From an uncultured Sphaerochaeta sp. (GTDB lineage: Bacteria > Spirochaetota > Spirochaetia > Sphaerochaetales > Sphaerochaetaceae), in the NCBI RefSeq assembly GCF_963676285.1, contig NZ_OY781063.1:992001-1056000 (forward strand): a stretch of 64,000 bases of DNA, in the 5' to 3' direction. The translations under genes were made by a program, and so were the position numbers. Of this stretch, positions 1-64,000 are shown in pieces. A model generated the notes under the pieces. That model ran no database searches. It saw only the letters and a list, made by a program, of their open reading frames with translations, and was not told the origin of the DNA. Every line of letters starts with the position of its first letter. The first letter of the stretch is position 1.

Positions 1-88
1 CTCCATTTTTACAGAGCAACTCCACCATGACCGCTCCCAGGCCACCGGCTCCGCCGGTGACCAGGATGACTTTATCTTTCACATTCAC
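1..88 (-). CDS. SDR-family oxidoreductase, N-terminal fragment (cut by window edge)
   Basis: The visible start is GTG, giving VNVKDKVILVTGG and then AGGLGAV, which is the Rossmann TGGxGGxG nucleotide-binding motif of short-chain dehydrogenases. An AGGAAG ribosome site lies about six bases upstream of the GTG; the nearby ATG is out of frame and runs straight into a stop. The gene begins 12 bp after the tctA stop, so it should be the last visible member of the TTT transporter operon and may oxidise the imported compound or a derivative. Only about 29 codons are present, so the substrate cannot be assigned. Confidence 0.75.
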   Translation of the reverse strand, partial: MNVKDKVILVTGGAGGLGAVMVELLCKNG

Positions 89-100
89 GATTAACTTCCT

Positions 101-1618
101 TTATTGTGGTTCGCTAGCGCTGGTTTTCTTTTGCAAGCGGCTGTTTTTTACACCACTGACAAAAATCCAGACAATTGCGAGCATCAAGATGATTCCGACA
201 GGACGACCCAGCAATGGGATGATTGAACCCTGTCCCTGCATAAGGGCTTGGCGGAAGCTGATGTCAGCCGTAGGTCCAAGAATGATTCCCAGTACCAGAG
301 GTGCCATCGGATAGTTGAGCTTGCGCAGGATATATCCAAGGATACCAAAGATGAACATGACATGGATGTCAAAGATGTTCACGTTTCCGGCATACGCTCC
401 GATGACCGTAAGAGGAACAATGATCGGCATCAAGATCTTCCGGTTTATCTTCAGGATCTTAACCATTGGTTTGGTGAGCAATAGACCGAATACCAACATT
501 GATGCGGTTGCGATCAAGAGCGTCACTGCAGTCAGGTAGAGGAAATCCGGGGACTCAAGTGCGAGCATTGGACCCGGCTTGATACCATGAAGCCAGATGG
601 CTGCAAGGAACATTGCCGCTGGAGGAGATCCGGGAACAGCAAGGGTAAGCAGGGGAATCATGGCACCGCCAATACAGGCATTGTTTGCTGTCTCAGCTGA
701 TGCGAGGCCTTCATAACTACCTTTCCCGAAAAGATGTCCATGCTTACTGCGTCGCTTTCCAACATCGTAACTGACCCAGGCTGCAATATCTTCACCAGCA
801 CCAGGGACTGCCCCGATACCGCTTCCGATAAAGCCGGAGCGGACAGCTGTGGAAAGAACATCCTTGACCATACTCTTATCGGGAAGCACTTTTCCTAGCT
901 GGCTCTCAATTGAATAGGGAATATCTTCCTGCAAGACAGTTAGAATCTCAGAGATGCCAAATACACCAATCAAGGCAGGGATCAGGGAGATTCCACCCAT
1001 CAAGTCATAGCTGCCATAGGTAAACCGCGGGAACGCATAGACGGCATCCAAGCCGATCATAGCGGTAAAGAATCCTAGGAATCCTACTATCCAACCCTTG
1101 AGAGGAGTACTCTGCGTAGAGAGGTTTCCGCAGATCATGATACCGAAAACGGAGATAAGGAAGTACTCCCACTGACCGAACTTCAGGGCGATCTTATAGA
1201 GAAATGGGGTCAGGAAGATCAATAGAAGAATTGAAATCAGAGTACCTACAAAGGAGGCTACAATACCAACTCCAATTGCTTGTCCACCATGCCCTTTCTT
1301 GGCAAGGACAAATCCATCCAAGGCGGTTGCCGCCGCTGATGGTGTTCCAGGGATGTTGATCATAATCGCTGAATAACAACCACCCATAACAGCTCCAACG
1401 TAGACTCCGAGGAGGAAGGCTACGGCAGTAGCAAGCTGCATTGAGTAGGTTAGGTTGATCAGCAGGGCGAGGGCCATGGTAGCGGTCAGTCCTGGAACTG
1501 CTCCAACCACGATACCGGCCACGGTTGCAATCATTGTAACGAATACCTGTGGAAATCCGAACGCCTGTGCTGCTGCGGACCCGAACAGGGCAAATTGCTG
1601 TGCAAATGCTTCAAACAT
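101..1618 (-). CDS. tctA: Tripartite tricarboxylate transporter, large permease TctA
   Basis: This is the 505-residue, roughly 12-helix large membrane subunit of a TTT (TctABC) importer, which moves carboxylates with sodium or proton coupling. The hallmark loops are visible: GAVPGLTATM near residue 39, NIPGTPSAA near residue 88, and a second copy of the PGxPxAA signature (AVPGSPPAA) in the C-terminal half. A GTG four codons upstream is possible, but GGGAG sits five bases before the ATG at 1618, so I prefer that start. It lies close behind tctB and is followed within 12 bp by an SDR gene. The transported compound is not deducible; TTT systems take citrate, aromatic acids, sugar acids and others. 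Confidence 0.93.
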   Translation of the reverse strand: MFEAFAQQFALFGSAAAQAFGFPQVFVTMIATVAGIVVGAVPGLTATMALALLINLTYSMQLATAVAFLLGVYVGAVMGGCYSAIMINIPGTPSAAATALDGFVLAKKGHGGQAIGVGIVASFVGTLISILLLIFLTPFLYKIALKFGQWEYFLISVFGIMICGNLSTQSTPLKGWIVGFLGFFTAMIGLDAVYAFPRFTYGSYDLMGGISLIPALIGVFGISEILTVLQEDIPYSIESQLGKVLPDKSMVKDVLSTAVRSGFIGSGIGAVPGAGEDIAAWVSYDVGKRRSKHGHLFGKGSYEGLASAETANNACIGGAMIPLLTLAVPGSPPAAMFLAAIWLHGIKPGPMLALESPDFLYLTAVTLLIATASMLVFGLLLTKPMVKILKINRKILMPIIVPLTVIGAYAGNVNIFDIHVMFIFGILGYILRKLNYPMAPLVLGIILGPTADISFRQALMQGQGSIIPLLGRPVGIILMLAIVWIFVSGVKNSRLQKKTSASEPQ

Positions 1619-1632
1619 AGGTGCTCCCACCT

Positions 1633-2118
1633 CTATGGTAGAGGAATTTTAAAGACATACTGGAAAATAGCACTGATCAGTAACGCTGAAAGGACTGAAA
1701 TAATGATATTCTTCAACCAGGTTGTAGATTTCAGATACCAGAAGGTAACAACCAGATAGAGGAAGGTGGCTATTGCAAAATGAATTCTACCTATCAAGCC
1801 ATAGATATAGACCACCATAAAGAATGAGAGAATGACTACGCGTTTTGATTCTGGGCTGAGGAACAACGCAATAAGGCTGTCCTTTCGAAATGTGCTTTTT
1901 GTCGCTGCTACACTTCCCCCTCGAATTGCTCCAATCAACATAACGATTCCGAACAGACAGAATATGATTCCCAGAATGAATGGGAAGAATCCTGGTGCAT
2001 CGAGAAAACTGTTGAACACCTTCATACCAAGGGACTCAACAATAAGATAGACTCCGAATACCAACAGGATTATACCCATGATGAGATCGGAAGCAGTTGT
2101 TTTCTTAATTTGGCTCAT
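1633..2118 (-). CDS. tctB: Tripartite tricarboxylate transporter, small permease TctB
   Basis: A 161-residue protein with four predicted hydrophobic segments (about residues 13-31, 42-63, 92-109 and 112-155), as expected of the small, poorly conserved TctB subunit that partners TctA. Identity rests on size, topology and its place between tctC and tctA. AAGGA lies seven bases before the ATG. The gap to tctC upstream holds a strong hairpin, while the gap to tctA is only a few bases, so the two membrane subunits are probably translated together and at a lower level than the binding protein. Confidence 0.85.
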   Translation of the reverse strand: MSQIKKTTASDLIMGIILLVFGVYLIVESLGMKVFNSFLDAPGFFPFILGIIFCLFGIVMLIGAIRGGSVAATKSTFRKDSLIALFLSPESKRVVILSFFMVVYIYGLIGRIHFAIATFLYLVVTFWYLKSTTWLKNIIISVLSALLISAIFQYVFKIPLP

Positions 2119-2140
2119 GCAACTATCCTTTTCCTAATAA

Positions 2141-2171
2141 TTTCGGGAGATGGGAATCCCATCCCCCGAAA
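2141..2171 (-). promoter_or_regulatory. Intercistronic hairpin between tctC and tctB
   Basis: The arms TTTCGGG and CCCGAAA enclose GATGGGA/TCCCATC, with one mismatched pair between the two stem blocks and an almost closed loop. No T tract follows on the minus strand, so it is not a clear terminator. Hairpins in this position commonly protect the 3' end of the binding-protein message, giving more binding protein than permease; that role is inferred. Confidence 0.7.
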
Positions 2172-2180
2172 CAAGACATA

Positions 2181-3245
2181 TTATTTGATGTTCTGCTTAG
2201 CCACATCCCAGTCAAAGTCTGCAAGCTTGGGAATACCAAACTCAGCTGGACTCTTGACGGTGGAACCAACGTTGTCCAAGGTCCAAGCATATCCAGCTTC
2301 CTGGATGGCAAGGAACTTGTCAGCATCTTCTCCAGCATACCCAGCAAGGACCAGGCCCTGCTCTCTTGCATAGTTAACAATCTCTGGCTGCTCTACTGCC
2401 CAGTAGAATGCCTCTGTCAGACCATCAAGAATGTTCTGAGGGACATCACGTGGGATCAAGAGAGGCCAAGTCTCACTGAGCAAGGGGATGTTCTCTGCAT
2501 TGTCCTGCACCTTCATGATGGAGGGAATGTTGAGTCCGAAGTCAGTGTAGTCATTGGTATCAGTGATGGCGAGGGCACGAAGCTGTCCAGCCTTGATGAA
2601 GTCGATCAAGGAGGAGAAGGTACCCATGGCAATCTCTGCATCACCTGCGATGACATTGATACCAGCCTGGCGGCAGGATCCAGCGGTCATGTAGTTGGGA
2701 GCATTGATACCACCAATTTCACGGATAGCCTCGAAGAGAACGTGGGGACCAACACCAAATCCGCTGATTGCCATGTTCTGCTTGCCGCTATTGAGGTAAG
2801 CCACTGCATCAGCATATGTCTGGATGTCAGAATCTGCAGCAACAACAAGAGCAGCTGCACCCATGTAGGGGTGGAAGGAAGCCCAGTCAGCCCAATAGGT
2901 ATCACTGGTTCCCATTACGCGGAATCCAGAGATCGGACCACTACCGGTGGCAAACAGGCTGTAACCATCATGCTTCTTGCTGTACATTACAGTATTTGCA
3001 GCAACTGCAGATGCAGCACCTTCCTGGTTGACCACATTGATGGTTTCCCCAAGATACTCTTCCATCTTTGCGATAACCGGACGAACAGCGGTATCAGTAC
3101 CACCACCGGCTCCGAAGCCGACATATACTACCGGCTGTGTCTTCGGCCAAAGCTTGGTGCTTGCGGCCTCTTTCTGACCTTCTGCGAACAGTGAAGTCGC
3201 AACCAACAGTACCAGAAGGATAACAAGAATTCTGTTTTTCTTCAT
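2181..3245 (-). CDS. tctC: TTT transporter extracytoplasmic binding protein, TctC/Bug family
   Basis: A 354-residue periplasmic binding protein. Residues 1-22 form a signal peptide (KKNR, hydrophobic core, LFA-EGQKEA) with no lipobox cysteine, so it should be released by signal peptidase I. The mature part begins with WPKTQPVVYVGFGAGGGTDTAVRP, the phosphate-loop-like GxGGxTD region that in Bug proteins binds a carboxylate of the ligand through main-chain amides. It is first in the operon, with an AAAGGAGAG ribosome site. Its promoter region carries TCATA-N5-TATGA repeats matching an operator in front of the FadR-type regulator gene just upstream, so that regulator probably controls it. Confidence 0.93.
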   Translation of the reverse strand: MKKNRILVILLVLLVATSLFAEGQKEAASTKLWPKTQPVVYVGFGAGGGTDTAVRPVIAKMEEYLGETINVVNQEGAASAVAANTVMYSKKHDGYSLFATGSGPISGFRVMGTSDTYWADWASFHPYMGAAALVVAADSDIQTYADAVAYLNSGKQNMAISGFGVGPHVLFEAIREIGGINAPNYMTAGSCRQAGINVIAGDAEIAMGTFSSLIDFIKAGQLRALAITDTNDYTDFGLNIPSIMKVQDNAENIPLLSETWPLLIPRDVPQNILDGLTEAFYWAVEQPEIVNYAREQGLVLAGYAGEDADKFLAIQEAGYAWTLDNVGSTVKSPAEFGIPKLADFDWDVAKQNIK

Positions 3246-3291
3246 ACAAAACTCTCCTTTTATTTTTTTATGGCATAAGCCATAAAATTAC

Positions 3292-3339
3292 TCATAAGTT
3301 GTATGACGTCCTATAAGTTAGATGACTCATACAAAGTGA
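3292..3339. promoter_or_regulatory. Candidate FadR-type operators upstream of tctC
   Basis: TCATA-AGTTG-TATGA (3292-3306) is an inverted repeat, and a weaker partner TCATACAAAGTGA lies at 3327-3339. TTGTATGA (from 3299) and TCATACAA (to 3334) are themselves exact reverse complements. A further inverted repeat TATGGC-ATAA-GCCATA lies at 3269-3284, closer to the gene. The TCATA/TATGA half-sites recur as a perfect palindrome before the regulator gene at 4079, which suggests one regulator acts at both. Confidence 0.55.
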
Positions 3340-3368
3340 CTTACTCATCAGCTTCATCTGTTAAAAAA

Positions 3369-4079
3369 CTACAGCTCAGCTAATTCTGAAATCCGGTCCA
3401 CAGTCTTGGCCACATGCTCTCGCATCAGCCTGGCTGCCTCTTCCCTATTATGTACCCTTAATGCTTCGAGGATGACCCGGTGATAGTATCGACCGTCATG
3501 CATACCCAAATGAGTGACAATGGACTCCATGCTTGCATTCATCAGATCCTGCATGAAAAGAGCCACATTGATCAGCATGTTGTTCTTCGTTGCTTTTGCG
3601 ATAGCCATATGGAACTGGATATCATCATGGGCAAAAACCTTTATATCAGTGGTATTCTGCTCCATTCGAACAACAATCGCCTCAAGTGCGTCACATTCCT
3701 CTTTCGTGATTCTCGTAGCGGCTATCTCTGTTGCCCCTACTTCCATTACCATCCTGTACTCAAGAATCTCCTGCAAGGAGTTCTTATCAATCATGAACAT
3801 GGGAAACAACATGTCACGGTAATTTTCACTGGTCACCCTTCTGATGAAGGACCCTTCCCCGTGGCGTGTCTCTACGATTCCCAAGGCCTTGAGCTTCTGC
3901 ATCGCCTCACGAATGCTGATGCGGCTCACTCCAAATTCTTGCCTCATTTCATTTTCGGAAGGGAGTTTTGCACCCTCCTTCCATTTATTGCTCTTGATCT
4001 GGGCAAGTAACTGTTCATACACTTGGTTGGAGATCTTCTCTTGTCTCACAATCTTCATTGAATTTTGTTGCGGCATCAA
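3369..4079 (-). CDS. GntR/FadR-family (FCD) transcriptional regulator
   Basis: A 236-residue regulator. Residues 12-80 form the GntR winged helix, with the typical LPSENEMRQEFGVSRISIREAM stretch (broken here: LPSENE, then GVSRISIREAM), followed by the wing (TRHGEGSFI). Residues 95-230 are a helical FCD effector domain whose D/H/H residues (HDDIQFHMAIA, HLGMHDGRYYHRVILEAL, MREHV) usually hold a metal that binds a carboxylate ligand. It is co-oriented with and just upstream of tctC. A perfect palindrome in its own promoter and related sites before tctC suggest autoregulation and control of the transporter by an organic acid. Confidence 0.9.
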   Translation of the reverse strand: MMPQQNSMKIVRQEKISNQVYEQLLAQIKSNKWKEGAKLPSENEMRQEFGVSRISIREAMQKLKALGIVETRHGEGSFIRRVTSENYRDMLFPMFMIDKNSLQEILEYRMVMEVGATEIAATRITKEECDALEAIVVRMEQNTTDIKVFAHDDIQFHMAIAKATKNNMLINVALFMQDLMNASMESIVTHLGMHDGRYYHRVILEALRVHNREEAARLMREHVAKTVDRISELAEL

Positions 4080-4114
4080 AAACTCCCCTCCAAGTCAGTA
4101 CCACTGATAGGTTA

Positions 4115-4128
4115 TCATACAAGTATGA
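4115..4128. promoter_or_regulatory. Perfect palindrome TCATACAAGTATGA, candidate autoregulatory operator
   Basis: TCATAC-AA-GTATGA lies 36 bp upstream of the FadR-type regulator gene. Half-sites match those upstream of tctC (3292-3306). GntR/FadR proteins bind short palindromes of about this length, so autoregulation is likely. Confidence 0.6.
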
Positions 4129-4172
4129 GTTGTCAACTAAATTCTTATACAAATTCACTTCATAGTATATAT

Positions 4173-4182
4173 TTATCGATAA
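4173..4182. promoter_or_regulatory. TTATCGATAA palindrome, copy 1
   Basis: The ten-base palindrome lies in the context ATATTTATCGATAATTTT. The same extended sequence, with one base changed, occurs at 11418-11427 in front of the other FadR-type regulator gene. The region 4080-4369 otherwise holds AT-rich sequence, the operator at 4115 and the hairpin at 4316; I see no gene in it. Confidence 0.45.
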
Positions 4183-4315
4183 TTTTTAATTGATTGACTT
4201 GTTGCAAAGTGTTACTGCAGTATGCAGATAGTTATAATTTTCTTCACATACTATCATCATCTGTCCCGTCGTTTTACCGTTAATACAAGTCTTGAAGAGA
4301 TTGGGCAAATAAATG

Positions 4316-4346
4316 GAGCCAGTTCCCTACAGTCGGGACCTGGCTC
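4316..4346 (-). terminator. Hairpin terminator behind garR
   Basis: GAGCCAG-T-TCCC pairs with GGGA-C-CTGGCTC around a seven-base loop. On the minus strand it is followed by CATTTATTTG, a modest T tract. It lies just behind the last gene of the minus-strand cassette and marks the left edge of the GC-rich segment. Confidence 0.65.
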
Positions 4347-4369
4347 TCAGTTATATGATCAAGATTCGA

Positions 4370-5254
4370 TTACTTACGAACCTCAATGCCCGCTTCCTTC
4401 TCGTACCACTGGACAAGCCCGCCGTGGTCGTCAGATCCCTTGCCGTCTGAGGAGAGGGACCTCATCATCTCGATGATCGAGTCCGAGAGAGGGGTCGGGG
4501 TCTTCACCGTTGCTGCGGTGTCAAGCGCGTTCTGCAGGTCCTTGATGTGCAGGTCGATGCGGAACCCGGGCTTGAAGTTCCCGTCCAGCACCAGGGGCGC
4601 CTTCGCATCGAGGACCGTGCTGCCGGCAAGTCCCCCACGGATCGCCTTGAACACCTTCTCGGGGTCCACGTCGGCCTTGGTTGCAAGCACCAGTGCCTCG
4701 CTCATCCCCGCGATGTTCGCCGCCACCATGATCTGGTTCGCCAGCTTGGTCGTGTTCCCGCTGCCGATCTCCCCGACCAGGGTCACACTCCCGCCCATCA
4801 CCTGCAGGATCGGCTCGACCTGTTTGAAGGTCTCCTCCGGTCCGCCGACCATGATCGCAAGCGTACCGTCGATCGCCTTCGGCTCCCCGCCGGAGACGGG
4901 GGCGTCAAGCATGACCACTCCCTTCTTCGCCAGCTCGGCCGCCACCTCCCGGCTCACGATCGGGCTGATGGAGCTCATGTCCACCACCACCAGGCCTTCC
5001 TTGGCGCCTTCAATCACTCCACCCTCTCCAAGTACCACCGTCTGCACATGGGGGGAGTTGGGCAGCATCGTGACCACCACATCGCTCTGTGATGCCACTT
5101 CCTTTGCGCTCGCTGCCTCTGCGGCCCCGGAAGCGACCAGCTCGGCGACCGCTTCCTTGTTGATATCGTTCACGACCAGGCTGTAGCCGGCCTTGATCAG
5201 GTTCTTCGCCATGGGCTTGCCCATGATCCCGAGTCCTATGAATCCTATCTTCAT
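4370..5254 (-). CDS. garR: 2-hydroxy-3-oxopropionate (tartronate semialdehyde) reductase
   Basis: A 294-residue beta-hydroxyacid dehydrogenase that should reduce tartronate semialdehyde to D-glycerate with NAD(P)H in the cytoplasm. The N-terminal GxGxxG motif (GFIGLGIMG, residues 4-12) is followed by Asp30, which usually favours NADH. The substrate loop DAPVSGG is at 117-123, and the catalytic Lys170 and Asn174 sit in NTTKLANQ. The segment GLAGSTVLDAKAP and the following FKPGFRIDLHIKDL closely match enterobacterial GarR/GlxR. It is the last gene of a GC-rich cassette with a split transketolase. Related enzymes reduce sulfolactaldehyde or 3-hydroxyisobutyrate, but the GarR-like C-terminal half argues against those. 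Confidence 0.88.
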   Translation of the reverse strand: MKIGFIGLGIMGKPMAKNLIKAGYSLVVNDINKEAVAELVASGAAEAASAKEVASQSDVVVTMLPNSPHVQTVVLGEGGVIEGAKEGLVVVDMSSISPIVSREVAAELAKKGVVMLDAPVSGGEPKAIDGTLAIMVGGPEETFKQVEPILQVMGGSVTLVGEIGSGNTTKLANQIMVAANIAGMSEALVLATKADVDPEKVFKAIRGGLAGSTVLDAKAPLVLDGNFKPGFRIDLHIKDLQNALDTAATVKTPTPLSDSIIEMMRSLSSDGKGSDDHGGLVQWYEKEAGIEVRK

Positions 5255-5265
5255 CTCTTTGCTCC

Positions 5266-6204
5266 TTACTTGCCGGCCAGGACCGCCCTGGCCTTCTTCG
5301 CGACATCCTCCGCCTCAAGGCCGTAGTGCCTGAGCAGGATCTCGTAGTTCTCCGCACTGGTGCCGTAGCGGTCACCCACTCCCAGCATCTCGATGGGCAG
5401 GCGGCTCTTGCTCAGCGCCTGGCACACCACGCTGCCAAGCCCCCCGATGACGTTGTGCTCCTCAGCAGTAACGACGCCTTTCACGCCCTCGCAGAAGCCG
5501 AGCAGGGCCTCGGTGTCCAGCGGCTTGATCGTCGAAACGTTCACCACCCTTGCGGAGATGCCTTCCTTTTCCAGGATCTTTGCTGCCTCCATGGACTGCT
5601 GCACCATCACCCCGGTTGCGAAGATCACCACGTCCCCTCCGTCGACCATCTGGGTCATCTTGCCGATGTGGTACTCCTCGGCGGGGTCAGTTACGATAGG
5701 CAGGTCGTTTCGGTTGATGCGCAGGTACATCGGTCCCTTCTGTTCCACCATCGCCCTGACCATCTTCTCGGTCTCCACCGCATCACAGGGGCTGAGCACG
5801 GTCATGTGCGGCAGCACCTGCATCAGTGCGATGTCGTCGATGCTCTGGTGCGTCTTGCCGTCGCCGTAGTCGGAGAGTCCTGCACTGGAACCGCAGATCT
5901 TCACATTCAGGTTCGCAATTGTCACCGAGGAGCGGATCTGGTCGTAGGCTCGGCCTGATGCGAAGACCGCAAACGAGTTCATGAACGGGATCTTCCCAGT
6001 CAGGGAGAGTCCTGCGGAGACCGACGCCATGTTCTGCTCGGCGATCCCCATCTGGAAGTAGCGCTCGGGGTACTCGGCTGCGAACAGCTTGCTCATCGTG
6101 GAGTTGCCCAGGTCGGCTTCCAGCATCACGATATCCTTGTTGTCCTTTCCCAGCTCGACCAATGTCTCGCCGTAGGTTGTCCTCAGGCTGTCTGTCGTCC
6201 TCAT
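5266..6204 (-). CDS. Transketolase, C-terminal subunit (split enzyme, copy 1)
   Basis: A 312-residue protein carrying the pyrimidine-binding and C-terminal domains of transketolase. The catalytic Glu lies in MGIAEQNMASVSAGLSL, and the C-terminal domain contains the GVVTAEEHNVIGGLGS stretch typical of the family. Start: the ATG at 6204 overlaps the stop of the N-terminal subunit gene as ATGA, so an upstream extension seen in this frame is not used. With the preceding gene it forms a two-chain thiamine-diphosphate enzyme that moves a two-carbon ketol unit. Base composition is clearly more GC-rich than the transporter genes upstream. The preferred sugar is unknown. Confidence 0.9.
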   Translation of the reverse strand: MRTTDSLRTTYGETLVELGKDNKDIVMLEADLGNSTMSKLFAAEYPERYFQMGIAEQNMASVSAGLSLTGKIPFMNSFAVFASGRAYDQIRSSVTIANLNVKICGSSAGLSDYGDGKTHQSIDDIALMQVLPHMTVLSPCDAVETEKMVRAMVEQKGPMYLRINRNDLPIVTDPAEEYHIGKMTQMVDGGDVVIFATGVMVQQSMEAAKILEKEGISARVVNVSTIKPLDTEALLGFCEGVKGVVTAEEHNVIGGLGSVVCQALSKSRLPIEMLGVGDRYGTSAENYEILLRHYGLEAEDVAKKARAVLAGK

Positions 6205-7049
6205 GCCTCTACCTCCTTCCTCATGTTGTCTATGCACTGCCATGCTATCTTGTACTCTTCCTCATTCATGGATGCGTTGTGGTACTTCGCTTTCCCTTCT
6301 GCAAACGGGAAGCACTTGCCCTTGACGGTGTGTGCCATGATCGCGGTCGGGCCTTCCTTGTATGCCCTTGCAGCATCAAGGGCCCCCAGGACCTGCTCCA
6401 TGTCGTGCCCGTCGATCTCGATCACGTTCCACCCGAAGGCCTTCCACTTCTCCACCAGGTTCTCGATCGGGAAGATCTCGGCGGTCGTGCTGGTCGCCTG
6501 CACGCCGTTCCAGTCCACGATCGCCGTCAGGTTGCTTGCCTTGTATACTGCCGCTGCCATCACGGCCTCCCACACCTGGCCCTCGGCTAGCTCGCCGTCC
6601 CCCAGGATGGTGTAGACGCGGCTCTCGCTCTTATCCAGCGTAAGGCCCAGGGCGACACCCAGGGATACCGACAGCCCCTGCCCGAGGCTCCCGGTCACCG
6701 CCTCGATGCCCGGGGTCTTGTCCATGTCCGGGTGTCCCTGCAGGATGCCCTCGAAGGTCTTCACCTTGCCCAGCTCGCCGCGCTCGAAGTACCCCAGCTC
6801 CGCAAGGCAGGCATACTGCACCAGCACCGCGTGCCCCTTGCTCATGATCAGCCGGTCACGGCCGGGGTCCTTCGGGTCGTCCTCGTTCACCTTCATCGTG
6901 TGGAAGTACAGGGCCGCCATCACATCCGCTATCGAGCTGCTCCCGCCAAGGTGCCCCACCTTCCCAGGGGGGATCATCTCCAGGATGTTTGCCCTTACCT
7001 GGATCGCCTTCAGCTGCAGTTCCTTCACCAATTCTTGAGAATAGTTCAT
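6201..7049 (-). CDS. Transketolase, N-terminal subunit (split enzyme, copy 1)
   Basis: A 282-residue thiamine-diphosphate-binding subunit. Visible motifs are GHLGGSSSIADVMAALYF, the substrate-binding LIMSKGHAV, and the ThDP/metal motif GDGELAEGQVWEA followed by VDWNGVQATS. The ATG at 7049 has AAGGAGAG six bases upstream, so a longer frame to 7088 is rejected. It is the first gene of the GC-rich cassette and couples by ATGA overlap to the C-terminal subunit. A second, diverged split pair lies at 26162-27944, so this pair is probably devoted to one catabolic route rather than to the general pentose phosphate pathway. Confidence 0.9.
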   Translation of the reverse strand: MNYSQELVKELQLKAIQVRANILEMIPPGKVGHLGGSSSIADVMAALYFHTMKVNEDDPKDPGRDRLIMSKGHAVLVQYACLAELGYFERGELGKVKTFEGILQGHPDMDKTPGIEAVTGSLGQGLSVSLGVALGLTLDKSESRVYTILGDGELAEGQVWEAVMAAAVYKASNLTAIVDWNGVQATSTTAEIFPIENLVEKWKAFGWNVIEIDGHDMEQVLGALDAARAYKEGPTAIMAHTVKGKCFPFAEGKAKYHNASMNEEEYKIAWQCIDNMRKEVEA

Positions 7050-7079
7050 CTTCTCTCTCCTTAGCAATCTCAACACATT

Positions 7080-7103
7080 CTTCAACAAATTACCTTGTTG
7101 AAG
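7080..7103. other. Perfect hairpin between the zinc dehydrogenase and transketolase genes
   Basis: CTTCAACAA-ATTACC-TTGTTGAAG forms a nine-base-pair stem. It is not followed by a T tract on either strand. It sits at the right boundary of the GC-rich cassette, between the dehydrogenase stop (7162) and the transketolase start (7049). It could be an operator, a processing site or a weak terminator. Confidence 0.5.
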
Positions 7104-7161
7104 CGGTATAGATCATCGGCAACAGCAGTATCAGGAGACACTATCTGTTACCCATATCATC

Positions 7162-8190
7162 CTAACTTTCCAACATTACCTTCAGCATCTTGCCTTCACG
7201 ATTGTTTTCCAAATCCTTGAAGGCCTGCACACCATCTTCCAGCTTATAGCTATGGGTGATGAGCGGTTTGATGTTGATTTTTCTTTCACTCAACAGCCTA
7301 AGGCTATCTGCAAAGCCATCGAGGTCATATACATAGTTACCCTTAATTTTCAATTCCTTGGTCACAATGTTCTGCATATTAACTTCAATGATCTTCTGGG
7401 CGTTTCCAATCCAGATTGCAGTTCCACCAATCTTCAAGCACTCAAGTGAGTTCTTTGCGGTTGGAGCAATTCCCACCGCCTCGATGGAGAAATCGATCAT
7501 CTTACCGGAGGTAATGGCTGTAATCTCTGCAAGGAAATCCTGGGTTCGGGGATTCACAAGATAATCGGCTCCCAGTTCCTTGGCGATTCCAAGGCGGAAA
7601 TCAGTAGCATCACTGACGATGACATTCTTCGCACCACGATATTTCAGTAGAGCAAGAGCCATCAGGCCAATGGTACCAGCCCCGATAATCAGGGTGTAAT
7701 CAGCCTCTGCAAGTTCATCATCGCTAATCTTGTAGACCGAGCGATATGCAACTGCCAATGGTTCTGTGAAGGCAGCTTCGCTGAAGCTGATACCATCAAA
7801 TGGAAGAAGGTATTTTTCCTCGATGGTTACATATTCACACATGGAACCATCGACATCGAGCACTCCCATGCAGATACCTTCAGGGCAAACGTTCACCATA
7901 CCCTTCTTGCAGAATTCACAAACACCGCAGTAGGGCTTCGGGAAGACAACCACTTTCTGCCCTTCCTGAAATTTACCACCCTTCGGAGCCTGGGCAACCA
8001 CACCACTGAACTCATGCCCCATGATCATGGGAGGAGTTCGTCTGCCGGTCTTTCCCATATATCCTTCAAAGTCAGAACCACAGATTCCGTTTGACTTGAC
8101 CTGGATCAGATACTCATTCTCATTGGGAGCAGGGGTGGGAATTTCCCTCAGCTCCATCTCTTTCTCACCAACGTAATATAATGCTTTCAT
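7162..8190 (-). CDS. Zinc-dependent medium-chain dehydrogenase (sorbitol/threonine dehydrogenase type)
   Basis: A 342-residue MDR enzyme that should oxidise a polyol or sugar acid with NAD(P). The catalytic zinc ligands are in GICGSD and GHEFSG; the structural zinc uses the four cysteines of CGVCEFCKKGMVNVC. The Rossmann motif GAGTIGLMAL is near residue 170. It follows the TRAP permease genes in the same direction (24 bp gap), which suggests it acts on the TRAP substrate. Its composition matches the transporter genes and not the GC-rich cassette downstream. The exact substrate (iditol, galactitol, threonate-like) cannot be read from the sequence. Confidence 0.85.
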   Translation of the reverse strand: MKALYYVGEKEMELREIPTPAPNENEYLIQVKSNGICGSDFEGYMGKTGRRTPPMIMGHEFSGVVAQAPKGGKFQEGQKVVVFPKPYCGVCEFCKKGMVNVCPEGICMGVLDVDGSMCEYVTIEEKYLLPFDGISFSEAAFTEPLAVAYRSVYKISDDELAEADYTLIIGAGTIGLMALALLKYRGAKNVIVSDATDFRLGIAKELGADYLVNPRTQDFLAEITAITSGKMIDFSIEAVGIAPTAKNSLECLKIGGTAIWIGNAQKIIEVNMQNIVTKELKIKGNYVYDLDGFADSLRLLSERKINIKPLITHSYKLEDGVQAFKDLENNREGKMLKVMLES

Positions 8191-8214
8191 ACAACAACCC
8201 TTCTTCTCAATCTC

Positions 8215-9498
8215 TTAATAAATGTACCCAAGCAGACGTGGAACGATCAAAGTCAGCTCCGGAATGTATGTCAGGAACATCAGTGCAATCAATTCAACTC
8301 CAATGAACGGTAATACTGCCTTGGAGATCTTCTCAATACTCAGCTTGGCAATCGGCGCCGCTGCATAGAGACAAGTACCTACCGGAGGCGTAATAAGGCC
8401 GAAGTTGAGGTTGACCAACATCACAATTGCAAAGTGCAATGGCTGAATTCCATAGGTCAATGCAATGGGTAGGAAGATTGGTGCCAGAATCAAGACACTT
8501 GCACCCGGATCCATAATCATACCCATGAACAACAAGAACAGGTTGACCATCAAGAGGAAAATAATCTTGTTTGAAGTAAGATTCAGCATGAAATTTGCAA
8601 TCAAGCTGGGGATTCTTTCGATTGCAAGAACCTGACCAAAGAGGTTTGCCAATGCGATAACAAGCAACGTTACTGAAGAGGTAACCGCTGCGCTGAGGAA
8701 GCTGTCAAAGACTTCCTTCAAACTCATCGTCTTGAGCAAGAAGAGCCCTGCAATAATTGCATACAGACAAGCAATAACAGCAGCTTCGGTTGGGGTGAAG
8801 TATCCACTGAAGATACCGATGACCAAGATTGCTGGGCACATCAGTCCAATAATGGACTCTTTCAGTGTATAGACTACTTCCTTCATCGGGATCTTATTTG
8901 TTCTTCGAGGATGGTTATGCTTCTTTGCATAGTAGTAAGAAAGAACCATCAGCGAGAATGCAACCAGGATGCCAGGCAGATAGCCTGCTGCAAACAATGC
9001 ACCAACTGACTCACCGGTAGCCATGGAGTAAATGACCATTACCACACTGGGAGGGATGATGGGACCAATAACCGAAGAGGCAACGGTTACCGCAGTCGCA
9101 TAAGCTGGTGTATATCCCTCTTTTTCCATCGCAGGAATCAGGATAGAACCAAGAGCTGCAGTATCTGCAACACCACTTCCGGTAATACCGGCGAAGAATA
9201 CGCTTGCCACAATATTCACCTGTGCGAGTGCACCAGGAATCCGTCCAACCAGAATATTGGAAAAGCTGATCAAGGCATCGGTAATCTTGGAACGGTTCAT
9301 CAACTCTCCTGCGAGAATGAAGAACGGGATGGCAAGCAAAATATAGTTATCAATGCCACTGTACATCTTCTGGCCGATCATGCTCAGAGGGATGTTTCCA
9401 AGAAACAAAAAGTAATACAGGCTGGATACGCCCAAAACAAATGCAATGGGGATGCCTATAGCCAATGCAAGTATAAAAACAACTGCGATAATACCCAT
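8215..9498 (-). CDS. dctM: TRAP transporter large permease DctM
   Basis: A 427-residue membrane protein with about 12 helices, the ion-coupled channel subunit of a TRAP importer. Family features include FILAGELMNRSKI near residue 60, GITGSGVADTAALGSIL near residue 106, and the C-terminal NLNFGLITPPVGTCLY loop. It comes after dctQ with a 14 bp gap. TRAP systems use a sodium gradient to bring in organic acids and sugar acids; the downstream dehydrogenase, transketolase and tartronate semialdehyde reductase genes suggest a hydroxylated C3-C6 acid or polyol. Confidence 0.93.
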   Translation of the reverse strand: MGIIAVVFILALAIGIPIAFVLGVSSLYYFLFLGNIPLSMIGQKMYSGIDNYILLAIPFFILAGELMNRSKITDALISFSNILVGRIPGALAQVNIVASVFFAGITGSGVADTAALGSILIPAMEKEGYTPAYATAVTVASSVIGPIIPPSVVMVIYSMATGESVGALFAAGYLPGILVAFSLMVLSYYYAKKHNHPRRTNKIPMKEVVYTLKESIIGLMCPAILVIGIFSGYFTPTEAAVIACLYAIIAGLFLLKTMSLKEVFDSFLSAAVTSSVTLLVIALANLFGQVLAIERIPSLIANFMLNLTSNKIIFLLMVNLFLLFMGMIMDPGASVLILAPIFLPIALTYGIQPLHFAIVMLVNLNFGLITPPVGTCLYAAAPIAKLSIEKISKAVLPFIGVELIALMFLTYIPELTLIVPRLLGYIY

Positions 9499-9512
9499 AG
9501 ATTCCTCTCCCC

Positions 9513-10013
9513 TTAACTTCCGATTGTCTTTCCAGCAATGCCTTTGCTGGTAAGCAAGTCACCTAATCCCCAAGCCAGATGAAAAAACATCATAAAGAAG
9601 GAGGCAGGGATCATCATTTTCACATACTTCATGGAGAAAGGAAGAATGTCTCCACGGATACGGACTGCTTTCATGGCAGCCTCATAACTGTTCATAAAGA
9701 AATAAACGACTGAGAACATAAGCACGAGATAGGCCACGACAGCCACAACCTTGGCAATCTTGGCAGGAAGTATGGTGACAATGATATTGACACCTGAATG
9801 CTGCTTATTTCTCAATGCGGCACTTGCCCCGATGTAGGTAAGGCTAACCAAACCCCATCTTGCCAACTCTTCAGTCCAAGAAAAACGCAGGCTGGTGAAC
9901 CTAGCAATAACACCAAGGGTGATAATGAAAAATACACCAATTAAGATAGCAGTCGCTATATAGGTTGCAATTTTTCCAAGGACCCAACTGATCCTATCCA
10001 GTACTTTAACCAC
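9513..10013 (-). CDS. dctQ: TRAP transporter small permease DctQ
   Basis: A four-helix protein of about 166 residues with the DctQ signature near the second helix (FSWTEELARWGLVSLTYIGAS). The frame stays open to a TTG at 10061, but that codon lies in the arm of a stable hairpin and has no ribosome site. GTG at 10013 has GAGG six bases upstream and gives a normal DctQ N-terminus (VKVLDRISWVLGK), so I choose it. It joins DctM to form the membrane complex. Confidence 0.87.
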   Translation of the reverse strand: MVKVLDRISWVLGKIATYIATAILIGVFFIITLGVIARFTSLRFSWTEELARWGLVSLTYIGASAALRNKQHSGVNIIVTILPAKIAKVVAVVAYLVLMFSVVYFFMNSYEAAMKAVRIRGDILPFSMKYVKMMIPASFFMMFFHLAWGLGDLLTSKGIAGKTIGS

Positions 10014-10031
10014 TTTGAACCTCACATAGTT

Positions 10032-10059
10032 GACGACCGCCTCGTATGAGACGATCGTC
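10032..10059 (-). promoter_or_regulatory. Intercistronic hairpin between dctP and dctQ
   Basis: GACGACCGCCTC (10032-10043) faces GAGACGATCGTC (10048-10059) across a four-base loop: ten of twelve positions pair by Watson-Crick rules, and the other two can wobble on one strand. It lies just behind the binding-protein gene and immediately before the likely dctQ ribosome site, so it may shield the dctP message and lower dctQ translation. Confidence 0.7.
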
Positions 10060-10080
10060 AATACTCAATTAATTATCTTC

Positions 10081-11262
10081 TTACCAACCAAACTTGGCTT
10101 CAGACTTCTTCACTTCTGCGAGGAACTCATCGACGATCTCATCGCCAACCTCACCTCTGAGCCAGTCATAGGTAGGAGCCGCTGCTTCCTTGAAAAGCTC
10201 AAGCTCTTCGGCTGTAGGAACATATACTTCCATGGTGTTCTTGACTGCTTCAAAGTCGAGAACGCGGGAAGCAAGGGCCTCAGATGCACGGTCTGCAGTC
10301 TGTGCATGATATGCAGCAATCTCGATGATGTGCTGATACTCAGCTGGCAGGGAGTTCCAGAAATCGGAGTTGATCAAGACAAAGTTCTCACTCCAGGTGT
10401 GGCCATCAAGGGTGATGTACTTCTGCACTTCATTCCACTTGTTGGCTGCAATGTTCCAGATAGGGTTCTCCTGTCCATCAACAACACCGGTTTGACAAGC
10501 GGTGTAGATCTCGCCGGAAGCAAGAGGAGTTGCTGCAGCGCCCATGGCCTCAACCATCTTCACGTAGATGGGGCTCTGCATAACGCGGAACTTCAAACCC
10601 TTCATGTCAGCAGGAGTACGAATAGGACGTACGTTGTTGGTGAAGTGGCGAGTACCATTCTGTCCAACAGAGAGCATCTTGAGTCCACTGATCTCTTCAA
10701 GCTCAGCTGTCATCTCTTTCCAGAGATCACTGGTGTCAAAGAAGTCCCATGCAATCTCATCACTCTTGAACACGTATGGGAGGAAGATAACCTGAGTCTC
10801 AGGCATCAGGGAAGAGATAGTTCCAGTAGTGGTTACCATCTCAATACCACCGCTCATTGCCATTTCCATGGTTGCCTTGGTGTCACCAAGTGCATTACCT
10901 GGATAGAGCTCAACTGCGACCTTACCATTCGAGTTTGACTCAACGATGCTCTTGAAGACCAAACCATAGGCATGCTCTGGGAGCGGGGTCTTCGAGATGT
11001 TTGGCCAGGTGGCTGCATCATAGTAAGCAAAGCGAATCGTGTAGTCTGGATCTACTGTGCGAACTTCTTCTTTTACAGACACCGCAATTTTTTCTTCAGT
11101 AGCAGGAGCTTCTGCAGCTGCAGTGGAAGAAGAGGTCTGAGCAGCACTAGCGGCAGGCATTGTTCCTGCAGTGCTGGCAGCAGCAGTTGCCTTCTTTTCA
11201 CAACCGATGAACAAGAAGGAAACAATCATGACGAGCGCAAGAACAGTCATCATTTTTTTCAT
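10081..11262 (-). CDS. dctP: TRAP transporter substrate-binding lipoprotein DctP
   Basis: A 393-residue DctP-family receptor. The leader ends in FLFIG-Cys21, a lipobox, so the protein is membrane-anchored. Residues 22 to about 60 are a low-complexity Ala/Ser/Thr/Glu linker, unusually long, which probably spaces the domain from the membrane. The binding fold follows, with the conserved ligand-carboxylate arginine region (LKFRVMQSPIY) and the GEIYTACQTGVVDGQENP signature. First gene of the TRAP operon; divergent from a FadR-type regulator whose candidate operators flank the promoter region. Confidence 0.93.
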   Translation of the reverse strand: MKKMMTVLALVMIVSFLFIGCEKKATAAASTAGTMPAASAAQTSSSTAAAEAPATEEKIAVSVKEEVRTVDPDYTIRFAYYDAATWPNISKTPLPEHAYGLVFKSIVESNSNGKVAVELYPGNALGDTKATMEMAMSGGIEMVTTTGTISSLMPETQVIFLPYVFKSDEIAWDFFDTSDLWKEMTAELEEISGLKMLSVGQNGTRHFTNNVRPIRTPADMKGLKFRVMQSPIYVKMVEAMGAAATPLASGEIYTACQTGVVDGQENPIWNIAANKWNEVQKYITLDGHTWSENFVLINSDFWNSLPAEYQHIIEIAAYHAQTADRASEALASRVLDFEAVKNTMEVYVPTAEELELFKEAAAPTYDWLRGEVGDEIVDEFLAEVKKSEAKFGW

Positions 11263-11296
11263 AACGTTACATTCTCCTTTTAGGACTTAAGCAATA

Positions 11297-11312
11297 AACT
11301 TATCTTACAAGT
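11297..11312. promoter_or_regulatory. Candidate operator upstream of dctP
   Basis: AACTTATCTTACAAGT is an imperfect inverted repeat (ACTT...AAGT). A similar repeat lies at 11452-11468 in front of the divergent FadR-type regulator gene, so both may bind that regulator. Confidence 0.45.
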
Positions 11313-11417
11313 GAAAAATGCATCTGTAAAGGAAAATTTTTACTTTTTTTCATATTTGTATATATTTCCTTATATATGTATCATTTATGACAATTTTTCC
11401 AATCATTAATTTTATAT

Positions 11418-11427
11418 TTATCGATAA
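11418..11427. promoter_or_regulatory. TTATCGATAA palindrome, copy 2
   Basis: It lies in the context ATATTTATCGATAAATTTTA, nearly identical to the sequence at 4173-4182. Both copies lie upstream of FadR-type regulator genes about 7 kb apart. Confidence 0.45.
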
Positions 11428-11451
11428 ATTTTACTTGCATCATACCCGTAA

Positions 11452-11468
11452 AACTTGTATTATAAGTT
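11452..11468. promoter_or_regulatory. Candidate autoregulatory operator of the FadR-type gene
   Basis: AACTTGTA-T-TATAAGTT is a near-perfect inverted repeat ending 18 bp before the start codon. It resembles the repeat at 11297-11312 on the dctP side of the same intergenic region. Confidence 0.5.
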
Positions 11469-11486
11469 AAAAGAGAGGTAGGGAAA

Positions 11487-12215
11487 ATGAGTGATAGGGA
11501 CAGTAAAGGACAGTCGTTACGGGTACAAATATTTGAGAAATTAAAGAATAGAATTGAGGCAGGGACCTGGGAGGTAGGAAGTAAGTTCCCTTCGGAAAAC
11601 CAACTCTGTAATGAATATAATGTGAGTAGGGTCACCATCCGCGCAGCCATCCAGCAACTTGAAGCTGTCGGATTGGTACAGACCCACCAGGGAGGGAGGA
11701 CGATTGTAATACGCACCCATATACGAGGGGCTGTGTCAGTCCTAAACCCATTTCAGACTTCCGACCTCCAAACAGACATCGTTAAAGTTCTGGAGTACCG
11801 CATGGTGGTTGAAAAAGGAACCATCGGACTAGCGGTACAGCATATTACAGAGGATGACCTCATCGCTTTGGAAGAGATTTTCAATATGATGCTCGTTCAT
11901 CATGATGACATCAAGAAGTTCTCACAGGCTGACTATCTCTTCCACAGGAAAATTGCTGAATCATCAAAGAATGAGATTCTCATTCAGGCCAACCAAGGCA
12001 TCGAGGAAGTACTTTCCAACACGATGGACACCATTGTAAGCCTTCTTGGATGCGCGATTGGTATTAGATACCACCGCCTCCTTCTAGCTGCACTTCGTGT
12101 TCACGATAAAGCGACCTGCGAGCAGCTCATGGAAGAGCACCTGCAGGCCACCATCGATGGGATCAAAAACTTTCTAGAAATCTCCAAAGACCCTAAAGAA
12201 AACGAAGGAGAATAA
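11487..12215 (+). CDS. GntR/FadR-family (FCD) transcriptional regulator
   Basis: A 242-residue regulator with a GntR winged helix at residues 8-75 (KFPSENQLCNEYNVSRVTIRA, read in two parts: KFPSENQL and NVSRVTIRA; wing THQGGRTIV) and a helical FCD domain at about 95-230 whose metal residues appear as QADYLFHRKIA, IRYHRLLLAALRVHD and MEEHLQ. GAGGTAGG precedes the ATG. It is divergent from the dctP operon, the usual arrangement for a local substrate-responsive repressor. It is a paralogue of the regulator at 3369-4079, with which it shares a promoter motif (TTATCGATAA). Confidence 0.9.
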   Translation: MSDRDSKGQSLRVQIFEKLKNRIEAGTWEVGSKFPSENQLCNEYNVSRVTIRAAIQQLEAVGLVQTHQGGRTIVIRTHIRGAVSVLNPFQTSDLQTDIVKVLEYRMVVEKGTIGLAVQHITEDDLIALEEIFNMMLVHHDDIKKFSQADYLFHRKIAESSKNEILIQANQGIEEVLSNTMDTIVSLLGCAIGIRYHRLLLAALRVHDKATCEQLMEEHLQATIDGIKNFLEISKDPKENEGE

Positions 12216-12222
12216 ATGAGAT

Positions 12223-12348
12223 TCACTCAGGTTTCTGTTTATGTTTACCAAGGAAAAGCAGAACCAGGAATATGATCAAGATGACCACAAAGATGGCCAG
12301 CATTCCTTGTCCCATCAATGTCAGGGATTTTGAAAAGATTGACTGCAT
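12223..12348 (-). CDS. Small membrane protein resembling the gamma subunit (OadG) of sodium-pump decarboxylases
   Basis: A 41-residue protein: a short N-terminal segment, MGQGM, one hydrophobic helix (residues 14-34) and a basic tail KHKQKPE. The pattern (helix preceded by GxGM, followed by a charged tail) resembles OadG/MmdD-type subunits, though it is shorter than usual. AGGAGGAGG sits directly upstream of the ATG, which fixes the start. It lies 10 bp behind the OadB-like gene, so the two should be co-translated. Function by association: stabilising the beta subunit. Confidence 0.65.
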   Translation of the reverse strand: MQSIFSKSLTLMGQGMLAIFVVILIIFLVLLFLGKHKQKPE

Positions 12349-12358
12349 ATGCCTCCTC

Positions 12359-13495
12359 CTACAACAATCCTGGGACCAAACCCAGGATGACACCGCCGGC
12401 GATGACTGAAGCAATCTGCCCTGCGACATTTGCCCCAACCGCATGCATCAAGAGATGGTTCTGTGGATCTGCTTGCTGGCCGAGCCGTTGGATGACCCTT
12501 GCCGACATGGGGAAGGCAGAAATACCGGCCGCTCCAACCATCGGGTTGACCTTCTGCTTTACGAACAAATTTAAGACCTTGGCAAAGACAACCCCTGCAA
12601 TGGTATCAAAAATGAAGGCAAGCAAACCAAGGCCCATGATCATAATGGTCTGGATGGTAACAAACGCTTCCGCTTTCATCGTGGATGCAATCGTGATACC
12701 GAGCAACAGCGTAATCAGGTTGACCAGGACCGTTTGGGCTGCCGTAGAGAGCGTATCCAGGACGGTACACTCCCTGATCAGGTTACCAAACATCAGCATC
12801 CCTACCAAGGAAACAGAAGCAGGAGCTACATAGCCAGCTACCACGGTAACGATGATCGGAAAGAGAATCTTTGCCCGCTTCGTTACTGAGCGGGGATTGT
12901 ACGGCATCTTGATCATCCGCTCTTTTTTTGTGGTGACCAGCTTGATGGCAAACGGCTGAATGATCGGTACCAAGGCCATATATGAATACGCCGCAATAGC
13001 AATCGGGCCTACATACTTGCTCCCAAGAACCTGTGATACCAGGATTGATGTTGGGCCATCAGCAGCCCCTATGATACCAATTGAGGCCGCATCTATAAGG
13101 TTGAATCCAAGCAAGGTAGCCACGCTGATGGTGGCAAAGATACCCCACTGGGCAGCTGCACCAAAAAGGATCAACTTTGGATTGGCCAGGAGTGGACCGA
13201 AGTCGATCATCGCCCCAATTCCGATGAACAGCAGCAGGGGCAATGCCTCTGCCGACTCTATACCCAGCTCAAAAAGCCAGTCAAGAATACCCGGTACCTC
13301 CCCGATTCCTTCCATCATCTGCGTGATGGCTCCAGAGAACGGCAAGTTGACCAGGATGGCACCAAAGCCCATGGGAAGCAAGAGCGAGGGCTCAAGTTTC
13401 TTCGCAATCGCAAGATAGATAAGAAGACCTCCCACACCAAACATTACCAGTTGCTTCCACGTGGTGTTAAGAAGTCCTTCCAGCAAGAAGTCCAT
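12359..13495 (-). CDS. Sodium-translocating decarboxylase beta subunit (OadB/GcdB/MmdB family)
   Basis: A 378-residue polytopic protein. Beta subunits of oxaloacetate, methylmalonyl-CoA and glutaconyl-CoA decarboxylases release CO2 from carboxybiotin and pump sodium outward. Conserved family segments are visible: LLFIGIGAMIDFGPLLANPKL, GAADGPTSILVSQVLGSKYVG (two signature loops with the sodium-binding Asp), and the C-terminal HLLMHAVGANVAGQIASVIAGG. Start: ATG 13495 with GGAGG six bases upstream. No carboxyltransferase (alpha) gene or dedicated biotin carrier is adjacent, so the catalytic partner must be encoded elsewhere. A terminator-like hairpin lies in its leader. Confidence 0.9.
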   Translation of the reverse strand: MDFLLEGLLNTTWKQLVMFGVGGLLIYLAIAKKLEPSLLLPMGFGAILVNLPFSGAITQMMEGIGEVPGILDWLFELGIESAEALPLLLFIGIGAMIDFGPLLANPKLILFGAAAQWGIFATISVATLLGFNLIDAASIGIIGAADGPTSILVSQVLGSKYVGPIAIAAYSYMALVPIIQPFAIKLVTTKKERMIKMPYNPRSVTKRAKILFPIIVTVVAGYVAPASVSLVGMLMFGNLIRECTVLDTLSTAAQTVLVNLITLLLGITIASTMKAEAFVTIQTIMIMGLGLLAFIFDTIAGVVFAKVLNLFVKQKVNPMVGAAGISAFPMSARVIQRLGQQADPQNHLLMHAVGANVAGQIASVIAGGVILGLVPGLL

Positions 13496-13520
13496 AGAGA
13501 ACCTCCGGGGAAAAAGAATA

Positions 13521-13562
13521 GGGGGAGAAGTTGACTTCGCACAATGGCAATGAAGCTCCCCC
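13521..13562 (-). promoter_or_regulatory. Terminator-like hairpin in the oadB leader (possible attenuator)
   Basis: On the minus strand GGGGGAG pairs with CTCCCCC around a 28-base region that can fold internally (CTTC/GAAG), and TATTCTTTTT follows directly. It lies 26 bp upstream of the oadB start, before the ribosome site. No minus-strand gene ends just upstream (the next gene is divergent), so it would act within the leader as an attenuator. Confidence 0.55.
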
Positions 13563-13601
13563 AACGTTGTTAATCATAGAGGGCTTATAGTCCGAGGTCA
13601 A

Positions 13602-14489
13602 ATGATAATTCTGGAAGATTTGGATCTTATTCTAGGGAAAGTGCCATACATATGTATTGAAACCAAATTTCCCTACTTCTATAGTACTGACATGTACACT
13701 CCAATACAGTTAACAAACAAGGACATACCTGCGATACGTACCTACATAGCAGAAGAGAAAGAGATGAATCTCTTCATTGAAGGAGACATCGAACAGTACG
13801 GATTGGAAACAGAAACTGTTTCTCTCTGGGCTTTTGGTGAGGATTGGGATTGCCTGTTGCTCAGGTACTACTCCAATTTTATCATCTCCAGCAACAAGGA
13901 TCAGTTTGATGCAAAAGCTGTGGCTGATTTCTTGCAAGACCAAGAGATCCAATGCATTAGTGCAAAGGAAACTATTCTCGAGCAATTGGCTCCTTACTAC
14001 CCCACCATTCCCTTTCAAGGCACATATTTATGTCGTTTAAAAAGAGATACATTCAAGAAGATCAAAACCGGAACGGAAGAAATACTCAAACTTGATCCAA
14101 GCCACTGTCAAGACATTGTAGACCTCTACAAGGTGATAGACGAATTTTCAAAGCCATACATCGAGCATGAGGAAGAGAAGATCAGGCAAACAAGGGAGAA
14201 TTATGAGAAAGGCTGTGAAGGGTATGGGATTTTCAAAGATGGCATGTTGGTATGCACAGCCTATACTACTGCCACTACAAGTAGTGGAGCCATGATCATT
14301 GGGGTGGCTACACACCCAGCCTATCGCCAGAGAGGCTATGCCTCCATGGTGATGAATCATCTCTGTGAACAGGGATTCCAGAGAGGGCTCTCATTCCTCT
14401 GCCTTTTCTATGATAACCCTGCAGCAGGCGCCATGTATCACAGACTTGGATTTGAGACAATCGGACGCTGGGCAATGATGAATTTCTAG
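13602..14489 (+). CDS. GNAT-family N-acetyltransferase
   Basis: A 295-residue protein. The C-terminal third has the GNAT acetyl-CoA fold: a beta strand ending in MIIGVATHPAYRQRGYASMVM, where RQRGYA is the Q/RxxGxG/A pyrophosphate-binding loop, followed by the final strands (LSFLCLFYDNPAAGAMYHRLGFETIG). The N-terminal part (residues 1-140) is not recognisable and may bind the acceptor. GAGG lies just before the ATG; ATG at 13692 is an alternative start. It is a single gene between divergent oadB and a co-oriented dehydrogenase; the substrate is unknown. Confidence 0.82.
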   Translation: MIILEDLDLILGKVPYICIETKFPYFYSTDMYTPIQLTNKDIPAIRTYIAEEKEMNLFIEGDIEQYGLETETVSLWAFGEDWDCLLLRYYSNFIISSNKDQFDAKAVADFLQDQEIQCISAKETILEQLAPYYPTIPFQGTYLCRLKRDTFKKIKTGTEEILKLDPSHCQDIVDLYKVIDEFSKPYIEHEEEKIRQTRENYEKGCEGYGIFKDGMLVCTAYTTATTSSGAMIIGVATHPAYRQRGYASMVMNHLCEQGFQRGLSFLCLFYDNPAAGAMYHRLGFETIGRWAMMNF

Positions 14490-14568
14490 GCTCGTACCTA
14501 AAATAACACAGATTCCAGGTTGCATGCTTACCACAATGACTTAGAATAGTAATGAGGAGAAGCAGACA

Positions 14569-15600
14569 ATGAAAGCACTGGTACTGGAAGAAAAAGGACG
14601 ACTGAGCGTACGTGATTATCCCATTGTAGAGCACATGGGCCCCTATGATGTAACCGTTGATGTTAAAGCATGCGGCATTTGTGGTAGTGACGTCCACTAC
14701 TACACAGAAGGAGCCATCGGGGATTTCGTCGTCAAGGAACCGATGATACTCGGCCACGAGGCTGCAGGTGTCGTGGTTGCCAAGGGTGAGCAAGTAACAA
14801 ACCTAGAAATAGGAGACTTGGTCTGTATGGAACCCGGTGTTCCCAACCTTCAAGCGAAACAAGTATTGGAAGGCAACTATCACCTCGACCCGGATATCTC
14901 TTTCTGGGCTACCCCGCCCATCCATGGCTGCTTGCGTGAGCAGGTCGTACATCCCTCCCGTTTCTGTTTCAAGTTACCCAAAGGAGTGAGCGTACAGGAG
15001 GGTGCCATGATGGAACCTTTGGCAACAGGTATTGAGGCAGCAAAGAAGGCCCAGGTAACTCCAGGGGACACTGCCCTGGTGGTAGGTGCTGGGACCATTG
15101 GCATTATGGTTGCGATCTCCTGCCTTGCTGCCGGATGCTCCAAGGTATTCATCAGCGATGTAAAAGAGGAGAAGCTAGCCATTGCAGCTTCCTATAAGAA
15201 TATCATCCCCATCAATGTGGCAAACCAGGATCTACAGACAACCATCATGGCTGAAACAAACAATGAAGGGGTAGATCGCCTCTTTGAAGCCTCAGGCAGC
15301 CCAAGGGTCTATCCATCTTTCTTCCGATGCGCCAAACGCGGTGCTACAGTGGTACTGGTAGGTATGATGAACGGAACTGTTCCTCTTGATGTTGCTTTAC
15401 TGCAGGTTCGTGGACTCCGTATTGAGACGCTCTTTCGCTACACGAACACTTTTGACAGGGCAGTAGCCTTGGTGGCAAATGGTTCTATTGATGTAAACCC
15501 CCTGATCTCCAAAGTATTTCCCTTTGAAAAGGCAGTGGAAGCCTACGAGTATGCAGCCGAGGGGCATCAGGATGTAGTGAAGGTGATGATTGAGTTGTAA
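14569..15600 (+). CDS. Zinc-dependent medium-chain dehydrogenase (xylitol/L-iditol dehydrogenase type)
   Basis: A 343-residue MDR polyol dehydrogenase: catalytic zinc ligands in [10 protein letters not shown] and GHEAAG, Rossmann motif [11 protein letters not shown]. The [10 protein letters not shown] stretch is typical of the sorbitol/xylitol group, which interconverts polyols and ketoses with NAD. The structural-zinc cysteine cluster is not in its usual four-Cys form (a single [15 protein letters not shown] loop replaces it), as in many xylitol dehydrogenases. GAGGAG lies nine bases before the ATG. It differs strongly from the MDR enzyme at 7162-8190. It may serve the sugar module to the right, but the next operon is convergent. 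Confidence 0.87.
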
Positions 15601-15624
15601 GGATCTTGATATATATAGCACATA

Positions 15625-15644
15625 CGCTCCTTAAAATAGGAGCG
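15625..15644. terminator. Hairpin between convergent genes
   Basis: CGCTCCT-TAAAAT-AGGAGCG forms a perfect seven-base-pair stem in the 67 bp gap between the plus-strand dehydrogenase and the minus-strand sugar operon. T tracts are poor on both sides, so termination strength is uncertain. Confidence 0.5.
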
Positions 15645-15667
15645 CATGATGTACGTAAAAATAAGAA

Positions 15668-16585
15668 TTATTTCGAGGCTTCAGCAAATAAAGCGATTTT
15701 TGCAAAAAAATCCTCGAGAATAAGTCTAGAATCAATACGCCTATATACTCTAATCGGTCTGTTTAAAGGTGTATGGATGTACTGCATATCAGATCCAAAT
15801 AAGGGTGCAGGTACCCAGTCATACTCAAAACGATCCTCATACAGTAGCACTCCAATTGTAGGAGAGTCTCCCAGAACCCAGGACTCACCACTTCTGAACG
15901 AATTATTTCTTGCCTCTGGCTCCTGAGCGTATTCGTTGAGTTGTTCAAACAAGTATCTACCAATCTCACCTTTCCAATACACTTTCTGTTCCAACTCTGC
16001 CAATGATACAACAGCACGTTCAAATACATTCTGGGGTATCTGCCAAACAGGAATCTGGGATGCAAAGATTACATTTGCTGCATGGATATCATTCTTTAGA
16101 TTAAATTCAGGACCACCAGCTGGATACTTGGCACCTCCAATCCAAATAGCAGTCAAACGATTTGCAATCCTAGGTTCCTGGAGATATGCACTTGCCAAAT
16201 CAGTAATTGGACCTAAAAACAATACATAGAGTGGTCTAGGATCATCTTTCATTGCTTCTTCGATAATAAGAGAAGCTCCTTCACTCGGGATAATCTCTTC
16301 CTTGGTCTGCATTGGACAAGAGGCACCACGAAAGATAAGATCGGTATGATCAATCTGCATCTTATCGAACACACGTTTTAGTTCCTCATAACCTCGCTCC
16401 ATACTGTCTGTGTGCCGATCGACCCCGTAGTGTGCACTAATAAAGCCTACATTCTCAAATTTTGGACTTAATGCAGCATGCACTATTGCAAACTGGTCAT
16501 CAGCCTCATTTTTTGCATCGGTATTGGTAATTACCCTAATAATTTTCTCTTCTGGAACTCGAAAAGCATATTTGGTATAGCGCAT
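15668..16585 (-). CDS. Nucleoside-hydrolase-like protein in a glycoside operon
   Basis: A 305-residue protein of the nucleoside hydrolase superfamily, whose members cleave N-ribofuranosides using a calcium-bound water. The N-terminal metal motif is present as NTDAKNEADDQFA (residues 21-33), two residues longer than the classical DxDxGxDD spacing and with Asn for the first Asp. LFLGPITDLASAY and the GGAKYPAGGPEFNLKNDIHAA region match the family core. It has no signal peptide and is last in an operon with a sugar ABC transporter and two glycosidases (28 bp after GH3), so a glycoside, perhaps a furanoside, may be its substrate instead of a nucleoside. Confidence 0.78.
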   Translation of the reverse strand: MRYTKYAFRVPEEKIIRVITNTDAKNEADDQFAIVHAALSPKFENVGFISAHYGVDRHTDSMERGYEELKRVFDKMQIDHTDLIFRGASCPMQTKEEIIPSEGASLIIEEAMKDDPRPLYVLFLGPITDLASAYLQEPRIANRLTAIWIGGAKYPAGGPEFNLKNDIHAANVIFASQIPVWQIPQNVFERAVVSLAELEQKVYWKGEIGRYLFEQLNEYAQEPEARNNSFRSGESWVLGDSPTIGVLLYEDRFEYDWVPAPLFGSDMQYIHTPLNRPIRVYRRIDSRLILEDFFAKIALFAEASK

Positions 16586-16613
16586 CAGTCACTCCTTATT
16601 ACATCAGATAATT

Positions 16614-18860
16614 TCATACTCTTGTATTCAATGCTTTAAGCAACTCTTCTGCCATTGAATCTGAGAACTTTCCATTAGACCAAGTCACTAAATGTCGAAC
16701 AGGCATTGCTTTAACCATTTCCCACATCATTTTCCCACTTTCTCCCGTCAAATCGAAGGGAAGTAAATCAAATGCAGGTTGTAAAAGGGCTTTAGCTTTG
16801 GGATGGGTAAGTAATTGTGAAACCATTGAGTTCAGGGTGAATAACGCAATATTCTCAGAACTTTGGTGCATAGAAATCTTATGCGACACCGATAGATTAT
16901 CTGAACTGTTTCCAATCCTAATAAGATATTCTCCTTCCTCAACTATCCATTGTTTTAATTCTTCATCAAAATATGAGAAATCCTTTCCATCCAGGACAAA
17001 TGTAATAATTTCAGATGCTCCCGGTTTGAGAGACACTTTCTGGAATCCTCGTAACTGTAGACATGGTTTGGAAACTTTTCCTTTAGGAGGGGTTACGTAT
17101 ACCTGAACCACTTCCCTTCCGTCACAATCCCCACAGTTTATAACTCGAACCTGCACTATTACTACATCTCGCTCAGTACAAGCTGAATGAGAACATGAAA
17201 GCATTTCTATTGAGAATCTCGTATAGGAAAGCCCGAACCCGAAAGGAAATAATATAGGCATTTTTCTAGAAGTATAATAACGATAACCGACAAAGACATC
17301 TTCCGCATAAACAACGGTATCCCCACTTCGCTGGGGCTCCAGATAAGATGGAGTGTCCTCAACCCTAAGCGGGAAAGTTTCAGCAAGTTTACCACTGGGA
17401 CTCACGATTCCATACAGGATATCTGCAACTGCTGCACCACCTGCCTGCCCTGCAAGATAAGCTTCAAGGACTCCCTTTACTTCATGAACCCAAGGAAGCT
17501 CTACAGGAGAACCATTACTCAATACCACAACAATATTGGGATGCTCAGCAGCCAACTTTCTGATCAGTTCATTTTGGTTTTCAGGCAACCTTAGGTGTTC
17601 ACGGTCATAAGCCTCAGACTCCCACTCTTCAGGGAGCCCTGCAAAAATTACTACAGTTTCTGACTGCTTACTTTTTCCAAGAACTTCTTGCTCCAAAGCT
17701 TCATCGCATATCTCAGATTCAATCGAGAATCCTTGTATATATGAAACCTTTCCCAAATGTTGCATAGAAGAAAAAGCATCAGACAATTCGGTTGGAATAA
17801 TGTGGGAACTTCCTCCCCCTTGGTATCTAGGGTTTTTCGCAAATGGACCCACAACCAATACTTGTTTAGTAGGGTCCAAAGGGAGCACTGCTTCTTGGTT
17901 TTTCAGCAATACCATACACTGGGAAGCAACATCTTTTGCCAGCTGATGATGAGCTTCTAGATCATACGTGGCATCCTTATCGAGGTTCTCACATGCCCTA
18001 TCGACTAAACGGAGTATGCGCGTTACGACACGGTCCAAATCTTTCTCATTCAATAGACCTTTCTGAACAGCTTGCACAATCTTTTGATCATTAAGCCCTT
18101 CATTGCCTGGCATTTCAAGATCTTCACCAACCTCTATGCCAGCTACTCTGTCATGATTTGCACCCCAATCCGTCATTACCAAACCCGAGAATCCCCACTC
18201 TTCTCTCAATATGTCATTGAGTAGAAAGGGATGTTCTGAGGCATAGATACCATTGACCTTATTGTAGGAACTCATCACAGTCCAAGGCTTTGCTTGCTTG
18301 ACTGCCCTTTCAAACGATGCCAGATATATTTCCCGCAAGGCTCTCTCAGTTATCCGTGCATCCACAGTAAATCGATGAAACTCCTGATTGTTTGCAGCGA
18401 AATGCTTGATACAGGCACCCACACCATTACTCTGCAACCCATTGATATATGAAGCAGCTAATGCAGAAGAAAGAAATGGATCCTCTGAGTAATATTCAAA
18501 ATTCCTTCCACATAAAGGAAATCTCTTGATATTTACGGCTGGTCCTAGCAATACAGAAACTTGGGCTGATCTACATTCTTCACCGAGAGCACATCCTACA
18601 GTATATAACAATTCTGTATCCCAAGATGAGGCTAAACAGGAACCAGTAGGAAAGCAGGTAGCAGGCAAGCAATCGGTTACCGATACTTGCTCTGACTGTT
18701 CAACTTGCTTACGCAAACCGTGTGGTCCATCTGCTACCATGATCGAAGGAATTCCTAAACGTTCGATCGGCTTGGTATGCCAGAAATCCACCCCTGAGCA
18801 TAGTGAGGCCTTCTCTTCCAACGTAAGCTTTTCCAACATCGATTCATACTTCCCAATCAC
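16614..18860 (-). CDS. Glycoside hydrolase family 3 (beta-glucosidase/beta-xylosidase type)
   Basis: A 748-residue cytoplasmic GH3 enzyme: N-terminal barrel with the nucleophile Asp231 in GLVMTDWGAN, the KHFAANNQE and ARITERALREIYL segments lining the pocket, then the alpha/beta sandwich (VVIFAGLPEEWESE..., GGAAVADILYG) and a C-terminal fibronectin-like domain (GREVVQVYV...KPGASEI). Start is GTG 18860 with GAGGAG seven bases upstream; a longer frame to 18977 would overlap the previous gene by over 100 bases. There is no signal peptide, so it should cleave a glycoside after import by the upstream ABC transporter. Aryl beta-glucosides, xylosides or arabinosides are all possible. Confidence 0.92.
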   Translation of the reverse strand: MIGKYESMLEKLTLEEKASLCSGVDFWHTKPIERLGIPSIMVADGPHGLRKQVEQSEQVSVTDCLPATCFPTGSCLASSWDTELLYTVGCALGEECRSAQVSVLLGPAVNIKRFPLCGRNFEYYSEDPFLSSALAASYINGLQSNGVGACIKHFAANNQEFHRFTVDARITERALREIYLASFERAVKQAKPWTVMSSYNKVNGIYASEHPFLLNDILREEWGFSGLVMTDWGANHDRVAGIEVGEDLEMPGNEGLNDQKIVQAVQKGLLNEKDLDRVVTRILRLVDRACENLDKDATYDLEAHHQLAKDVASQCMVLLKNQEAVLPLDPTKQVLVVGPFAKNPRYQGGGSSHIIPTELSDAFSSMQHLGKVSYIQGFSIESEICDEALEQEVLGKSKQSETVVIFAGLPEEWESEAYDREHLRLPENQNELIRKLAAEHPNIVVVLSNGSPVELPWVHEVKGVLEAYLAGQAGGAAVADILYGIVSPSGKLAETFPLRVEDTPSYLEPQRSGDTVVYAEDVFVGYRYYTSRKMPILFPFGFGLSYTRFSIEMLSCSHSACTERDVVIVQVRVINCGDCDGREVVQVYVTPPKGKVSKPCLQLRGFQKVSLKPGASEIITFVLDGKDFSYFDEELKQWIVEEGEYLIRIGNSSDNLSVSHKISMHQSSENIALFTLNSMVSQLLTHPKAKALLQPAFDLLPFDLTGESGKMMWEMVKAMPVRHLVTWSNGKFSDSMAEELLKALNTRV

Positions 18861-18870
18861 TGAAATCTCC

Positions 18871-20406
18871 TCATACCTTTGTAATACGAATCGCCATGTA
18901 CTCCCTACCAGGAAGTTCAACCTTGAATTTTCCTTTAAATTCCCCTCGCTTTTCAATCTGCATGTTCCAGGTATCAATGACCTCCACGTTCATTACAGTC
19001 TCGTCATCGAAGTGAAACTCACGGAAAGAAGGTCTATTGAATCCGTAGTAAATGAGATAGTAATCTTGAACTGCTTTTATCTCGGTTTCCTTGGTATCAC
19101 AGACGGCACATACCTCATCCCACCCCATTTGATAGGGTTTCAGACCAAGAGAAGGGACAGCTTTCATAATATCTGTAAGGAAAGCAATTCGGGCAGGACT
19201 TTCTCCCTTCAAGACTCCTCCGTGTGACCACCAGAGAATTCTTTCAGTATCTAAATAGGTTTCCCCATGACCACCATACCCACCACGACATGCAGCCTCC
19301 CAGAATCGGCGCACAAGCTCTTTGCCACTTAGATTGCCCCAGCCATGTTGTACATTGCCTTCATATCCAATTTCGTCAAGTACGACAGGTTTCTGGAACC
19401 TTTCACGCCAATCACCGACATACTCCGCAGATTTATAAACATCTTGCCTTTGGATGCTACAATGCGTTATCCATGGCTTGGTATGGTCATAGAATGGCTT
19501 ACAGTTGTGAATAGAACGCAGATGATTGTATGGATCAAGGTTACAAATCAAGGAAGCGTATCGTTCCCAATCCTCAAGTGTCTTTTCAAAAAGAAGATCA
19601 TATTCATTTGCAAGAGACCACCATACGTTTCTGAAAGCAGAAAAACGAGCAAGCACATATTTCCAATATAAATCATCCTGCTCTTCACTCATCATACTGA
19701 ATCCCCAGCGGTCATAGGGGTGCATTACGATGATATCTGCTTCAATACCTATCTCTTGGAGAGCAAGTATCGATTTTTCAATATGTTGGAAATGTTCAAC
19801 ATTGAACCGTGAAAAGTCCCACTCATTCCCGTCCGCTCTTCCATTGTAATTATTAAAATTATCACTATTGAGTACCGAACTATCACAAGGCGTCCCCTCA
19901 TACGGATATGATCTTGGCTCATGAAGATTGTAGTCATAGTGCTTTGGGAATACACAGAATCTAATTTTGTTAAAGGCACTTGTTTTCAGAGTCTCTAAGG
20001 TTTGTTTTTGTAGAGCTTCATTTTGCAGCTCCCACACATAACATGTTGTCCCAATTGGATAGTAAGTGGTCCCATCTTCATAGGCAAAATGATAAGTGTT
20101 AGCTACCTTAACCGGACCATGATTCTCTCTCGATGCAGGAGTTACCTCAAAAGAGCCTTCAAATTGTTCCGAGGAAAAGGTCCCTTCAATCATAAAGTTA
20201 TATGCTTCTGCAAATGAAGGCATAAATCGCACGATATAGGTACCGTCTCCATCATAGAAACCAGACACTCGCTTGGTTTCATTTTTACTGGAGAAGGTTC
20301 CCCAGATAGAATAATCGGTAAAAGGATTCCCTTTTGTCTCTCCACTCATAGTCACTTCAATAAATGACCACCGCTCTACTTTCTTAACATAGCTACAACG
20401 TTGCAT
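18871..20406 (-). CDS. Clan-A-like glycoside hydrolase with DUF5060/DUF4038/DUF5605-type architecture
   Basis: A 511-residue cytoplasmic protein. Residues 10-100 form a beta-rich N-terminal domain (DUF5060-like). Residues 105-430 form a TIM barrel: YPIGTTCYVW, then WWSLANEYD with candidate acid/base Glu268, and VVLDEIGYEG with candidate nucleophile Glu345. The C-terminal beta domain has the IYYGFNRPSF stretch. GH140 apiosidases are founded on a DUF4038 catalytic domain, so a related furanosidase activity is possible but unproven. AAGGAG precedes the ATG. It lies between the permease genes and GH3, arguing that both hydrolases act on the same imported glycoside. Confidence 0.8.
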   Translation of the reverse strand: MQRCSYVKKVERWSFIEVTMSGETKGNPFTDYSIWGTFSSKNETKRVSGFYDGDGTYIVRFMPSFAEAYNFMIEGTFSSEQFEGSFEVTPASRENHGPVKVANTYHFAYEDGTTYYPIGTTCYVWELQNEALQKQTLETLKTSAFNKIRFCVFPKHYDYNLHEPRSYPYEGTPCDSSVLNSDNFNNYNGRADGNEWDFSRFNVEHFQHIEKSILALQEIGIEADIIVMHPYDRWGFSMMSEEQDDLYWKYVLARFSAFRNVWWSLANEYDLLFEKTLEDWERYASLICNLDPYNHLRSIHNCKPFYDHTKPWITHCSIQRQDVYKSAEYVGDWRERFQKPVVLDEIGYEGNVQHGWGNLSGKELVRRFWEAACRGGYGGHGETYLDTERILWWSHGGVLKGESPARIAFLTDIMKAVPSLGLKPYQMGWDEVCAVCDTKETEIKAVQDYYLIYYGFNRPSFREFHFDDETVMNVEVIDTWNMQIEKRGEFKGKFKVELPGREYMAIRITKV

Positions 20407-20421
20407 GCACGACTCCTTTCT

Positions 20422-21267
20422 TTATGCTTTCAGCGCACCTGACATACCCTCGACAAAGTGTCGTTGGAAGATCAGATACACTATCAATACGGGGATGACA
20501 GAGATTAAAACACCAGCACAAAGCAATCCATAGTCTGTGCCATGCTCCCCAACAAATGTCATCAGTCCAACAGGAACTGTTTTTTTTGCATTGTCATTAA
20601 TAATGACACTAGCCAAGAGATACTCGTTCCATGTAGCCAAAAAGTCTACAATGACCAAGGTTGCAATGGCAGGCTTTGCCATGGGGAGAATGATTCTTAA
20701 AAAGATTTGCCATTTAGAACAACCCTCTACTACTGCTGCTTCATCCATCTCCTTGGGAATGCCACGAAAGAATCCACGGAGAATTAAAATTCCATAGGAG
20801 ATGCCAAAACCGATATACACGTAGAACAGCCCAAAGTAGGTGTTTAATAGGTTCAACTTGTTATAAATTACATTTATAGGTACCAATGCAATCTGGAACG
20901 GAAGCATCATACCAACCAGGAAAAATATGAATATCCCTGTAGCATGCTTTAGACGTAAACGAGTCAGCGCATAGGCAGCCATTGCTTCAATAAATATTCC
21001 AAGGGGGACTTTCAAACAAGAAATGATCAAATCATTTTTCATATAGGTCAGTAGTCGACCACGAATCAATGCTTCGGAAAAGTTCTTCCAAGCAAACTGC
21101 TCTGGTAGAGCAAAGAGGCTGAGACCACTGTAGAATTCTTTTTTACCTTTGATTGATGTTAAAACCAAGGTGATCATCGGCGCAATCCAGAACAGTGCAA
21201 GGATAAGCAGAATCGTATAGAACAGAGCCAAAAATAAGTGTTTTTGTTGTTTTCCAGCTAATACCAT
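20422..21267 (-). CDS. Carbohydrate ABC transporter permease, MalG type
   Basis: A 281-residue inner-membrane permease with six helices. The EAA loop that docks the ATPase is seen as EMDEAAVVEGCSKWQIFLRIILPMAKPA. The N-terminal arm (LFALPEQFAWKNFSEA) is typical of MalG/AraQ-type proteins. It follows the MalF-type gene by 18 bp. There is no ATPase gene in the operon, so it probably shares a general MsmK/UgpC-like ATPase encoded elsewhere. Confidence 0.93.
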   Translation of the reverse strand: MVLAGKQQKHLFLALFYTILLILALFWIAPMITLVLTSIKGKKEFYSGLSLFALPEQFAWKNFSEALIRGRLLTYMKNDLIISCLKVPLGIFIEAMAAYALTRLRLKHATGIFIFFLVGMMLPFQIALVPINVIYNKLNLLNTYFGLFYVYIGFGISYGILILRGFFRGIPKEMDEAAVVEGCSKWQIFLRIILPMAKPAIATLVIVDFLATWNEYLLASVIINDNAKKTVPVGLMTFVGEHGTDYGLLCAGVLISVIPVLIVYLIFQRHFVEGMSGALKA

Positions 21268-21285
21268 CGTTGTATTCTCCTTTGC

Positions 21286-22155
21286 TCACTGTTCTTTTGC
21301 GGTAAATGAGATATACGGAACGATAATGAATAGCATTATCAGTACCATAATGCAGGCTACGGTTGTTCCCATCCCCACATTGTTATATCTGAATGATTGT
21401 GAATACATGTATGTTGACAGCATTTCAGTGGAGTTATTTGGACCACCTGCCGTCAAACCCATTACGATATCAAATACTTTCATTCCAGCAATAATAAGCG
21501 TTGCAAAAACGATAATGAATGTCTCACGCATATAGGGAATCGTAATATGAATAAACCGCTTAACAGCTCCAGCACCATCAATTGTAGCAGCCTCCAAGGC
21601 ATCCACACTTACCGTCTGTAAGCCTGCGAGAAATAGAATCATGGACTGGCCTACAACTGCCCAAAGGTTAGCTGCAAAAATTGCATAGAGGCTTGTTTTG
21701 GGATTAGAGAGCCATGTTTGAAAGAAATCTGCCCCAAGAGATTGGGCAAACTGATTGATAAACCCAAAATTGGGTTCATACATCCATCGCCAAATTATGG
21801 AAACAGCTATTGGGGCAATCACTGATGGAAAATAGAAGAATCCTCGAAAAAAAGTTCTCCCATGAAATTTCTTATTCAATATCACTGCAAGCATAAGAGC
21901 AACGGTCATTGTGAGAAGCAGTGTTAGCACAATCCATATAAGATTGTTTTTAATACTGATCATAAATATTGGGTCATTGGTGAACAGGGTTTTGTAGTTC
22001 CCAAACCCAACGAATTTCATATCACGAATCCCATTCCACTCAAATAAGCTGATAAAAAATGAATAGAATACAGGGATGACGATAACGGAAAGATACACTA
22101 TCAAAGCAGGCAGCAGAAATCCAATTGCGCCCCAATCTCTTCGTTTTGTAACCAT
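21286..22155 (-). CDS. Carbohydrate ABC transporter permease, MalF/UgpA type
   Basis: A 289-residue, six-helix permease. The EAA loop is DALEAATIDGAGAVKRFIHITIPYMRE, and the N-terminus (FLLPALIVYLSVIVIPVFYSFFISLFEWNG) is characteristic of UgpA/MsmF-type subunits. It pairs with the downstream MalG-type permease. GGAG precedes the ATG, and a ten-base-pair hairpin separates it from the binding-protein gene upstream. Confidence 0.93.
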   Translation of the reverse strand: MVTKRRDWGAIGFLLPALIVYLSVIVIPVFYSFFISLFEWNGIRDMKFVGFGNYKTLFTNDPIFMISIKNNLIWIVLTLLLTMTVALMLAVILNKKFHGRTFFRGFFYFPSVIAPIAVSIIWRWMYEPNFGFINQFAQSLGADFFQTWLSNPKTSLYAIFAANLWAVVGQSMILFLAGLQTVSVDALEAATIDGAGAVKRFIHITIPYMRETFIIVFATLIIAGMKVFDIVMGLTAGGPNNSTEMLSTYMYSQSFRYNNVGMGTTVACIMVLIMLFIIVPYISFTAKEQ

Positions 22156-22180
22156 AGAAATGCTCCAGTATTTGATATGG

Positions 22181-22206
22181 GGAGGGTAGCATTACTGCTA
22201 CCCTCC
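22181..22206 (-). promoter_or_regulatory. Intercistronic hairpin between sugar-binding-protein and permease genes
   Basis: GGAGGGTAGC-ATTACT-GCTACCCTCC is a perfect ten-base-pair stem. On the minus (coding) strand no T tract follows, so it should not stop the operon fully; stabilising the binding-protein message is the likely role, as with the malE-malF intercistronic repeats. Confidence 0.75.
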
Positions 22207-22230
22207 TCTTTTTGGTAGACCTTAGATACC

Positions 22231-23490
22231 TTACTTACTAGTATAATCTTCGATCGCTTTCTGGATAGCTGCAGCACCTGCTTCAGGAGTCATCTGTCCA
22301 TAAGCAATTGCATCCTGCACTCTGAAAAGGACATCTGCTACCTGAGTCGGGAATGCCTGGTCAGTAATAGTGAATGTGCTGTTCTCTGAAGACATCTTCA
22401 GCATCTTTTCGACATTAGGCTGCCCAGCAGGCATGTCTGCACCCTGCTTCGGAAGGGGCATGTTGTAATATTTGGCGTAACGATTAGCAACTTCTTCGCT
22501 GTAATAGTAATCCATGAACTTGATGCCTGCTTCCATCTCCTCAGGGGTATTGTTAGCATTGAACTGAGTCATCTCAGCAAATGCTGACATGCGGTTTGTT
22601 CCACCTGAAGGGAATGCGAAGGTGCCATAGTTTGTAATATCTTGCTCTTCTTGCAAGATGTTTCCATCATACCATTGTCCTTGAATATCCATTGCTGCAC
22701 GCCCACTGAAGATAGCCATCATGGTGTCATTAGGATCGATAGTGACAAACCCTTCTGGGAAGTACCCCTTGTCTACAAATTCCTTGTACTTGGTTAGTGC
22801 CTTTACTACAGCTTCATTATTGTATGACGCGGTAAAGGTATTCATCTGATCGTGGAGTTCTGCGCCTGCATAATGCTCAATCAACAACTCAACGAAACGC
22901 ATTACGTGCCAACCATACTTACCTGCGGTAGAAATTGGGATAATTCCGTTTGCCTTGAGTGTTGCACAAGCTTTTTCGAACTCTTCAAATGTCTTGGGAA
23001 TTGCAATGCCATTCTCCTTGAAGGTATCTTTGCGATAGTACACACCAAGAACGTTGTAACTGGTTGGATAACCGGTCAATTCGCCGTTACGCGTACAGAG
23101 AGCAAGTGCACCTTCATTGAAGGTATTATACCAATTGTACTTCTCTGCATACTCACTCAAGTCATATGTAAGATTATTGTCAGAATAGAATCCACCGAGT
23201 GAACCTCCCCAATTGAACCACATGTTTGGAAGTGTTTTAGAAGAAGCAGCAACCTTACATGCATCCTTGATGCCATCAGTATCATAGAATGCAGGAACCA
23301 CTTCAATAGTCGGGTTCAGTTTGTTAAATTCCTCAACAATCGGTTCAACAGCATCCTGCCTTGAACTCAATGTCCAGAAAGTCACCTGAGTCTTATCGCT
23401 GGAAGCTTTCTCTTCTGCACCTGCGGCGGAGAGAGACGAAACGCCCACCAAGGAAAGAATCATCAAAATCACTAACATCGTTTTTTTCAT
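22231..23490 (-). CDS. ABC transporter sugar-binding protein, family 1
   Basis: A 419-residue extracytoplasmic solute-binding protein of the MalE/UgpB type. Residues 1-24 are a signal peptide ending SLSAAGAEEKA without a lipobox cysteine. The mature start QVTFWTLSSRQDAVEPIVEEFNKLNP is typical of family 1, as is GRAAMDIQGQWYDGNI in the middle. It heads the operon leading to two permeases, two glycosidases and the nucleoside-hydrolase-like gene. A TTGATA/TACGAT promoter with 17 bp spacing precedes it. The ligand is likely an oligosaccharide or aryl glycoside. Confidence 0.93.
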   Translation of the reverse strand: MKKTMLVILMILSLVGVSSLSAAGAEEKASSDKTQVTFWTLSSRQDAVEPIVEEFNKLNPTIEVVPAFYDTDGIKDACKVAASSKTLPNMWFNWGGSLGGFYSDNNLTYDLSEYAEKYNWYNTFNEGALALCTRNGELTGYPTSYNVLGVYYRKDTFKENGIAIPKTFEEFEKACATLKANGIIPISTAGKYGWHVMRFVELLIEHYAGAELHDQMNTFTASYNNEAVVKALTKYKEFVDKGYFPEGFVTIDPNDTMMAIFSGRAAMDIQGQWYDGNILQEEQDITNYGTFAFPSGGTNRMSAFAEMTQFNANNTPEEMEAGIKFMDYYYSEEVANRYAKYYNMPLPKQGADMPAGQPNVEKMLKMSSENSTFTITDQAFPTQVADVLFRVQDAIAYGQMTPEAGAAAIQKAIEDYTSK

Positions 23491-23542
23491 GGAATATATC
23501 CTCCTATTGATATACTCCTATCGTATAACGGAATTTTCGATT

Positions 23543-23564
23543 TATCAAGAATAACTTTCTTTTA
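23543..23564 (-). promoter_or_regulatory. -35 box of the ABC/glycosidase operon with adjacent shared motif TAAAAGAAAGT
   Basis: On the minus strand TAAAAGAAAGT (23564-23554) is followed five bases later by TTGATA (-35), 17 bases and TACGAT (-10). The same 11-mer, in the same orientation relative to transcription, occurs upstream of the plus-strand isomerase operon at 24636-24646. Purine-rich repeats are usual targets of DeoR-family regulators, and a DeoR gene lies between the two sites. Confidence 0.45.
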
Positions 23565-23686
23565 CTTACACTTATTTTTCTTTGGTAATATTTCAAATTA
23601 GATAGAACATGTAAGCATAGAGAAATAGAGCTCTTCATTCCTGCACGGAAAGAAAAGCTCATCAATTTTGTACATTATGGTGATAA

Positions 23687-24448
23687 TTAAGCAATTATGG
23701 TATGGATACCTGCTTCTTCTAATCGCTTGCAATACTCTTTGGAAATGCCCGAATCAGTAATTAGATAGTCTATTCTTTCCTCAGATCCCAAGGAAGCAAA
23801 CAATACTTTTTCCAGCTTACTTGAGTCCGCTAAAAGATATACAGTCTTTGCTGAGGCTATCATTGCACGCTTAAGAGCGATGTCGCTGAACCCTGGATAT
23901 GTCAATCCAGCTTCCAAGGAGAACCCACCGGTAGCAAGAAATAATTTTTCCACATAAAGATCGGTAAGTGTTGCTAAGCCCTTCTCTCCAGTAAGAGAAA
24001 GTGTAGGCGGCTTGAACTCCCCACCTATCACCAACACACTATTTGTTGGTTCCATTCCTAGTTGCATGGCAATATTGAGTGCATTGGTAACAATATTCAG
24101 ATTCTTTCGATTCATAAGATGTCGGGACATTTCTGTAACAGTGGATCCTGAGTCTAAAATAATATTATCCCCATCCTTAACAAACTGCGCTGCCTTTTTC
24201 CCTATTCTCTCTTTTTCCTCTTCGTGTCCACGATTAGGTAATGTAAACATTTGAGAGCAAGGAGATATTGTGTTTATATATGCTCCACCATGCTGCCTGG
24301 TGATGTGATTTGATTTCTCGAGTGCTTCTAAATCCTGACGGATTGTGGGCTCAGAGACGCTAAACAATTCTTTTAATTCCTTGACCCTGCAACTACCGTT
24401 TTCCTGTAGTAGTTGTAAAATCTTCTCTCGTCTCTGCTCTTGAAACAT
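23687..24448 (-). CDS. DeoR-family transcriptional regulator
   Basis: A 253-residue sugar-phosphate-responsive regulator. N-terminal DeoR helix-turn-helix (QEQRREKILQLLQENGSC..., VSEPTIRQDLEALEKSNHITRQHGGA) at residues 1-60; C-terminal DeoRC effector domain with IILDSGSTVTEM, NIVTNALNIA and VYLLADSSKL, the ribose-5-phosphate-isomerase-like phosphate-binding loops. The start at 24448 has GAGG five bases upstream; a frame to 24481 is rejected. It lies between the glycoside-uptake operon and the divergent isomerase/transketolase/kinase operon, whose promoters share an 11-base motif, so it probably represses both until a phosphorylated ketose appears. Confidence 0.9.
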   Translation of the reverse strand: MFQEQRREKILQLLQENGSCRVKELKELFSVSEPTIRQDLEALEKSNHITRQHGGAYINTISPCSQMFTLPNRGHEEEKERIGKKAAQFVKDGDNIILDSGSTVTEMSRHLMNRKNLNIVTNALNIAMQLGMEPTNSVLVIGGEFKPPTLSLTGEKGLATLTDLYVEKLFLATGGFSLEAGLTYPGFSDIALKRAMIASAKTVYLLADSSKLEKVLFASLGSEERIDYLITDSGISKEYCKRLEEAGIHTIIA

Positions 24449-24635
24449 TGCAACCTCGTATTTCTCAAAATTAGTTATCATAATAGCCTATTACAACTAA
24501 AAAGGGAAGAATCCATATTTAATGCAAAGAAGAAGGAACACAGAATTGAATATTCCTCGATTGGCATTCCACTTTCTTCCGTAATTATATCATAAATTCG
24601 TAATTTTCCCATAATAAATGCAAATCAAATGAAAA

Positions 24636-24692
24636 TAAAAGAAAGTATATGAAGTTTTATTCCTTGACTTACAAAACAGACTGTCGTACTCT
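24636..24692 (+). promoter_or_regulatory. Promoter region of the isomerase-transketolase-kinase operon
   Basis: TAAAAGAAAGT at 24636-24646 repeats the motif beside the ABC operon promoter. TTGACT (24664-24669), a 17-base spacer and TACTCT (24687-24692) form a plausible sigma-70 promoter about 35 bp before the start codon. The rest of 24449-24635 is AT-rich with no gene visible. Confidence 0.45.
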
Positions 24693-24727
24693 GCATATAT
24701 ACTTTTCATATGATAAAGGAGCGCATC

Positions 24728-26149
24728 ATGCCAACCATCAGATTAGGGTATGCACCCACCCGCAGAAGTATCTTCAGTGCACCGGATGCCATTAAATATC
24801 GTAACCTCACTCGAGATCGACTTGTCGAGCTCGGTATCGAATTCGTCGACATTACCGACATCAACGAGGAAGGGCTCCTCTACGATGACAAGGATATGGT
24901 AAAAATCCTGGAGAAATTCAAAGCTGAGAAGGTGGATGGGCTCTTCCTCCCCCACTGCAACTTCGGCACTGAGTATGTCTCAGCACGTCTTGCAAAGGAG
25001 CTGGGTGTACCTGTTCTCCTCTGGGGCCCGCTTGATGAGCGACCAGAGCCCAATGGAGAGAGACTCAGGGATACACAATGCGGTCTCTTTGCAACAGGCA
25101 AAGTCCTTAGACGGTTCAGGGTACCTTTTACCTACATGACCAACTGCAGGCTTAATGACCCAGTCTTCGAGAGAGGCATTCGGGACTTCCTTGCTGTCTG
25201 CAATACGGTCAAGACCTTCAAGTCCATCAGGATTCTCCAGATTTCCACCCGTCCCTACGACTTCATGACCACCATGTGCAATGAAGGGGAACTACTCGAG
25301 CGGTTCAACGTACAGCTAGCCCCTATCCCAATGCCTGAGTTGATAGAAACGGTCAAGAAATGCAAAGCGGAGGAGAAGAAAGCAGTAGCAGAGGTCATTT
25401 CCTATGTTAAGGAATCGATGATCATCAAGGTTACTGAGGAACAGCTGGAAACAGTGGCCGCCCTTAAGGTGGCAATGGCCAAGCTGAGAGAGCAGTATGG
25501 ATGCAATGCAGTTGCCATCCAGTGCTGGAATGCCCTTCAGGGAGAGCTTGGCATCATGCCCTGTGCTGCCAACGCCTTGCTTAACGATGAAGGTGTACCT
25601 GTGGTTTGCGAGACAGACATCCATGGCGCAATAACCGCTCTCTTGGTGGAAGCAGCCGGCATGGACGAGAGCCGTTCCTTCTTCGCTGATTGGACCATCC
25701 GTCACCCCGACATCCCCAACGGAGAGCTCTTGCAACACTGCGGACCGTGGCCAGTATCAATAGCAAAAGAAAAGCCCGTCCTGGGTTACCCGCTTGCATT
25801 TGATCATCCTGGAAGCCTTACTGCAGAAGCAAAGGGAGGCAATTTGACTCTTTGCCGCTTTGACGGAGACAACGGAGAGTACTCACTGTTGCTCGGAAAC
25901 GCAAAAGGCACCTCTGGTCCCAAGGGCATGGGAACCTATCTCTGGATTGAGGTGGACAACATCAAACGACTGGAAGAGAAGATTGTCACAGGTCCCTACA
26001 TCCACCACTGTGTCGGTATTCATCAGAATATCGTTCCCATCCTCTATGAAGCTTGCAAGTACATTGGGATCAAGGCTGATTTCTATGATCCAATTGAGGA
26101 AGACGTACAGGCCTATCTCCGTGGGGAAGATGTCCCCAGCATGCAGTAA
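24728..26149 (+). CDS. L-fucose/D-arabinose isomerase-like sugar isomerase
   Basis: A 473-residue member of the fucose isomerase fold, which converts aldoses to ketoses with a divalent metal. The metal-ligand motif CETDIHGA (Glu295, Asp297) matches the E...D pair of FucI/AraA-type enzymes, and a C-terminal histidine is available in GPYIHHCVGIHQN. It is shorter than FucI (about 590 residues), as in several functionally diverse isomerase-like groups. The ATG at 24728 has AAGGAG six bases upstream. First gene of an operon with a two-chain transketolase and an FGGY kinase: isomerise, phosphorylate, then cut by two-carbon transfer. An apiose isomerase role is conceivable, not shown. Confidence 0.82.
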   Translation: MPTIRLGYAPTRRSIFSAPDAIKYRNLTRDRLVELGIEFVDITDINEEGLLYDDKDMVKILEKFKAEKVDGLFLPHCNFGTEYVSARLAKELGVPVLLWGPLDERPEPNGERLRDTQCGLFATGKVLRRFRVPFTYMTNCRLNDPVFERGIRDFLAVCNTVKTFKSIRILQISTRPYDFMTTMCNEGELLERFNVQLAPIPMPELIETVKKCKAEEKKAVAEVISYVKESMIIKVTEEQLETVAALKVAMAKLREQYGCNAVAIQCWNALQGELGIMPCAANALLNDEGVPVVCETDIHGAITALLVEAAGMDESRSFFADWTIRHPDIPNGELLQHCGPWPVSIAKEKPVLGYPLAFDHPGSLTAEAKGGNLTLCRFDGDNGEYSLLLGNAKGTSGPKGMGTYLWIEVDNIKRLEEKIVTGPYIHHCVGIHQNIVPILYEACKYIGIKADFYDPIEEDVQAYLRGEDVPSMQ

Positions 26150-26161
26150 AAGAGGATGGTA

Positions 26162-26995
26162 ATGACAATACAAGAGCTCAAACAACAAGCACTCGACATC
26201 CGAAAATCCTTGCTTTCCATGATTTACCAAGCGAAAACAGGGCATACCGGTGGCGCTCTCAGCTCCACCGATGTGATCACAGCACTCTACTTCGAAGTCA
26301 TGAATATCGATCCCTCCAACCCCAAGTGGGAGGGAAGGGATTACTTCATCCTCTCCAAGGGTCATAGTGTGGAAGGATACCTATCGGCACTCGCCAAGCG
26401 TGGGTTCTTTGATGAGAGCCTGCTCTCCACCTTCTGCCAATACAAGAGTCCGCTTATTGGGCATCCAAACAACAAGATTCCAGGGATTGAGATGAACACC
26501 GGGGCTCTGGGTCATGGTCTTTCTATTTCCGTAGGCATGGCGATCGGATTAAAGAAGGATAGCAAGCCAAACAGGGTGTTCACGCTTATGGGTGACGGAG
26601 AACTGGCCGAAGGATCGGTATGGGAAGCTGCAATGGCAGCAAGCCACTACAAGCTGGATAACCTGGTTGCAATCATTGACAGGAATCACCTGCAGATATC
26701 AGGTTCGACCGAAGACGTCATGGGCTTGGAACCACTTACCCAACGCTGGGATAGCTTTGGTTGGGAAGTGAAGGAGATTGATGGGAACTCCATGACCGAG
26801 GTAGTGAATACGCTCAAGGCTGCGCCGTTCAAGGAGAATAAACCCTCTCTTATCATAGCCCATACCACAAAAGGAAAAGGGGTCAAGGAGATGGAGGATA
26901 TCCCCTCCTGGCACCATGGGGTTCCAAACCAGAACCTCTATGAGCAAGCCATGATCGACTTTGAATCCATGGAGAAGGAGCTACAGAATGTCTAA
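26162..26995 (+). CDS. Transketolase, N-terminal subunit (split enzyme, copy 2)
   Basis: A 277-residue thiamine-diphosphate subunit: GHTGGALSSTDVITALYF, FILSKGHSVEGY, and the ThDP/Mg motif GDGELAEGSVWEA followed by IIDRNHLQISGST. GAGG is spaced six bases from the ATG at 26162, preferred over the ATG two codons upstream. It overlaps the next gene by 8 bp. Only moderately similar to the GC-rich copy at 6201-7049, so the two are separate acquisitions or old paralogues. The AptA/AptB apulose-4-phosphate transketolase is also a two-chain enzyme encoded beside an isomerase and a kinase. Confidence 0.9.
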   Translation: MTIQELKQQALDIRKSLLSMIYQAKTGHTGGALSSTDVITALYFEVMNIDPSNPKWEGRDYFILSKGHSVEGYLSALAKRGFFDESLLSTFCQYKSPLIGHPNNKIPGIEMNTGALGHGLSISVGMAIGLKKDSKPNRVFTLMGDGELAEGSVWEAAMAASHYKLDNLVAIIDRNHLQISGSTEDVMGLEPLTQRWDSFGWEVKEIDGNSMTEVVNTLKAAPFKENKPSLIIAHTTKGKGVKEMEDIPSWHHGVPNQNLYEQAMIDFESMEKELQNV

Positions 26996-27944
26996 TTATC
27001 GTGCCTGCAGGGAGGCTTACACCACTGCTCTACTCGCCCTCGCCAAGGAAGACCCCTCGATCATCGTCATAAGCAGTGATGCTCGTGGATCATGTTCCTT
27101 GAATACGTTCGTCGAGACCTTACCCAACCAATTCGTCGAGATCGGTATCGCCGAGCAGAATGAGATTGGTGTGGCGGCAGGCCTCTCGGTAGTTGGCAAG
27201 AATCCATTTGTATGTGCACCTGCTTGCTTCCTGACAGCAAGAAGTCTCGAACAACTGAAAGTTGATGTAGCCTATTCCCACCAGAATGTGAAGGTGCTGG
27301 GAGTGAGCGGAGGAGTGAGCTACGGGGCCCTCGGTTCCAGCCATCACACCCTGCATGATATAGCAACGCTACGTTGTATCCCAGAACTTACCATTATCCT
27401 CCCCAGCGATGCTGTGCAAACTGAAGAGGTTGTGAGGGCAATCGCGCAAGAGAAGGGAGCTTTCTTCATCAGGATAGGAAGAGAGAAAATTCCCCAGATC
27501 TACACAGAGGAGTTGGGAGTGAAGCCCTTTACCTTGGGAAAAGCCAACACCTTACGTGAAGGAAAATCCGTTACCCTGGTTAGCTGTGGAGAACTTGTCT
27601 ACCATACCCTTGAGGCAGCGAAGCTCCTCAGTGATGAGGGTATAGAGGCCAGGGTTCTCGACATAGCTACCCTTAAACCGTTCGATGAAGAGGCAATCAT
27701 CAAGGCTGCCAAGGAGACTGGTGCACTGGTGACGGTTGAAGAACATAGTATCAATGGAGGACTGGGAGCAACAGTCAGTCAGATTGTCTGTGCCCATCAT
27801 CCAGTACCGGTGAAAACCCTTGCCTTCCCAGATGAATATCTGGTCACAGGAAACAGCCTTGAGCTGTTTGCCCATTATGGCCTCGATGCCAAGGGCATTG
27901 CGGCCTCCACAAAGACTTTCATTTCCCAGGTGAGCACCCTATGA
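26988..27944 (+). CDS. Transketolase, C-terminal subunit (split enzyme, copy 2)
   Basis: A 318-residue partner with the catalytic glutamate in IGIAEQNEIGVAAGLSVVG and a C-terminal regulatory-like domain (LVTVEEHSINGGLGATVSQI). The ATG at 26988 is preceded by AAGGAG and overlaps the end of the N-terminal subunit gene; the longer frame from 26961 is not needed. Its stop overlaps the kinase start as ATGA, so all three enzymes should be made in step. Confidence 0.9.
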   Translation: MSNYRACREAYTTALLALAKEDPSIIVISSDARGSCSLNTFVETLPNQFVEIGIAEQNEIGVAAGLSVVGKNPFVCAPACFLTARSLEQLKVDVAYSHQNVKVLGVSGGVSYGALGSSHHTLHDIATLRCIPELTIILPSDAVQTEEVVRAIAQEKGAFFIRIGREKIPQIYTEELGVKPFTLGKANTLREGKSVTLVSCGELVYHTLEAAKLLSDEGIEARVLDIATLKPFDEEAIIKAAKETGALVTVEEHSINGGLGATVSQIVCAHHPVPVKTLAFPDEYLVTGNSLELFAHYGLDAKGIAASTKTFISQVSTL

Positions 27945-29407
27945 GTGAACAATTCATCCTTGCATTCGACCAAAGCACATCAACCACGAAAGCCCTGCTT
28001 TTCGACCAGAAGGGAGCTTTAAGAGGACGTTCAGATGTCCCCCACCGCCAGATCATCAATGACCAGGGCTGGGTGGAACATGATGCTGAGCAGATTATCA
28101 AGAATCTCTTTACTGCTGCAAAGAACCTGTTGGAGAGTACAAGAGTAGACCGCTCCCTTATAAAGGCCGTGGCCATCTCCAATCAACGGGAGACTGCTGT
28201 TGCCTGGGATAGAAACAGTGGAAAACCTTTCTACCATGCCATTGTCTGGCAATGCGGGAGGGCCAAGGACATCTGTGCGGCTCTGGAAAAAGACAAAGAG
28301 GAAATTCATAAGAGAACCGGCCTTCATCTTTCCCCCTACTTCAGCGCTGCCAAGTTTGCCTGGATGCTCCAAAACGTCAAGGCAGTGAAAGAGGCAGCCC
28401 AAGAAGGGACATTGGTGCTCTCTACCATGGACAGCTATGTTCTCTATCACCTGAGCAAGGAAAAAGTAGTGCGAAGTGAATACTCCAATGCTTCTCGCAC
28501 ACAGCTACTGAATATCACCGATCTTACCTGGGATGAGAAGGTGGCCTCACTCTTTGGCATCCCAACAGAAAGCCTTCCCGAACTGTGTGACTCAAACGCT
28601 CTTTTCGGACATACCGACCTAGGGGGCTTATTGCCAGAGGAAGTTCCCATACATGCAATGCTTGGGGACTCACAAGGAGCGCTCTATGCACAAGGGTGTC
28701 ATTTCAATGGCATGACCAAAGCCACCTATGGTACAGGATCCTCCATCATGATGAACATCGGGGAAAAACCGGTACTCTGTGAGGACCTTGTCACCAGCCT
28801 TGCCTGGGGGATTGATGGAAAGGTCACCTATGTCCTGGAAGGGAACATCAACTACAGCGGAGCAACAATCTCCTACCTGGTTGAGGATCTTGAGCTTATC
28901 GGCTCTGCTAAGGAAGCGGGAATATTGGCTGGGCAAGCCAAGGACATTGAAGGGCTCTACATGGTGCCAGCCTTTAGCGGCTTAGGGGCACCGTACTGGG
29001 ATCCTGAAGCGAGAGCAGTAATTGTTGGATTGGACAGGCGGTGCAAGAAAGCGGAACTGGTCAAGGCAGCAGAAGAATCGATAGCCTACCAAATTGCAGA
29101 TATCGTCTTCCTGATGCACAAACATGCAAAGCAAGATATTACCAGCCTCCGGGTTGATGGAGGTCCTACCAACGATTCATTCCTCATGCAGGCACAGAGT
29201 GACATCATCGGCTGCGAGGTTCGCGTTGCCGCATTGGAGGAATTGAGTGGACAGGGACCTGCCCTCATCGCTGCAAAGGCAGTAGGCATTCTGGAAGAGG
29301 AGCAACTCCCAGCAAAAGCACTCTATCAACCAATGATGAGCGATACAGAGAGAGAGAAACGGTATAAAGGATGGAAGAAAGCAGTCAGTAAAGCTTTGTC
29401 ATCCTAA
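27941..29407 (+). CDS. FGGY-family carbohydrate kinase, glycerol-kinase-like
   Basis: A 488-residue ATP-dependent sugar kinase. N-terminal phosphate loop FILAFDQSTSTTKALLF; the polyol-binding Arg-Glu in ISNQRETAVAW; IVWQCGRAKDIC and LGDSQGALYAQG (catalytic Asp) follow the glycerol kinase pattern with DSQ where GlpK has DQQ. The adenosine loop is ATYGTGSSIMMNIG and the C-terminal signature GGPTNDSFLMQAQSDIIG. Gene order (isomerase, transketolase, kinase) points to a ketose, for example an unusual tetrulose, pentulose or apulose, not glycerol. ATGA overlap with the transketolase gene. Confidence 0.85.
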   Translation: MSEQFILAFDQSTSTTKALLFDQKGALRGRSDVPHRQIINDQGWVEHDAEQIIKNLFTAAKNLLESTRVDRSLIKAVAISNQRETAVAWDRNSGKPFYHAIVWQCGRAKDICAALEKDKEEIHKRTGLHLSPYFSAAKFAWMLQNVKAVKEAAQEGTLVLSTMDSYVLYHLSKEKVVRSEYSNASRTQLLNITDLTWDEKVASLFGIPTESLPELCDSNALFGHTDLGGLLPEEVPIHAMLGDSQGALYAQGCHFNGMTKATYGTGSSIMMNIGEKPVLCEDLVTSLAWGIDGKVTYVLEGNINYSGATISYLVEDLELIGSAKEAGILAGQAKDIEGLYMVPAFSGLGAPYWDPEARAVIVGLDRRCKKAELVKAAEESIAYQIADIVFLMHKHAKQDITSLRVDGGPTNDSFLMQAQSDIIGCEVRVAALEELSGQGPALIAAKAVGILEEEQLPAKALYQPMMSDTEREKRYKGWKKAVSKALSS

Positions 29408-30081
29408 AGCTCCAACAGAGTTTTCTCCCCGAAAACAGCTTTCCAATCTCTGGAAAAATCATCAACTGCCTGGCTGATCGAGGGCATCGCCAGTCCGGTT
29501 GAAAGCAACTCTGGACGGACCGTGCACACCCCGGCTCCATTGGCGTAGGCACTGGTAACCTCACTGATGTTCCTGAAACTCGCAGCAAGAACCTGGGTTG
29601 TGCTGGTATTTGTCCAAAGGAACCCGGATAGTTCCTTGATCACGCGTTTTGCGTCGATGTCCAGATTGAGCATCCGATCATAGAATACTGCAATATAGCG
29701 GGCTCCACTGAGCATGGCCAGAATGCCTTGCATGGTGGAAAACACGGTCGTCCCGGTGACAGCAATCCCTTCTGAGGAGAGTTGTTTGATCACCTTCAAG
29801 CCACACTCGGTAACAGGAACGGCAATACAGGTTTTCTCACCAAGCTGAGAGACTAGATAATGGGCCTCCTTGATCATGGTGGACTCATCACAACTCATGA
29901 CCTGGATATGCAAATCCCGCTCTTCCCCGATCATCTCTCTGATACGTCTCAAGTGGGAGAGAACGGCGCCTCCTTCAATGGTGCTGAGCATGGTGGGGTT
30001 GGTGGTTACCCCTTTGATAGGGTAATGCTCCAAAGCATGTGCAATTGCCGAAAGATCGGCGCTATCGAGTAGTAGATCCAT
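29404..30081 (-). CDS. Transaldolase/fructose-6-phosphate-aldolase-like protein lacking the Schiff-base lysine
   Basis: A 225-residue protein of FSA/TalC length with MDLLLDSADL, GVTTNPTML and TGTTVFSTMQGILAMLSGARYIAVF, all typical of the family. In FSA the catalytic lysine lies in VVKVPVT; here the matching stretch is CIAVPVT, so residue 87 is Ala (codon GCC, 29821-29823). Without that lysine normal aldolase chemistry through a Schiff base is not expected. The fold looks otherwise intact, so this may be a regulator, a binding protein or an enzyme with changed chemistry. GAGGAG precedes the ATG at 30081. It is convergent with the kinase gene (stops share four bases) and divergent from an AraC regulator. 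Confidence 0.85.
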   Translation of the reverse strand: MDLLLDSADLSAIAHALEHYPIKGVTTNPTMLSTIEGGAVLSHLRRIREMIGEERDLHIQVMSCDESTMIKEAHYLVSQLGEKTCIAVPVTECGLKVIKQLSSEGIAVTGTTVFSTMQGILAMLSGARYIAVFYDRMLNLDIDAKRVIKELSGFLWTNTSTTQVLAASFRNISEVTSAYANGAGVCTVRPELLSTGLAMPSISQAVDDFSRDWKAVFGEKTLLEL

Positions 30082-30167
30082 ATCTTGGTTTCTCCTCACG
30101 ACAAGTGTGCCATACAAGGATGGTGAGAACAACTATCTAAGCGGTAGTTCTTGACAAAGCCTTCAGG

Positions 30168-31049
30168 ATGCACAACCATTTTGCTATGATTGATTCCATC
30201 TTGTCAGACACCTCGTACTTTTGGGAACCTACCATGCAATTGAAGGTCATCAAGCGTGATCCGGAAATTCCTTACCGGTTGCACAGCCATGAGTTCAATG
30301 AATTGGTATTCGTGGTAAGTGGGCGTGGGATAAATTTCACCAAGAATGAACAGCAGCCACTCCAAGAGGGATCGATTTTCTTCATCCCACCTGGTGTTGA
30401 ACATGGATACAAGGATGTGGAGAACCTGGTACTCTACAACATCATCTATGCAAGAAACCTACTGGGAAGAAAATTTCTCGACCTACCCTCACTTCCTGGA
30501 TACTGCTCAATCTTCATGGAAACCCAGAAAATCCCCTATCTCTTGCTCTCTCCTTCCCAAACTGCTGAACTCATCCCATTGATCCAGATGATGGAGAAGG
30601 AAGCTGATGACCAGAGTTATGGCTCTGGGTCCCGACCTCTGGCACTTGCCTATCTGATTGAATTGATCATCTCGCTCTCCCGTATTTGGGATCAGACCCC
30701 ACGAGAAACCAACCAGGGAACCCGAAGACTCTGGGAAGTCATCTCCTATATGGACCAGCATCTTGATACCAGCCTCGCAACAGAGGAGCTGGTGGAAGTG
30801 GCCAATATGAGCACAAGCACACTGAACCGGCTCTTTAAGCAGAGTACCGGTCTCTCCCCCATTGAGTTCCACATCCATAAGCGTGTTGCACACGCCTGTA
30901 CCCTTATCCAGAAACGTGGACTTTCCATGTCACAGATAAGTGAGGCGTGTGGTTTCAAGGACCCGAACTACTTCAGCAGGCAATTCAGGAAGGTAATGGG
31001 CATGAGCCCGAAACAGTACCAGAGAATTTTCACCAGCCGTTTCACCTAA
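30168..31049 (+). CDS. AraC-family transcriptional regulator
   Basis: A 293-residue regulator: N-terminal cupin sensor (HSHEFNELVFVVSGRG, IFFIPPGVEHGY) at about residues 30-110 and two C-terminal helix-turn-helix units (LATEELVEVANMSTSTLNRLF and ISEACGFKDPNYFSRQFRKVMGMSP, each read in parts). The cupin should bind a sugar. It is divergent from the transaldolase-like gene with an 86 bp gap, so that gene is one likely target; the neighbouring sugar operons are others. No strong ribosome site supports the first ATG; ATG at 30234 is possible. Confidence 0.88.
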   Translation: MHNHFAMIDSILSDTSYFWEPTMQLKVIKRDPEIPYRLHSHEFNELVFVVSGRGINFTKNEQQPLQEGSIFFIPPGVEHGYKDVENLVLYNIIYARNLLGRKFLDLPSLPGYCSIFMETQKIPYLLLSPSQTAELIPLIQMMEKEADDQSYGSGSRPLALAYLIELIISLSRIWDQTPRETNQGTRRLWEVISYMDQHLDTSLATEELVEVANMSTSTLNRLFKQSTGLSPIEFHIHKRVAHACTLIQKRGLSMSQISEACGFKDPNYFSRQFRKVMGMSPKQYQRIFTSRFT

Positions 31050-31052
31050 TGC

Positions 31053-31427
31053 TTACTTCTTTTCAGGAACGATTTCAATCCAGTACCCATCAGGGTCAAC
31101 GATGAAGTAGATTCCCATCTGCTTGTTCTCATAAATGATACAATCCATTGCACGGTGTTTCTCCCGTGCACCTTCCAGGTCATCGGTCTCGAATGCAAGA
31201 TGGAATTCATTGTCTCCAAGGTTGTAGGAGTCCTTCTCCCAGTTCTTTAACCAAGTAAGCTCAAGTTGGTGCTTCGAAGATCCGTCTCCCAGGAAAACAA
31301 GGATGAAGGAACCATCTGAGGCTTCCTTTCTCCGCACTTCCACAAGACCTAACGCCTCTTTATAGAATGCAAGGGATGCATCAAGATCCATGACATTGAA
31401 ATTATTATGAGCGAAATGAAACTGCAT
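31053..31427 (-). CDS. Glyoxalase/VOC-family protein (lactoylglutathione lyase-like)
   Basis: A 124-residue single VOC domain: NNFNVMDLDASLAFYKEALGL, FHLAFETDDLEGA, and the C-terminal GIYFIVDPDGYWIEIVPEK with the metal-binding glutamate. This is very like GloA, which isomerises the methylglyoxal-thiol adduct. GGAGG lies five bases before the ATG at 31427, which overlaps the stop of the preceding hydrolase gene as TAATG; the longer frame is rejected. Translational coupling to a metallo-beta-lactamase-fold hydrolase is notable, since glyoxalase II also has that fold, although the neighbour is of the UlaG type. Confidence 0.87.
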   Translation of the reverse strand: MQFHFAHNNFNVMDLDASLAFYKEALGLVEVRRKEASDGSFILVFLGDGSSKHQLELTWLKNWEKDSYNLGDNEFHLAFETDDLEGAREKHRAMDCIIYENKQMGIYFIVDPDGYWIEIVPEKK

Positions 31428-32107
31428 TATATCCTCCATGTTTGTGGAACCGTATCCAAGAGAATGACTTCCTTGACACGATCTCCGAGCTCTTTCTGTA
31501 ATTTGCTGCATACTGAATAATCTTCCCACATATGCATGGGAACAAGCGTGTCTACCGACACTTTCTGAACCAAATCTTTTGCCCCTAGGCTGTAATAAGA
31601 GCCTAAACGAGGATCGACAGGTACGAAGGCAAGGTCCAGATGAGAAGGGAGAAGAGCCAACTCCTTATGGTAGTTATCGGCCATCTCCTCATTGTACTGC
31701 TTACTCTCCCCTTCCCAGTGCCAATGGTTCAGGTCTCCGGCAAAGTAGATGGTCTTTCCCTCAACCTCTACAACAAAGGCCACCCCTTCATCGGTACTCT
31801 TGAGTGTCTTGACTACAAGGCCTTCAACGATGTCCTCTTCATAGGGGCCCATCGGGTTGATGGTACAAGAGAATGGGATATCTGTTGGAGGTATATCGGA
31901 GGAGAGAAAGAAAACGGTATGCCCCTTCCGATCTGCAAGAGAGAAGATGGACGAGTCATAATGGTCGGCATGCCGATGACTTGCAAATACCATCAACGGC
32001 TTGGTATCAGAGGGAAGGCTCACTGTGCCTTTGGTGTAATCAAAAAGCAGGAGATATGCATCCGTTTCCACTAAGAAGGCACTGTGCCCAAGGAATGTAC
32101 AATTCAT
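31427..32107 (-). CDS. Metal-dependent hydrolase of the metallo-beta-lactamase fold (UlaG/YtnP-like)
   Basis: A 226-residue cytoplasmic protein. The signature HRHADH (HxHxDH) lies in MVFASHRHADHYDSSIF, followed by YFAGDLNHWHWEG, which supplies the bridging aspartate and third-site histidine. The ATG giving MNCTFLGHSAFLV (32107) matches the usual family start. Related proteins hydrolyse lactones or phosphodiesters; the substrate here is unknown. It is coupled to the glyoxalase-like gene downstream and divergent from a carbohydrate-binding-domain gene. Confidence 0.83.
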   Translation of the reverse strand: MNCTFLGHSAFLVETDAYLLLFDYTKGTVSLPSDTKPLMVFASHRHADHYDSSIFSLADRKGHTVFFLSSDIPPTDIPFSCTINPMGPYEEDIVEGLVVKTLKSTDEGVAFVVEVEGKTIYFAGDLNHWHWEGESKQYNEEMADNYHKELALLPSHLDLAFVPVDPRLGSYYSLGAKDLVQKVSVDTLVPMHMWEDYSVCSKLQKELGDRVKEVILLDTVPQTWRI

Positions 32108-32187
32108 AGTATAACCATGGACCAATTGCAAGTTGCTGTCAAGCAAGGCGAAGCTGTGGTATAGTGAGTTATGCGGAGGATTGTTGT

Positions 32188-32961
32188 ATGAAAATCATGA
32201 TTCTTGATGCAAATGAAACAATACTTGCTTCGAGCAGGAAAAGTGGATATGGAGTTTCCCTGGTCTATAAAGAAGCATACCAAGAGGGAGACCAAGTCGT
32301 TCTGGAAGTAGATGAACCTGGTATATATCTCATACAGCTTGATGAGACACTAGGAACCCATCCTCTCTATTTAGAGAAGGAAGCCAGCTTCAGTATTCCT
32401 GTCTCAGAAGTCAAGCGTACGTGCTACAGCCCATATGCCTTCCAAGGGTCGAGACACCTCTTGACACTCAGCCATGTAGATAGCCTGCCGCGTAGGAATC
32501 TTGCATGCAATCCATATGATCATCATGAGACGAAAGGTCTCTTCCCTCATGCAAGCGCCAACGTTGAAACCCGCGGGGAAATGGTCTTTGCTGCCAGGAA
32601 TGCAATCGATGGTATCTTTGCCAATGAGTATCATGGAGAATATCCATGGACAAGCTGGGGAATCAATCAAGACCCGAAAGCAGAGCTCCATATTGATTTC
32701 GGAAGACCGGTAATCATAGACGAGGTTCGTCTCACCCTTAGGGCAGACTGGCCACATGACAGCTGGTGGAGCGATGCAACGCTGATTGATAGCGATGGGG
32801 ATATTACCCACCTGTCCTTGGAGAAATCATCATTGCCCCAACGATTCCCAGTCCAGCAGAAAACCATTACCTGTCTTACTCTCTGCAACCTGAAAAAGGC
32901 TGATGACCCTTCCCCATTCCCAGCACTTACGCAAATAGAGGTGTATGGGACAGAAGGATAA
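32188..32961 (+). CDS. Cytoplasmic protein with a discoidin (F5/8 type C)-like domain
   Basis: A 257-residue protein without signal peptide or membrane helix. Residues 1-105 are a beta-rich domain of unknown family (EGDQVVLEVDEPGIYLIQLDE). Residues 115-255 resemble a discoidin domain: ARNAIDGIFANEYHGEYPWTSWGINQDPKAELHIDFGRPVIIDEVRLTLRADWPHDSWW, quoted here only to mark where NAIDG, SWG, LHIDFG and EVRL recur. GGAGG lies eight bases before the ATG at 32188. Such domains bind glycans, usually outside the cell; a cytosolic one is odd. Function unknown. Confidence 0.68.
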   Translation: MKIMILDANETILASSRKSGYGVSLVYKEAYQEGDQVVLEVDEPGIYLIQLDETLGTHPLYLEKEASFSIPVSEVKRTCYSPYAFQGSRHLLTLSHVDSLPRRNLACNPYDHHETKGLFPHASANVETRGEMVFAARNAIDGIFANEYHGEYPWTSWGINQDPKAELHIDFGRPVIIDEVRLTLRADWPHDSWWSDATLIDSDGDITHLSLEKSSLPQRFPVQQKTITCLTLCNLKKADDPSPFPALTQIEVYGTEG

Positions 32962-32998
32962 ATAGGCAAAGATAGTGAGTAGTTCTTTTAATAAAGGC

Positions 32999-33039
32999 TT
33001 TGGAGGTTCTCTAAACTGTGAGGATAGAGATTCTCCAAA
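32999..33039. terminator. Hairpin between convergent genes
   Basis: TTTGGAG-N2-TCTCT pairs with AGAGA-N2-CTCCAAA around a 13-base loop in the 115 bp gap between a plus-strand and a minus-strand gene end. It could serve both directions; T tracts are short. Confidence 0.5.
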
Positions 33040-33076
33040 ACTTCGAGAACCTGAATGAGCGGTTTTCACGACTTCC

Positions 33077-34150
33077 CTAACGAATCCTCACCGCCTTCTG
33101 CTCAGCCTCAATGGCCAACTCTATTGCCCTAAAGGTATGCTCCTGTTTCATAGCAGTCTCCGTGCGGTCAAGGCTGTCTCGAATCAGGCGACCAAAATAC
33201 GGGAACCCAACTTTTCCACCCACGTGAAAATGCTTTTCGCCCTCTCCATCTACCAGAATCACATGATCGCCCTCTTTTGAGGCAGCAACATCGATATATT
33301 TGCGTAGCTCTATGTATCCTTTGGTGCCCACAATAAACATTCGGCCATCTCCCCAGGTGCCCAAACCATCGGGAGTGTACCAATCGAGAGAGAAGTAGCA
33401 GGGAATCCCATTGCTAGCGGTAAAACAGGCATCACCATAATCTTCCAGTCCTGGATACTCCCGGTGGTAAAGATTTCCCACCCTGCTGGAGATCAATGTG
33501 GCATCCTCTGCACCACTGAACTGAAGAATCTGCTCCAGTTGATGACTGCCGATATCTACCAGGATACCCCCGTACTTCTCCTTGTCGAAGAACCAATCTG
33601 GTCTACTCTTCGCAGAGAGACGATGAGGTCCCCAACCACGAATTGAGACAATATCACCTATTGCTCCGTCAATTAGAAGTTTTTCAGCGTAGACAGCCGC
33701 TTCAACATGGAGCCTTTCGCTGTAGTAAACAAACCACTTGCGACCAGTCTCTGCAACCTTTCTTCGAGCCTCGGCTACCTGCTCCTGGGTGGTGAAGGGA
33801 GGTTTGTCTGAGAAGTAATCCTTTCCATGATCAAGCACCTCCAGTCCCAAGGGACCGCGGCTTGAGGGAATCGCAGCACTGGCAATCAACTGGACTGATG
33901 GATTCTCGAGCACCTCCTCTTTAGAAGCTGCCTGCTTTGCCGAAGGGAACTTTTCCTGGAAGGATGTTATTTTCTTTGCATCTGTGTCATACACAAAGGC
34001 AATATCAGCCCCTGCTTCAAATAACCCATTACACATCCCATAGATATGGCCATGATCAAGCCCAATAACCCCAACAACGAACTCCCCCCTCTTGCAAACC
34101 GGTTGTGGCTTGCCCTCAGGGGCATACTGCTGTCCATCCATTTTCTGCAT
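33077..34150 (-). CDS. Gfo/Idh/MocA-family oxidoreductase (B)
   Basis: A 357-residue NAD(P)-dependent sugar/inositol dehydrogenase-like protein. The Rossmann start is shifted inward (VVGVIGLDHGHIYGM near residue 25), with the dinucleotide site in GLDHGH, as in a subgroup with histidine in place of the usual GxGxxG. DKPPFTTQEQV matches the EKP catalytic region with Asp for Glu and keeps the active-site lysine. The C-terminal beta sheet carries GGILVDIGSHQLEQIL (His as in the family HxxxH). AAGGAGG precedes the ATG. It follows its paralogue by 14 bp. The substrate is unknown. Confidence 0.82.
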   Translation of the reverse strand: MQKMDGQQYAPEGKPQPVCKRGEFVVGVIGLDHGHIYGMCNGLFEAGADIAFVYDTDAKKITSFQEKFPSAKQAASKEEVLENPSVQLIASAAIPSSRGPLGLEVLDHGKDYFSDKPPFTTQEQVAEARRKVAETGRKWFVYYSERLHVEAAVYAEKLLIDGAIGDIVSIRGWGPHRLSAKSRPDWFFDKEKYGGILVDIGSHQLEQILQFSGAEDATLISSRVGNLYHREYPGLEDYGDACFTASNGIPCYFSLDWYTPDGLGTWGDGRMFIVGTKGYIELRKYIDVAASKEGDHVILVDGEGEKHFHVGGKVGFPYFGRLIRDSLDRTETAMKQEHTFRAIELAIEAEQKAVRIR

Positions 34151-34164
34151 TGGCGTCCTCCTTT

Positions 34165-35331
34165 TTACCTTCCCATCGTCCCTAGGCTGATCTCGCCAGA
34201 CTCCTCAAGATTCTCTACTGACTTAAGCTTTCTGTTGTACCGCACCAACCTTGCACGCATTCCCTCAGTGGTATAGAAAGGATCATCCTTCGCAAGAGGC
34301 AATGAGACACTCATATGCTCGGTTGCAGATTTGTACATTGCACTAATCAGCTGTACAGCCTTTCTTCCTTCTTCTCCTGTTACCAGCGGTTCTGTCCCAT
34401 GCAACACTGCTTGGAGAACATTCTCCAACTGTGCTTCATGCCCTTCCGTTTTAAGCGAAGGAAGCGACTCATATAATGCATTCAGTTCCGCCTCAGTCTC
34501 AGGATTGGGTTGGATAAACCCATTAGGCAACTGTTTGGCTGATTTCACATACCAAGGAATACCGATTGAGGCTTTCTCAGTGGCAAGGAAGAATGCTTGT
34601 TTCTCATCATGATCGACCAAACAGGAATTTACCTCAGCCACCATATTCGGGAAAGAAAGGATTGAGAGGGAGACATCCTCAACCTCACTATTGCTATGCC
34701 CCACATTGTTCATGACCGACACAACCTGGTCAGGCACCCCTATAAGCCATTGGAGCATATCAATCTGGTGCACAGCATGGTTGAGCGTACAACCCCCACC
34801 CTCCTTTTCATACGTCCCTCGCCACCAGAGGTCGTAATAGGCAGATCCACGCCACCACATTGAGTTCACACGGGCTAGGAGCACCCTGCCTAATACGCCT
34901 TCATCCAAGAGCTGTTTCACACGTATGGCAGCAGTTTTGAATCGATTCTGGCTGATTACCGAGAGAATCTTACCACTTCTCTTCTGGGCCTCGATCATCT
35001 GGTCACAGTCAGCAAGGGAGGGAGCCATCGGTTTCTCAACAATGACATGCTTTCCAGCTTCCAGAAAATCAACGGTAACCTTACAATGCAGGCTTGGAGG
35101 TAAGCAAAGCGATACGAGGTGAATATCATCACGAGATAGAAGCTCATGATAGTCCTTGGTTATGGCAACTGAACCACTGAGATCATATTGTTGTGCTAAC
35201 ATTTCAGCCTTCGACGGATAAGAATCACAGAGAGCCCTTATCTCGCAGAGATGCCCCAACGCAAGAAACCCCTTCACGTGTGCTTTTGCAATGCCACCAG
35301 AGCCAATGATGGCTACACCAATTTTATCCAT
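34165..35331 (-). CDS. Gfo/Idh/MocA-family oxidoreductase (A)
   Basis: A 388-residue dehydrogenase: GVAIIGSGGIAKAHVKGF (NAD site), HVIVEKPMAPSLADCDQM (catalytic Lys of EKP), and GGGCTLNHAVHQIDMLQWLIG with the HxxxD pair typical of inositol and sugar dehydrogenases. GAGGGG lies before the ATG at 35331, so a frame from 35358 is not used. Together with gene B (33077-34150) it should form a two-step oxidation or an oxidation/reduction pair on a cyclic polyol or sugar. Confidence 0.88.
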   Translation of the reverse strand: MDKIGVAIIGSGGIAKAHVKGFLALGHLCEIRALCDSYPSKAEMLAQQYDLSGSVAITKDYHELLSRDDIHLVSLCLPPSLHCKVTVDFLEAGKHVIVEKPMAPSLADCDQMIEAQKRSGKILSVISQNRFKTAAIRVKQLLDEGVLGRVLLARVNSMWWRGSAYYDLWWRGTYEKEGGGCTLNHAVHQIDMLQWLIGVPDQVVSVMNNVGHSNSEVEDVSLSILSFPNMVAEVNSCLVDHDEKQAFFLATEKASIGIPWYVKSAKQLPNGFIQPNPETEAELNALYESLPSLKTEGHEAQLENVLQAVLHGTEPLVTGEEGRKAVQLISAMYKSATEHMSVSLPLAKDDPFYTTEGMRARLVRYNRKLKSVENLEESGEISLGTMGR

Positions 35332-35414
35332 GTAATCCCCTCTCTTACTTCTTGCCAATACGATGTATTCTCTGACTGATCAAGGATATTTCATTATCCC
35401 GAAATACTGAGACA

Positions 35415-36026
35415 TCACCGGCGTAGCTGCAGGGCAGGAATCAACAAGCTCCTGCAATAAGCCAAGCCCTCTTCGACCAAATCAAATCCTGCTGAGCTGA
35501 TGTTCCAATCCAGGAAAAGCCCCCTGATAGCTCTATTGAAAAGCACTGCAAGATAGGAGCTCTTCCTGTCTTTCCTGAACTCACCAGTTTGTTGTCCTTC
35601 CTCTATGATACTCCTGATGAAGGTATGCCAAAACCGGGATTGGTCGGTAATGACCTTGGTAGAACCCTCGTTGCTCACCTGGTTGGCATAGAGTACTTTT
35701 AGCATCTCAACCCCGATGACATCACGTACATAGGTAAGCTGCAACTCAGTGAATTTCAGGAGCTTGAGAGCTGCATCTTTCTCTTGTAATACCTCTTCCT
35801 CAATACTTCGATAGTAGGCATCAATGGCCCAGAACTCCTGTACAATTATATCACTCTTCGTGGAGAAATAGGTATAGAAGCTCCCCTTTGCAGTGCCTGC
35901 ATAGTCGGTTATCTGCTGGATGGAAACCTGGTTGAACCCCTTCTGCTTGAAGAGCGTCAGGGCACTCTCGAATATCAGGCGCTTGGTTGCCTCAGCTTTA
36001 CTTGTACCCTTTGATTTCTTGGCCAT
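35415..36026 (-). CDS. TetR-family transcriptional regulator of the Etf/GlcD operon
   Basis: A 203-residue TetR protein: N-terminal HTH (KRLIFESALTLFKQKGFNQVSIQQI and GTAKGSFYTYFSTKSDII, read in parts) at residues 14-60, with a helical ligand domain behind it. It is the last gene of the EtfB-EtfA-GlcD operon (9 bp after glcD), so it is probably autoregulated. A 14-base perfect palindrome next to the operon's -35 box is the obvious operator. The ligand could be lactate, another 2-hydroxyacid or an acyl-CoA. Confidence 0.88.
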   Translation of the reverse strand: MAKKSKGTSKAEATKRLIFESALTLFKQKGFNQVSIQQITDYAGTAKGSFYTYFSTKSDIIVQEFWAIDAYYRSIEEEVLQEKDAALKLLKFTELQLTYVRDVIGVEMLKVLYANQVSNEGSTKVITDQSRFWHTFIRSIIEEGQQTGEFRKDRKSSYLAVLFNRAIRGLFLDWNISSAGFDLVEEGLAYCRSLLIPALQLRR

Positions 36027-36035
36027 TACCCTTCC

Positions 36036-37454
36036 TTATAGGAGAATCTTCCCAGGATTCATGATGTTCTTTGGGTCAAGCGCCTGCTTTACTGCACACA
36101 GCAGCTGGTACTCCGCCTCTGGAGTCACGTCCTTGAAGAACGACCTCCTCTTCAACCCAATACCATGCTCCCCGCTGATCTTCCCTCCAAGTTCCTTGAC
36201 AATAAATGCATAGAACTCGGAAAGCAACCGTGGTTCCATCTCCAACCACTCCTCCATGGTACTATCGGGATTCTTCACCAATGTTGCATGCAGGTTACCA
36301 TCTCCTGCATGGCCATAACAAGGAATTCTTATGTTGTATTTGCTGGAAAGTTGCTCGAGACGAGGGATCACCAAGGGAATGGAACCGATGGGAACAACCA
36401 CATCTTCCAGGCTCTGAACAGGACTGTAGACCTTGATGGCCTCGGCAATATTCCGTCTGATAGACCAGATTCTTTCCCTGGTTGTAGCATCCTCAGCGAT
36501 ATAGACCTCCATCGCTTTATGATCGGAACAGAGATCTCCAACCTGGATGAGATCATGTTCAACCTGCCTTTCATCAGTACCATCAATCTCGATAAGCAGC
36601 ATCGCTCCCACTCCTTCCAGGGGAAGACTCTCATTAAGATACGAACAGGACATCTCAAGCGAACTTCTGTCCATGAACTCGATACTGGTGGGTATGATCC
36701 CTTGTTTCATGATCAGGGGAACGACAGAGATGGCATCCTGGGCAGTCCTAAAAGGAACCAAGAGATTAGAGGCAGAGGTGGGAACGCCAAGGAGACGGAT
36801 GGTTGCCTTGGTGATGATGCCGAGGGTACCCTCTGAACCAATATACAGTTGCTTGAGATCATAACCACTGACATCCTTGGTCACCTTTCCTCCCAGTTGG
36901 ACCACTTCTCCCTGAGGAGTGACGACCTCCATACCGAGGATATAGCGCCCGGTAACCCCGTATTTCACCGCTTTTCCACCTCCAGCGTTCTCCGCAATAT
37001 TACCTCCAAGAAAGCATGTCTCCAGGCTCATTGGATAGCCGGCGAAGAAGAGGCCTGACTGTTTGAGCTGTTCGTTCAGCTCATTGGTTACAATACCTGC
37101 TTCAGCGGTCACGGTAAGGTTAGCCTCATCAATCTCCAGCACCTTGTTCATCTTCTCAACCGAGAGCACAATTCCCCCATGAATTGGAATCGCACCACCA
37201 GAGAGACCAGAGCCTGCACCACGTGGAGTTACCGGTATGGTGTACCGGTCAGCCAACTTCATGACTGCACTAATCTGCTCAGTAGAGATGGGGGTAAGCA
37301 CCACCTCAGGCATATGGCTGAACTGTTCCTTGCTGGTCTCGTCATGACTGTAGTTCTCAATTCGCCCTGTGTCGGTATAGAGGTTATGCTCCCCTACGAT
37401 TGCCTTCAACTCCTCAAGAATGGATGGGGTAATTGCTGTATAGCTGGTATTCAT
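36036..37454 (-). CDS. FAD-linked 2-hydroxyacid dehydrogenase (GlcD/LctD type)
   Basis: A 472-residue flavoprotein of the VAO family. FAD-binding region at about 45-225: VTPRGAGSGLSGGAIP, GGNIAENAGGGKAVKYGVTG, YIGSEGTLGIITKAT. The C-terminal cap carries CYGHAGDGNLHATL and ISGEHGIGLKRR. This is the substrate-oxidising subunit for D- or L-lactate or glycolate. It overlaps etfA by four bases; in Acetobacterium woodii the LctBCD complex (EtfB, EtfA, GlcD-like) drives lactate oxidation with NAD by electron confurcation from ferredoxin and lactate, which is the best model here. Confidence 0.92.
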   Translation of the reverse strand: MNTSYTAITPSILEELKAIVGEHNLYTDTGRIENYSHDETSKEQFSHMPEVVLTPISTEQISAVMKLADRYTIPVTPRGAGSGLSGGAIPIHGGIVLSVEKMNKVLEIDEANLTVTAEAGIVTNELNEQLKQSGLFFAGYPMSLETCFLGGNIAENAGGGKAVKYGVTGRYILGMEVVTPQGEVVQLGGKVTKDVSGYDLKQLYIGSEGTLGIITKATIRLLGVPTSASNLLVPFRTAQDAISVVPLIMKQGIIPTSIEFMDRSSLEMSCSYLNESLPLEGVGAMLLIEIDGTDERQVEHDLIQVGDLCSDHKAMEVYIAEDATTRERIWSIRRNIAEAIKVYSPVQSLEDVVVPIGSIPLVIPRLEQLSSKYNIRIPCYGHAGDGNLHATLVKNPDSTMEEWLEMEPRLLSEFYAFIVKELGGKISGEHGIGLKRRSFFKDVTPEAEYQLLCAVKQALDPKNIMNPGKILL

Positions 37455-38446
37455 GCCTTCCTCCTCTGCTCAAGGCGCTTCTCAATCTCAGGAAGTACCT
37501 GAAACAGGTCTCCGATGATGGCGAAGTCAGCAAGACCAAGGATATTGGCCTGCTCATCACTGTTTATCGCCACAATACACTTGGCTGTCTTGATACCTGC
37601 GAGGTGTTGGATGGCCCCAGAGATACCGGCAGCGAGATAGAGACGAGGAGAGATGGTCTTCCCTGAAAGTCCAACCTGATGAGGATAGGAAGCCCAGCCC
37701 CGGTCCACTGCATCCCGGCTCGCACCAACCTCCGCTCCAAACGCTTTTGCCAATCGCTCGATCAGAATAAAGTTATCCCGTTTCTTAAGGCCCTTTCCCC
37801 CGGAGATGACGATATCTGCTTCTTCGATGGAGCCACCCTGGCCTTCCAGAGCCCTTAGTCCCAATACCTCAACAGACGGCTTTTCACGCTTGGGAGATAC
37901 AGCTACCTCTTCCACCACGAAAAGACGGTCATTTCTCGCTTCAAGCGGCTTGGAAGAGCGTGGTCTAACGGTGGCCATCTGCGGCCGGTGATTCGGGGTC
38001 TTGATGGTTGCCATGATATTGCCACCTATAGCTGGACGGGTCTGCAGGAGGTTCCCCGTTCCCTCTTCTATAGCGAGCTCAGTGCAGTCAGCTGTAAGCC
38101 CAGCGTGAGCCTTGACCGCCACATAGGGCATCAGGGTTCTTCCAGAGGTGGTTGCTGCTGCAATGATGATCTGTGGCTCCTTCTCAGCAATAAGGCGGAG
38201 AAGTTGTTCAGCATATCGTTCACAAACAAACGAGGAGAGCGAAGAATCATCTGCAAGGTAGATGATATCGGCTCCCTGAGCGGAGAGACGCCTCAGGTCA
38301 TCTGCGTTGACATTGCTACCGATGACTACCGTCCCTAGTCTTACCTTGAGTGTGTCAGCAAGTGACCTCCCTCGTGCCAATAGCTCATAGGAAACATCCT
38401 TTACCCTACCCTGATGACATTCGCTTATTGTCCAAACCTCATGCAT
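37451..38446 (-). CDS. etfA: Electron transfer flavoprotein alpha subunit
   Basis: A 331-residue EtfA. C-terminal FAD domain: KTISPRLYLAAGISGAIQHLAGIKTAKCIVAINSDEQANI is the family signature (here noted by its landmarks SPRLYLAAGISGA, GAIQH and INSD). The N-terminal half (residues 1-190) is the Rossmann-like domain. It lacks the ferredoxin-like N-terminal extension present in LctC of A. woodii, so iron-sulfur input would need another route. It overlaps etfB by 8 bp and glcD by 4 bp, implying strict co-expression. Confidence 0.92.
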   Translation of the reverse strand: MHEVWTISECHQGRVKDVSYELLARGRSLADTLKVRLGTVVIGSNVNADDLRRLSAQGADIIYLADDSSLSSFVCERYAEQLLRLIAEKEPQIIIAAATTSGRTLMPYVAVKAHAGLTADCTELAIEEGTGNLLQTRPAIGGNIMATIKTPNHRPQMATVRPRSSKPLEARNDRLFVVEEVAVSPKREKPSVEVLGLRALEGQGGSIEEADIVISGGKGLKKRDNFILIERLAKAFGAEVGASRDAVDRGWASYPHQVGLSGKTISPRLYLAAGISGAIQHLAGIKTAKCIVAINSDEQANILGLADFAIIGDLFQVLPEIEKRLEQRRKA

Positions 38447-39251
38447 TGCGTCCTCCTAACAGATTACGTTCCTCAAGGAAGGTGAAGAGCTTCTCGACTG
38501 CCTCATGAAGCGAAGCATCATCCTCTACCTTCACCATGCTGCATTGCCTGCTTACTTTGGGAGTCTCAATTTTTACCACCCGGGTGGGAGACCCCTTCAG
38601 CCCCAAGAAAGTTGGATCTGTATCCAGATCAGAGGCACTCCATGTGATAATCTCTGTGGCCATGGCACGTTTCTTTCCTTTGAGGGTGGGAAGACGAGGC
38701 TCGGCAATTTCCTTGACCACGGTAAGGAGGGCAGGAAGAGGGGAGCTAACTCGCTGGTACCCCTCCTCGATCAAACGCTCGGCTATCAAGGAGTCATTGG
38801 AAATTTGCTCAATTGATGCAACATAGGAGAGAACCGGAAGGTCCAACCATGAAGCCACTGCCGGTCCAACCTGGGCAGTATCACCATCGGTTGCCCGCTC
38901 CCCGGTAATGACCAGATCGGGAAGGCCAACTTTCTCTATGGCTTTAGCCAGTACATAGGACGTTGCCCAGGTATCGGAGCCGGCAAAGGCCCGGTCATTC
39001 AGGTGATAGACATCATCACACCCCATGGCAATGGATTCCTTGAGTACTTTGACAGCACTTGCCGGCCCCATGGTGATAACCGTCACGCGTCCACCACTGC
39101 GGTCTTTGATTCGTAACGCCGTTTCCAAGGCATACACATCCAAGGGATTCAGGATGGCAGCAGAACCGCTACGGATCATGGTACCGGTCTCCTTATCCAT
39201 CTGGACATCACTGGTCTGTGGGACCTGCTTGATAAGAACTATACTGTGCAT
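38439..39251 (-). CDS. etfB: Electron transfer flavoprotein beta subunit
   Basis: A 270-residue EtfB starting HSIVLIKQVPQTSDVQ, with NPLDVYALETALRIKD and VLVTGER-type region (LVITGERATDGDTAQVGPAVASWL). The TGERATDGDTAQVGP loop is characteristic of bifurcating EtfB proteins, where it holds the second FAD. GAGGGG precedes the ATG. It is first in the operon, downstream of a TTGACC/TAGGAT promoter flanked by a TetR-type palindrome. Confidence 0.92.
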   Translation of the reverse strand: MHSIVLIKQVPQTSDVQMDKETGTMIRSGSAAILNPLDVYALETALRIKDRSGGRVTVITMGPASAVKVLKESIAMGCDDVYHLNDRAFAGSDTWATSYVLAKAIEKVGLPDLVITGERATDGDTAQVGPAVASWLDLPVLSYVASIEQISNDSLIAERLIEEGYQRVSSPLPALLTVVKEIAEPRLPTLKGKKRAMATEIITWSASDLDTDPTFLGLKGSPTRVVKIETPKVSRQCSMVKVEDDASLHEAVEKLFTFLEERNLLGGRNA

Positions 39252-39273
39252 GAAAATTCCCCTCTTTTTCTCT

Positions 39274-39302
39274 ATCCTAAAAGGGGTTTTGTGCTAGGTC
39301 AA
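39274..39302 (-). promoter_or_regulatory. Promoter of the etfB-etfA-glcD-tetR operon
   Basis: Reading on the minus strand, TTGACC (39302-39297), a 17-base spacer and TAGGAT (39279-39274) form a good sigma-70 promoter about 22 bp before the etfB start. Confidence 0.6.
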
Positions 39303-39310
39303 CATTTTTT

Positions 39311-39324
39311 TTGACCGCGGTCAA
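39311..39324. promoter_or_regulatory. Perfect palindrome TTGACCGCGGTCAA, probable TetR operator
   Basis: The 14-base palindrome lies 8 bp upstream of the -35 box. The -35 box itself is the half-site TTGACC, so a second, spaced inverted pair (GGTCAA at 39297-39302 with TTGACC at 39311-39316) overlaps the promoter. The operon ends in a tetR gene, the natural candidate to bind here. Confidence 0.65.
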
Positions 39325-39394
39325 TTTTTGATGTATTTCCATCCTACTTCCGTACGTGGAGGTATATACTAACTGGCAGAATCCACCACTGTAA

Positions 39395-39676
39395 GCAGAT
39401 TTTCGCGTAGTATTAAAAAATACCAACTATCCAGATAGTAAAGACACCGCGCAAGACACCGCGCAAGACACCGCGCAAGATAGTCGTTTGAAAATGTTGC
39501 TAGAATTTTGTTCTATTCCAAGAACCAGGGAAGAGATGCAGGGATATATTGGCATAGAACATAGGGAATATTTTAGAAAAACGTTCCTCACGCCATTACT
39601 CGCATCTGGAAAACTTCAGATGACCTTACCAGATAAGCCTACCAGCAGGTATCAGAAGTACTTTGCCGTACGATGA
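39395..39676 (+). pseudogene. 3' remnant of an AlbA_2/RecG-like ATP-binding protein gene
   Basis: A frame of about 93 codons runs from just after a stop (39392-39394) to 39676 with no plausible start. Its C-terminal 60 residues (LLEFCSIPRTREEM, then REYFRKTFLTPLLASGKL and PDKPTSRYQKYF) are the winged-helix end typical of AlbA_2/Schlafen-AAA or RecG-like proteins, which are normally 400-550 residues long. The catalytic N-terminal part is missing. The frame also reads through the 12-base tandem repeat as DTAQ units. The 443 bp stretch 39252-39694 otherwise contains only the etfB promoter and palindrome. Confidence 0.65.
39441..39480 (+). repeat. 12-bp tandem repeat, 3.3 copies (AAGACACCGCGC)
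   Basis: AAGACACCGCGC repeats at 39441, 39453 and 39465 without change, followed by AAGA. In the frame of the flanking remnant each unit codes for four residues (DTAQ register). The unit is a multiple of three, so copy number can vary without shifting that frame. Confidence 0.9.
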
Positions 39677-39694
39677 TTTTCAGCAGGAGAAACA

Positions 39695-40966
39695 CTACAT
39701 TCCTGAGAGCATATCCAAGGCTAGGTCAAACAGTCCCAATTCGTAGTAGAGATCTAGCACGGTATAGCGGTTACGGATCATCTGAGCACCAGTTACTGCA
39801 TGGCGGAGCCCTTCCAGATTACTTGCAATATCCTCTGGGGTAACAGGACAGCCCACCTTGTTCATTGCTTCTTTCAGTTCTTGGTACGGAGGTAGTTGCT
39901 TATCCATTCTCTCTATCAAGGCAGGGAGCAAGGAGACAAGCTTCTCTCTTCGGGTAAGCAAGGCATCCCCATCAAGGAATTTCTCTTTTGCGATGGCCAA
40001 GGTCTGTTTTCGTACGCTTTCATCGGGGAAGAATACCGTTATCGATTGCTCGCGTTCCTCCCAACTCTCTGCTCCTGTGAGGGGGATATTAGCAAGGTCC
40101 ACCTGCTTAAGCTGTTCATAGAGGTAGGTAATGGTCAGAGTACCGATGGAGACCTTAAAGCCATGGCTTACCGGAAGCCCATCCTTGCTCAAGTGTTCCA
40201 TCTCCCAGATATGGCTGATCAAGTGCTCAGCACCACTGGCAGGACGTGAGTCGTGCATAACCTGCATGGCAAAACCACTTGCTGAGAGCGCATCGAAGAG
40301 AAGACCGATGGAACGGCCCCTTCTCTGGGCTATCCCTGCATGATGGGCATATACTTTTCTCAGTGGAATCTGGACCATATCCCATACATCACGGCGGATT
40401 GGGTGAACCCCGACCAGATCTGCAAGGATCCAATCCATACCGGCAGTGTATTTAGCCATGCAATCACCAAAACCACTTGCAATCATGTCCATGGGAGCTT
40501 CACGGAGTACTTTGGTATCAGCAAGCACCACCATAGGGGCAGCACAGGGAAGCGTCTGCTTGAAACCACCTACTGAGACTGCTGCGCCATAGGAGGTATA
40601 GCCGTCAACAGAAGGAGCGGTGGCAACAACCATATAGGGACGGTCCAGCTCAGCACTTGCACGCTTGGTAATATCGTTAAGTGTTCCAGAACCAAGTACC
40701 ACTGCAATGCTGTTGTCCCTCTCCAGACTCAGCCTAACTTGTGCAATTGCATGCTCATCAGCATAAGGTTGCGGTTCAGAAGGAAAAATAAACTGTCTGA
40801 CCTGGATATCAGCCTTCTCAAGCGATCTGGAAACAGGGAACCCACCGACTTTCAGTGTTATGCCATCTGCTACCAACAACGCCGGGGTATGACCAAATGC
40901 CTCGACAAAGACTGATCCAACCCGTTCAAGAGCCCCATCCTCAACTACTGAAATTTTCGTATCCAT
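39695..40966 (-). CDS. egsA: sn-glycerol-1-phosphate dehydrogenase (AraM/EgsA family)
   Basis: A 423-residue iron/zinc alcohol-dehydrogenase-fold protein that should reduce dihydroxyacetone phosphate to glycerol-1-phosphate. NAD site VVLGSGTLNDITKRAS; APSVDGYTSYGAAVSVGGFKQTLP is strongly typical of the AraM group; metal ligands lie in GFGDCMAKYTAGMDW and in SGAEHLISHIWEM and SHGFKVSIG. GGGAGG precedes the ATG at 40966, and a frame to 41077 is rejected. In Bacillus this enzyme feeds heptaprenylglyceryl phosphate synthesis; here no prenyltransferase is adjacent, so its role is open. Annotation could slip to glycerol dehydrogenase, but the AraM signature argues otherwise. Confidence 0.85.
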   Translation of the reverse strand: MDTKISVVEDGALERVGSVFVEAFGHTPALLVADGITLKVGGFPVSRSLEKADIQVRQFIFPSEPQPYADEHAIAQVRLSLERDNSIAVVLGSGTLNDITKRASAELDRPYMVVATAPSVDGYTSYGAAVSVGGFKQTLPCAAPMVVLADTKVLREAPMDMIASGFGDCMAKYTAGMDWILADLVGVHPIRRDVWDMVQIPLRKVYAHHAGIAQRRGRSIGLLFDALSASGFAMQVMHDSRPASGAEHLISHIWEMEHLSKDGLPVSHGFKVSIGTLTITYLYEQLKQVDLANIPLTGAESWEEREQSITVFFPDESVRKQTLAIAKEKFLDGDALLTRREKLVSLLPALIERMDKQLPPYQELKEAMNKVGCPVTPEDIASNLEGLRHAVTGAQMIRNRYTVLDLYYELGLFDLALDMLSGM

Positions 40967-41033
40967 GCAAGCCTCCCCGCCCAGCATACCACAGACTCTT
41001 GTAGCGGGAAAAGCTGTAGGATACACTACCGTC

Positions 41034-41675
41034 ATGAAGACACAGACCTTTTCCATCCTTGCCGATTCCATCTCCACCTTTGCAGGATATGTCCCTGAGG
41101 AGAATGAACTCTTCTACCCCCGAGAGGGAGTGGATGTAACACAGGTGGAGCATACCTGGTGGTATCTCCTCCAAGAACATACAGGGCTGAAACTCCTCAT
41201 GAATGAGTCTTACTCAGGAAGCAGGATAAGCAGAACAGGAGTCCGTCCCCTCTCCTCTTCCTTCTTGGATGAGAAAAGACAACAGCGGCTGGCCGGTGAT
41301 ATCATCATCGTATTCGGTGGAACCAATGATTGGGGACAGGCGGAAGAACCTACCACCATCGAGGTATTCCAGGAAGCGTATGAAACACTGGTGAGTAGTA
41401 TGATACGCAGACATACTTCAAGTGCGCTGTACTTCTGTACCCCACTGCAGAGAACTGACAGGGCCCTTGATGAAGAGAATATCCATCACTGGAGTCAGCT
41501 AGACTTGGCAAAAAGTATTAAAGAGATTGTTGCGAGACATAAAGGAGCCCACCTCATTGACCTTGCAAGCTATCCTATCAAGGCCGGAGATGGACTTCTC
41601 GCTGATGGGCTACACCCCACCAGGAAGGGTATGGAAGTACTTGCCACCCTGATGCAAGAAGGACTGGGGCTTTAG
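41034..41675 (+). CDS. SGNH/GDSL-family hydrolase
   Basis: A 213-residue esterase-like protein without signal peptide. Block I is ILADSISTFAGYVP (catalytic Ser in ADSIS), block III IIVFGGTNDWG (GGTND), block V DGLHPTRKGMEVLA (Asp and His). A role in deacylating or deacetylating sugars is common for cytoplasmic members. It is divergent from the glycerol-1-phosphate dehydrogenase gene and its stop codon is intertwined with that of the convergent HAD gene (shared TTAG). The start has only a distant AGGA, so it is moderately sure. Confidence 0.83.
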   Translation: MKTQTFSILADSISTFAGYVPEENELFYPREGVDVTQVEHTWWYLLQEHTGLKLLMNESYSGSRISRTGVRPLSSSFLDEKRQQRLAGDIIIVFGGTNDWGQAEEPTTIEVFQEAYETLVSSMIRRHTSSALYFCTPLQRTDRALDEENIHHWSQLDLAKSIKEIVARHKGAHLIDLASYPIKAGDGLLADGLHPTRKGMEVLATLMQEGLGL

Positions 41676-42517
41676 ATTCCAGCAAGGCGTTTCATCCCTC
41701 GTTGGTACTCAGTGAGGGCATTCTCTGCCTGCATCTGGGTGAGGATGGTCTTCACCAAGGAGTAAAGTTCTCCCTGGGTAGTGTAGTCGGCCTCAGTGAA
41801 GAAGTTGATACGGTCCTCCTTCATCAACCGGTAGCTGATAGTTTCCTTGCCCTGAGCATATACAGCAATACTTTTCCCACCATTCTGCTTGACGAGCTTC
41901 ATACAGGGGACATCGGTCAGACCATCACCGATATACACCATATTCCTGAAGGGTACACTACGCTCACCCTCTGCGGTATAGGCATTCAAGGCCTGGTCCT
42001 CATGCACATCAAGTACCCCTTTATTGATCCTGAACAAGAACTGTGTCTTCGCTGTATAGTTAACCGATAGTTTCGGCCAGGTAGCCACCCCATTCTCATC
42101 ATAGAAATACTCACATGCATAGATACGTTTGAATCGGTTTCCGATGGCTGACCCTTCAATGATCTCCCTGAGTCCTGAGGAGATAATGAAGTGCTGTACA
42201 TCCAAGCCCATCGATGAGCCGAGCTTGTTCACCTCATCGAACCACGTGAGCACGCCTGGAAAGAATTCGAGGTTCCCTCCCAGTGAAACAAAATCGCTTC
42301 TTCTAATCGACTGCTCATGACGTCTGGACTCATCAAGCATAAGCTTCATATATGCAAGAATGCGGTCCATACCCTGTTCTCCAGCAAGTTTGTCGGCCTT
42401 CTTCCAAAAGGTTTCGGCAGACATCCCAAGCTTGGGAATAAATGTATACTCCTGCATATCCTTGGTACTCAGGGTCTTGTCAAAATCATACATGATGGCA
42501 ATAGTTGGTTTCTGCAT
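41672..42517 (-). CDS. HAD-superfamily hydrolase
   Basis: A 281-residue phosphatase-like protein. Motif I is YDFDKTLSTKDM (nucleophile and acid Asp), motif II is HFIISSGLREII, and motif IV is VYIGDGLTDVPCM. The helical cap lies between residues 20 and 95 (SAETFWKKADKLAGEQGM). This resembles the phosphoserine-phosphatase-like subgroup, but the substrate is not recognisable. It is upstream of, and in the same direction as, the glycerol-1-phosphate dehydrogenase gene, with the SGNH gene in between on the other strand. Confidence 0.85.
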   Translation of the reverse strand: MQKPTIAIMYDFDKTLSTKDMQEYTFIPKLGMSAETFWKKADKLAGEQGMDRILAYMKLMLDESRRHEQSIRRSDFVSLGGNLEFFPGVLTWFDEVNKLGSSMGLDVQHFIISSGLREIIEGSAIGNRFKRIYACEYFYDENGVATWPKLSVNYTAKTQFLFRINKGVLDVHEDQALNAYTAEGERSVPFRNMVYIGDGLTDVPCMKLVKQNGGKSIAVYAQGKETISYRLMKEDRINFFTEADYTTQGELYSLVKTILTQMQAENALTEYQRGMKRLAGI

Positions 42518-42612
42518 ACCATGAGTATATCACGAACCTGGTGAATCAGTTTGTTCAGATTATCATTAGAGACCGTGATTTCCATTCAAATGCTCTTGCA
42601 ACGCAATCGAAA

Positions 42613-42640
42613 TTGAACCAGAGCAAGAACTCTGGTTCAA
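42613..42640 (-). terminator. Terminator of the TRAP operon
   Basis: TTGAACCAGAG-CAAGAA-CTCTGGTTCAA is a perfect 11-base-pair stem. On the minus strand it is followed by TTTCGATT. It lies 24 bp behind the dctM stop at the end of the sensor-TRAP gene series. Confidence 0.8.
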
Positions 42641-42663
42641 AGGAAGGAATAATCAGCATCTTT

Positions 42664-43980
42664 CTACATATTTGTCGGGGTATACCCTGCAAAAATCTTC
42701 GGCAAGATGAGACTGATCTCAGGTATGAACGAAACCAATAGCAGTGCAATAACCATACAGAGGTAGAATGGAAGCGTCGCCTTTACCACCTTCTCCATCG
42801 ATACCTTCCCGACGGCTGAACCTATGAACAGAACAGCTCCTACCGGTGGGGTCAAGAGGCCGATACCACAGTTGAGTACCACCATGATTCCGAACTGAAT
42901 GGGATCAAGCCCTGCAACTCCAGTAGCGATAGGAAGCAGAATCGGTGTTGCAATAAGAATGATCGGCGCCATATCCATGATCGCCCCAAGGACCAAGAGA
43001 ATTGCATTCAACAGCAGGATAATGAGAATCCTGTTATTGGTAAGGCTGGTAATCGCCTCAGCTGCAAGACGCGGAACATTGAGTGTAGTGAGGATGTAGC
43101 CAAAGACAGATGATGTAGCAATAAGGATAAGCACGATAGCAAGGGTACCTACACAATCGTCGAGGACCTTCCAAACACCCTTCCAATTCAAGCCTTTATA
43201 GATAAAGACCGAGACAATCAGGGAATAAATAACCGCAATTGCAGCAGATTCTGTAGCAGTGAAAACACCTGCAACAACGCCAACGACAACAATAACAACC
43301 GCTGCCAAGGCCCAAATGGATTTACCAAATTGAATAATGAAGTTCTTGAGATTAAATTTCTCTCCCTTGGGATATCCACGCTTCACGGAGAATATATAGG
43401 AGCCAATCATCAAGGTAATGGCAAGCAAGGCACCAGGAAGGTATCCGGCAAGGAAGAGACTTCCAACTGAGATACCACCTGCAGTGGTGGCGTAGATGAC
43501 CATGTTATGACTGGGAGGAACAAGCAGTCCTTCACAGGAACTGGTAACCGTAACAGCGGTGGAGAAGTCAGCATCATAGCCTTCGTCGACCATCATGGGA
43601 ATCAGGATGGAACCAAGAGAAGCAGTATCGGCGGCCGCTGACCCGGAGATTCCTCCAAAAAAGTAAGAAGCCACGATGTTAACCTGCGCCAGGCCTCCCC
43701 TCATCCAGCCTACACACGCATTGGCTAGAGCGATGAGCTTTTGGGAGATACCCCCCGAGCCCATCAACACCCCCATTGTGATAAAGAAAGGAACCGCCAT
43801 CAGGGAGAACGAGCTTATGCCTTTGACCATAAGACGGCTGATGTCATTAAGACTGGAACCCTGGTAGAGCATGGTAAAAACAGAAGAAAGTCCAACCGCA
43901 TATGCGATAGGAAAACGAAGGAAGATCATAAGAAAGAAGCTTCCCAGGAGAATCGTAATTGCAATACTGTTAGCGTCCAT
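42664..43980 (-). CDS. dctM: TRAP transporter large permease DctM (second system)
   Basis: A 438-residue, roughly 12-helix permease: FFITMGVLMGSGGISQKLIAL, GGISGSAAADTASLGSILIP, and CGIGLLTPPVGAVLF near the C-terminus. The stop of dctQ overlaps its ATG by one base, and AGGAG lies upstream inside dctQ. It is only distantly similar to the DctM at 8215-9498, so the two TRAP systems probably differ in substrate. Confidence 0.93.
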   Translation of the reverse strand: MDANSIAITILLGSFFLMIFLRFPIAYAVGLSSVFTMLYQGSSLNDISRLMVKGISSFSLMAVPFFITMGVLMGSGGISQKLIALANACVGWMRGGLAQVNIVASYFFGGISGSAAADTASLGSILIPMMVDEGYDADFSTAVTVTSSCEGLLVPPSHNMVIYATTAGGISVGSLFLAGYLPGALLAITLMIGSYIFSVKRGYPKGEKFNLKNFIIQFGKSIWALAAVVIVVVGVVAGVFTATESAAIAVIYSLIVSVFIYKGLNWKGVWKVLDDCVGTLAIVLILIATSSVFGYILTTLNVPRLAAEAITSLTNNRILIILLLNAILLVLGAIMDMAPIILIATPILLPIATGVAGLDPIQFGIMVVLNCGIGLLTPPVGAVLFIGSAVGKVSMEKVVKATLPFYLCMVIALLLVSFIPEISLILPKIFAGYTPTNM

Positions 43981-44519
43981 TATGCCTTCTCCTCTTCCTT
44001 CACATAGAAGGACTTTACATGGTTATAGATGGCCTCAATCTCGAAAATGATCATGGCAAGGCCAGCAAGTGGTACTGGAAAATACATCCAGAAACGACTG
44101 AGCCATGGTAGAGAGACATAGAACCCTCGACTTCCAATCGTGATAGCATATCTCCACCCAACATACAGCATTACCAACCCGAGGCTAAAAACCGCGATAT
44201 CACTGAGGATATCGAGGAACTTAATCATACGTTTAGGGAGATATTTGTCAAAAGCCTTCATCCTGATATGGGTACCCCTGCGAATGGCAAGGGCCGCCGA
44301 TAGAACGGCCATATAGGCCATGCAGGTCAAGACCACCTCTTCCGTCCAAGAAGGATCCTTCAGGAACGGTATGTATTCATTGAGCATACGCCCGGCTACT
44401 GCATAACTGGTGATCAGGATATCGACAATGAGCAAGACTTTGCAAATTATCAATACCACCTTGTCGGTCCAGTCATACGCCATCTTGATTTTATCCATTG
44501 TCGCAAAGAACTTTGGCAT
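43980..44519 (-). CDS. dctQ: TRAP transporter small permease DctQ (second system)
   Basis: A 179-residue four-helix protein with the DctQ core PSWTEEVVLTCMAYMAVLSAALAIRRGTHIRM (landmarks: WTEE and RRGTHI). The gap to dctP upstream holds a ten-base-pair hairpin, and AGGAGATG precedes the start. It forms the membrane complex with DctM, which follows without a gap. Confidence 0.9.
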   Translation of the reverse strand: MPKFFATMDKIKMAYDWTDKVVLIICKVLLIVDILITSYAVAGRMLNEYIPFLKDPSWTEEVVLTCMAYMAVLSAALAIRRGTHIRMKAFDKYLPKRMIKFLDILSDIAVFSLGLVMLYVGWRYAITIGSRGFYVSLPWLSRFWMYFPVPLAGLAMIIFEIEAIYNHVKSFYVKEEEKA

Positions 44520-44543
44520 GTTTCATCTCCTGAGACTTGAAAA

Positions 44544-44569
44544 GGTGGGATTGGCTATGCAATCCCACC
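44544..44569 (-). promoter_or_regulatory. Intercistronic hairpin between dctP and dctQ (second system)
   Basis: GGTGGGATTG-GCTATG-CAATCCCACC is a perfect ten-base-pair stem in the 68 bp gap. No T tract follows on the coding strand. Probable role: message stabilisation behind dctP and reduced flow into dctQM. Confidence 0.75.
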
Positions 44570-44587
44570 AATATCTGACTAAAAACC

Positions 44588-45601
44588 TTATTTCATATCC
44601 TTGATTTTCTGATACAGTGCTGCCTGGCTCTTGGTATTCTCTTCGATTACCGCCTTGGTAGCATTTGCCCATGGACTCTTGTCAGTAACATCAACCACAT
44701 TCACACCTTCAGCCCTGAGCTCTGCAAGAACTTCGTTCTCTGCATTCTCGCTGATCTCAGCATTGTAGGCCTGTGCAAGCTTACCAGCTTCCATGATCGC
44801 ATTTCTCTGATTCTCAGAAAGCTTGTTCCAAGCGGTATCGGTAATAACTACCTGGATAGCGCCGAGGGTGTGCCCATTGAGAATCAAATTAGGAGCGACT
44901 TCGTGGAAGGCATTAGCCTTGTAGTTGGCGATCGGCTGTTCAGCACCATCGACAACACCGGTCTGAAGAGCAGAGTACAGCTCGCCGAAGGAAACAACGG
45001 TTGGAGAAGCTCCAAGGCCTTTTACCATGCCGGTCATAACCGGGTCATTGGATACGCGAAGCTTCATACCTGCAAGATCCTTCATGCTACCAATATGCTT
45101 TGCAGCAAAGAAGTGTCTGAATCCTTCCTCACCATAGAAGACGCCACGAATGGGAAGTCCAATGGTCTGGGGCTCATTCAGGAACTCTGGAGCAAGGTCG
45201 GAATTCGCAAATGCCCAGAAGTGTGCCCTATTCTCAAAAGTGAACGGAATAGAGAGAAGTTTTGACTTCTCAGCACCGTAACTGGTGAGTGCAAAAGCGG
45301 AAATTCTGGACATGTCGATTGATGTGCCACCACCGAGGATGGAGTCAAGAACATCATTCTCAGAACCAAGAACGCCAGAAGCCTGGATATCGATGGTAAC
45401 CGTACCACCTGAAAGCTTCTCTACCTGCTCCTTGAAATAGACGCCAGTCTTTCCAACGATGGAATCAAGCGGGTTAACCTCAGCATAGACAAGCTTCACA
45501 TTTTTTTCACCACCAGCTTCAGCTGCTTCTTTTTCACCAGCAGCAAAGAGCAGGGTAGAACTGAGCAACAGTGCCAAAAGAACAATCAATACTCGTTTCA
45601 T
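44588..45601 (-). CDS. dctP: TRAP transporter substrate-binding protein DctP (second system)
   Basis: A 337-residue receptor with a signal peptide (MKRVLIVLLALLLSSTLLFA-AGEKEA) and no lipobox. The ligand arginine region is GMKLRVSNDPVM, followed by FGELYSALQTGVVDGAEQP, the family signature. TTAGGAGG lies before the ATG. A 128 bp gap separates it from the sensor lipoprotein gene, enough for its own promoter, presumably activated by the adjacent response regulator. Confidence 0.93.
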   Translation of the reverse strand: MKRVLIVLLALLLSSTLLFAAGEKEAAEAGGEKNVKLVYAEVNPLDSIVGKTGVYFKEQVEKLSGGTVTIDIQASGVLGSENDVLDSILGGGTSIDMSRISAFALTSYGAEKSKLLSIPFTFENRAHFWAFANSDLAPEFLNEPQTIGLPIRGVFYGEEGFRHFFAAKHIGSMKDLAGMKLRVSNDPVMTGMVKGLGASPTVVSFGELYSALQTGVVDGAEQPIANYKANAFHEVAPNLILNGHTLGAIQVVITDTAWNKLSENQRNAIMEAGKLAQAYNAEISENAENEVLAELRAEGVNVVDVTDKSPWANATKAVIEENTKSQAALYQKIKDMK

Positions 45602-45729
45602 AATCGCCTCCTAAAGTAATTCGACCCAGAATGTCTAGGTTTCATCAAAACTGTAAAAGAGGAATTCTGCCAGCGCAAGATGCAGCCAAAGATAATGCAA
45701 TGAATCAAAAAAATTGAAAAACCGAAACC

Positions 45730-46719
45730 CTAGATATCTTCAATCCTCCGCACAATATCCTGCTCGATTTCATCCAGCTCTTGGTAGAGCGGTTCCATTA
45801 TCTGCCTTAAGTAAAGCAACGTATCCTCGCTGAGTTTGGTGACCACTACTCCAGAGGCTATTGCTTTCTCGTAAGCACGTTCTTCCTCTTGTTGCCAGAG
45901 GATTCGTTCATACAATCCACTCTCCACAGCACATGTCCTTACAACTTCAACAAAAGAAGGGTTTAAAGCCGCAATTTTCTGCTCAGCATAAACACTCATC
46001 ATTACCACTTCCGGCAAGCGGAAGTGCTCGTCCTGATAAAAATATGGAGCAGCCTGGTTGTGACCAGTAAATACATAGCTCGGAAAGTTGTTCTCTGCCC
46101 CATCAATCCGCATTTTCTGTAACGCAGAATAAACATCCCCATACGGTATCTGTACTGCTTCAGCACCAAGAAGCTCAATAGTACGGCTCATCATGTCATT
46201 CTCCATGACCCGGATGGTCATGGTCTTGAGTGTTTCAATATTGGTTACGGGAGTCCTGGTATAGAAACTCCTCGCCCCTGCATCATACCAAGCCAAGGCA
46301 ATAAGCCCTTTCCCAGACAACTCTTGCAGGTACATATCCCCAATCTCACCATCCAGAACCCTCCACATGTGGTCGCTATCGGTATACAAATATGGAAGCT
46401 GCAAAGTCCACAGCTTGGGAAAGTATCGGGTGAGCGTCCCAACAGAGAATCGGGACATGTCGATACCACCATACCCCATCTGCTCCATGACGCTGGTCTC
46501 AGAACCTAGGGCACTGTCAGGAAATACCCTGATCTCAATCTTCCCATCAGTCCTTTCCTTTACAAGTTCTGCAAAATACTTCGCAGCTTCCACTGTTGGG
46601 TAGCCATCACTCTGGTTGTCAGCATAACGAAGCACCAACTCAGGATAGGTAGTTTCCTCTTTCTTGCAAGAAACGAAGACAAGGACAAAGAGGAAAGCCA
46701 TGAACACAAGTTTTTTCAT
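45730..46719 (-). CDS. DctP-like lipoprotein, probable periplasmic sensor partner of the two-component system
   Basis: A 329-residue DctP-family protein with lipobox Cys18 (FVLVFVSCKKEE). It has the arginine region TMTIRVMENDMM and GDVYSALQKMRIDGAENNFPSYV, where the usual QTGVVDG has become QKMRIDG, as in binding proteins that work as sensors. Its gene overlaps the response-regulator gene by ATGA, so it is made with the two-component system and not with the transporter. I infer that it presents the ligand to the histidine kinase. Confidence 0.85.
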   Translation of the reverse strand: MKKLVFMAFLFVLVFVSCKKEETTYPELVLRYADNQSDGYPTVEAAKYFAELVKERTDGKIEIRVFPDSALGSETSVMEQMGYGGIDMSRFSVGTLTRYFPKLWTLQLPYLYTDSDHMWRVLDGEIGDMYLQELSGKGLIALAWYDAGARSFYTRTPVTNIETLKTMTIRVMENDMMSRTIELLGAEAVQIPYGDVYSALQKMRIDGAENNFPSYVFTGHNQAAPYFYQDEHFRLPEVVMMSVYAEQKIAALNPSFVEVVRTCAVESGLYERILWQQEEERAYEKAIASGVVVTKLSEDTLLYLRQIMEPLYQELDEIEQDIVRRIEDI

Positions 46720-47489
46720 CTACCTGCACCTCCACCGCTCAGCCGCCGGTACTCAGTTGGAGTGGTTCCGGCATTCTTCTTGAACGCACGACTGAAATAG
46801 CTGGGGCTCTCATAACCTACCATGGAAGCTATCTCTGCGATGGATTTGAACGGGTCTGCAAGGTACTCCTTTGCAGCACTGATTCTGAGATTGGTGATAT
46901 GGTCGAGAAAGTTGACTCCTGTACAACGCTTGAAAATACAACTCAAATATGATGGATTTATATTCAGCAGCGAGCTTACTGAATCAAGGGAAAGATCATA
47001 ATTCATATAACTATGTTCCAGATATTTTTTCACCTTGGACATCATCAAAGCAGCCTTGTCGACACCCTCGTCCCCCTGTAAGCATTCAGCTTCGGGCCTG
47101 ACTGCCTTGAGCTGGCGCTCAGCTTCAACTTGGCTCTCTGCACGCTTGACGGCCCTACATACATCTGCCTTGTCCACTGGCTTCAGTATATAATCAATCG
47201 CTCCGAGTTTCACAGCTTCACATGCATAGGAAAAAATGCTGTAGGCTGTTATAAAAATGATACGGCAAGTTGGCTTATCCTGTAGTATCCGCTTGGATGC
47301 CTCTATCCCATTAAGAGCGGGCATCTCAATATCCATGAGCACAATATCCACATCGTAGAGTTCAGCATAGTTTACGGCCAGACGACCATTCTCCGCTTGG
47401 TAGAGCTCATAGAAAGGATTGTCTGAAAGGATCTTATGCAATAACTCTCGTTCAATATGTTCATCATCAGCAATCAGTATCTTAATCAT
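46716..47489 (-). CDS. AraC-type response regulator (YesN-like)
   Basis: A 257-residue regulator. Receiver domain at 1-120 with phospho-acceptor Asp53 (VLMDIEMP), Thr81 region (FITAYS) and Lys103 (LKPVD). Two AraC helix-turn-helix units fill residues 155-255 (YDLSLDSVSSLLNINPSYLSCIF; IAEIASMVGYESPSYFSRAFKKNAG, in parts). It overlaps the kinase gene by 8 bp and the lipoprotein gene by 4 bp. The likely target is the TRAP operon directly downstream. Confidence 0.92.
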   Translation of the reverse strand: MIKILIADDEHIERELLHKILSDNPFYELYQAENGRLAVNYAELYDVDIVLMDIEMPALNGIEASKRILQDKPTCRIIFITAYSIFSYACEAVKLGAIDYILKPVDKADVCRAVKRAESQVEAERQLKAVRPEAECLQGDEGVDKAALMMSKVKKYLEHSYMNYDLSLDSVSSLLNINPSYLSCIFKRCTGVNFLDHITNLRISAAKEYLADPFKSIAEIASMVGYESPSYFSRAFKKNAGTTPTEYRRLSGGGAGR

Positions 47490-49002
47490 CCAATTCCTCC
47501 TCGTTCTTCAGGATCAGCGGCATCTCAATACGAATCTCAGTACCCTTCTCTCTGTCCGAAAACACCTCAAAGCGGCACCGCTCGTCAATCAGTTTGAGAC
47601 GGGCAGCAACCGTATAAAGCCCAATATGTTCCCCGGTAACAGGATGGTCCAACAACCGCGTTCGGAGAATATGCAATTGCTCTGTATCCATCCCAATCCC
47701 ATCATCTTCAACCTGTACGATCAGCAAATCCTCCTTTACTCCCAAGGATAGCCAGACACTTCCTTGTCCTTCCTTGGGACCAAGTCCATGTTTGAAAGAA
47801 TTCTCTACCAATGGCTGAAGGAAAAAAGAAGGTACCAGCGTCTCTGTCAGTACCAAGGAAGGAGAAATATTCCAGAAAAGCGAGATTTTCTCTGCAAAGC
47901 GTGCCTTGTAGAGGCTGTAATACTCATCTACAATCTGGATCTCCCTGGAGAGAGGGACCAACACCTCATTATCGGCCAATGCATAACGGAAAAGACGAGC
48001 GAGGGAAGAAAGTAACGCATCTGTCTTCTTTGCATGCTCCTCCTGTGCCGTGTATTTTATCACATTGATGGTATTGAACAGAAAGTGAGGGTTCACCTGG
48101 CTCCTTAGCAGCTGCAGTTTTTCACGCTCCAGCAGAGTCTGCATAGCCAATGCCTCAGTATCCTTACGATAGATCTCTTTCTCCATTTCATTGTTTGCCT
48201 GTAATAGGGAGACCTGATTCCGCATCGCCATCTTCATCTCATTGAAAGCTCGGGTCATATCCCCTAACTCGTCCTTTCTGTGTTCACTAAACTCCGGCCG
48301 ATCAAAATCCCCTGCTGTGATTGCCTTGGAAGCATTAGCCATCTCCTGCACAATGGAGAGCATACGTATCACTTCCCTGAACGTAACAACCCCAAAGAGA
48401 AGCATAACCAGGACCGTCAAGCTATAGATGACATCGAGCCGATCATTGAGAGTCATCAGACGATCATAGGTAGACTGGTTATCCAAAATGGACTGTTCCA
48501 TCAATTGTTGCATATACCTATACAGGTGGTTTATGCTCGGCTCAAGATCGGCGTAATACAACTCAGATGCCTTTGCAACATGGTTTCTGATCAGCAAATC
48601 CTCTAGAAGCATGAGGTAGTGGTTATATGCACTATATGTAGTATGTACAGCACTGACAAGAAGATATTGGTCTACTCCAATCGAAGAAATATCGGAATCG
48701 ATTTTTCCCAGGTTATCCTCAACAATCTGCGATTCCCTTCTCAGACCAGAAACCAATGCGGCAATATCCCCAAAATCCCAACGATAGGAGGAAAGCAGCT
48801 CACGAGTCTGCCCAAAAGCATTGAGCACCAAACTGATCGTCTGCACATTCCCTGCACTTCTTTGCATTGGATCCATAATTGAGTTTTCCTGGTAGGCAGA
48901 AATAGCCAACTGCAAGAAGATGCATAACACAAATACGACGAGATAGAGAAAAATCCGGTGAAAGAGATTAAGATGGAGCCCTTTTTTTTTGCTTGTTTCC
49001 AT
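47482..49002 (-). CDS. Sensor histidine kinase (YesM-like, HisKA_7/pfam06580 type)
   Basis: A 506-residue membrane kinase: TM helix at about 14-36, a helical extracytoplasmic domain (about 37-188), a second TM at about 190-208, HAMP at about 209-262, a coiled linker, then the His-kinase domain with His306 (QVNPHFLFN), Asn401 (LVENSFKHG) and DDGIGM at 433-438. The all-helical sensor domain could contact the DctP-like lipoprotein encoded two genes downstream. Start ATG 49002 is chosen by protein layout; the long upstream frame to 49215 runs across the divergent YcxB gene and is rejected. The ribosome site is weak. Confidence 0.9.
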   Translation of the reverse strand: METSKKKGLHLNLFHRIFLYLVVFVLCIFLQLAISAYQENSIMDPMQRSAGNVQTISLVLNAFGQTRELLSSYRWDFGDIAALVSGLRRESQIVEDNLGKIDSDISSIGVDQYLLVSAVHTTYSAYNHYLMLLEDLLIRNHVAKASELYYADLEPSINHLYRYMQQLMEQSILDNQSTYDRLMTLNDRLDVIYSLTVLVMLLFGVVTFREVIRMLSIVQEMANASKAITAGDFDRPEFSEHRKDELGDMTRAFNEMKMAMRNQVSLLQANNEMEKEIYRKDTEALAMQTLLEREKLQLLRSQVNPHFLFNTINVIKYTAQEEHAKKTDALLSSLARLFRYALADNEVLVPLSREIQIVDEYYSLYKARFAEKISLFWNISPSLVLTETLVPSFFLQPLVENSFKHGLGPKEGQGSVWLSLGVKEDLLIVQVEDDGIGMDTEQLHILRTRLLDHPVTGEHIGLYTVAARLKLIDERCRFEVFSDREKGTEIRIEMPLILKNEEELDD

Positions 49003-49063
49003 ATGTGGTCTGTATATCCTACCACCCATACCAGAAAAAGTGAATGTAACAAGTTCACCAATA

Positions 49064-49072
49064 TGGTATAAT
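49064..49072 (+). promoter_or_regulatory. Extended -10 promoter giving a near-leaderless transcript
   Basis: TGGTATAAT (extended -10, TATAAT at 49067-49072) ends only six bases before the ATG at 49079. Transcription should begin at or next to the start codon. There is no ribosome site and no clear -35 box. Confidence 0.55.
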
Positions 49073-49078
49073 GAATCC

Positions 49079-49597
49079 ATGACGATAGCAGTACACTTGA
49101 GTGAATCCAACTTCAGGAATTTCCTCATATTCAACATTATCAAGCGCTTAAAACTGTACAAGAGCCCGCTTATCTTTGCCTCAATCATGTCAGTCTCAGC
49201 CATTATCAGCTTCATAATGCATCATGTAGAAGGAGCGGTAATGCTTGGGTTCGTCCTTCTCCTAGTTGGACTTGGAGTACCGGTTGTCTACTTTGTCAAC
49301 TTTTTCACATCCCTGAAAAAACAGGTAAAGCTCCAGAAGTTGAACCCTCCCCGTCTGGTCTACACCATCCAGTTTGCAGAAACATCCGATTTCATTGAAA
49401 TCTCCAATGATAATGAACAGGTCCAGTATCAATGGAAGGATGTCTATCACGCATATTACGAGAAGGATGCTATCTATCTCTTCATCACGAAAGACAGGGC
49501 ATTTCTGCTCCCCCTGTCATTACTGGGAAACAGTGAAGAAGCTTGGAGCATCATTGAGGAAAAGCTCGACAACGAGCGATGTACCAGAAAGCAGTAA
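49079..49597 (+). CDS. YcxB-like membrane protein
   Basis: A 172-residue protein: residues 1-28 cytoplasmic, two adjacent TM helices (about 36-52 and 58-77), then a C-terminal YcxB-like beta domain (IEISNDNEQVQYQWKDVYHAYYEKDAIYLFITKDRAFLLPLSLL, landmarks YQWKDV and LLP). The function of this family is unknown. It is divergent from the histidine kinase gene and followed 84 bp later by a MarR gene. The position of the -10 box indicates a leaderless message. Confidence 0.75.
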   Translation: MTIAVHLSESNFRNFLIFNIIKRLKLYKSPLIFASIMSVSAIISFIMHHVEGAVMLGFVLLLVGLGVPVVYFVNFFTSLKKQVKLQKLNPPRLVYTIQFAETSDFIEISNDNEQVQYQWKDVYHAYYEKDAIYLFITKDRAFLLPLSLLGNSEEAWSIIEEKLDNERCTRKQ

Positions 49598-49640
49598 CAA
49601 GAAATACTCCTCAATATGCCTGATAGATTAATCTGGAAAT

Positions 49641-49662
49641 AATAGTTGACAAATCAACTATT
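49641..49662. promoter_or_regulatory. Perfect inverted repeat covering the marR -35 box
   Basis: AATAGTTGA-CAAA-TCAACTATT: nine-base perfect arms with a four-base spacer. TTGACA (49646-49651), the -35 box of marR, lies inside it, and a weak -10 (TATAGT or TATATC, 49666-49676) follows. The layout is that of an autoregulatory MarR operator blocking RNA polymerase. Confidence 0.7.
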
Positions 49663-49681
49663 TCCTATAGTATATCCTTAT

Positions 49682-50110
49682 ATGAACACCAGTCTTGGGC
49701 GCTTGATCGCCATCCTCCACAGAAACAAGCAGATGTATCTCAATGCCCGCCTGAAGGCCTATGGGATTACCAGTGCAGAAGTAGGAATCCTCATGAGCCT
49801 CTATCGTGAGGAAGGAAGGACACAGGAGGAACTCTCCCAGTGGCTACATATCGATAAGGCGGCAACCACACGTACCGTGCATGCCCTCGAAGAGAAGGGA
49901 ATTATCTTACGCAAACATGATGACAGGGATAGGCGATGTAACCGTATTTACCTTACAGATAAAGGAAAGGCATTGGAATCATCAGTGGTTCCAGTGGTCC
50001 GTGGCTGGAGCGAGCATATCAGCAAACTTGCAGGGGAGGATACCTACAACAGGCTCTGCAGTGACCTGGAAGCCATCTTCACGGCCCTGAAAGAGGAGCC
50101 GGCACAATGA
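49682..50110 (+). CDS. MarR-family transcriptional regulator
   Basis: A 142-residue winged-helix repressor: ITSAEVGILMSLYREEGRTQEELSQWL, DKAATTRTVHALEEKGIILRKHDDRDRRCNRIYLTDKG (landmarks: TRTVHALEEKG and the wing DDRDRR). It starts just behind the -10 region with no ribosome site, so the message is probably leaderless; an upstream TTG in frame lies inside the operator and is rejected. The stop overlaps the MATE gene by ATGA, so regulator and exporter are coupled: a self-contained drug-response unit. Confidence 0.9.
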   Translation: MNTSLGRLIAILHRNKQMYLNARLKAYGITSAEVGILMSLYREEGRTQEELSQWLHIDKAATTRTVHALEEKGIILRKHDDRDRRCNRIYLTDKGKALESSVVPVVRGWSEHISKLAGEDTYNRLCSDLEAIFTALKEEPAQ

Positions 50111-51477
50111 GAACCACCACCCTCGAAAGAGAGAATCCTCTCGGCACCGAACCGATTTTCAAGCTGTTGGTCCGCTTCAGTGTCCCTGCCATCGTAGGGA
50201 TGATGGTCAATGCACTCTACAACATAGTGGACAGAATCTATATCGGGAATAGTCCATCCCTCGGGGCTGATGGTATAGCAGGAATCACCATCGTCTTCCC
50301 CATCATGATCATTCTGATGGCGATGGGAGTACTGTTTGGTATCGGGGGAGCTACACTCTTCTCCATCCGCCTTGGCCAAAAAGAACAAGGGCAAGCACAG
50401 GAAGTGATGGGAAATGCCTTCTTCCTGCTTATTGCCAGCGGACTCACCTTCCTGGTACTGGGCCAGATCTTTCTTACCGATATACTCACCCTCTTTGGTG
50501 CCAGTGAGCAGGTACTCCCTTACGCAACCAGCTACATGCGAATCATCTTCTTTGGAGCATTGTTCCAAGTAACCAATATGGGAATGAACAACTTCATCCG
50601 TGCTGATGGAAACCCAAAGATTGCCATGCTCTCCATGTTTCTTGGTGCCGGTACCAATATTGTACTCGATCCCATTTTCATCTATGCCTTGGATTGGGGA
50701 ATGGCAGGGGCTGCCATCGCCACGGTGATCAGCCAGATGGTTTCCTTTACCTGGGTACTCTCCTACTTCCTGGGAAAGCGTAGCAGGGTAAAGCTGAAAA
50801 TGAGAACCATCCGTCCCCGCCGTCACAATACCCTCTTGATCATAAGCCTGGGGTTGCCCGGTTTTGTACTCCAGATAACCAACAGTCTCCTGAACATCAT
50901 ACTCAATAAATCCCTCTTGCAGTATGGAGGGGACCTTGGTATCTCAGCCATGGGAATCGTCAACAGCCTACATACCCTGCTTATCATGCCGGTTATCGGT
51001 ATCAAGCAAGGCGTACAGCCTCTGATCAGCTTTAATTTCGGGGCAAAGAAGTATGGCCGGGTTAAGGAGGCCACCAAGCTTGGGATTATCAGCTCCACCG
51101 CTGTAATCATGGTAGGATACCTAGCTACCAGGTTCTTCCCGACCACCATGGTGGCAATGTTCAATCGTGACCCTGCACTGCTCGAGCTAGGAACCTTTGC
51201 CCTGACACGGTGGTTCCTCCTCACCCCACTGGTAGGGTTTCAGATCATTGCAGGGAACTTTTTCCAAGCAATTGGCAAGAGCAGGATTGCACTCCTGCTC
51301 ACCCTTTCGAGGCAGGGGTTCTTTCTCATCCCTTCCATCCTGCTCTTCTCACACTTCTTCGGGTTGCAGGGAATTCTCTATTCTGCACCGATTTCCGACC
51401 TGCTCTCTTCCCTGCTGACCGCCATCTTCTTCATCCCGGGCATCCGGGATCTTGAGAAGAATGCACGTTCCATTTAG
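50107..51477 (+). CDS. MATE-family multidrug/sodium antiporter
   Basis: A 456-residue, 12-helix exporter in two homologous halves. The N-half has LLVRFSVPAIVGMMVNALYNIVDRIYIG and the C-half ISLGLPGFVLQITNSLLNIILN; GGATLFSIRLGQ and MNNFIRADGNPKIAMLSM are typical of the NorM/DinF superfamily. MATE proteins use sodium or protons to expel cationic drugs or metabolites. Its stop is intertwined with that of accA on the other strand (shared TTAG), leaving no room for separate terminators. Confidence 0.92.
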   Translation: MRTTTLERENPLGTEPIFKLLVRFSVPAIVGMMVNALYNIVDRIYIGNSPSLGADGIAGITIVFPIMIILMAMGVLFGIGGATLFSIRLGQKEQGQAQEVMGNAFFLLIASGLTFLVLGQIFLTDILTLFGASEQVLPYATSYMRIIFFGALFQVTNMGMNNFIRADGNPKIAMLSMFLGAGTNIVLDPIFIYALDWGMAGAAIATVISQMVSFTWVLSYFLGKRSRVKLKMRTIRPRRHNTLLIISLGLPGFVLQITNSLLNIILNKSLLQYGGDLGISAMGIVNSLHTLLIMPVIGIKQGVQPLISFNFGAKKYGRVKEATKLGIISSTAVIMVGYLATRFFPTTMVAMFNRDPALLELGTFALTRWFLLTPLVGFQIIAGNFFQAIGKSRIALLLTLSRQGFFLIPSILLFSHFFGLQGILYSAPISDLLSSLLTAIFFIPGIRDLEKNARSI

Positions 51478-52391
51478 CGGAAGCTCACTGTCTTGGTGAA
51501 AACCTCAAGAAGCGGCTGCCACCACTCCTTTCCCCCACTGACTTCCCCGATACCACGAATCTTTTTCAACCTGTATCGTACCAAGTGCTCAGGTGGCTTG
51601 CTGCAGAGGTTATCAAGGTCACGAATAATGATTTCCTTGATCAACTGAGCTGTCTCTTCTGGACTCTTTTCCTCAATGATGTCATGAATGACCCCAAACT
51701 CCTTCAAGTGCCGGCTGGTCATCTTCATGGCCTCAGCCGCCTCCTTGGCTTTCGATGGATCACGAAGCAAGATGGAAGCGAATCCTTCAGGGGTAATGAC
51801 TGAATAGACTGCATTCTCCAGCATATAGAGCTTATCCCCTATGCCGATACCCAATGCTCCTCCACTACCACCTTCACCAATGATAAAACAGAGAACTGGA
51901 GTCTTGAGTGTTGAGAAAACCTTCAGGTTCTGGGCGATTGCCTCCCCGATTCCCCTCTCCTCACTCCCAAGTCCGGGATATGCTCCAGGGGTATCGATGA
52001 AACAGACCACGGGACGGCCGAATTTCTCTGCCTGCTTGGCCAGACGCAATGCCTTGCGATACCCTTCAGGGTTACTCATTCCATAGTTGCAAGAAACATT
52101 CTCCCTGAAATTGGCACCCTTCCGGTTTCCAATGAAAGTAACCGCCCTGCCTCCTACCATTCCGATACCTCCGATCATGGCAGGATCATCACCATAGGTT
52201 CGGTCCCCGTGCAACTCCATGAACTGGTCACAGATCATGTTGATGAAGGCCTTTGCTCCGGTTCTTCCGCTCTGTCGGGAGAGAAGCACACAATCCCATG
52301 ATGATTTTGCCTCACAAGTCTGGCTGGTGCTGAGAATGGATTCAATATGTTCTACCGTCTCTTGCAGTACGGGTTTCTTCTTGTCTGCCAT
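51474..52391 (-). CDS. accA: Acetyl-CoA carboxylase carboxyltransferase subunit alpha
   Basis: A 305-residue AccA, the half of the carboxyltransferase that binds carboxybiotin and transfers CO2 to acetyl-CoA. Landmarks are GDRTYGDDPAMIGGIG, GRPVVCFIDTPGAYPGLGSEERG, IGEGGSGGALGIGIGD and ITPEGFASILLRD. It ends the accBCDA operon, 3 bp after accD. Length is normal for the family. Confidence 0.95.
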   Translation of the reverse strand: MADKKKPVLQETVEHIESILSTSQTCEAKSSWDCVLLSRQSGRTGAKAFINMICDQFMELHGDRTYGDDPAMIGGIGMVGGRAVTFIGNRKGANFRENVSCNYGMSNPEGYRKALRLAKQAEKFGRPVVCFIDTPGAYPGLGSEERGIGEAIAQNLKVFSTLKTPVLCFIIGEGGSGGALGIGIGDKLYMLENAVYSVITPEGFASILLRDPSKAKEAAEAMKMTSRHLKEFGVIHDIIEEKSPEETAQLIKEIIIRDLDNLCSKPPEHLVRYRLKKIRGIGEVSGGKEWWQPLLEVFTKTVSFR

Positions 52392-52394
52392 GGA

Positions 52395-53165
52395 TTAGGC
52401 CCTCCTTGTGTGGGTTTCGATCAGGAAGGAGAGGGTCTCTCTCAGCTTCTTGCGCTCAACAATGGAATCGATGAAACCTTTCTCAAGCTGGAACTCTGAG
52501 CGCTGGAACCCCTCTGGGAGCTTCTCCCCGATGGTTCCCTCGATTACCCTGGGACCTGCAAATCCTATAATTGCCCCGGGTTCTGCGAGTATGATGTCCC
52601 CAAGCATGGCAAAGGAGGCCGTCACGCCACCGGTGGTGGGATTAGTCAAGACAAGAAAGAGTGGGGTCCGGGTTTCTTCCAAGAGTGCGGCAGCACTGGC
52701 TGTCTTTGCCATCTGCATCAAGCTGAAGATACCTTCCTGCATCCTGGCACCACCACTGGCTGTAAAAAGGACTACCGGGTCTCCGGTGAGAGCTCCCTCG
52801 ATCATGGCCTGCGTGATTTTCTCTCCCACTACCGAACCCATGCTGCCTCCCATGAAAGCGAAGGACATGATGCCGACAACCACGGGTTTTTCCTCAATAG
52901 TACAACGTCCGATGGTGGCAGCGTCACTCAGCGAGGATTTCTTCTGATTCTCTTTCAGCTTCTCCTCATACCCTGCAAGGGCGATGGGGTTCATCGACTG
53001 CATTCCACTACTCATCTCCTTGAACGAGCCTTCATCTGCAAAGAGAGCAAGGCGTTCTTCAACGGTAAGTGGGAAATGAAAATTGCAATATGGACAAATC
53101 TTATGCTCCCCTACCTGTACATCTTTCTGGCACTGGGGGCATCGTTTCAAAACTTCGTTTGACAT
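52395..53165 (-). CDS. accD: Acetyl-CoA carboxylase carboxyltransferase subunit beta
   Basis: A 256-residue AccD with an N-terminal zinc ribbon (Cys9, Cys12, Cys24, Cys27: RCPQC...ICPYC), then the crotonase-like fold with MGSVVGEKITQAMI, FTASGGARMQEGIFSLMQMAKT and PTTGGVTASFAMLGDI. It should pair with AccA as an alpha2beta2 transferase. It is 3 bp from both neighbours. Confidence 0.95.
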   Translation of the reverse strand: MSNEVLKRCPQCQKDVQVGEHKICPYCNFHFPLTVEERLALFADEGSFKEMSSGMQSMNPIALAGYEEKLKENQKKSSLSDAATIGRCTIEEKPVVVGIMSFAFMGGSMGSVVGEKITQAMIEGALTGDPVVLFTASGGARMQEGIFSLMQMAKTASAAALLEETRTPLFLVLTNPTTGGVTASFAMLGDIILAEPGAIIGFAGPRVIEGTIGEKLPEGFQRSEFQLEKGFIDSIVERKKLRETLSFLIETHTRRA

Positions 53166-53168
53166 TGG

Positions 53169-54491
53169 TTATTTCTCCTGTTCACAAACCTTCTGATAGA
53201 GGTCTGTAGTGAAGCGACCACTCCTGAACTGTTTGGAGGCGATGAGGCGTTTTTGCTCTTCCAGGTTGGTGGTTACCCCTTGGATGTTCACTTCCTCCAA
53301 GGCCCTGAGCATTACGGCTATGCCCTGATCCCTGTCAGGAGCCCAGATGATGATCTTGGCCACCATTGAGTCGTAATAGGGACTGAGAATGGATCCTGCC
53401 TCAAGATGGGAGTCCACTCGTACAAAGGGGCCTGAAGGCAGTTGCAGTGCGGTGATGACCCCAGCAGAAAGTGCATTGATCCTACACTCAAGAGCGTATC
53501 CAGAGAGACGGATATCTTTTTGCTTAAAGGGAAGCTTATTACCCTGTGCTATCCTGATCTGTGCCTGTACCAGGTCAAGGGAACTTACCAGTTCACTAAC
53601 CGGATGCTCGACCTGCAATCGTGCATTCACTTCCATGAAGTAGTATGCATCCCCCTCAACGAGGAACTCCACGGTCCCAGCGCCTCGGTATCCCAATTCC
53701 TTGAAGAGTCTCACTGAGTCATTGCACATTGCCTTTCTCAGTCCTTCATCAAGGATTGGAGAAGGACTCTCCTCAAGCAGCTTCTGATGATTCTTCTGCA
53801 CTGAACAGTCTCGCTCACCTAGGTGGACCACACCTCCCTGGCCATCGGCCAAGAGCTGGATTTCCACGTGACGTGGCTGTTCAAGGAACCGCTCCATATG
53901 CACCGAGGCATCCCCAAAGAAGGCGAGCGCCTCCTTTCGGGCAAGCTGCAAGGACTGCTCAAGTTGTTCCTCTTTCCTGACAATACGCATACCTCTACCC
54001 CCACCCCCTGCGGCGGCTTTGAGGATGATGGGGTAGCCGATCTGCTCGGCAGTTCTCTTTGCATCTGCAAGATCAACAAGCGCTTCGCTACTACCCGGGG
54101 TGATGGGGATCCCGGCTGCAAGGGCAGCCTGCCTTGCAGCAACCTTGTTTCCGAGCAAGGCAATCGTCTTACTCTCAGGACCAATAAATACAAGTCCTGC
54201 ATCTTCCACCTGCTTTGCAAAATCAGCATTCTCTGAGAGGAATCCTACTCCTGGGTGGATGGCATCACAGCGAAGCGCACAGGCGGTGGTTATAATATTC
54301 CGTACATTCAGGTAACTCTTGTCTGTTTGTGCTTCCCCAATACAGACGGCTTCGTCTGCCATGGAAACAGGCAGACTTAGGGTATCGGCAGTGGAATAGA
54401 CAGCAACAGTCTTGATTCCCAGATCACGGCACGCCCTGATAATACGTACCGCAATCTCTGCACGGTTTGCAACGAGCAGTTTCTTGATCAT
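53169..54491 (-). CDS. accC: Biotin carboxylase subunit of acetyl-CoA carboxylase
   Basis: A 440-residue ATP-grasp enzyme that carboxylates biotin on AccB: KLLVANRAEIAVRIIRACRD, the glycine-rich ATP loop KAAAGGGGRGMRIV, the RHVEIQLLADGQGGVVHLGERDCS stretch (landmarks HVEIQ and ERDCS), and FMEVNARLQVEHPVSE with the catalytic Glu/Asn/Arg. ATGA overlap with accB. Confidence 0.95.
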   Translation of the reverse strand: MIKKLLVANRAEIAVRIIRACRDLGIKTVAVYSTADTLSLPVSMADEAVCIGEAQTDKSYLNVRNIITTACALRCDAIHPGVGFLSENADFAKQVEDAGLVFIGPESKTIALLGNKVAARQAALAAGIPITPGSSEALVDLADAKRTAEQIGYPIILKAAAGGGGRGMRIVRKEEQLEQSLQLARKEALAFFGDASVHMERFLEQPRHVEIQLLADGQGGVVHLGERDCSVQKNHQKLLEESPSPILDEGLRKAMCNDSVRLFKELGYRGAGTVEFLVEGDAYYFMEVNARLQVEHPVSELVSSLDLVQAQIRIAQGNKLPFKQKDIRLSGYALECRINALSAGVITALQLPSGPFVRVDSHLEAGSILSPYYDSMVAKIIIWAPDRDQGIAVMLRALEEVNIQGVTTNLEEQKRLIASKQFRSGRFTTDLYQKVCEQEK

Positions 54492-54943
54492 AGTTTCTTG
54501 ACCTTGAAAAGAGGCTGGCCAAATTCCACCAGTTGTTCAGGCTTGGCAAGGATTTCGACAATTTCACAGGAGTAATCACTCTCAAGCTGGTTCATCAGCT
54601 TCATTGCTTCAATCGTGCAGATAACGTCCCCACTCTCCACTTTGCTACCAACTTTCACATAGGGAGGTGCATCAGGAGCCGGGGTTAGGTAGAAGGTTCC
54701 CACAATGGGACTGGTGATGGTTTCCACTTCTTCTGCATTTGCATCAGCCTTTGGTTCCATCACTGTTTGTGCGTCCTGAGTGCTTTGCTTGATTACTGGA
54801 ACAGGCTGGATGGTTGCCTCTCCTGCGACCGGTCTTTTCAGTTTGAGTGAGAAGCGTGAGCAGGAGAGCTCAAGCTCGCTTAGGGTACTGGAATCAAATA
54901 GGGTAAGGACCTCTCGGAGGTCCATGTGTTCAATACTATCCAT
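54488..54943 (-). CDS. accB: Biotin carboxyl carrier protein of acetyl-CoA carboxylase
   Basis: A 151-residue carrier: an N-terminal helical segment, an Ala/Pro/Thr-rich linker (about residues 38-70) and a C-terminal biotinyl domain with Lys115 in IEAMKLMNQ, where biotin is attached. The ATG at 54943 has GAGG six bases before it; an in-frame ATG upstream has none. First gene of the accBCDA operon, under a strong promoter that shares a palindrome with the divergent fab operon. Confidence 0.93.
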   Translation of the reverse strand: MDSIEHMDLREVLTLFDSSTLSELELSCSRFSLKLKRPVAGEATIQPVPVIKQSTQDAQTVMEPKADANAEEVETITSPIVGTFYLTPAPDAPPYVKVGSKVESGDVICTIEAMKLMNQLESDYSCEIVEILAKPEQLVEFGQPLFKVKKL

Positions 54944-55003
54944 AATATTCCTCATAACAAGATGGGGATGGGATGCTTCAATAAATGCATCCATACGAAA
55001 TTA

Positions 55004-55064
55004 ATCATAACAATAAGGAGTTATAGTGTCAATATTGACATTATTCTCAAAATTGTAATAATGA
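55004..55064. promoter_or_regulatory. Divergent acc/fab promoters sharing one palindrome
   Basis: The perfect palindrome TGTCAATATTGACA (55027-55040) contains TTGACA on both strands. Leftward, TTGACA (55032-55027), 17 bases, TATGAT (55009-55004) drives accB. Rightward, TTGACA (55035-55040), about 18 bases, TAATGA (55059-55064) drives fabH. Any protein bound to the palindrome would cover both -35 boxes at once. Confidence 0.7.
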
Positions 55065-55097
55065 TATACCTATGTTATGTACCCAAGGAGGGAGCCA

Positions 55098-56054
55098 TTG
55101 AAGCCTCCACAATCGATACACATCACCGCCCTTGGCAGTTACGCGCCGCAGAGGGTGGTAACTAATAATGACCTGAGCCATATGGTCGACACGAGTGATG
55201 AGTGGATCCAAAGTCACACTGGAATTAGTGAGAGACACGTTGCCGGGGAAGAAGAGAAGACCAGTAATCTTGCCTATAAAGCCATCGAGGATCTCCTTGC
55301 AAGCTACAATCTGAAGGCATCCCATATTGATGGCATTGTCTGCGCAACAGCTACCCCGGACTATCCTGGGTTTCCTTCTGTTGCCTGTATGATCGCAGAA
55401 CAGTTCGGCATTACCGGACCAGCCTTGGATGTAAGTGCCGGTTGCACCGGCTTCATCTACGCCTTGGAAGTAGCCCGGGCCATGATCGCCACAGGTTCCA
55501 TGAAGAATGCCCTCGTGGTAGGAGCAGAGAAACTCTCAGGTGTAGTTGACTGGAAAGACCGAAACACCTGCGTACTCTTTGGAGATGGAGCAGGATGTGC
55601 ACTGCTTGAATTCTCAGACCAAGAGGAAACTGGTCTCATCGACACTTTGCTCAAGGCTGAGGCTGCTGGTACCAAGGCACTGACCATCCATCCAGAAAAA
55701 CATGCCATCGAGATGGACGGCCGGGCGGTCTACTCCTTTGCGGTGAGAACGATTGGAGATACCATCCTGGCACTGGTTGAACGAAATAACCTGAATCTGG
55801 AATCCATTGATTGGATTGTCCCTCACCAAGCAAACCGAAGAATCATCCAAGCCTGTTCCAAGCGATATGGAATTCCAGAAGAAAAGTTCTATATGAATAT
55901 CGATCGATTTGCCAACACCTCAGCGGCATCCATCCCCCTTGCACTGAGGGAGATGGACAGAGCAGGATTGCTCAAGAAGGGCCAAAGAATTCTGATGGTG
56001 GGATTCGGAGCAGGATTGACCTACGGAGGAACTCTACTTACATGGACGTATTGA
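55098..56054 (+). CDS. fabH: 3-oxoacyl-ACP synthase III
   Basis: A 318-residue initiating condensing enzyme that joins acetyl-CoA (or a branched primer) to malonyl-ACP. Active site: Cys116 in DVSAGCTGF, His in IVPHQANRRII and Asn in FANTSAASIP. The start is TTG 55098, seven bases behind a near-ideal AAGGAGG; the upstream ATG at 55077 has no such site and adds residues not expected in the family. It is the first gene of the fab operon. Confidence 0.94.
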   Translation: MKPPQSIHITALGSYAPQRVVTNNDLSHMVDTSDEWIQSHTGISERHVAGEEEKTSNLAYKAIEDLLASYNLKASHIDGIVCATATPDYPGFPSVACMIAEQFGITGPALDVSAGCTGFIYALEVARAMIATGSMKNALVVGAEKLSGVVDWKDRNTCVLFGDGAGCALLEFSDQEETGLIDTLLKAEAAGTKALTIHPEKHAIEMDGRAVYSFAVRTIGDTILALVERNNLNLESIDWIVPHQANRRIIQACSKRYGIPEEKFYMNIDRFANTSAASIPLALREMDRAGLLKKGQRILMVGFGAGLTYGGTLLTWTY

Positions 56055-56998
56055 TAGCACTCTACCCCGGACAGGGGTCCCAGAAACCAAAGATGGCCCT
56101 GGACCTCTATGACGCAAGCAAGCAAGTAAGGGATCTCTTTGCTCTTGCAAGTGATGTAAGTGGTCTTGACTTATACCAATTGCTTGATGATGGCAGCGAA
56201 GAGGATTTGAAACAAACAAAAGCTACACAGCTTGCAGTAACCCTTGCAAGCCGCAGTGCACAGCTGAGACTAACCGAGCTTGGATTCTCATTTGCTGCCC
56301 ATAGTGGGTTCAGCCTTGGCGAGCTTTCCGCCTTTGCAGGAGGTGGCATCCTTGATGATGAAACGCTCTTTTCCTTGATCAACAAACGTGCTGCATTGAT
56401 GGACGAAGAAGCAAGAAAGATTGAAGAGGTACAGGGAAAGCTGGGGATGGCGGCCATCATTGGGTTGGATTATGCAACTGTTGAACAAACCCTGAGAGAA
56501 GCACAAATCCCAGGACTGTATGCATCCAATGACAACAGCACCACACAGGTGGTTATCGCTGGCTTGCAGGAGAGCATCGCCCAAGGGAAGAAGGTCCTGC
56601 AGGCAAAGGGAGCGAGAAGAGTTATTCCCCTGAAGGTCTCCGGCCCATTCCACACCCCCTTCATGGAGGGGGCAACTGAGCCTTTCTCTGCTTTCTTAGA
56701 AACGCTCGACTTCAAGAACCCCCTTTCCTTGGTAATCTCGAGTGTGGATGGAAATGTGATCAAGGACTCTCAGCAAGCAAAGGAGCATCTGGCAATGCAA
56801 TTGGCAAAACCTGTGCGCTGGACGGAGGCAATGAAGCATCTCTCTTCCTTGGCACAAGAGAAGCATGCACAGGTAGCTGAAACTGGGTTTGGAACGGTAC
56901 TCAGCGGGCTTTGGAAGAACAGTAATGCGGAAATCCCTTGCCGGAATCTCGGCAGTGAGGATGCAATCTGGAATTACAAGAAGGAATTGGAATCATGA
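56042..56998 (+). CDS. fabD: Malonyl-CoA:ACP transacylase
   Basis: A 318-residue enzyme that loads malonate onto acyl carrier protein. LYPGQGSQ lies at the N-terminus; the nucleophile serine is in HSGFSLGELSAF, where Phe replaces the more usual His of GHSLGE (other residues are known here in related bacteria); Arg in NKRAALMDE; His in SGPFHTPFM. The ATG at 56042 overlaps the end of fabH by 13 bases, with GGAGG twelve bases upstream. A longer frame into fabH is a shadow. Confidence 0.92.
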   Translation: MDVLIALYPGQGSQKPKMALDLYDASKQVRDLFALASDVSGLDLYQLLDDGSEEDLKQTKATQLAVTLASRSAQLRLTELGFSFAAHSGFSLGELSAFAGGGILDDETLFSLINKRAALMDEEARKIEEVQGKLGMAAIIGLDYATVEQTLREAQIPGLYASNDNSTTQVVIAGLQESIAQGKKVLQAKGARRVIPLKVSGPFHTPFMEGATEPFSAFLETLDFKNPLSLVISSVDGNVIKDSQQAKEHLAMQLAKPVRWTEAMKHLSSLAQEKHAQVAETGFGTVLSGLWKNSNAEIPCRNLGSEDAIWNYKKELES

Positions 56999-57699
56999 GT
57001 GAAAAGAAACACGCCCTGGTGACCGGAGGGTCTCGGGGAATTGGTAGAACAATCATAGAGACATTGCTCAGTGAAGGATATGAAGTTTGGTACCTCTCCA
57101 GGAGCAAGGCAGAAGGACTGGAAGCGAATCACATCAGTTGCGATATGGCTGACAGGGAGAGCGTTGCCTCTGCACTGGAAGCGGTGGTCAATGAAGCAAC
57201 ATACATCGATGTCCTGGTCAACAATGCAGGTATAACCCGTGATGGATTGATCATGCGAATGAAGGATGAAGCTTGGGATGATGTCATTGCTGTCAACCTT
57301 ACCTCAGTATTTCTCACCTGCCGGCGTATCGGCCGACTTATGGCAACCCAGAGAAAGGGTGCCATCGTCAATATCTCCAGCGTGGTCGGTATTGTGGGCA
57401 ATGGGGGACAGACCAACTATGCAGCCAGCAAGGCAGGCATTATTGGATTCTCCAAGAGCCTAGCCAAGGAACTTGCCGGAAGAAATGTACGGGTCAATGT
57501 GGTAGCCCCTGGATTCATTGAGACTGCCATGACAGAGGTGCTTTCAGATAAGTTGAAGGACCAGATCAAGGATCAGATTCCCCTTTCAAGAATTGGAAAT
57601 ACGGAAGAGGTTGCCCAAAGCGTGGCGTTCCTCGCAAGCGATAAAGCATCCTACATCACCGGCCAGGTTCTGGCTGTCGATGGTGGGATGGCAATGTAA
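56995..57699 (+). CDS. fabG: 3-oxoacyl-ACP reductase
   Basis: A 234-residue SDR enzyme: ALVTGGSRGIGRTI (NADPH site), LVNNAGITRDGLIMRM, catalytic Ser/Tyr/Lys in NISSVVGIVGNGGQTNYAASKAGI (landmarks ISS and YAASK), and the C-terminal ITGQVLAVDGGMAM. It reduces the keto group in each round of elongation. ATGA overlap with fabD. Confidence 0.94.
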   Translation: MSEKKHALVTGGSRGIGRTIIETLLSEGYEVWYLSRSKAEGLEANHISCDMADRESVASALEAVVNEATYIDVLVNNAGITRDGLIMRMKDEAWDDVIAVNLTSVFLTCRRIGRLMATQRKGAIVNISSVVGIVGNGGQTNYAASKAGIIGFSKSLAKELAGRNVRVNVVAPGFIETAMTEVLSDKLKDQIKDQIPLSRIGNTEEVAQSVAFLASDKASYITGQVLAVDGGMAM

Positions 57700-57710
57700 G
57701 GAGTCAAGAG

Positions 57711-58955
57711 ATGGAACGTGTGGTAGTAACCGGTATGGGAACAGTCAATCCACTGGGTAGGGAGGTAGAACAGTTCTGGAAGCAGATACAGGCAGGAGCC
57801 TGTGGAATTGATAAGATCACCAGGTTCGATACAACCGACTACCCAGCCAAGATTGCAGGGGAAGTCAGGGATTTCGATCCCTCTGACCTGCTTGACCGTA
57901 AGGAATTGAGAGGTATGGCTGATTTCACCAAGTTTGCCGCTCATGCAGCCGTACAGGCTATGAATCAGGCAAAACTGGAGAAAGGTTCCTTTGACCCTTA
58001 CAGAAGCGGCGTCTATGTTGGAAACGGTATTGGAGGATTCGAAGTTGCTGAGGAGAACCTTGCAAAGCTCTTTGACAGGGGCCCACACGCGGTAGCTCCC
58101 CTAACCATCCCCAAGCTTATCAGCAACGAGGCTGCAGGGAATATTGCAATCCACTTCGGTATACAAGGCCCCTGTCGCACCACGGTCACAGCATGTGCAT
58201 CCGGTACCGATGCAATTGGGGATGCGTTCAACTCAATTCGCTTTGGTCTGGTGGATATGGCTTTAGCCGGTGGCACTGAGGCTGCAATCACCGAGCTCAG
58301 CGTAGCTGGATTCTGCCGCCTCCAGGCCTTGGCAACCAAGTACAACGATACACCCAAGATTGCCAGCCGACCGTTCGATAAGGAACGCGATGGGTTTGTC
58401 ATGGGAGAGGGAGCTGGAATGCTGGTGCTTGAATCACTTTCGCATGCCAAGAAGCGCGGGGCAACCATCCTCGGTGAGATTGCCGGCTACAGCATGACCT
58501 GCGACGCGTTCCACCTCACAGCCCCCAATCCAGACGGGGAAGGAGCTGCCAGAGCCATGAAACAGGCGATTGAAATGGCAGGGGCAAGCCTTGATGAGGT
58601 TGATTACATCAATGCCCATGGTACCAGTACTGCGGCAAACGACTCCATGGAGACAAAGGCGATCAAGCGGGTATTCGGTGATGGTGCGTATAAGCTCAAG
58701 GTCTCATCAACCAAATCCATGACCAGTCACCTGGTTGGGGCAGCAGGAGCAGTTGAGGCCATTATCTGCCTGCTTGCCATCAGGGACCAGTACTTCCCCT
58801 GTACGCTCAACCAGACGGATCCAGACAGTGAGTGTGATCTTGACTATGTACCGAACAAGGGAATGAATGGTACAATTCGATATGCTGTCAGCAATTCATT
58901 GGGCTTTGGTGGACATAATGGTGTGCTTGTATTTAAGGCCTATCAGGAAAACTAA
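57711..58955 (+). CDS. fabF: 3-oxoacyl-ACP synthase II
   Basis: A 414-residue elongating condensing enzyme: active Cys in VTACASGTDAIGDA, first His in NAHGTSTAANDSMETKAI (landmark HGTSTAAND), Lys/His in KSMTSHLVGAAGAVEA, and SLGFGGHNG at the end. It lies 11 bp after fabG; no acyl carrier protein gene is squeezed between them as it often is in other bacteria. Confidence 0.95.
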   Translation: MERVVVTGMGTVNPLGREVEQFWKQIQAGACGIDKITRFDTTDYPAKIAGEVRDFDPSDLLDRKELRGMADFTKFAAHAAVQAMNQAKLEKGSFDPYRSGVYVGNGIGGFEVAEENLAKLFDRGPHAVAPLTIPKLISNEAAGNIAIHFGIQGPCRTTVTACASGTDAIGDAFNSIRFGLVDMALAGGTEAAITELSVAGFCRLQALATKYNDTPKIASRPFDKERDGFVMGEGAGMLVLESLSHAKKRGATILGEIAGYSMTCDAFHLTAPNPDGEGAARAMKQAIEMAGASLDEVDYINAHGTSTAANDSMETKAIKRVFGDGAYKLKVSSTKSMTSHLVGAAGAVEAIICLLAIRDQYFPCTLNQTDPDSECDLDYVPNKGMNGTIRYAVSNSLGFGGHNGVLVFKAYQEN

Positions 58956-58967
58956 GGAGGAAACGTT

Positions 58968-59411
58968 ATGCCAGAACAGTTTGAAACGCCAGAGGAACTA
59001 CTTCCTCACCGAGATCCATTTCTGTTCCTCGATGAGTTGATCGAGGCTGATGAGAAACACACCGTTGCAAAACGAGTTTTCACTGAAGATCACTTCTTCT
59101 TCAAGGGTCACTTTCCAAGCTACCCGGTGGTACCGGGGGTCATTCTTGTAGAGACCTTGGCACAGTGCGGCGGTGCCGGACTGATCCAGACAGGGATTCT
59201 TCCTCATGGTGCCTTCTTCGTGTTGGCTTCCATTGAGAAGGCAAAGTTCCGAAACCAGGTACGCCCTAACGACTGTGCTATCATTGAAGTACATAATGTG
59301 AGAGTAAGCAAAGTGATGGTTCGTCAGAAGGGAACCATTACCATAAACGGGAATGTTGCAGCTGAAGCATCCTGGATGTGCATCGTCAATAGCAAACAAG
59401 AAAGGATTTAG
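58968..59411 (+). CDS. fabZ: 3-hydroxyacyl-ACP dehydratase
   Basis: A 147-residue hot-dog-fold dehydratase: LLPHRDPFLFLDEL, FFFKGHFPSYPVVPGVILVETLAQ (catalytic His in GHFP and Glu in VETLAQ). It removes water from the hydroxyacyl intermediate. AAGGAGGAAACGTT precedes its ATG. No FabA-like isomerase is present. Confidence 0.94.
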   Translation: MPEQFETPEELLPHRDPFLFLDELIEADEKHTVAKRVFTEDHFFFKGHFPSYPVVPGVILVETLAQCGGAGLIQTGILPHGAFFVLASIEKAKFRNQVRPNDCAIIEVHNVRVSKVMVRQKGTITINGNVAAEASWMCIVNSKQERI

Positions 59412-59413
59412 TT

Positions 59414-60625
59414 GTGATCATCACGAAAAAAGTAATGCGTAATGTCTCTCTTACCGCTCACCCTGCAGGGTGCAAGCGGTATGTCCAACAGCAAATAGAC
59501 TGGGTGAAAAACCAGGCACAGAACGGGGAGGATACGCGCTATCCCAATCCGGTTGAGGAATTACTCCCAAAGCGAGTGCTCGTCATTGGTGGATCTACAG
59601 GATATGGTCTTTCCAGCCGAATTGTTGCTGCCTACACTGGAGGATCTGACACAATCAATGTGTCTTTCGAACGGGAACCAGCCGAGAAAAAAACAGCAAC
59701 CCCTGGTTGGTACAATACCATGGCCTTCGAGCAGCAAGCCCAAAAAGATGGGATGAAGGCGAGTTCTGTTTTCGGTGATGCATTCAGTACGGCAATCAAG
59801 GAAGAGACTGCAAGGAAAATCAAGGAAGAACTTGGGCAAGTGGATCTGGTTATCTACAGCCTTGCAAGTCCACTCAGGAATGACCCTGTTACTGGGGCGA
59901 CTTATCGTTCAGTACTCAAGCCCATAGGCAAGCCATTCACTGCCCTGTCGGTAGACTTGGATGATGATGTGGTTAAACAAGCGACCATTGAACCTGCTAC
60001 TGATGAACAAGTACAGGATACAGTCAAGGTCATGGGTGGAGAGGACTGGAGCCTCTGGGTTGACTATCTGCTTGAACAGGGACTGCTCGCAGAGGGTGCC
60101 ATGACTGTTGCATACTCCTACATTGGTCCCAGGATAACCTACCCCGTTTATCGGGAAGGGACCATCGGAAAGGCAAAGGAACACCTTGAGAACAGTGCAA
60201 GTGCATTGACTGATAAACTCGAAGCCATCGGAGGTAAAGCCTTTGTTTCAGTAAACAAAGCCCTTGTTACCCGCGCAAGCGCAGTTATCCCAGTGGTACC
60301 ACTCTACATGGCTCTGCTCTATCAAGTGATGAAAGAGAAGAACATCCACGAGCACTGTACACAGCAGATCTATCGATTGTTCCTGGGCCAGCTCTACACC
60401 AAAGAAGAGATTCCAACCGATCAGAAAGGACGACTAAGGGTAGATGATTGGGAGATGCTTGAAGAGGTCCAGAATGAGGTGGAACGCCGGTGGGCTCTCC
60501 AAAAGGAAGGGCAACCGCTTCTGCAAGGGGATTTGGATGGAGTGTTTGAGGAGTATGAACATATCCATGGATTCGGTTTCCCTGACATTGACTATGGAGC
60601 CGATATTGACCCAAGGATAGTCTAG
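59414..60625 (+). CDS. fabV: Trans-2-enoyl-CoA/ACP reductase FabV
   Basis: A 403-residue NADH-dependent enoyl reductase, the long SDR type: VLVIGGSTGYGLSSRI, VSFEREPAEKK, and the Tyr-x8-Lys catalytic pair in YREGTIGKAK. It completes each elongation round and is usually insensitive to triclosan. The start is GTG 59414, seven bases after AAGGA, 2 bp behind fabZ. It is last in the fab operon and followed by a terminator; no FabI or FabK is present here. Confidence 0.94.
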   Translation: MIITKKVMRNVSLTAHPAGCKRYVQQQIDWVKNQAQNGEDTRYPNPVEELLPKRVLVIGGSTGYGLSSRIVAAYTGGSDTINVSFEREPAEKKTATPGWYNTMAFEQQAQKDGMKASSVFGDAFSTAIKEETARKIKEELGQVDLVIYSLASPLRNDPVTGATYRSVLKPIGKPFTALSVDLDDDVVKQATIEPATDEQVQDTVKVMGGEDWSLWVDYLLEQGLLAEGAMTVAYSYIGPRITYPVYREGTIGKAKEHLENSASALTDKLEAIGGKAFVSVNKALVTRASAVIPVVPLYMALLYQVMKEKNIHEHCTQQIYRLFLGQLYTKEEIPTDQKGRLRVDDWEMLEEVQNEVERRWALQKEGQPLLQGDLDGVFEEYEHIHGFGFPDIDYGADIDPRIV

Positions 60626-60634
60626 AACAGATTG

Positions 60635-60664
60635 AGGCAACTTCTTTAGAGGGGTTGCCTTTTC
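60635..60664 (+). terminator. Rho-independent terminator of the fab operon
   Basis: AGGCAAC (60635-60641) pairs with GTTGCCT (60654-60660), followed by TTTTC. It lies 9 bp behind the fabV stop. Confidence 0.85.
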
Positions 60665-60752
60665 TGTGTACAAATTCCTATACTTTTTGCTATTTTCATT
60701 CCTTATTAGGATTATTATAGGCATACTAAATACAGGTTTCTTGATTTCACTC

Positions 60753-60771
60753 TTGTTCAATTAATGAACAA
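60753..60771. promoter_or_regulatory. Inverted repeat upstream of the NitT/TauT-type ABC operon
   Basis: TTGTTCA-ATTAA-TGAACAA has perfect seven-base arms. It lies 66 bp before the start codon and upstream of a weak promoter (TTGCAA at 60797-60802, then ATACAT or TACATT near 60820-60826). I see no thiamine or other riboswitch in 60665-60836. Confidence 0.45.
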
Positions 60772-60836
60772 CCATAACCAAAATACCGGCCGATGATTGC
60801 AAGAGTTTAGACAGGTGTGATACATTTTTCTCACAT

Positions 60837-61790
60837 ATGAAACTACTTAGAATACAAACCATGTTTATTCTCATCCTTTCCCTGGTGCTTATCACCACTG
60901 GATGTACAAAGGAAGAGCAGAAGGCTGTGCAACTAGACACAGAAGAGATAACCAAATCAGTTCCCTCCCTGAAAGTTGGAATGATGAGTGCAGTTGATGC
61001 AGCCCCCTTCTACCATGCATTGGAAGCAGGTTACTACGAAGATGAAGGTGTTGATGTCGAACTGGTGCTCTTTACCAACGGACAACATCGCCAGACAGCA
61101 CTGCAGACACAGCAGGTTGATGGAGCCATGAGTGACTTGGTAGCCCTTATCACCCAGAGCACCAGTGATTTTCGCCTGATCGGCACACTCTCGACAGACG
61201 GAGCTTTCCCCTTGCTTGCATCCGGCCCTCTTACGGAGGGAACAACGATAACGGCTGGAACGATGGAGATCAGCGTAACCAACTATCTCCTTGATGCATA
61301 CCTGGAAGATCGCTATGACGTTGAGAAGGTGTTCATCAATGAAATTCCTGCCCGTTTGGAAGCTGTCGTCTCCTCTCAGCTGGATACGGGCATCTTTCCT
61401 GAACCGTTTGCCAGCATCGGAGCGCTCAGGAATCTGGAGAAGCTCACATTCGAAGGTATACCGAAAGAGAGCCTGAACATCATTGCTTTCACCGAAAAGG
61501 CAATACAGGAGAAAGAAAGCCAGATCGCCGGATTTCATCGGGCATACGGTAGAGCAGTCAAGGATATCCAAGCTGACCCGGAGCTTGCCCGTACCGCCCT
61601 CATGAATGCTATTCCAGCACTGCCGGAAGCAATACGTGATACCATGGGCCTTCCTGAGTACCATGAGCCTTCCCTTCCAAGCGAATCCTTCACGAATGAG
61701 ATCATCTCCTGGACTGAGGGCGTAACCGGAACCAAGTATTCAGCAGGTGCCAAGGAACTCTTTGATACAAGGTTTGTAAACGCCTTATGA
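60837..61790 (+). CDS. ABC transporter substrate-binding lipoprotein, NitT/TauT/NMT1-THI5 type
   Basis: A 317-residue binding protein with lipobox Cys23 (LVLITTGCTKEE). The mature domain starts SLKVGMMSAVDAAPFYHALEAGYYEDEGVDVEL, the SsuA/TauA/ThiY-like pattern (landmarks AAPFYHALEAGYY and DEGVDVEL), followed by QTALQTQQVDGAMSD. Ligands in this group include sulfonates, taurine, thiamine precursors and nitrate; no riboswitch or biosynthetic neighbour decides here. There is no ribosome site, and the -10 box seems to end only about ten bases from the ATG. Confidence 0.87.
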   Translation: MKLLRIQTMFILILSLVLITTGCTKEEQKAVQLDTEEITKSVPSLKVGMMSAVDAAPFYHALEAGYYEDEGVDVELVLFTNGQHRQTALQTQQVDGAMSDLVALITQSTSDFRLIGTLSTDGAFPLLASGPLTEGTTITAGTMEISVTNYLLDAYLEDRYDVEKVFINEIPARLEAVVSSQLDTGIFPEPFASIGALRNLEKLTFEGIPKESLNIIAFTEKAIQEKESQIAGFHRAYGRAVKDIQADPELARTALMNAIPALPEAIRDTMGLPEYHEPSLPSESFTNEIISWTEGVTGTKYSAGAKELFDTRFVNAL

Positions 61791-62485
61791 TACTCTCCCT
61801 CACCGATGCCAAGCTTGACTATCCCAAGACCACTGCCTTTGAGCACTTTTCCTTGAATGTGAAGGCTGGGGAGATGGTCAGCATCATCGGTCCGAGCGGG
61901 TGTGGAAAAACCAGCCTGCTCTACACTATCGCCGGCTTGTTGCCCCTCTCTGGAGGAACCATGCAGAGAGCTGTTGGAAATGAGGGTGTGGCCCTCATGT
62001 TCCAACAGGACCGACTTCTTCCATGGAAACGCGTCATCAACAATGTATTGCTCGGCCTTCCTGGGGAGAAGACTGACGAGGCTGAAGAACTGCTACAGTC
62101 CATGGGGCTGGAAGCTGTGATGCAACACTATCCCCACGAACTCAGCGGAGGGATGAGGCAGCGTGTAGCGTTGGCAAGAGCATTAATTAGGAAACCTAAC
62201 ATACTATTGCTTGACGAACCACTCGCGAGCCTTGATGAACAACAGCGAGAGATGCTCCAGAATGATATCAAGGAGTATGTACAGCACCATTGCATAACCC
62301 TGATCCTTGTAACACACAGCCTTCAGGAGGCAGTATTCATGGGAAGCAGGATTGTTATGATGACTAACAAAGGGGTTTCCTACGAGTTGCATAACCAGCT
62401 CCATGAAGAAGCCAACCTTCGTACTCGTGATGAATTCTTCACTATGCAGAAGACTCTGCGTCATCATATGGAGGCTATGCAATGA
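61787..62485 (+). CDS. ABC transporter ATPase, SsuB/TauB/ThiZ type
   Basis: A 232-residue ATPase: Walker A GPSGCGKTSLL, Q-loop MFQQDRLLPWKRV (the LLPW is typical of the nitrate/sulfonate/taurine group), signature LSGGMRQRVALARAL, Walker B ILLLDEPLASLD and H-loop VTHSLQEA. ATGA overlap with both neighbours, so all three components are coupled. Confidence 0.93.
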   Translation: MILSLTDAKLDYPKTTAFEHFSLNVKAGEMVSIIGPSGCGKTSLLYTIAGLLPLSGGTMQRAVGNEGVALMFQQDRLLPWKRVINNVLLGLPGEKTDEAEELLQSMGLEAVMQHYPHELSGGMRQRVALARALIRKPNILLLDEPLASLDEQQREMLQNDIKEYVQHHCITLILVTHSLQEAVFMGSRIVMMTNKGVSYELHNQLHEEANLRTRDEFFTMQKTLRHHMEAMQ

Positions 62486-63213
62486 AGTACCTTAGAGGAA
62501 TGGTGGTAGTACTGATATTCTGGTACATTGCAGCATTCTTTGTTGCCTCGCCCGTTATCCCATTTCCCCATACTGTCCTCATGTATGCCATTGGACAATT
62601 CATCCCTCAGGAGATGCATCTGCATCTGCTCTATTCTCTCTACAGAATTCTTTCGGGTCTGTTCATTGCACTCTTCTTTGCCATTCCCACAGGGATGATC
62701 GCAGGGAGAGTACCTGCTCTGGACCGACTGATCTCCCCAGTTCTCTATTTGCTCTATCCACTACCGAAGATTGCTTTTCTGCCGGTATTCATGGTATTGC
62801 TGGGTATTGGAGACCTCTCCAAGATCATCTTGATTTCCGTCATCATCTATTTCCCTGCCTCAGTAACCATACGGGATGGGGTAAAGGAAATCCCGTTTGA
62901 GTTTCTTCAATTGGCAGAAGCATATCATCTGAGTAGAAAACAGATCCTGAAAGACATCATTTGGCCCGCAATCCTGCCACGTATTTTCTCTTCCCTGCGC
63001 ATCACACTGGGCATTTCTCTCTCTGTGTTGTTTATCAGTGAGACCTACGCTGCATCCCATGGACTGGGATACTCGATCATGAACTACTGGGTCATGGCCC
63101 AGTACACTGGTATGTATGCAGCTATTATGCTACTCAGCATTCTCGGGTTGCTGCTTTACATCATTGTGGATTGGGTGGAGAGATTATACGTACATCCAAG
63201 AACAAATAAGTGA
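62482..63213 (+). CDS. ABC transporter permease, SsuC/TauC/ThiX type
   Basis: A 243-residue permease with about six helices: the EAA-like loop reads PFEFLQLAEAYHLSRKQILKDIIWPAILPRIFSSLRI (landmarks AEAYHLS and ILPRIF), and SPVLYLLYPLPKIAFLPVFMVLLGIGD is characteristic of SsuC-type permeases. It completes a three-gene importer and is followed by a hairpin. Confidence 0.92.
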   Translation: MKYLRGMVVVLIFWYIAAFFVASPVIPFPHTVLMYAIGQFIPQEMHLHLLYSLYRILSGLFIALFFAIPTGMIAGRVPALDRLISPVLYLLYPLPKIAFLPVFMVLLGIGDLSKIILISVIIYFPASVTIRDGVKEIPFEFLQLAEAYHLSRKQILKDIIWPAILPRIFSSLRITLGISLSVLFISETYAASHGLGYSIMNYWVMAQYTGMYAAIMLLSILGLLLYIIVDWVERLYVHPRTNK

Positions 63214-63235
63214 CAACCTCCCAATCGGGAGGTTG
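63214..63235. terminator. Hairpin terminator between convergent genes
   Basis: CAACCTCCC-AATC-GGGAGGTTG is a perfect nine-base-pair stem directly behind the ABC permease stop. T-rich bases follow in either direction only weakly (CCTTAC to the right; CACTTATTTGTTC on the minus strand). It probably serves both converging operons. Confidence 0.7.
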
Positions 63236-63270
63236 CCTTACTAACCTATAAGAAAGTCAAAGAACCGTGG

Positions 63271-64000
63271 TTATTTGAAGAAATTCTTTCGAATCCAACG
63301 TTGTGACTCAACTGCATTTCCTTTTGCAAGCAAGTCCCTGATCTCCTGCATTACTTGGTCACTCAATTTTTCATCGATCATCTGGAGGAACTCTACACTT
63401 TCGCGTAATGCACCCTGGCCATCTTCTCGATACGGATACTGGTCCATGGAAAGCCACCCATCATACTTGGTCTCTTTCAACCAGAAAAGCATCTCAATGA
63501 ATCTGGGGAAATGCACTGATCCGACAATCATATCATCATCCCATGTTCCATAGTTATCGTTGAAATGCATATGAAACAGCTTCCTTCCGTACTCCTGCAA
63601 GATGACAATGGATTCAGATACATTTTCTCCTGCAACGAACGCATGGCCGGTATCTATGCAGACTCCCACGTTATCCAGCTTTGTCTCTTTTGCAAGCAGC
63701 AGGGTATCCGAAGCACGAGCCATGAAACTGAAATTCCGTGGCTCTTTTGGCTTATATTCGAGCGCGAATCTGATATCCGGTGCAGATGCTGCAACACTCT
63801 GGATAGCGTCCTTAAGCCACGCACGCTCCTGTACAAGATTGGACTGCAACGTATAGTCGTACCCATCCTGTCCCGGCCAGATATTCAGCGTTTTACAGTT
63901 GAGTTTTCTCGCCATTTCCACACATGCAAACGTATATTCCAATGCTTGCTTCCGAATTTCGCTATCCTTCGATGCAAGACAGCCTTTGCCCCATCGTTTC
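63271..64000 (-). CDS. Sugar phosphate isomerase/epimerase-like TIM-barrel protein, C-terminal part (cut by window edge)
   Basis: At least 242 residues of a xylose-isomerase-type barrel; the frame runs open to the window edge (visible start of the frame: KRWGKGCLASKDSEIRKQALEY), so an internal TTG at 63942 is not the real start. LNCKTLNIWPGQDGYDY, IRFALEYKPKEPRNF (Glu ligand), VGVCIDTGHAFVAG (Asp/His ligands), LFHMHFNDNYG and DGWLSMDQYPYRED show the four metal-binding positions. The WPGQDGYDY motif is typical of L-rhamnose/xylose-isomerase-like sugar isomerases. The substrate is unknown. Confidence 0.85.
   Translation of the reverse strand, partial: KRWGKGCLASKDSEIRKQALEYTFACVEMARKLNCKTLNIWPGQDGYDYTLQSNLVQERAWLKDAIQSVAASAPDIRFALEYKPKEPRNFSFMARASDTLLLAKETKLDNVGVCIDTGHAFVAGENVSESIVILQEYGRKLFHMHFNDNYGTWDDDMIVGSVHFPRFIEMLFWLKETKYDGWLSMDQYPYREDGQGALRESVEFLQMIDEKLSDQVMQEIRDLLAKGNAVESQRWIRKNFFK

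Follow-up and report, generated by a model that had tools for sequence, protein, structure and literature searches.

Divergent operons in a Sphaerochaeta genome that probably import an apiosyl glycoside and degrade its apiose

Organisation of the locus

Which sugar is served by two adjoining operons of an uncultured Sphaerochaeta, one carrying an importer and glycosidases and the other an isomerase, a two-chain transketolase and a kinase? A sequence-only reading of the 64,000-nucleotide stretch analysed here (the window, from contig NZ_OY781063.1) proposed that the operons face each other and form an apiose-type utilisation locus. The genes that it named (importer, GH3 glycosidase, DUF5060/DUF5605-type barrel protein, nucleoside-hydrolase-like protein, DeoR regulator and an operon of isomerase, transketolase and FGGY kinase) are all present according to open reading frames and Pfam and NCBIfam profiles. 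The operons do not face, however; they diverge from an intergenic region at 24482-24709. The minus-strand operon is transcribed in the order DeoR-type regulator, binding protein, two ABC permeases, barrel protein, GH3 and nucleoside-hydrolase-like protein, with no importer ATPase gene seen within it; the plus-strand operon runs isomerase, transketolase N chain, transketolase C chain, FGGY kinase. The features are as follows:

15668..16585, minus strand: nucleoside-hydrolase-like protein, possible furanosidase (PF01156 65 bits, PF07632 30 bits, both above cut-off)
16614..18860, minus strand: GH3 glycosidase (PF00933, PF01915, PF14310; start near 18860, from the L005 copy)
18871..20406, minus strand: DUF5060 / apiosidase-like barrel / DUF5605 protein (PF18310 98, PF16586 71, PF13204 58 bits)
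20422..21267, minus strand: ABC sugar permease (PF00528)
21286..22155, minus strand: ABC sugar permease (from sequence and position in the list of open reading frames; 99% identical copy in L005)
22231..23490, minus strand: extracellular sugar-binding protein (PF13416, PF01547)
23687..24481, minus strand: DeoR-type regulator (PF00455 156 bits, PF08220)
24482..24709, no strand: divergent intergenic region (GAAA repeats, whose conservation in L005-L009 was judged by eye)
24710..26149, plus strand: predicted apiose isomerase of L-arabinose/L-fucose isomerase fold (24728 is the likelier start)
26156..26995, plus strand: transketolase N chain, AptA type (47% identical to AptA of E. coli; clade support 100/97; LGHG/EGS)
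26961..27944, plus strand: transketolase C chain, AptB type (probable start near 26988; 35% identical to AptB of E. coli; clade support 100/97)
27941..29407, plus strand: FGGY kinase, AplK type (38% to E. coli AplK; tree; Ser/Ser pocket)

For GH3, the listed reading frame extends to 18977 with a TTG start, the L005 copy is 748 aa long, and the best NCBIfam score is 821 bits, below the cut-off of 1300. The isomerase start at 24728 has a ribosome-binding site and is where most homologues begin. A 14-mer common to the intergenic region and the region before the binding protein, equalled in 5 of 150 shuffles, is a weak hint of a putative operator shared by both operons.

We consider it probable that the divergent operons constitute one DeoR-controlled locus for import of an apiosyl plant glycoside, cytoplasmic release of D-apiose and its non-oxidative breakdown. 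The computations behind this reading concern gene content and order, isomerase fold, transketolase clade, kinase residues, the exchange of one operon in a sister species and an excess of PF13204 proteins near the cassette.

Transketolase and kinase

The plus-strand gene set is more than a chance association. Of 80 genome loci sampled by isomerase similarity alone, 76 yielded an isomerase reading frame, 75 a transketolase subunit and 74 a kinase, and the four-gene enzyme set also occurs in gut Firmicutes and Listeria, where it is filed under fucose or glycerol. A close counterpart is known from Enterobacterales, whose non-oxidative D-apiose cluster (aplK, aptA, aptB; E. coli SE15 ECSF_RS02670-02715; Rahnella, Sodalis) has a kinase and a two-chain transketolase that each form one clade with the window's. 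The transketolase pair groups with AptAB of the E. coli cluster with support 100/97 (32 of 39 rows), in a tree that uses 22 of the 78 cassette rows and in which long branches were flagged as meeting (Caballeronia, Apilactobacillus, Jiella and others). The kinase groups with AplK against ordinary GlpK, represented by four sequences only, across a split supported at 100/99. Where the sequence-only reading had allowed that both enzymes might belong to clades of other function, the comparison placed the transketolase in the AptAB clade and the kinase with AplK rather than with the four glycerol kinases. In both trees the cassette clade is sister to the proteobacterial AptAB/AplK clade and not within it, so that a shift of substrate is possible.

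Short motifs follow the same grouping. LGHG is present in all 78 cassette N chains, and LGHG together with EGS in 76 of them and in 10/10 apiose-cluster-type N chains, versus 1/9 others. The N chain of Pantoea L100 lies outside the clade, yet has both LGHG and EGS, and L134, a transketolase of the window's own genome, also has LGHG.

In the kinase, two pocket positions are Ser/Ser in 76/76 cassette proteins and 7/7 apiose-cluster-type kinases; the same positions are Gln/Phe in 4/4 other GlpK, in the genome's own GlpK and, among solved GlpK chains, in the five listed; E. coli GlpK carries these residues at positions 246 and 270. Because of these pocket residues and the separate GlpK of the genome we rejected a plain glycerol kinase. 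A second candidate marker, WQC versus WQD, was dropped, as WQC is also found in E. coli GlpK. A different order of steps on the same sugar is very unlikely in our judgement: the transketolase would cleave unphosphorylated apulose to dihydroxyacetone, which the glycerol-kinase-like enzyme would then phosphorylate. Some glycerol kinases accept dihydroxyacetone, and the window's kinase scores 524 bits as GlpK and 522 with PRK00047, whose cut-off is 498; but the replacement of both GlpK residues by Ser throughout the cassette kinases is shared with AplK, which is named an apulose kinase in the literature (PMC13001218).

Isomerase

That the isomerase has a fucose-isomerase fold was proposed earlier, and the predicted structure agrees and settles the assignment to the L-arabinose/L-fucose isomerase fold across the whole chain, although the Pfam Fucose_iso_C score (20 bits) is below its cut-off of 29.3. 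Identity to solved L-arabinose/L-fucose isomerases is 11-15%, and a sequence search against these gave no match under E 0.6. The metal site of this superfamily consists of Glu, Asp/Glu and His; in the window's protein the candidate residues E301, D327, H343, H432 and H433 are invariant in 20/20 aligned proteins.

In the apt clusters of Sodalis, Rahnella and, as a fragment, Klebsiella, the isomerase slot is filled by a fucose-isomerase-type gene of the same broad family; as a point against, an isomerase of this kind is missing from the apiose clusters of E. coli and K. aerogenes. A profile links the window's protein to these enterobacterial genes (E 7e-28) at 24-27% identity, with 25% to the one in the same slot of the Sodalis cluster. 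The earlier reading had thought that an apiose isomerase of fucose-isomerase fold would be worth remark; the same slot type in three enterobacterial genera favours the function, and because of it the idea may not be new and may already have a precedent there. Much closer relatives, named L-fucose/L-arabinose isomerase, are 71-99% identical among the best 120 of at least 6148. Seven other spirochaete genomes have isomerases 45-48% identical to the window's. In one (L116) the genes that come after it encode a class II aldolase and a melibiase-like protein, with no transketolase nearby, and we have therefore left this subfamily out of family membership.

The sole NCBIfam match of the isomerase is the sulfoquinovose isomerase SftI (NF048012), at 93.8 bits against a cut-off of 700, and would be the starting point for a sulfosugar pathway, which we regard as hardly credible. 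The same genome has a separate locus (L106) with a YihQ-type GH31 (929 bits), an SftI-like isomerase (199 bits), TauE and a transketolase pair of sulfosugar type, and that pair falls outside the AptAB clade.

Transporter exchange and the ribose alternative

In the sister species Sphaerochaeta halotolerans, an importer of apiose-cluster type replaces the minus-strand operon at the same place. Its binding protein shares 72% identity with the one from the oxidative D-apiose (oiaX) cluster on p42f of Rhizobium etli, which has the same four transporter genes (permease 59%, ATPase 49%, DUF2291 32% identical); the enzymes of the R. etli cluster differ from the window's, and the window is without its transporter. 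The 80 loci hold 45 binding proteins of R. etli type, all 52-72% identical to the R. etli protein. The Enterobacterales cluster likewise pairs a binding protein with DUF2291, ATPase and permease, and has a sugar-binding regulator, whereas the window has DeoR and an importer of another type accompanied by glycosidases.

PF13204 (apiosidase-domain) proteins lie near the isomerase in 10 of the 80 loci against 0.38 expected (P 1.2e-11), where the expectation takes its density from 37 genomes chosen with their PF13204 status known (8 of the 10 positives, 29 of the 70 others) and treats loci as independent; the excess persists without L005 (P 2.9e-10) and at five times the density (P 1.5e-4). A contrary observation is that 17 of 37 isomerase-bearing genomes have no such protein. 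The one in Listeria matches the solved GH140 apiosidase 8t9w (E 2.5e-25). The transporter exchange, the AptAB/AplK grouping and these apiosidase-domain proteins together strengthen the proposal of an apiose-type locus. Among 198 Spirochaetota genomes the isomerase occurs in 9, PF13204 in 4 and both in 3 (p 2.6e-4), two of the three with the 45% subfamily (one by a PF13204 match below cut-off) and the third being the window's own; because that subfamily is not counted as members, this co-occurrence lends the apiose reading weak support.

The main rival sugar is ribose. At a D-ribose/D-arabinose furanoside locus the isomerase would yield D-ribulose and the kinase D-ribulose 5-phosphate, and the transketolase would feed the pentose phosphate pathway. 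Ribose itself would be freed by the nucleoside-hydrolase-like protein, which has homologues in 7 of the 80 isomerase loci. RbsD in 29/80 loci and ribokinase in 30/80 indicate that these operons handle ribose, the R. etli-type binding proteins also resemble, at lower score, the ribose-binding 2fn8/2fn9, and the report of Rodionov et al. 2013 (PMC3750489) on the T. maritima ribose operon can be cited in favour; a literature search did not find the locus names TM0951-TM0953. We nevertheless consider ribose unlikely: operons with ribokinase already have their own ribose route, the window's locus has neither RbsD nor ribokinase, and in L006 and L008 we recognised none. Further points are the grouping of transketolase and kinase with those of the E. 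coli apiose cluster, the S. halotolerans binding protein, whose nearest counterpart belongs to the oiaX cluster, and the excess of apiosidase-domain proteins.

Glycosidases of the minus-strand operon

The barrel protein had been linked with the GH140 apiosidases by its DUF4038-type domain, but the comparison with GH140 does not bear out membership. PF13204, which it matches well above the cut-off of 26.5 bits, is a family wider than GH140. A search against solved chains, at E up to 1, returned only 4n0r (BVU_0362), a putative glycoside hydrolase of Bacteroides vulgatus whose title gives no activity, and matched no solved GH140 chain; 4n0r and a GH5 mannanase are both closer to the barrel than GH140 is. 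Compared with the GH140 apiosidases (8t9w; BT_1012, 5msy), it adds DUF5060 and DUF5605 domains. In GH140 the acid/base is an Asp and the nucleophile a Glu: Glu345 of the barrel aligns with the conserved Glu, and Glu268 with the Asp of GH140-like proteins. Neither the sequence search nor Glu268 agrees with membership of GH140, and we place the barrel in a different family related to GH140, as a candidate apiosidase. Its structure model is middling (pLDDT 78.7 from 9 sequences).

The two operons could also be unrelated neighbours, the plus-strand one for apiose and the minus-strand one for a different glycoside, for instance a mannoside or a glucoside. We find this improbable, because the same barrel type occurs near the isomerase in 8/80 loci (in L011 directly upstream) and adjoins the kinase in Monoglobus, and because S. 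halotolerans has an apiose-type transporter in that position.

Proposed pathway and implications

On the preferred reading, an apiose-bearing plant glycoside would be imported and cleaved to D-apiose inside the cytoplasm, the furanoside being removed most likely by the barrel or the nucleoside-hydrolase-like protein and the remaining beta-glucoside by GH3. The isomerase would convert D-apiose to D-apulose, the AplK-type kinase would form apulose 4-phosphate, and the two-chain transketolase would combine this with glyceraldehyde 3-phosphate to give intermediates of glycolysis and the pentose phosphate pathway. We infer the identity of the sugar, the substrate of each enzyme, uptake of the whole glycoside and the assignment of bonds to glycosidases from the comparisons above; as the barrel falls outside GH140 by sequence, the import of an intact apiosyl glycoside and its hydrolysis by this locus are likewise deduced.

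A broader proposal is possible, though we hold it to be doubtful: that the arabinose/fucose-fold isomerase subfamily (at least 72% identical across this spirochaete, gut Firmicutes and Listeria) is an apiose isomerase, that the DUF5060-DUF5605 barrel and a nucleoside-hydrolase-like protein able to take its place in the operon represent two new cytoplasmic apiosidase families, and that intact apiosyl glycosides are consumed by a pathway masked by annotations to fucose, glycerol and ribose. If the apiose reading is right, apiose breakdown would be widespread in gut Firmicutes and extend to Listeria and spirochaetes, using an isomerase of its own and intracellular release of the sugar; well-conserved proteins now called L-fucose/L-arabinose isomerase would gain a function, and many 'glycerol kinases' would need renaming. 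The Listeria operon lmo1031-1036, described in PMC3091722 as a glycerol or fucose operon, would become a plant-sugar locus. Our literature search found no paper that combines apiose, Sphaerochaeta and Spirochaet, and papers on apiose with one of these may exist. The exchange between the sister species offers a direct test, with free apiose expected to serve one species and apiosides the other.

Organization of the locus

The genome containing the window is 3.5 Mb in size, and the window occupies G000:C2:992001-1056000. Its candidate apiose locus consists of two operons that the sequence-only reading had described as facing one another; both instead diverge from the intergenic region between the DeoR and isomerase genes, as follows.

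Window, minus strand: DeoR regulator, binding protein, two permeases, DUF5060/PF13204/DUF5605 barrel protein, GH3, nucleoside-hydrolase-like protein
Window, plus strand: isomerase, transketolase N chain, transketolase C chain, FGGY kinase
Window 29404-30132, strand opposite the kinase: fructose-6-phosphate-aldolase-like (FSA-like) gene (229 bits, cut-off 214)

The FSA-like gene overlaps the end of the kinase gene and is present also in the corresponding loci of a Sphaerochaetaceae MAG (L005) and Sphaerochaeta halotolerans (L006). Protein by protein, the L005 locus is 91-99% identical to that of the window. The locus probably encodes a new version of the non-oxidative route for apiose, distinguished by an isomerase subfamily of its own and by an operon for glycoside release where the free-sugar importer would be. 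Its anatomy, clades, fold, importer swap and gene association are observed; all substrates are predicted.

Affiliation of the transketolase and kinase

In PMC13001218 the E. coli SE15 genes aplK, aptA and aptB are identified by their locus tags, and the cluster-bearing strains tested there are reported to grow on D-apiose. Identity of the window proteins to these references is 47% for AptA, 35% for AptB and 38% for AplK. These values are not decisive alone, since many ordinary GlpK likewise share 38-41% identity with AplK; the trees and residues are more informative. As the sequence-only reading had anticipated for both enzymes, the window transketolase pair forms one clade with AptAB (support 100/97), outside of which fall seven other pairs, two of them from the window's own genome, and the window kinase groups with AplK apart from four GlpK (100/99).

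The residues follow the same division. The LGHG motif is present in all 78 cassette N chains. Its combination with EGS occurs in 76 of them and in every one of 10 apiose-cluster-type chains, versus 1 of 9 others. Among six other transketolase matches in the window's genome whose first motif is readable, four have LGQG, one LGNG and one LGHG. Two kinase pocket positions, which contact glycerol in E. coli GlpK, are Ser/Ser in the window kinase, in all 76 cassette kinases and in all 7 apiose-cluster-type kinases, versus Gln/Phe in GlpK, including the GlpK of the window's own genome.

A second two-chain transketolase pair is encoded at window 5266-7088; it is of the ordinary LGQG type and lies outside the AptAB clade. 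An equal score to that of its N chain (43%, 237.1 bits) is obtained at G000:C2:990461-991282, 7.7 kb away in the same genome, which suggests a duplication. Apilactobacillus genes named aptA/aptB (L095, 8974-10702) have genes for D-Ala ligase and aminotransferase as neighbors and form a long branch outside the AptAB clade; their naming is doubtful.

Conservation of the cassette and exchange of the importer

Scanning genome contigs with an isomerase alignment returned at least 589 relatives; the 80 best loci, at 76-99% identity, were retained for comparison. Among these, the isomerase, transketolase pair and kinase are co-located from Spirochaetes to Lachnospiraceae and Selenomonadaceae, and the same four-gene set is found in Listeria at 72% identity. 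A ribose-type transporter with DUF2291 is nearby in 40 of the best 80 loci, RbsD in 29 and ribokinase in 30.

In S. halotolerans (L006) the plus-strand operon is nearly that of the window, with identities of 97% for the isomerase, 93% for the transketolase and 92% for the kinase. Genes on either flank are likewise similar (94% for a dehydrogenase across 188 residues, 87% for the FSA-like gene, 96% for an AraC-type gene). Identity drops to 53% for the DeoR gene, and the remainder of the minus-strand operon encodes a binding protein, DUF2291, an ATPase and a permease. The L008 locus has this operon as well, with different outer flanks. For the L006 binding protein, identity is 65% to its counterpart in the Sodalis cluster and 72% to the one from R. 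etli p42f, which is encoded in a cluster with OiaX, a 3-oxo-isoapionate-4-phosphate decarboxylase. The solved chains that best match the L006 protein are 5ibq and 4ry0, both named as probable ribose-binding proteins; presumably these are structures of the R. etli protein in complex with apiose and ribose, respectively. Taken together, the swap and these kinships indicate a slot occupied either by an apiose-cluster-type importer or by the importer and glycosidases seen in the window.

The occurrence of RbsD and ribokinase in operons of Firmicutes is compatible with additional handling of ribose, as is the ribose operon of T. maritima (PMC3750489). Our reading of this is a single transporter for two pentoses, in which ribokinase would take the ribose and the cassette the apiose. 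RbsD and ribokinase are both absent from the window locus, and neither was recognized in L006 or L008.

Other isomerase and sugar loci

A Listeria operon (L092, 4004-13086) encodes a LacI regulator, isomerase, transketolase pair, kinase, beta-glucoside PTS and GH140-like protein, and looks like an apiosyl-glucoside locus. Its gene order matches lmo1031-1036, genes described in PMC3091722 as being for glycerol or fucose.

The window's genome also has a probable sulfoquinovose locus (L106, G000:C2:2426000-2444000, at 1879-14610), which encodes a YihQ-type GH31 (929 bits, above cut-off), an SftI-like isomerase (199 bits) and a two-chain transketolase along with RpiB, Fe-ADH, TauE and DUF4867 proteins. 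Another isomerase of the same genome, with Fucose_iso_C (85 bits), adjoins a class II aldolase/adducin-type protein (L107, 8137-10419), perhaps a fuculose-type pathway.

In other spirochaetes, a 45% identical isomerase subfamily (L116, 9005-13620; L117, 5786-10513) belongs to a different pathway: in L116 the isomerase gene precedes those for a class II aldolase and a melibiase-like protein, and ORFs similar in size and order occur in L117. A 74% identical isomerase, with one internal stop as read, is found in spirochaete genome G175 (L122, 236-3629), near a 63% identical nucleoside-hydrolase-like gene.
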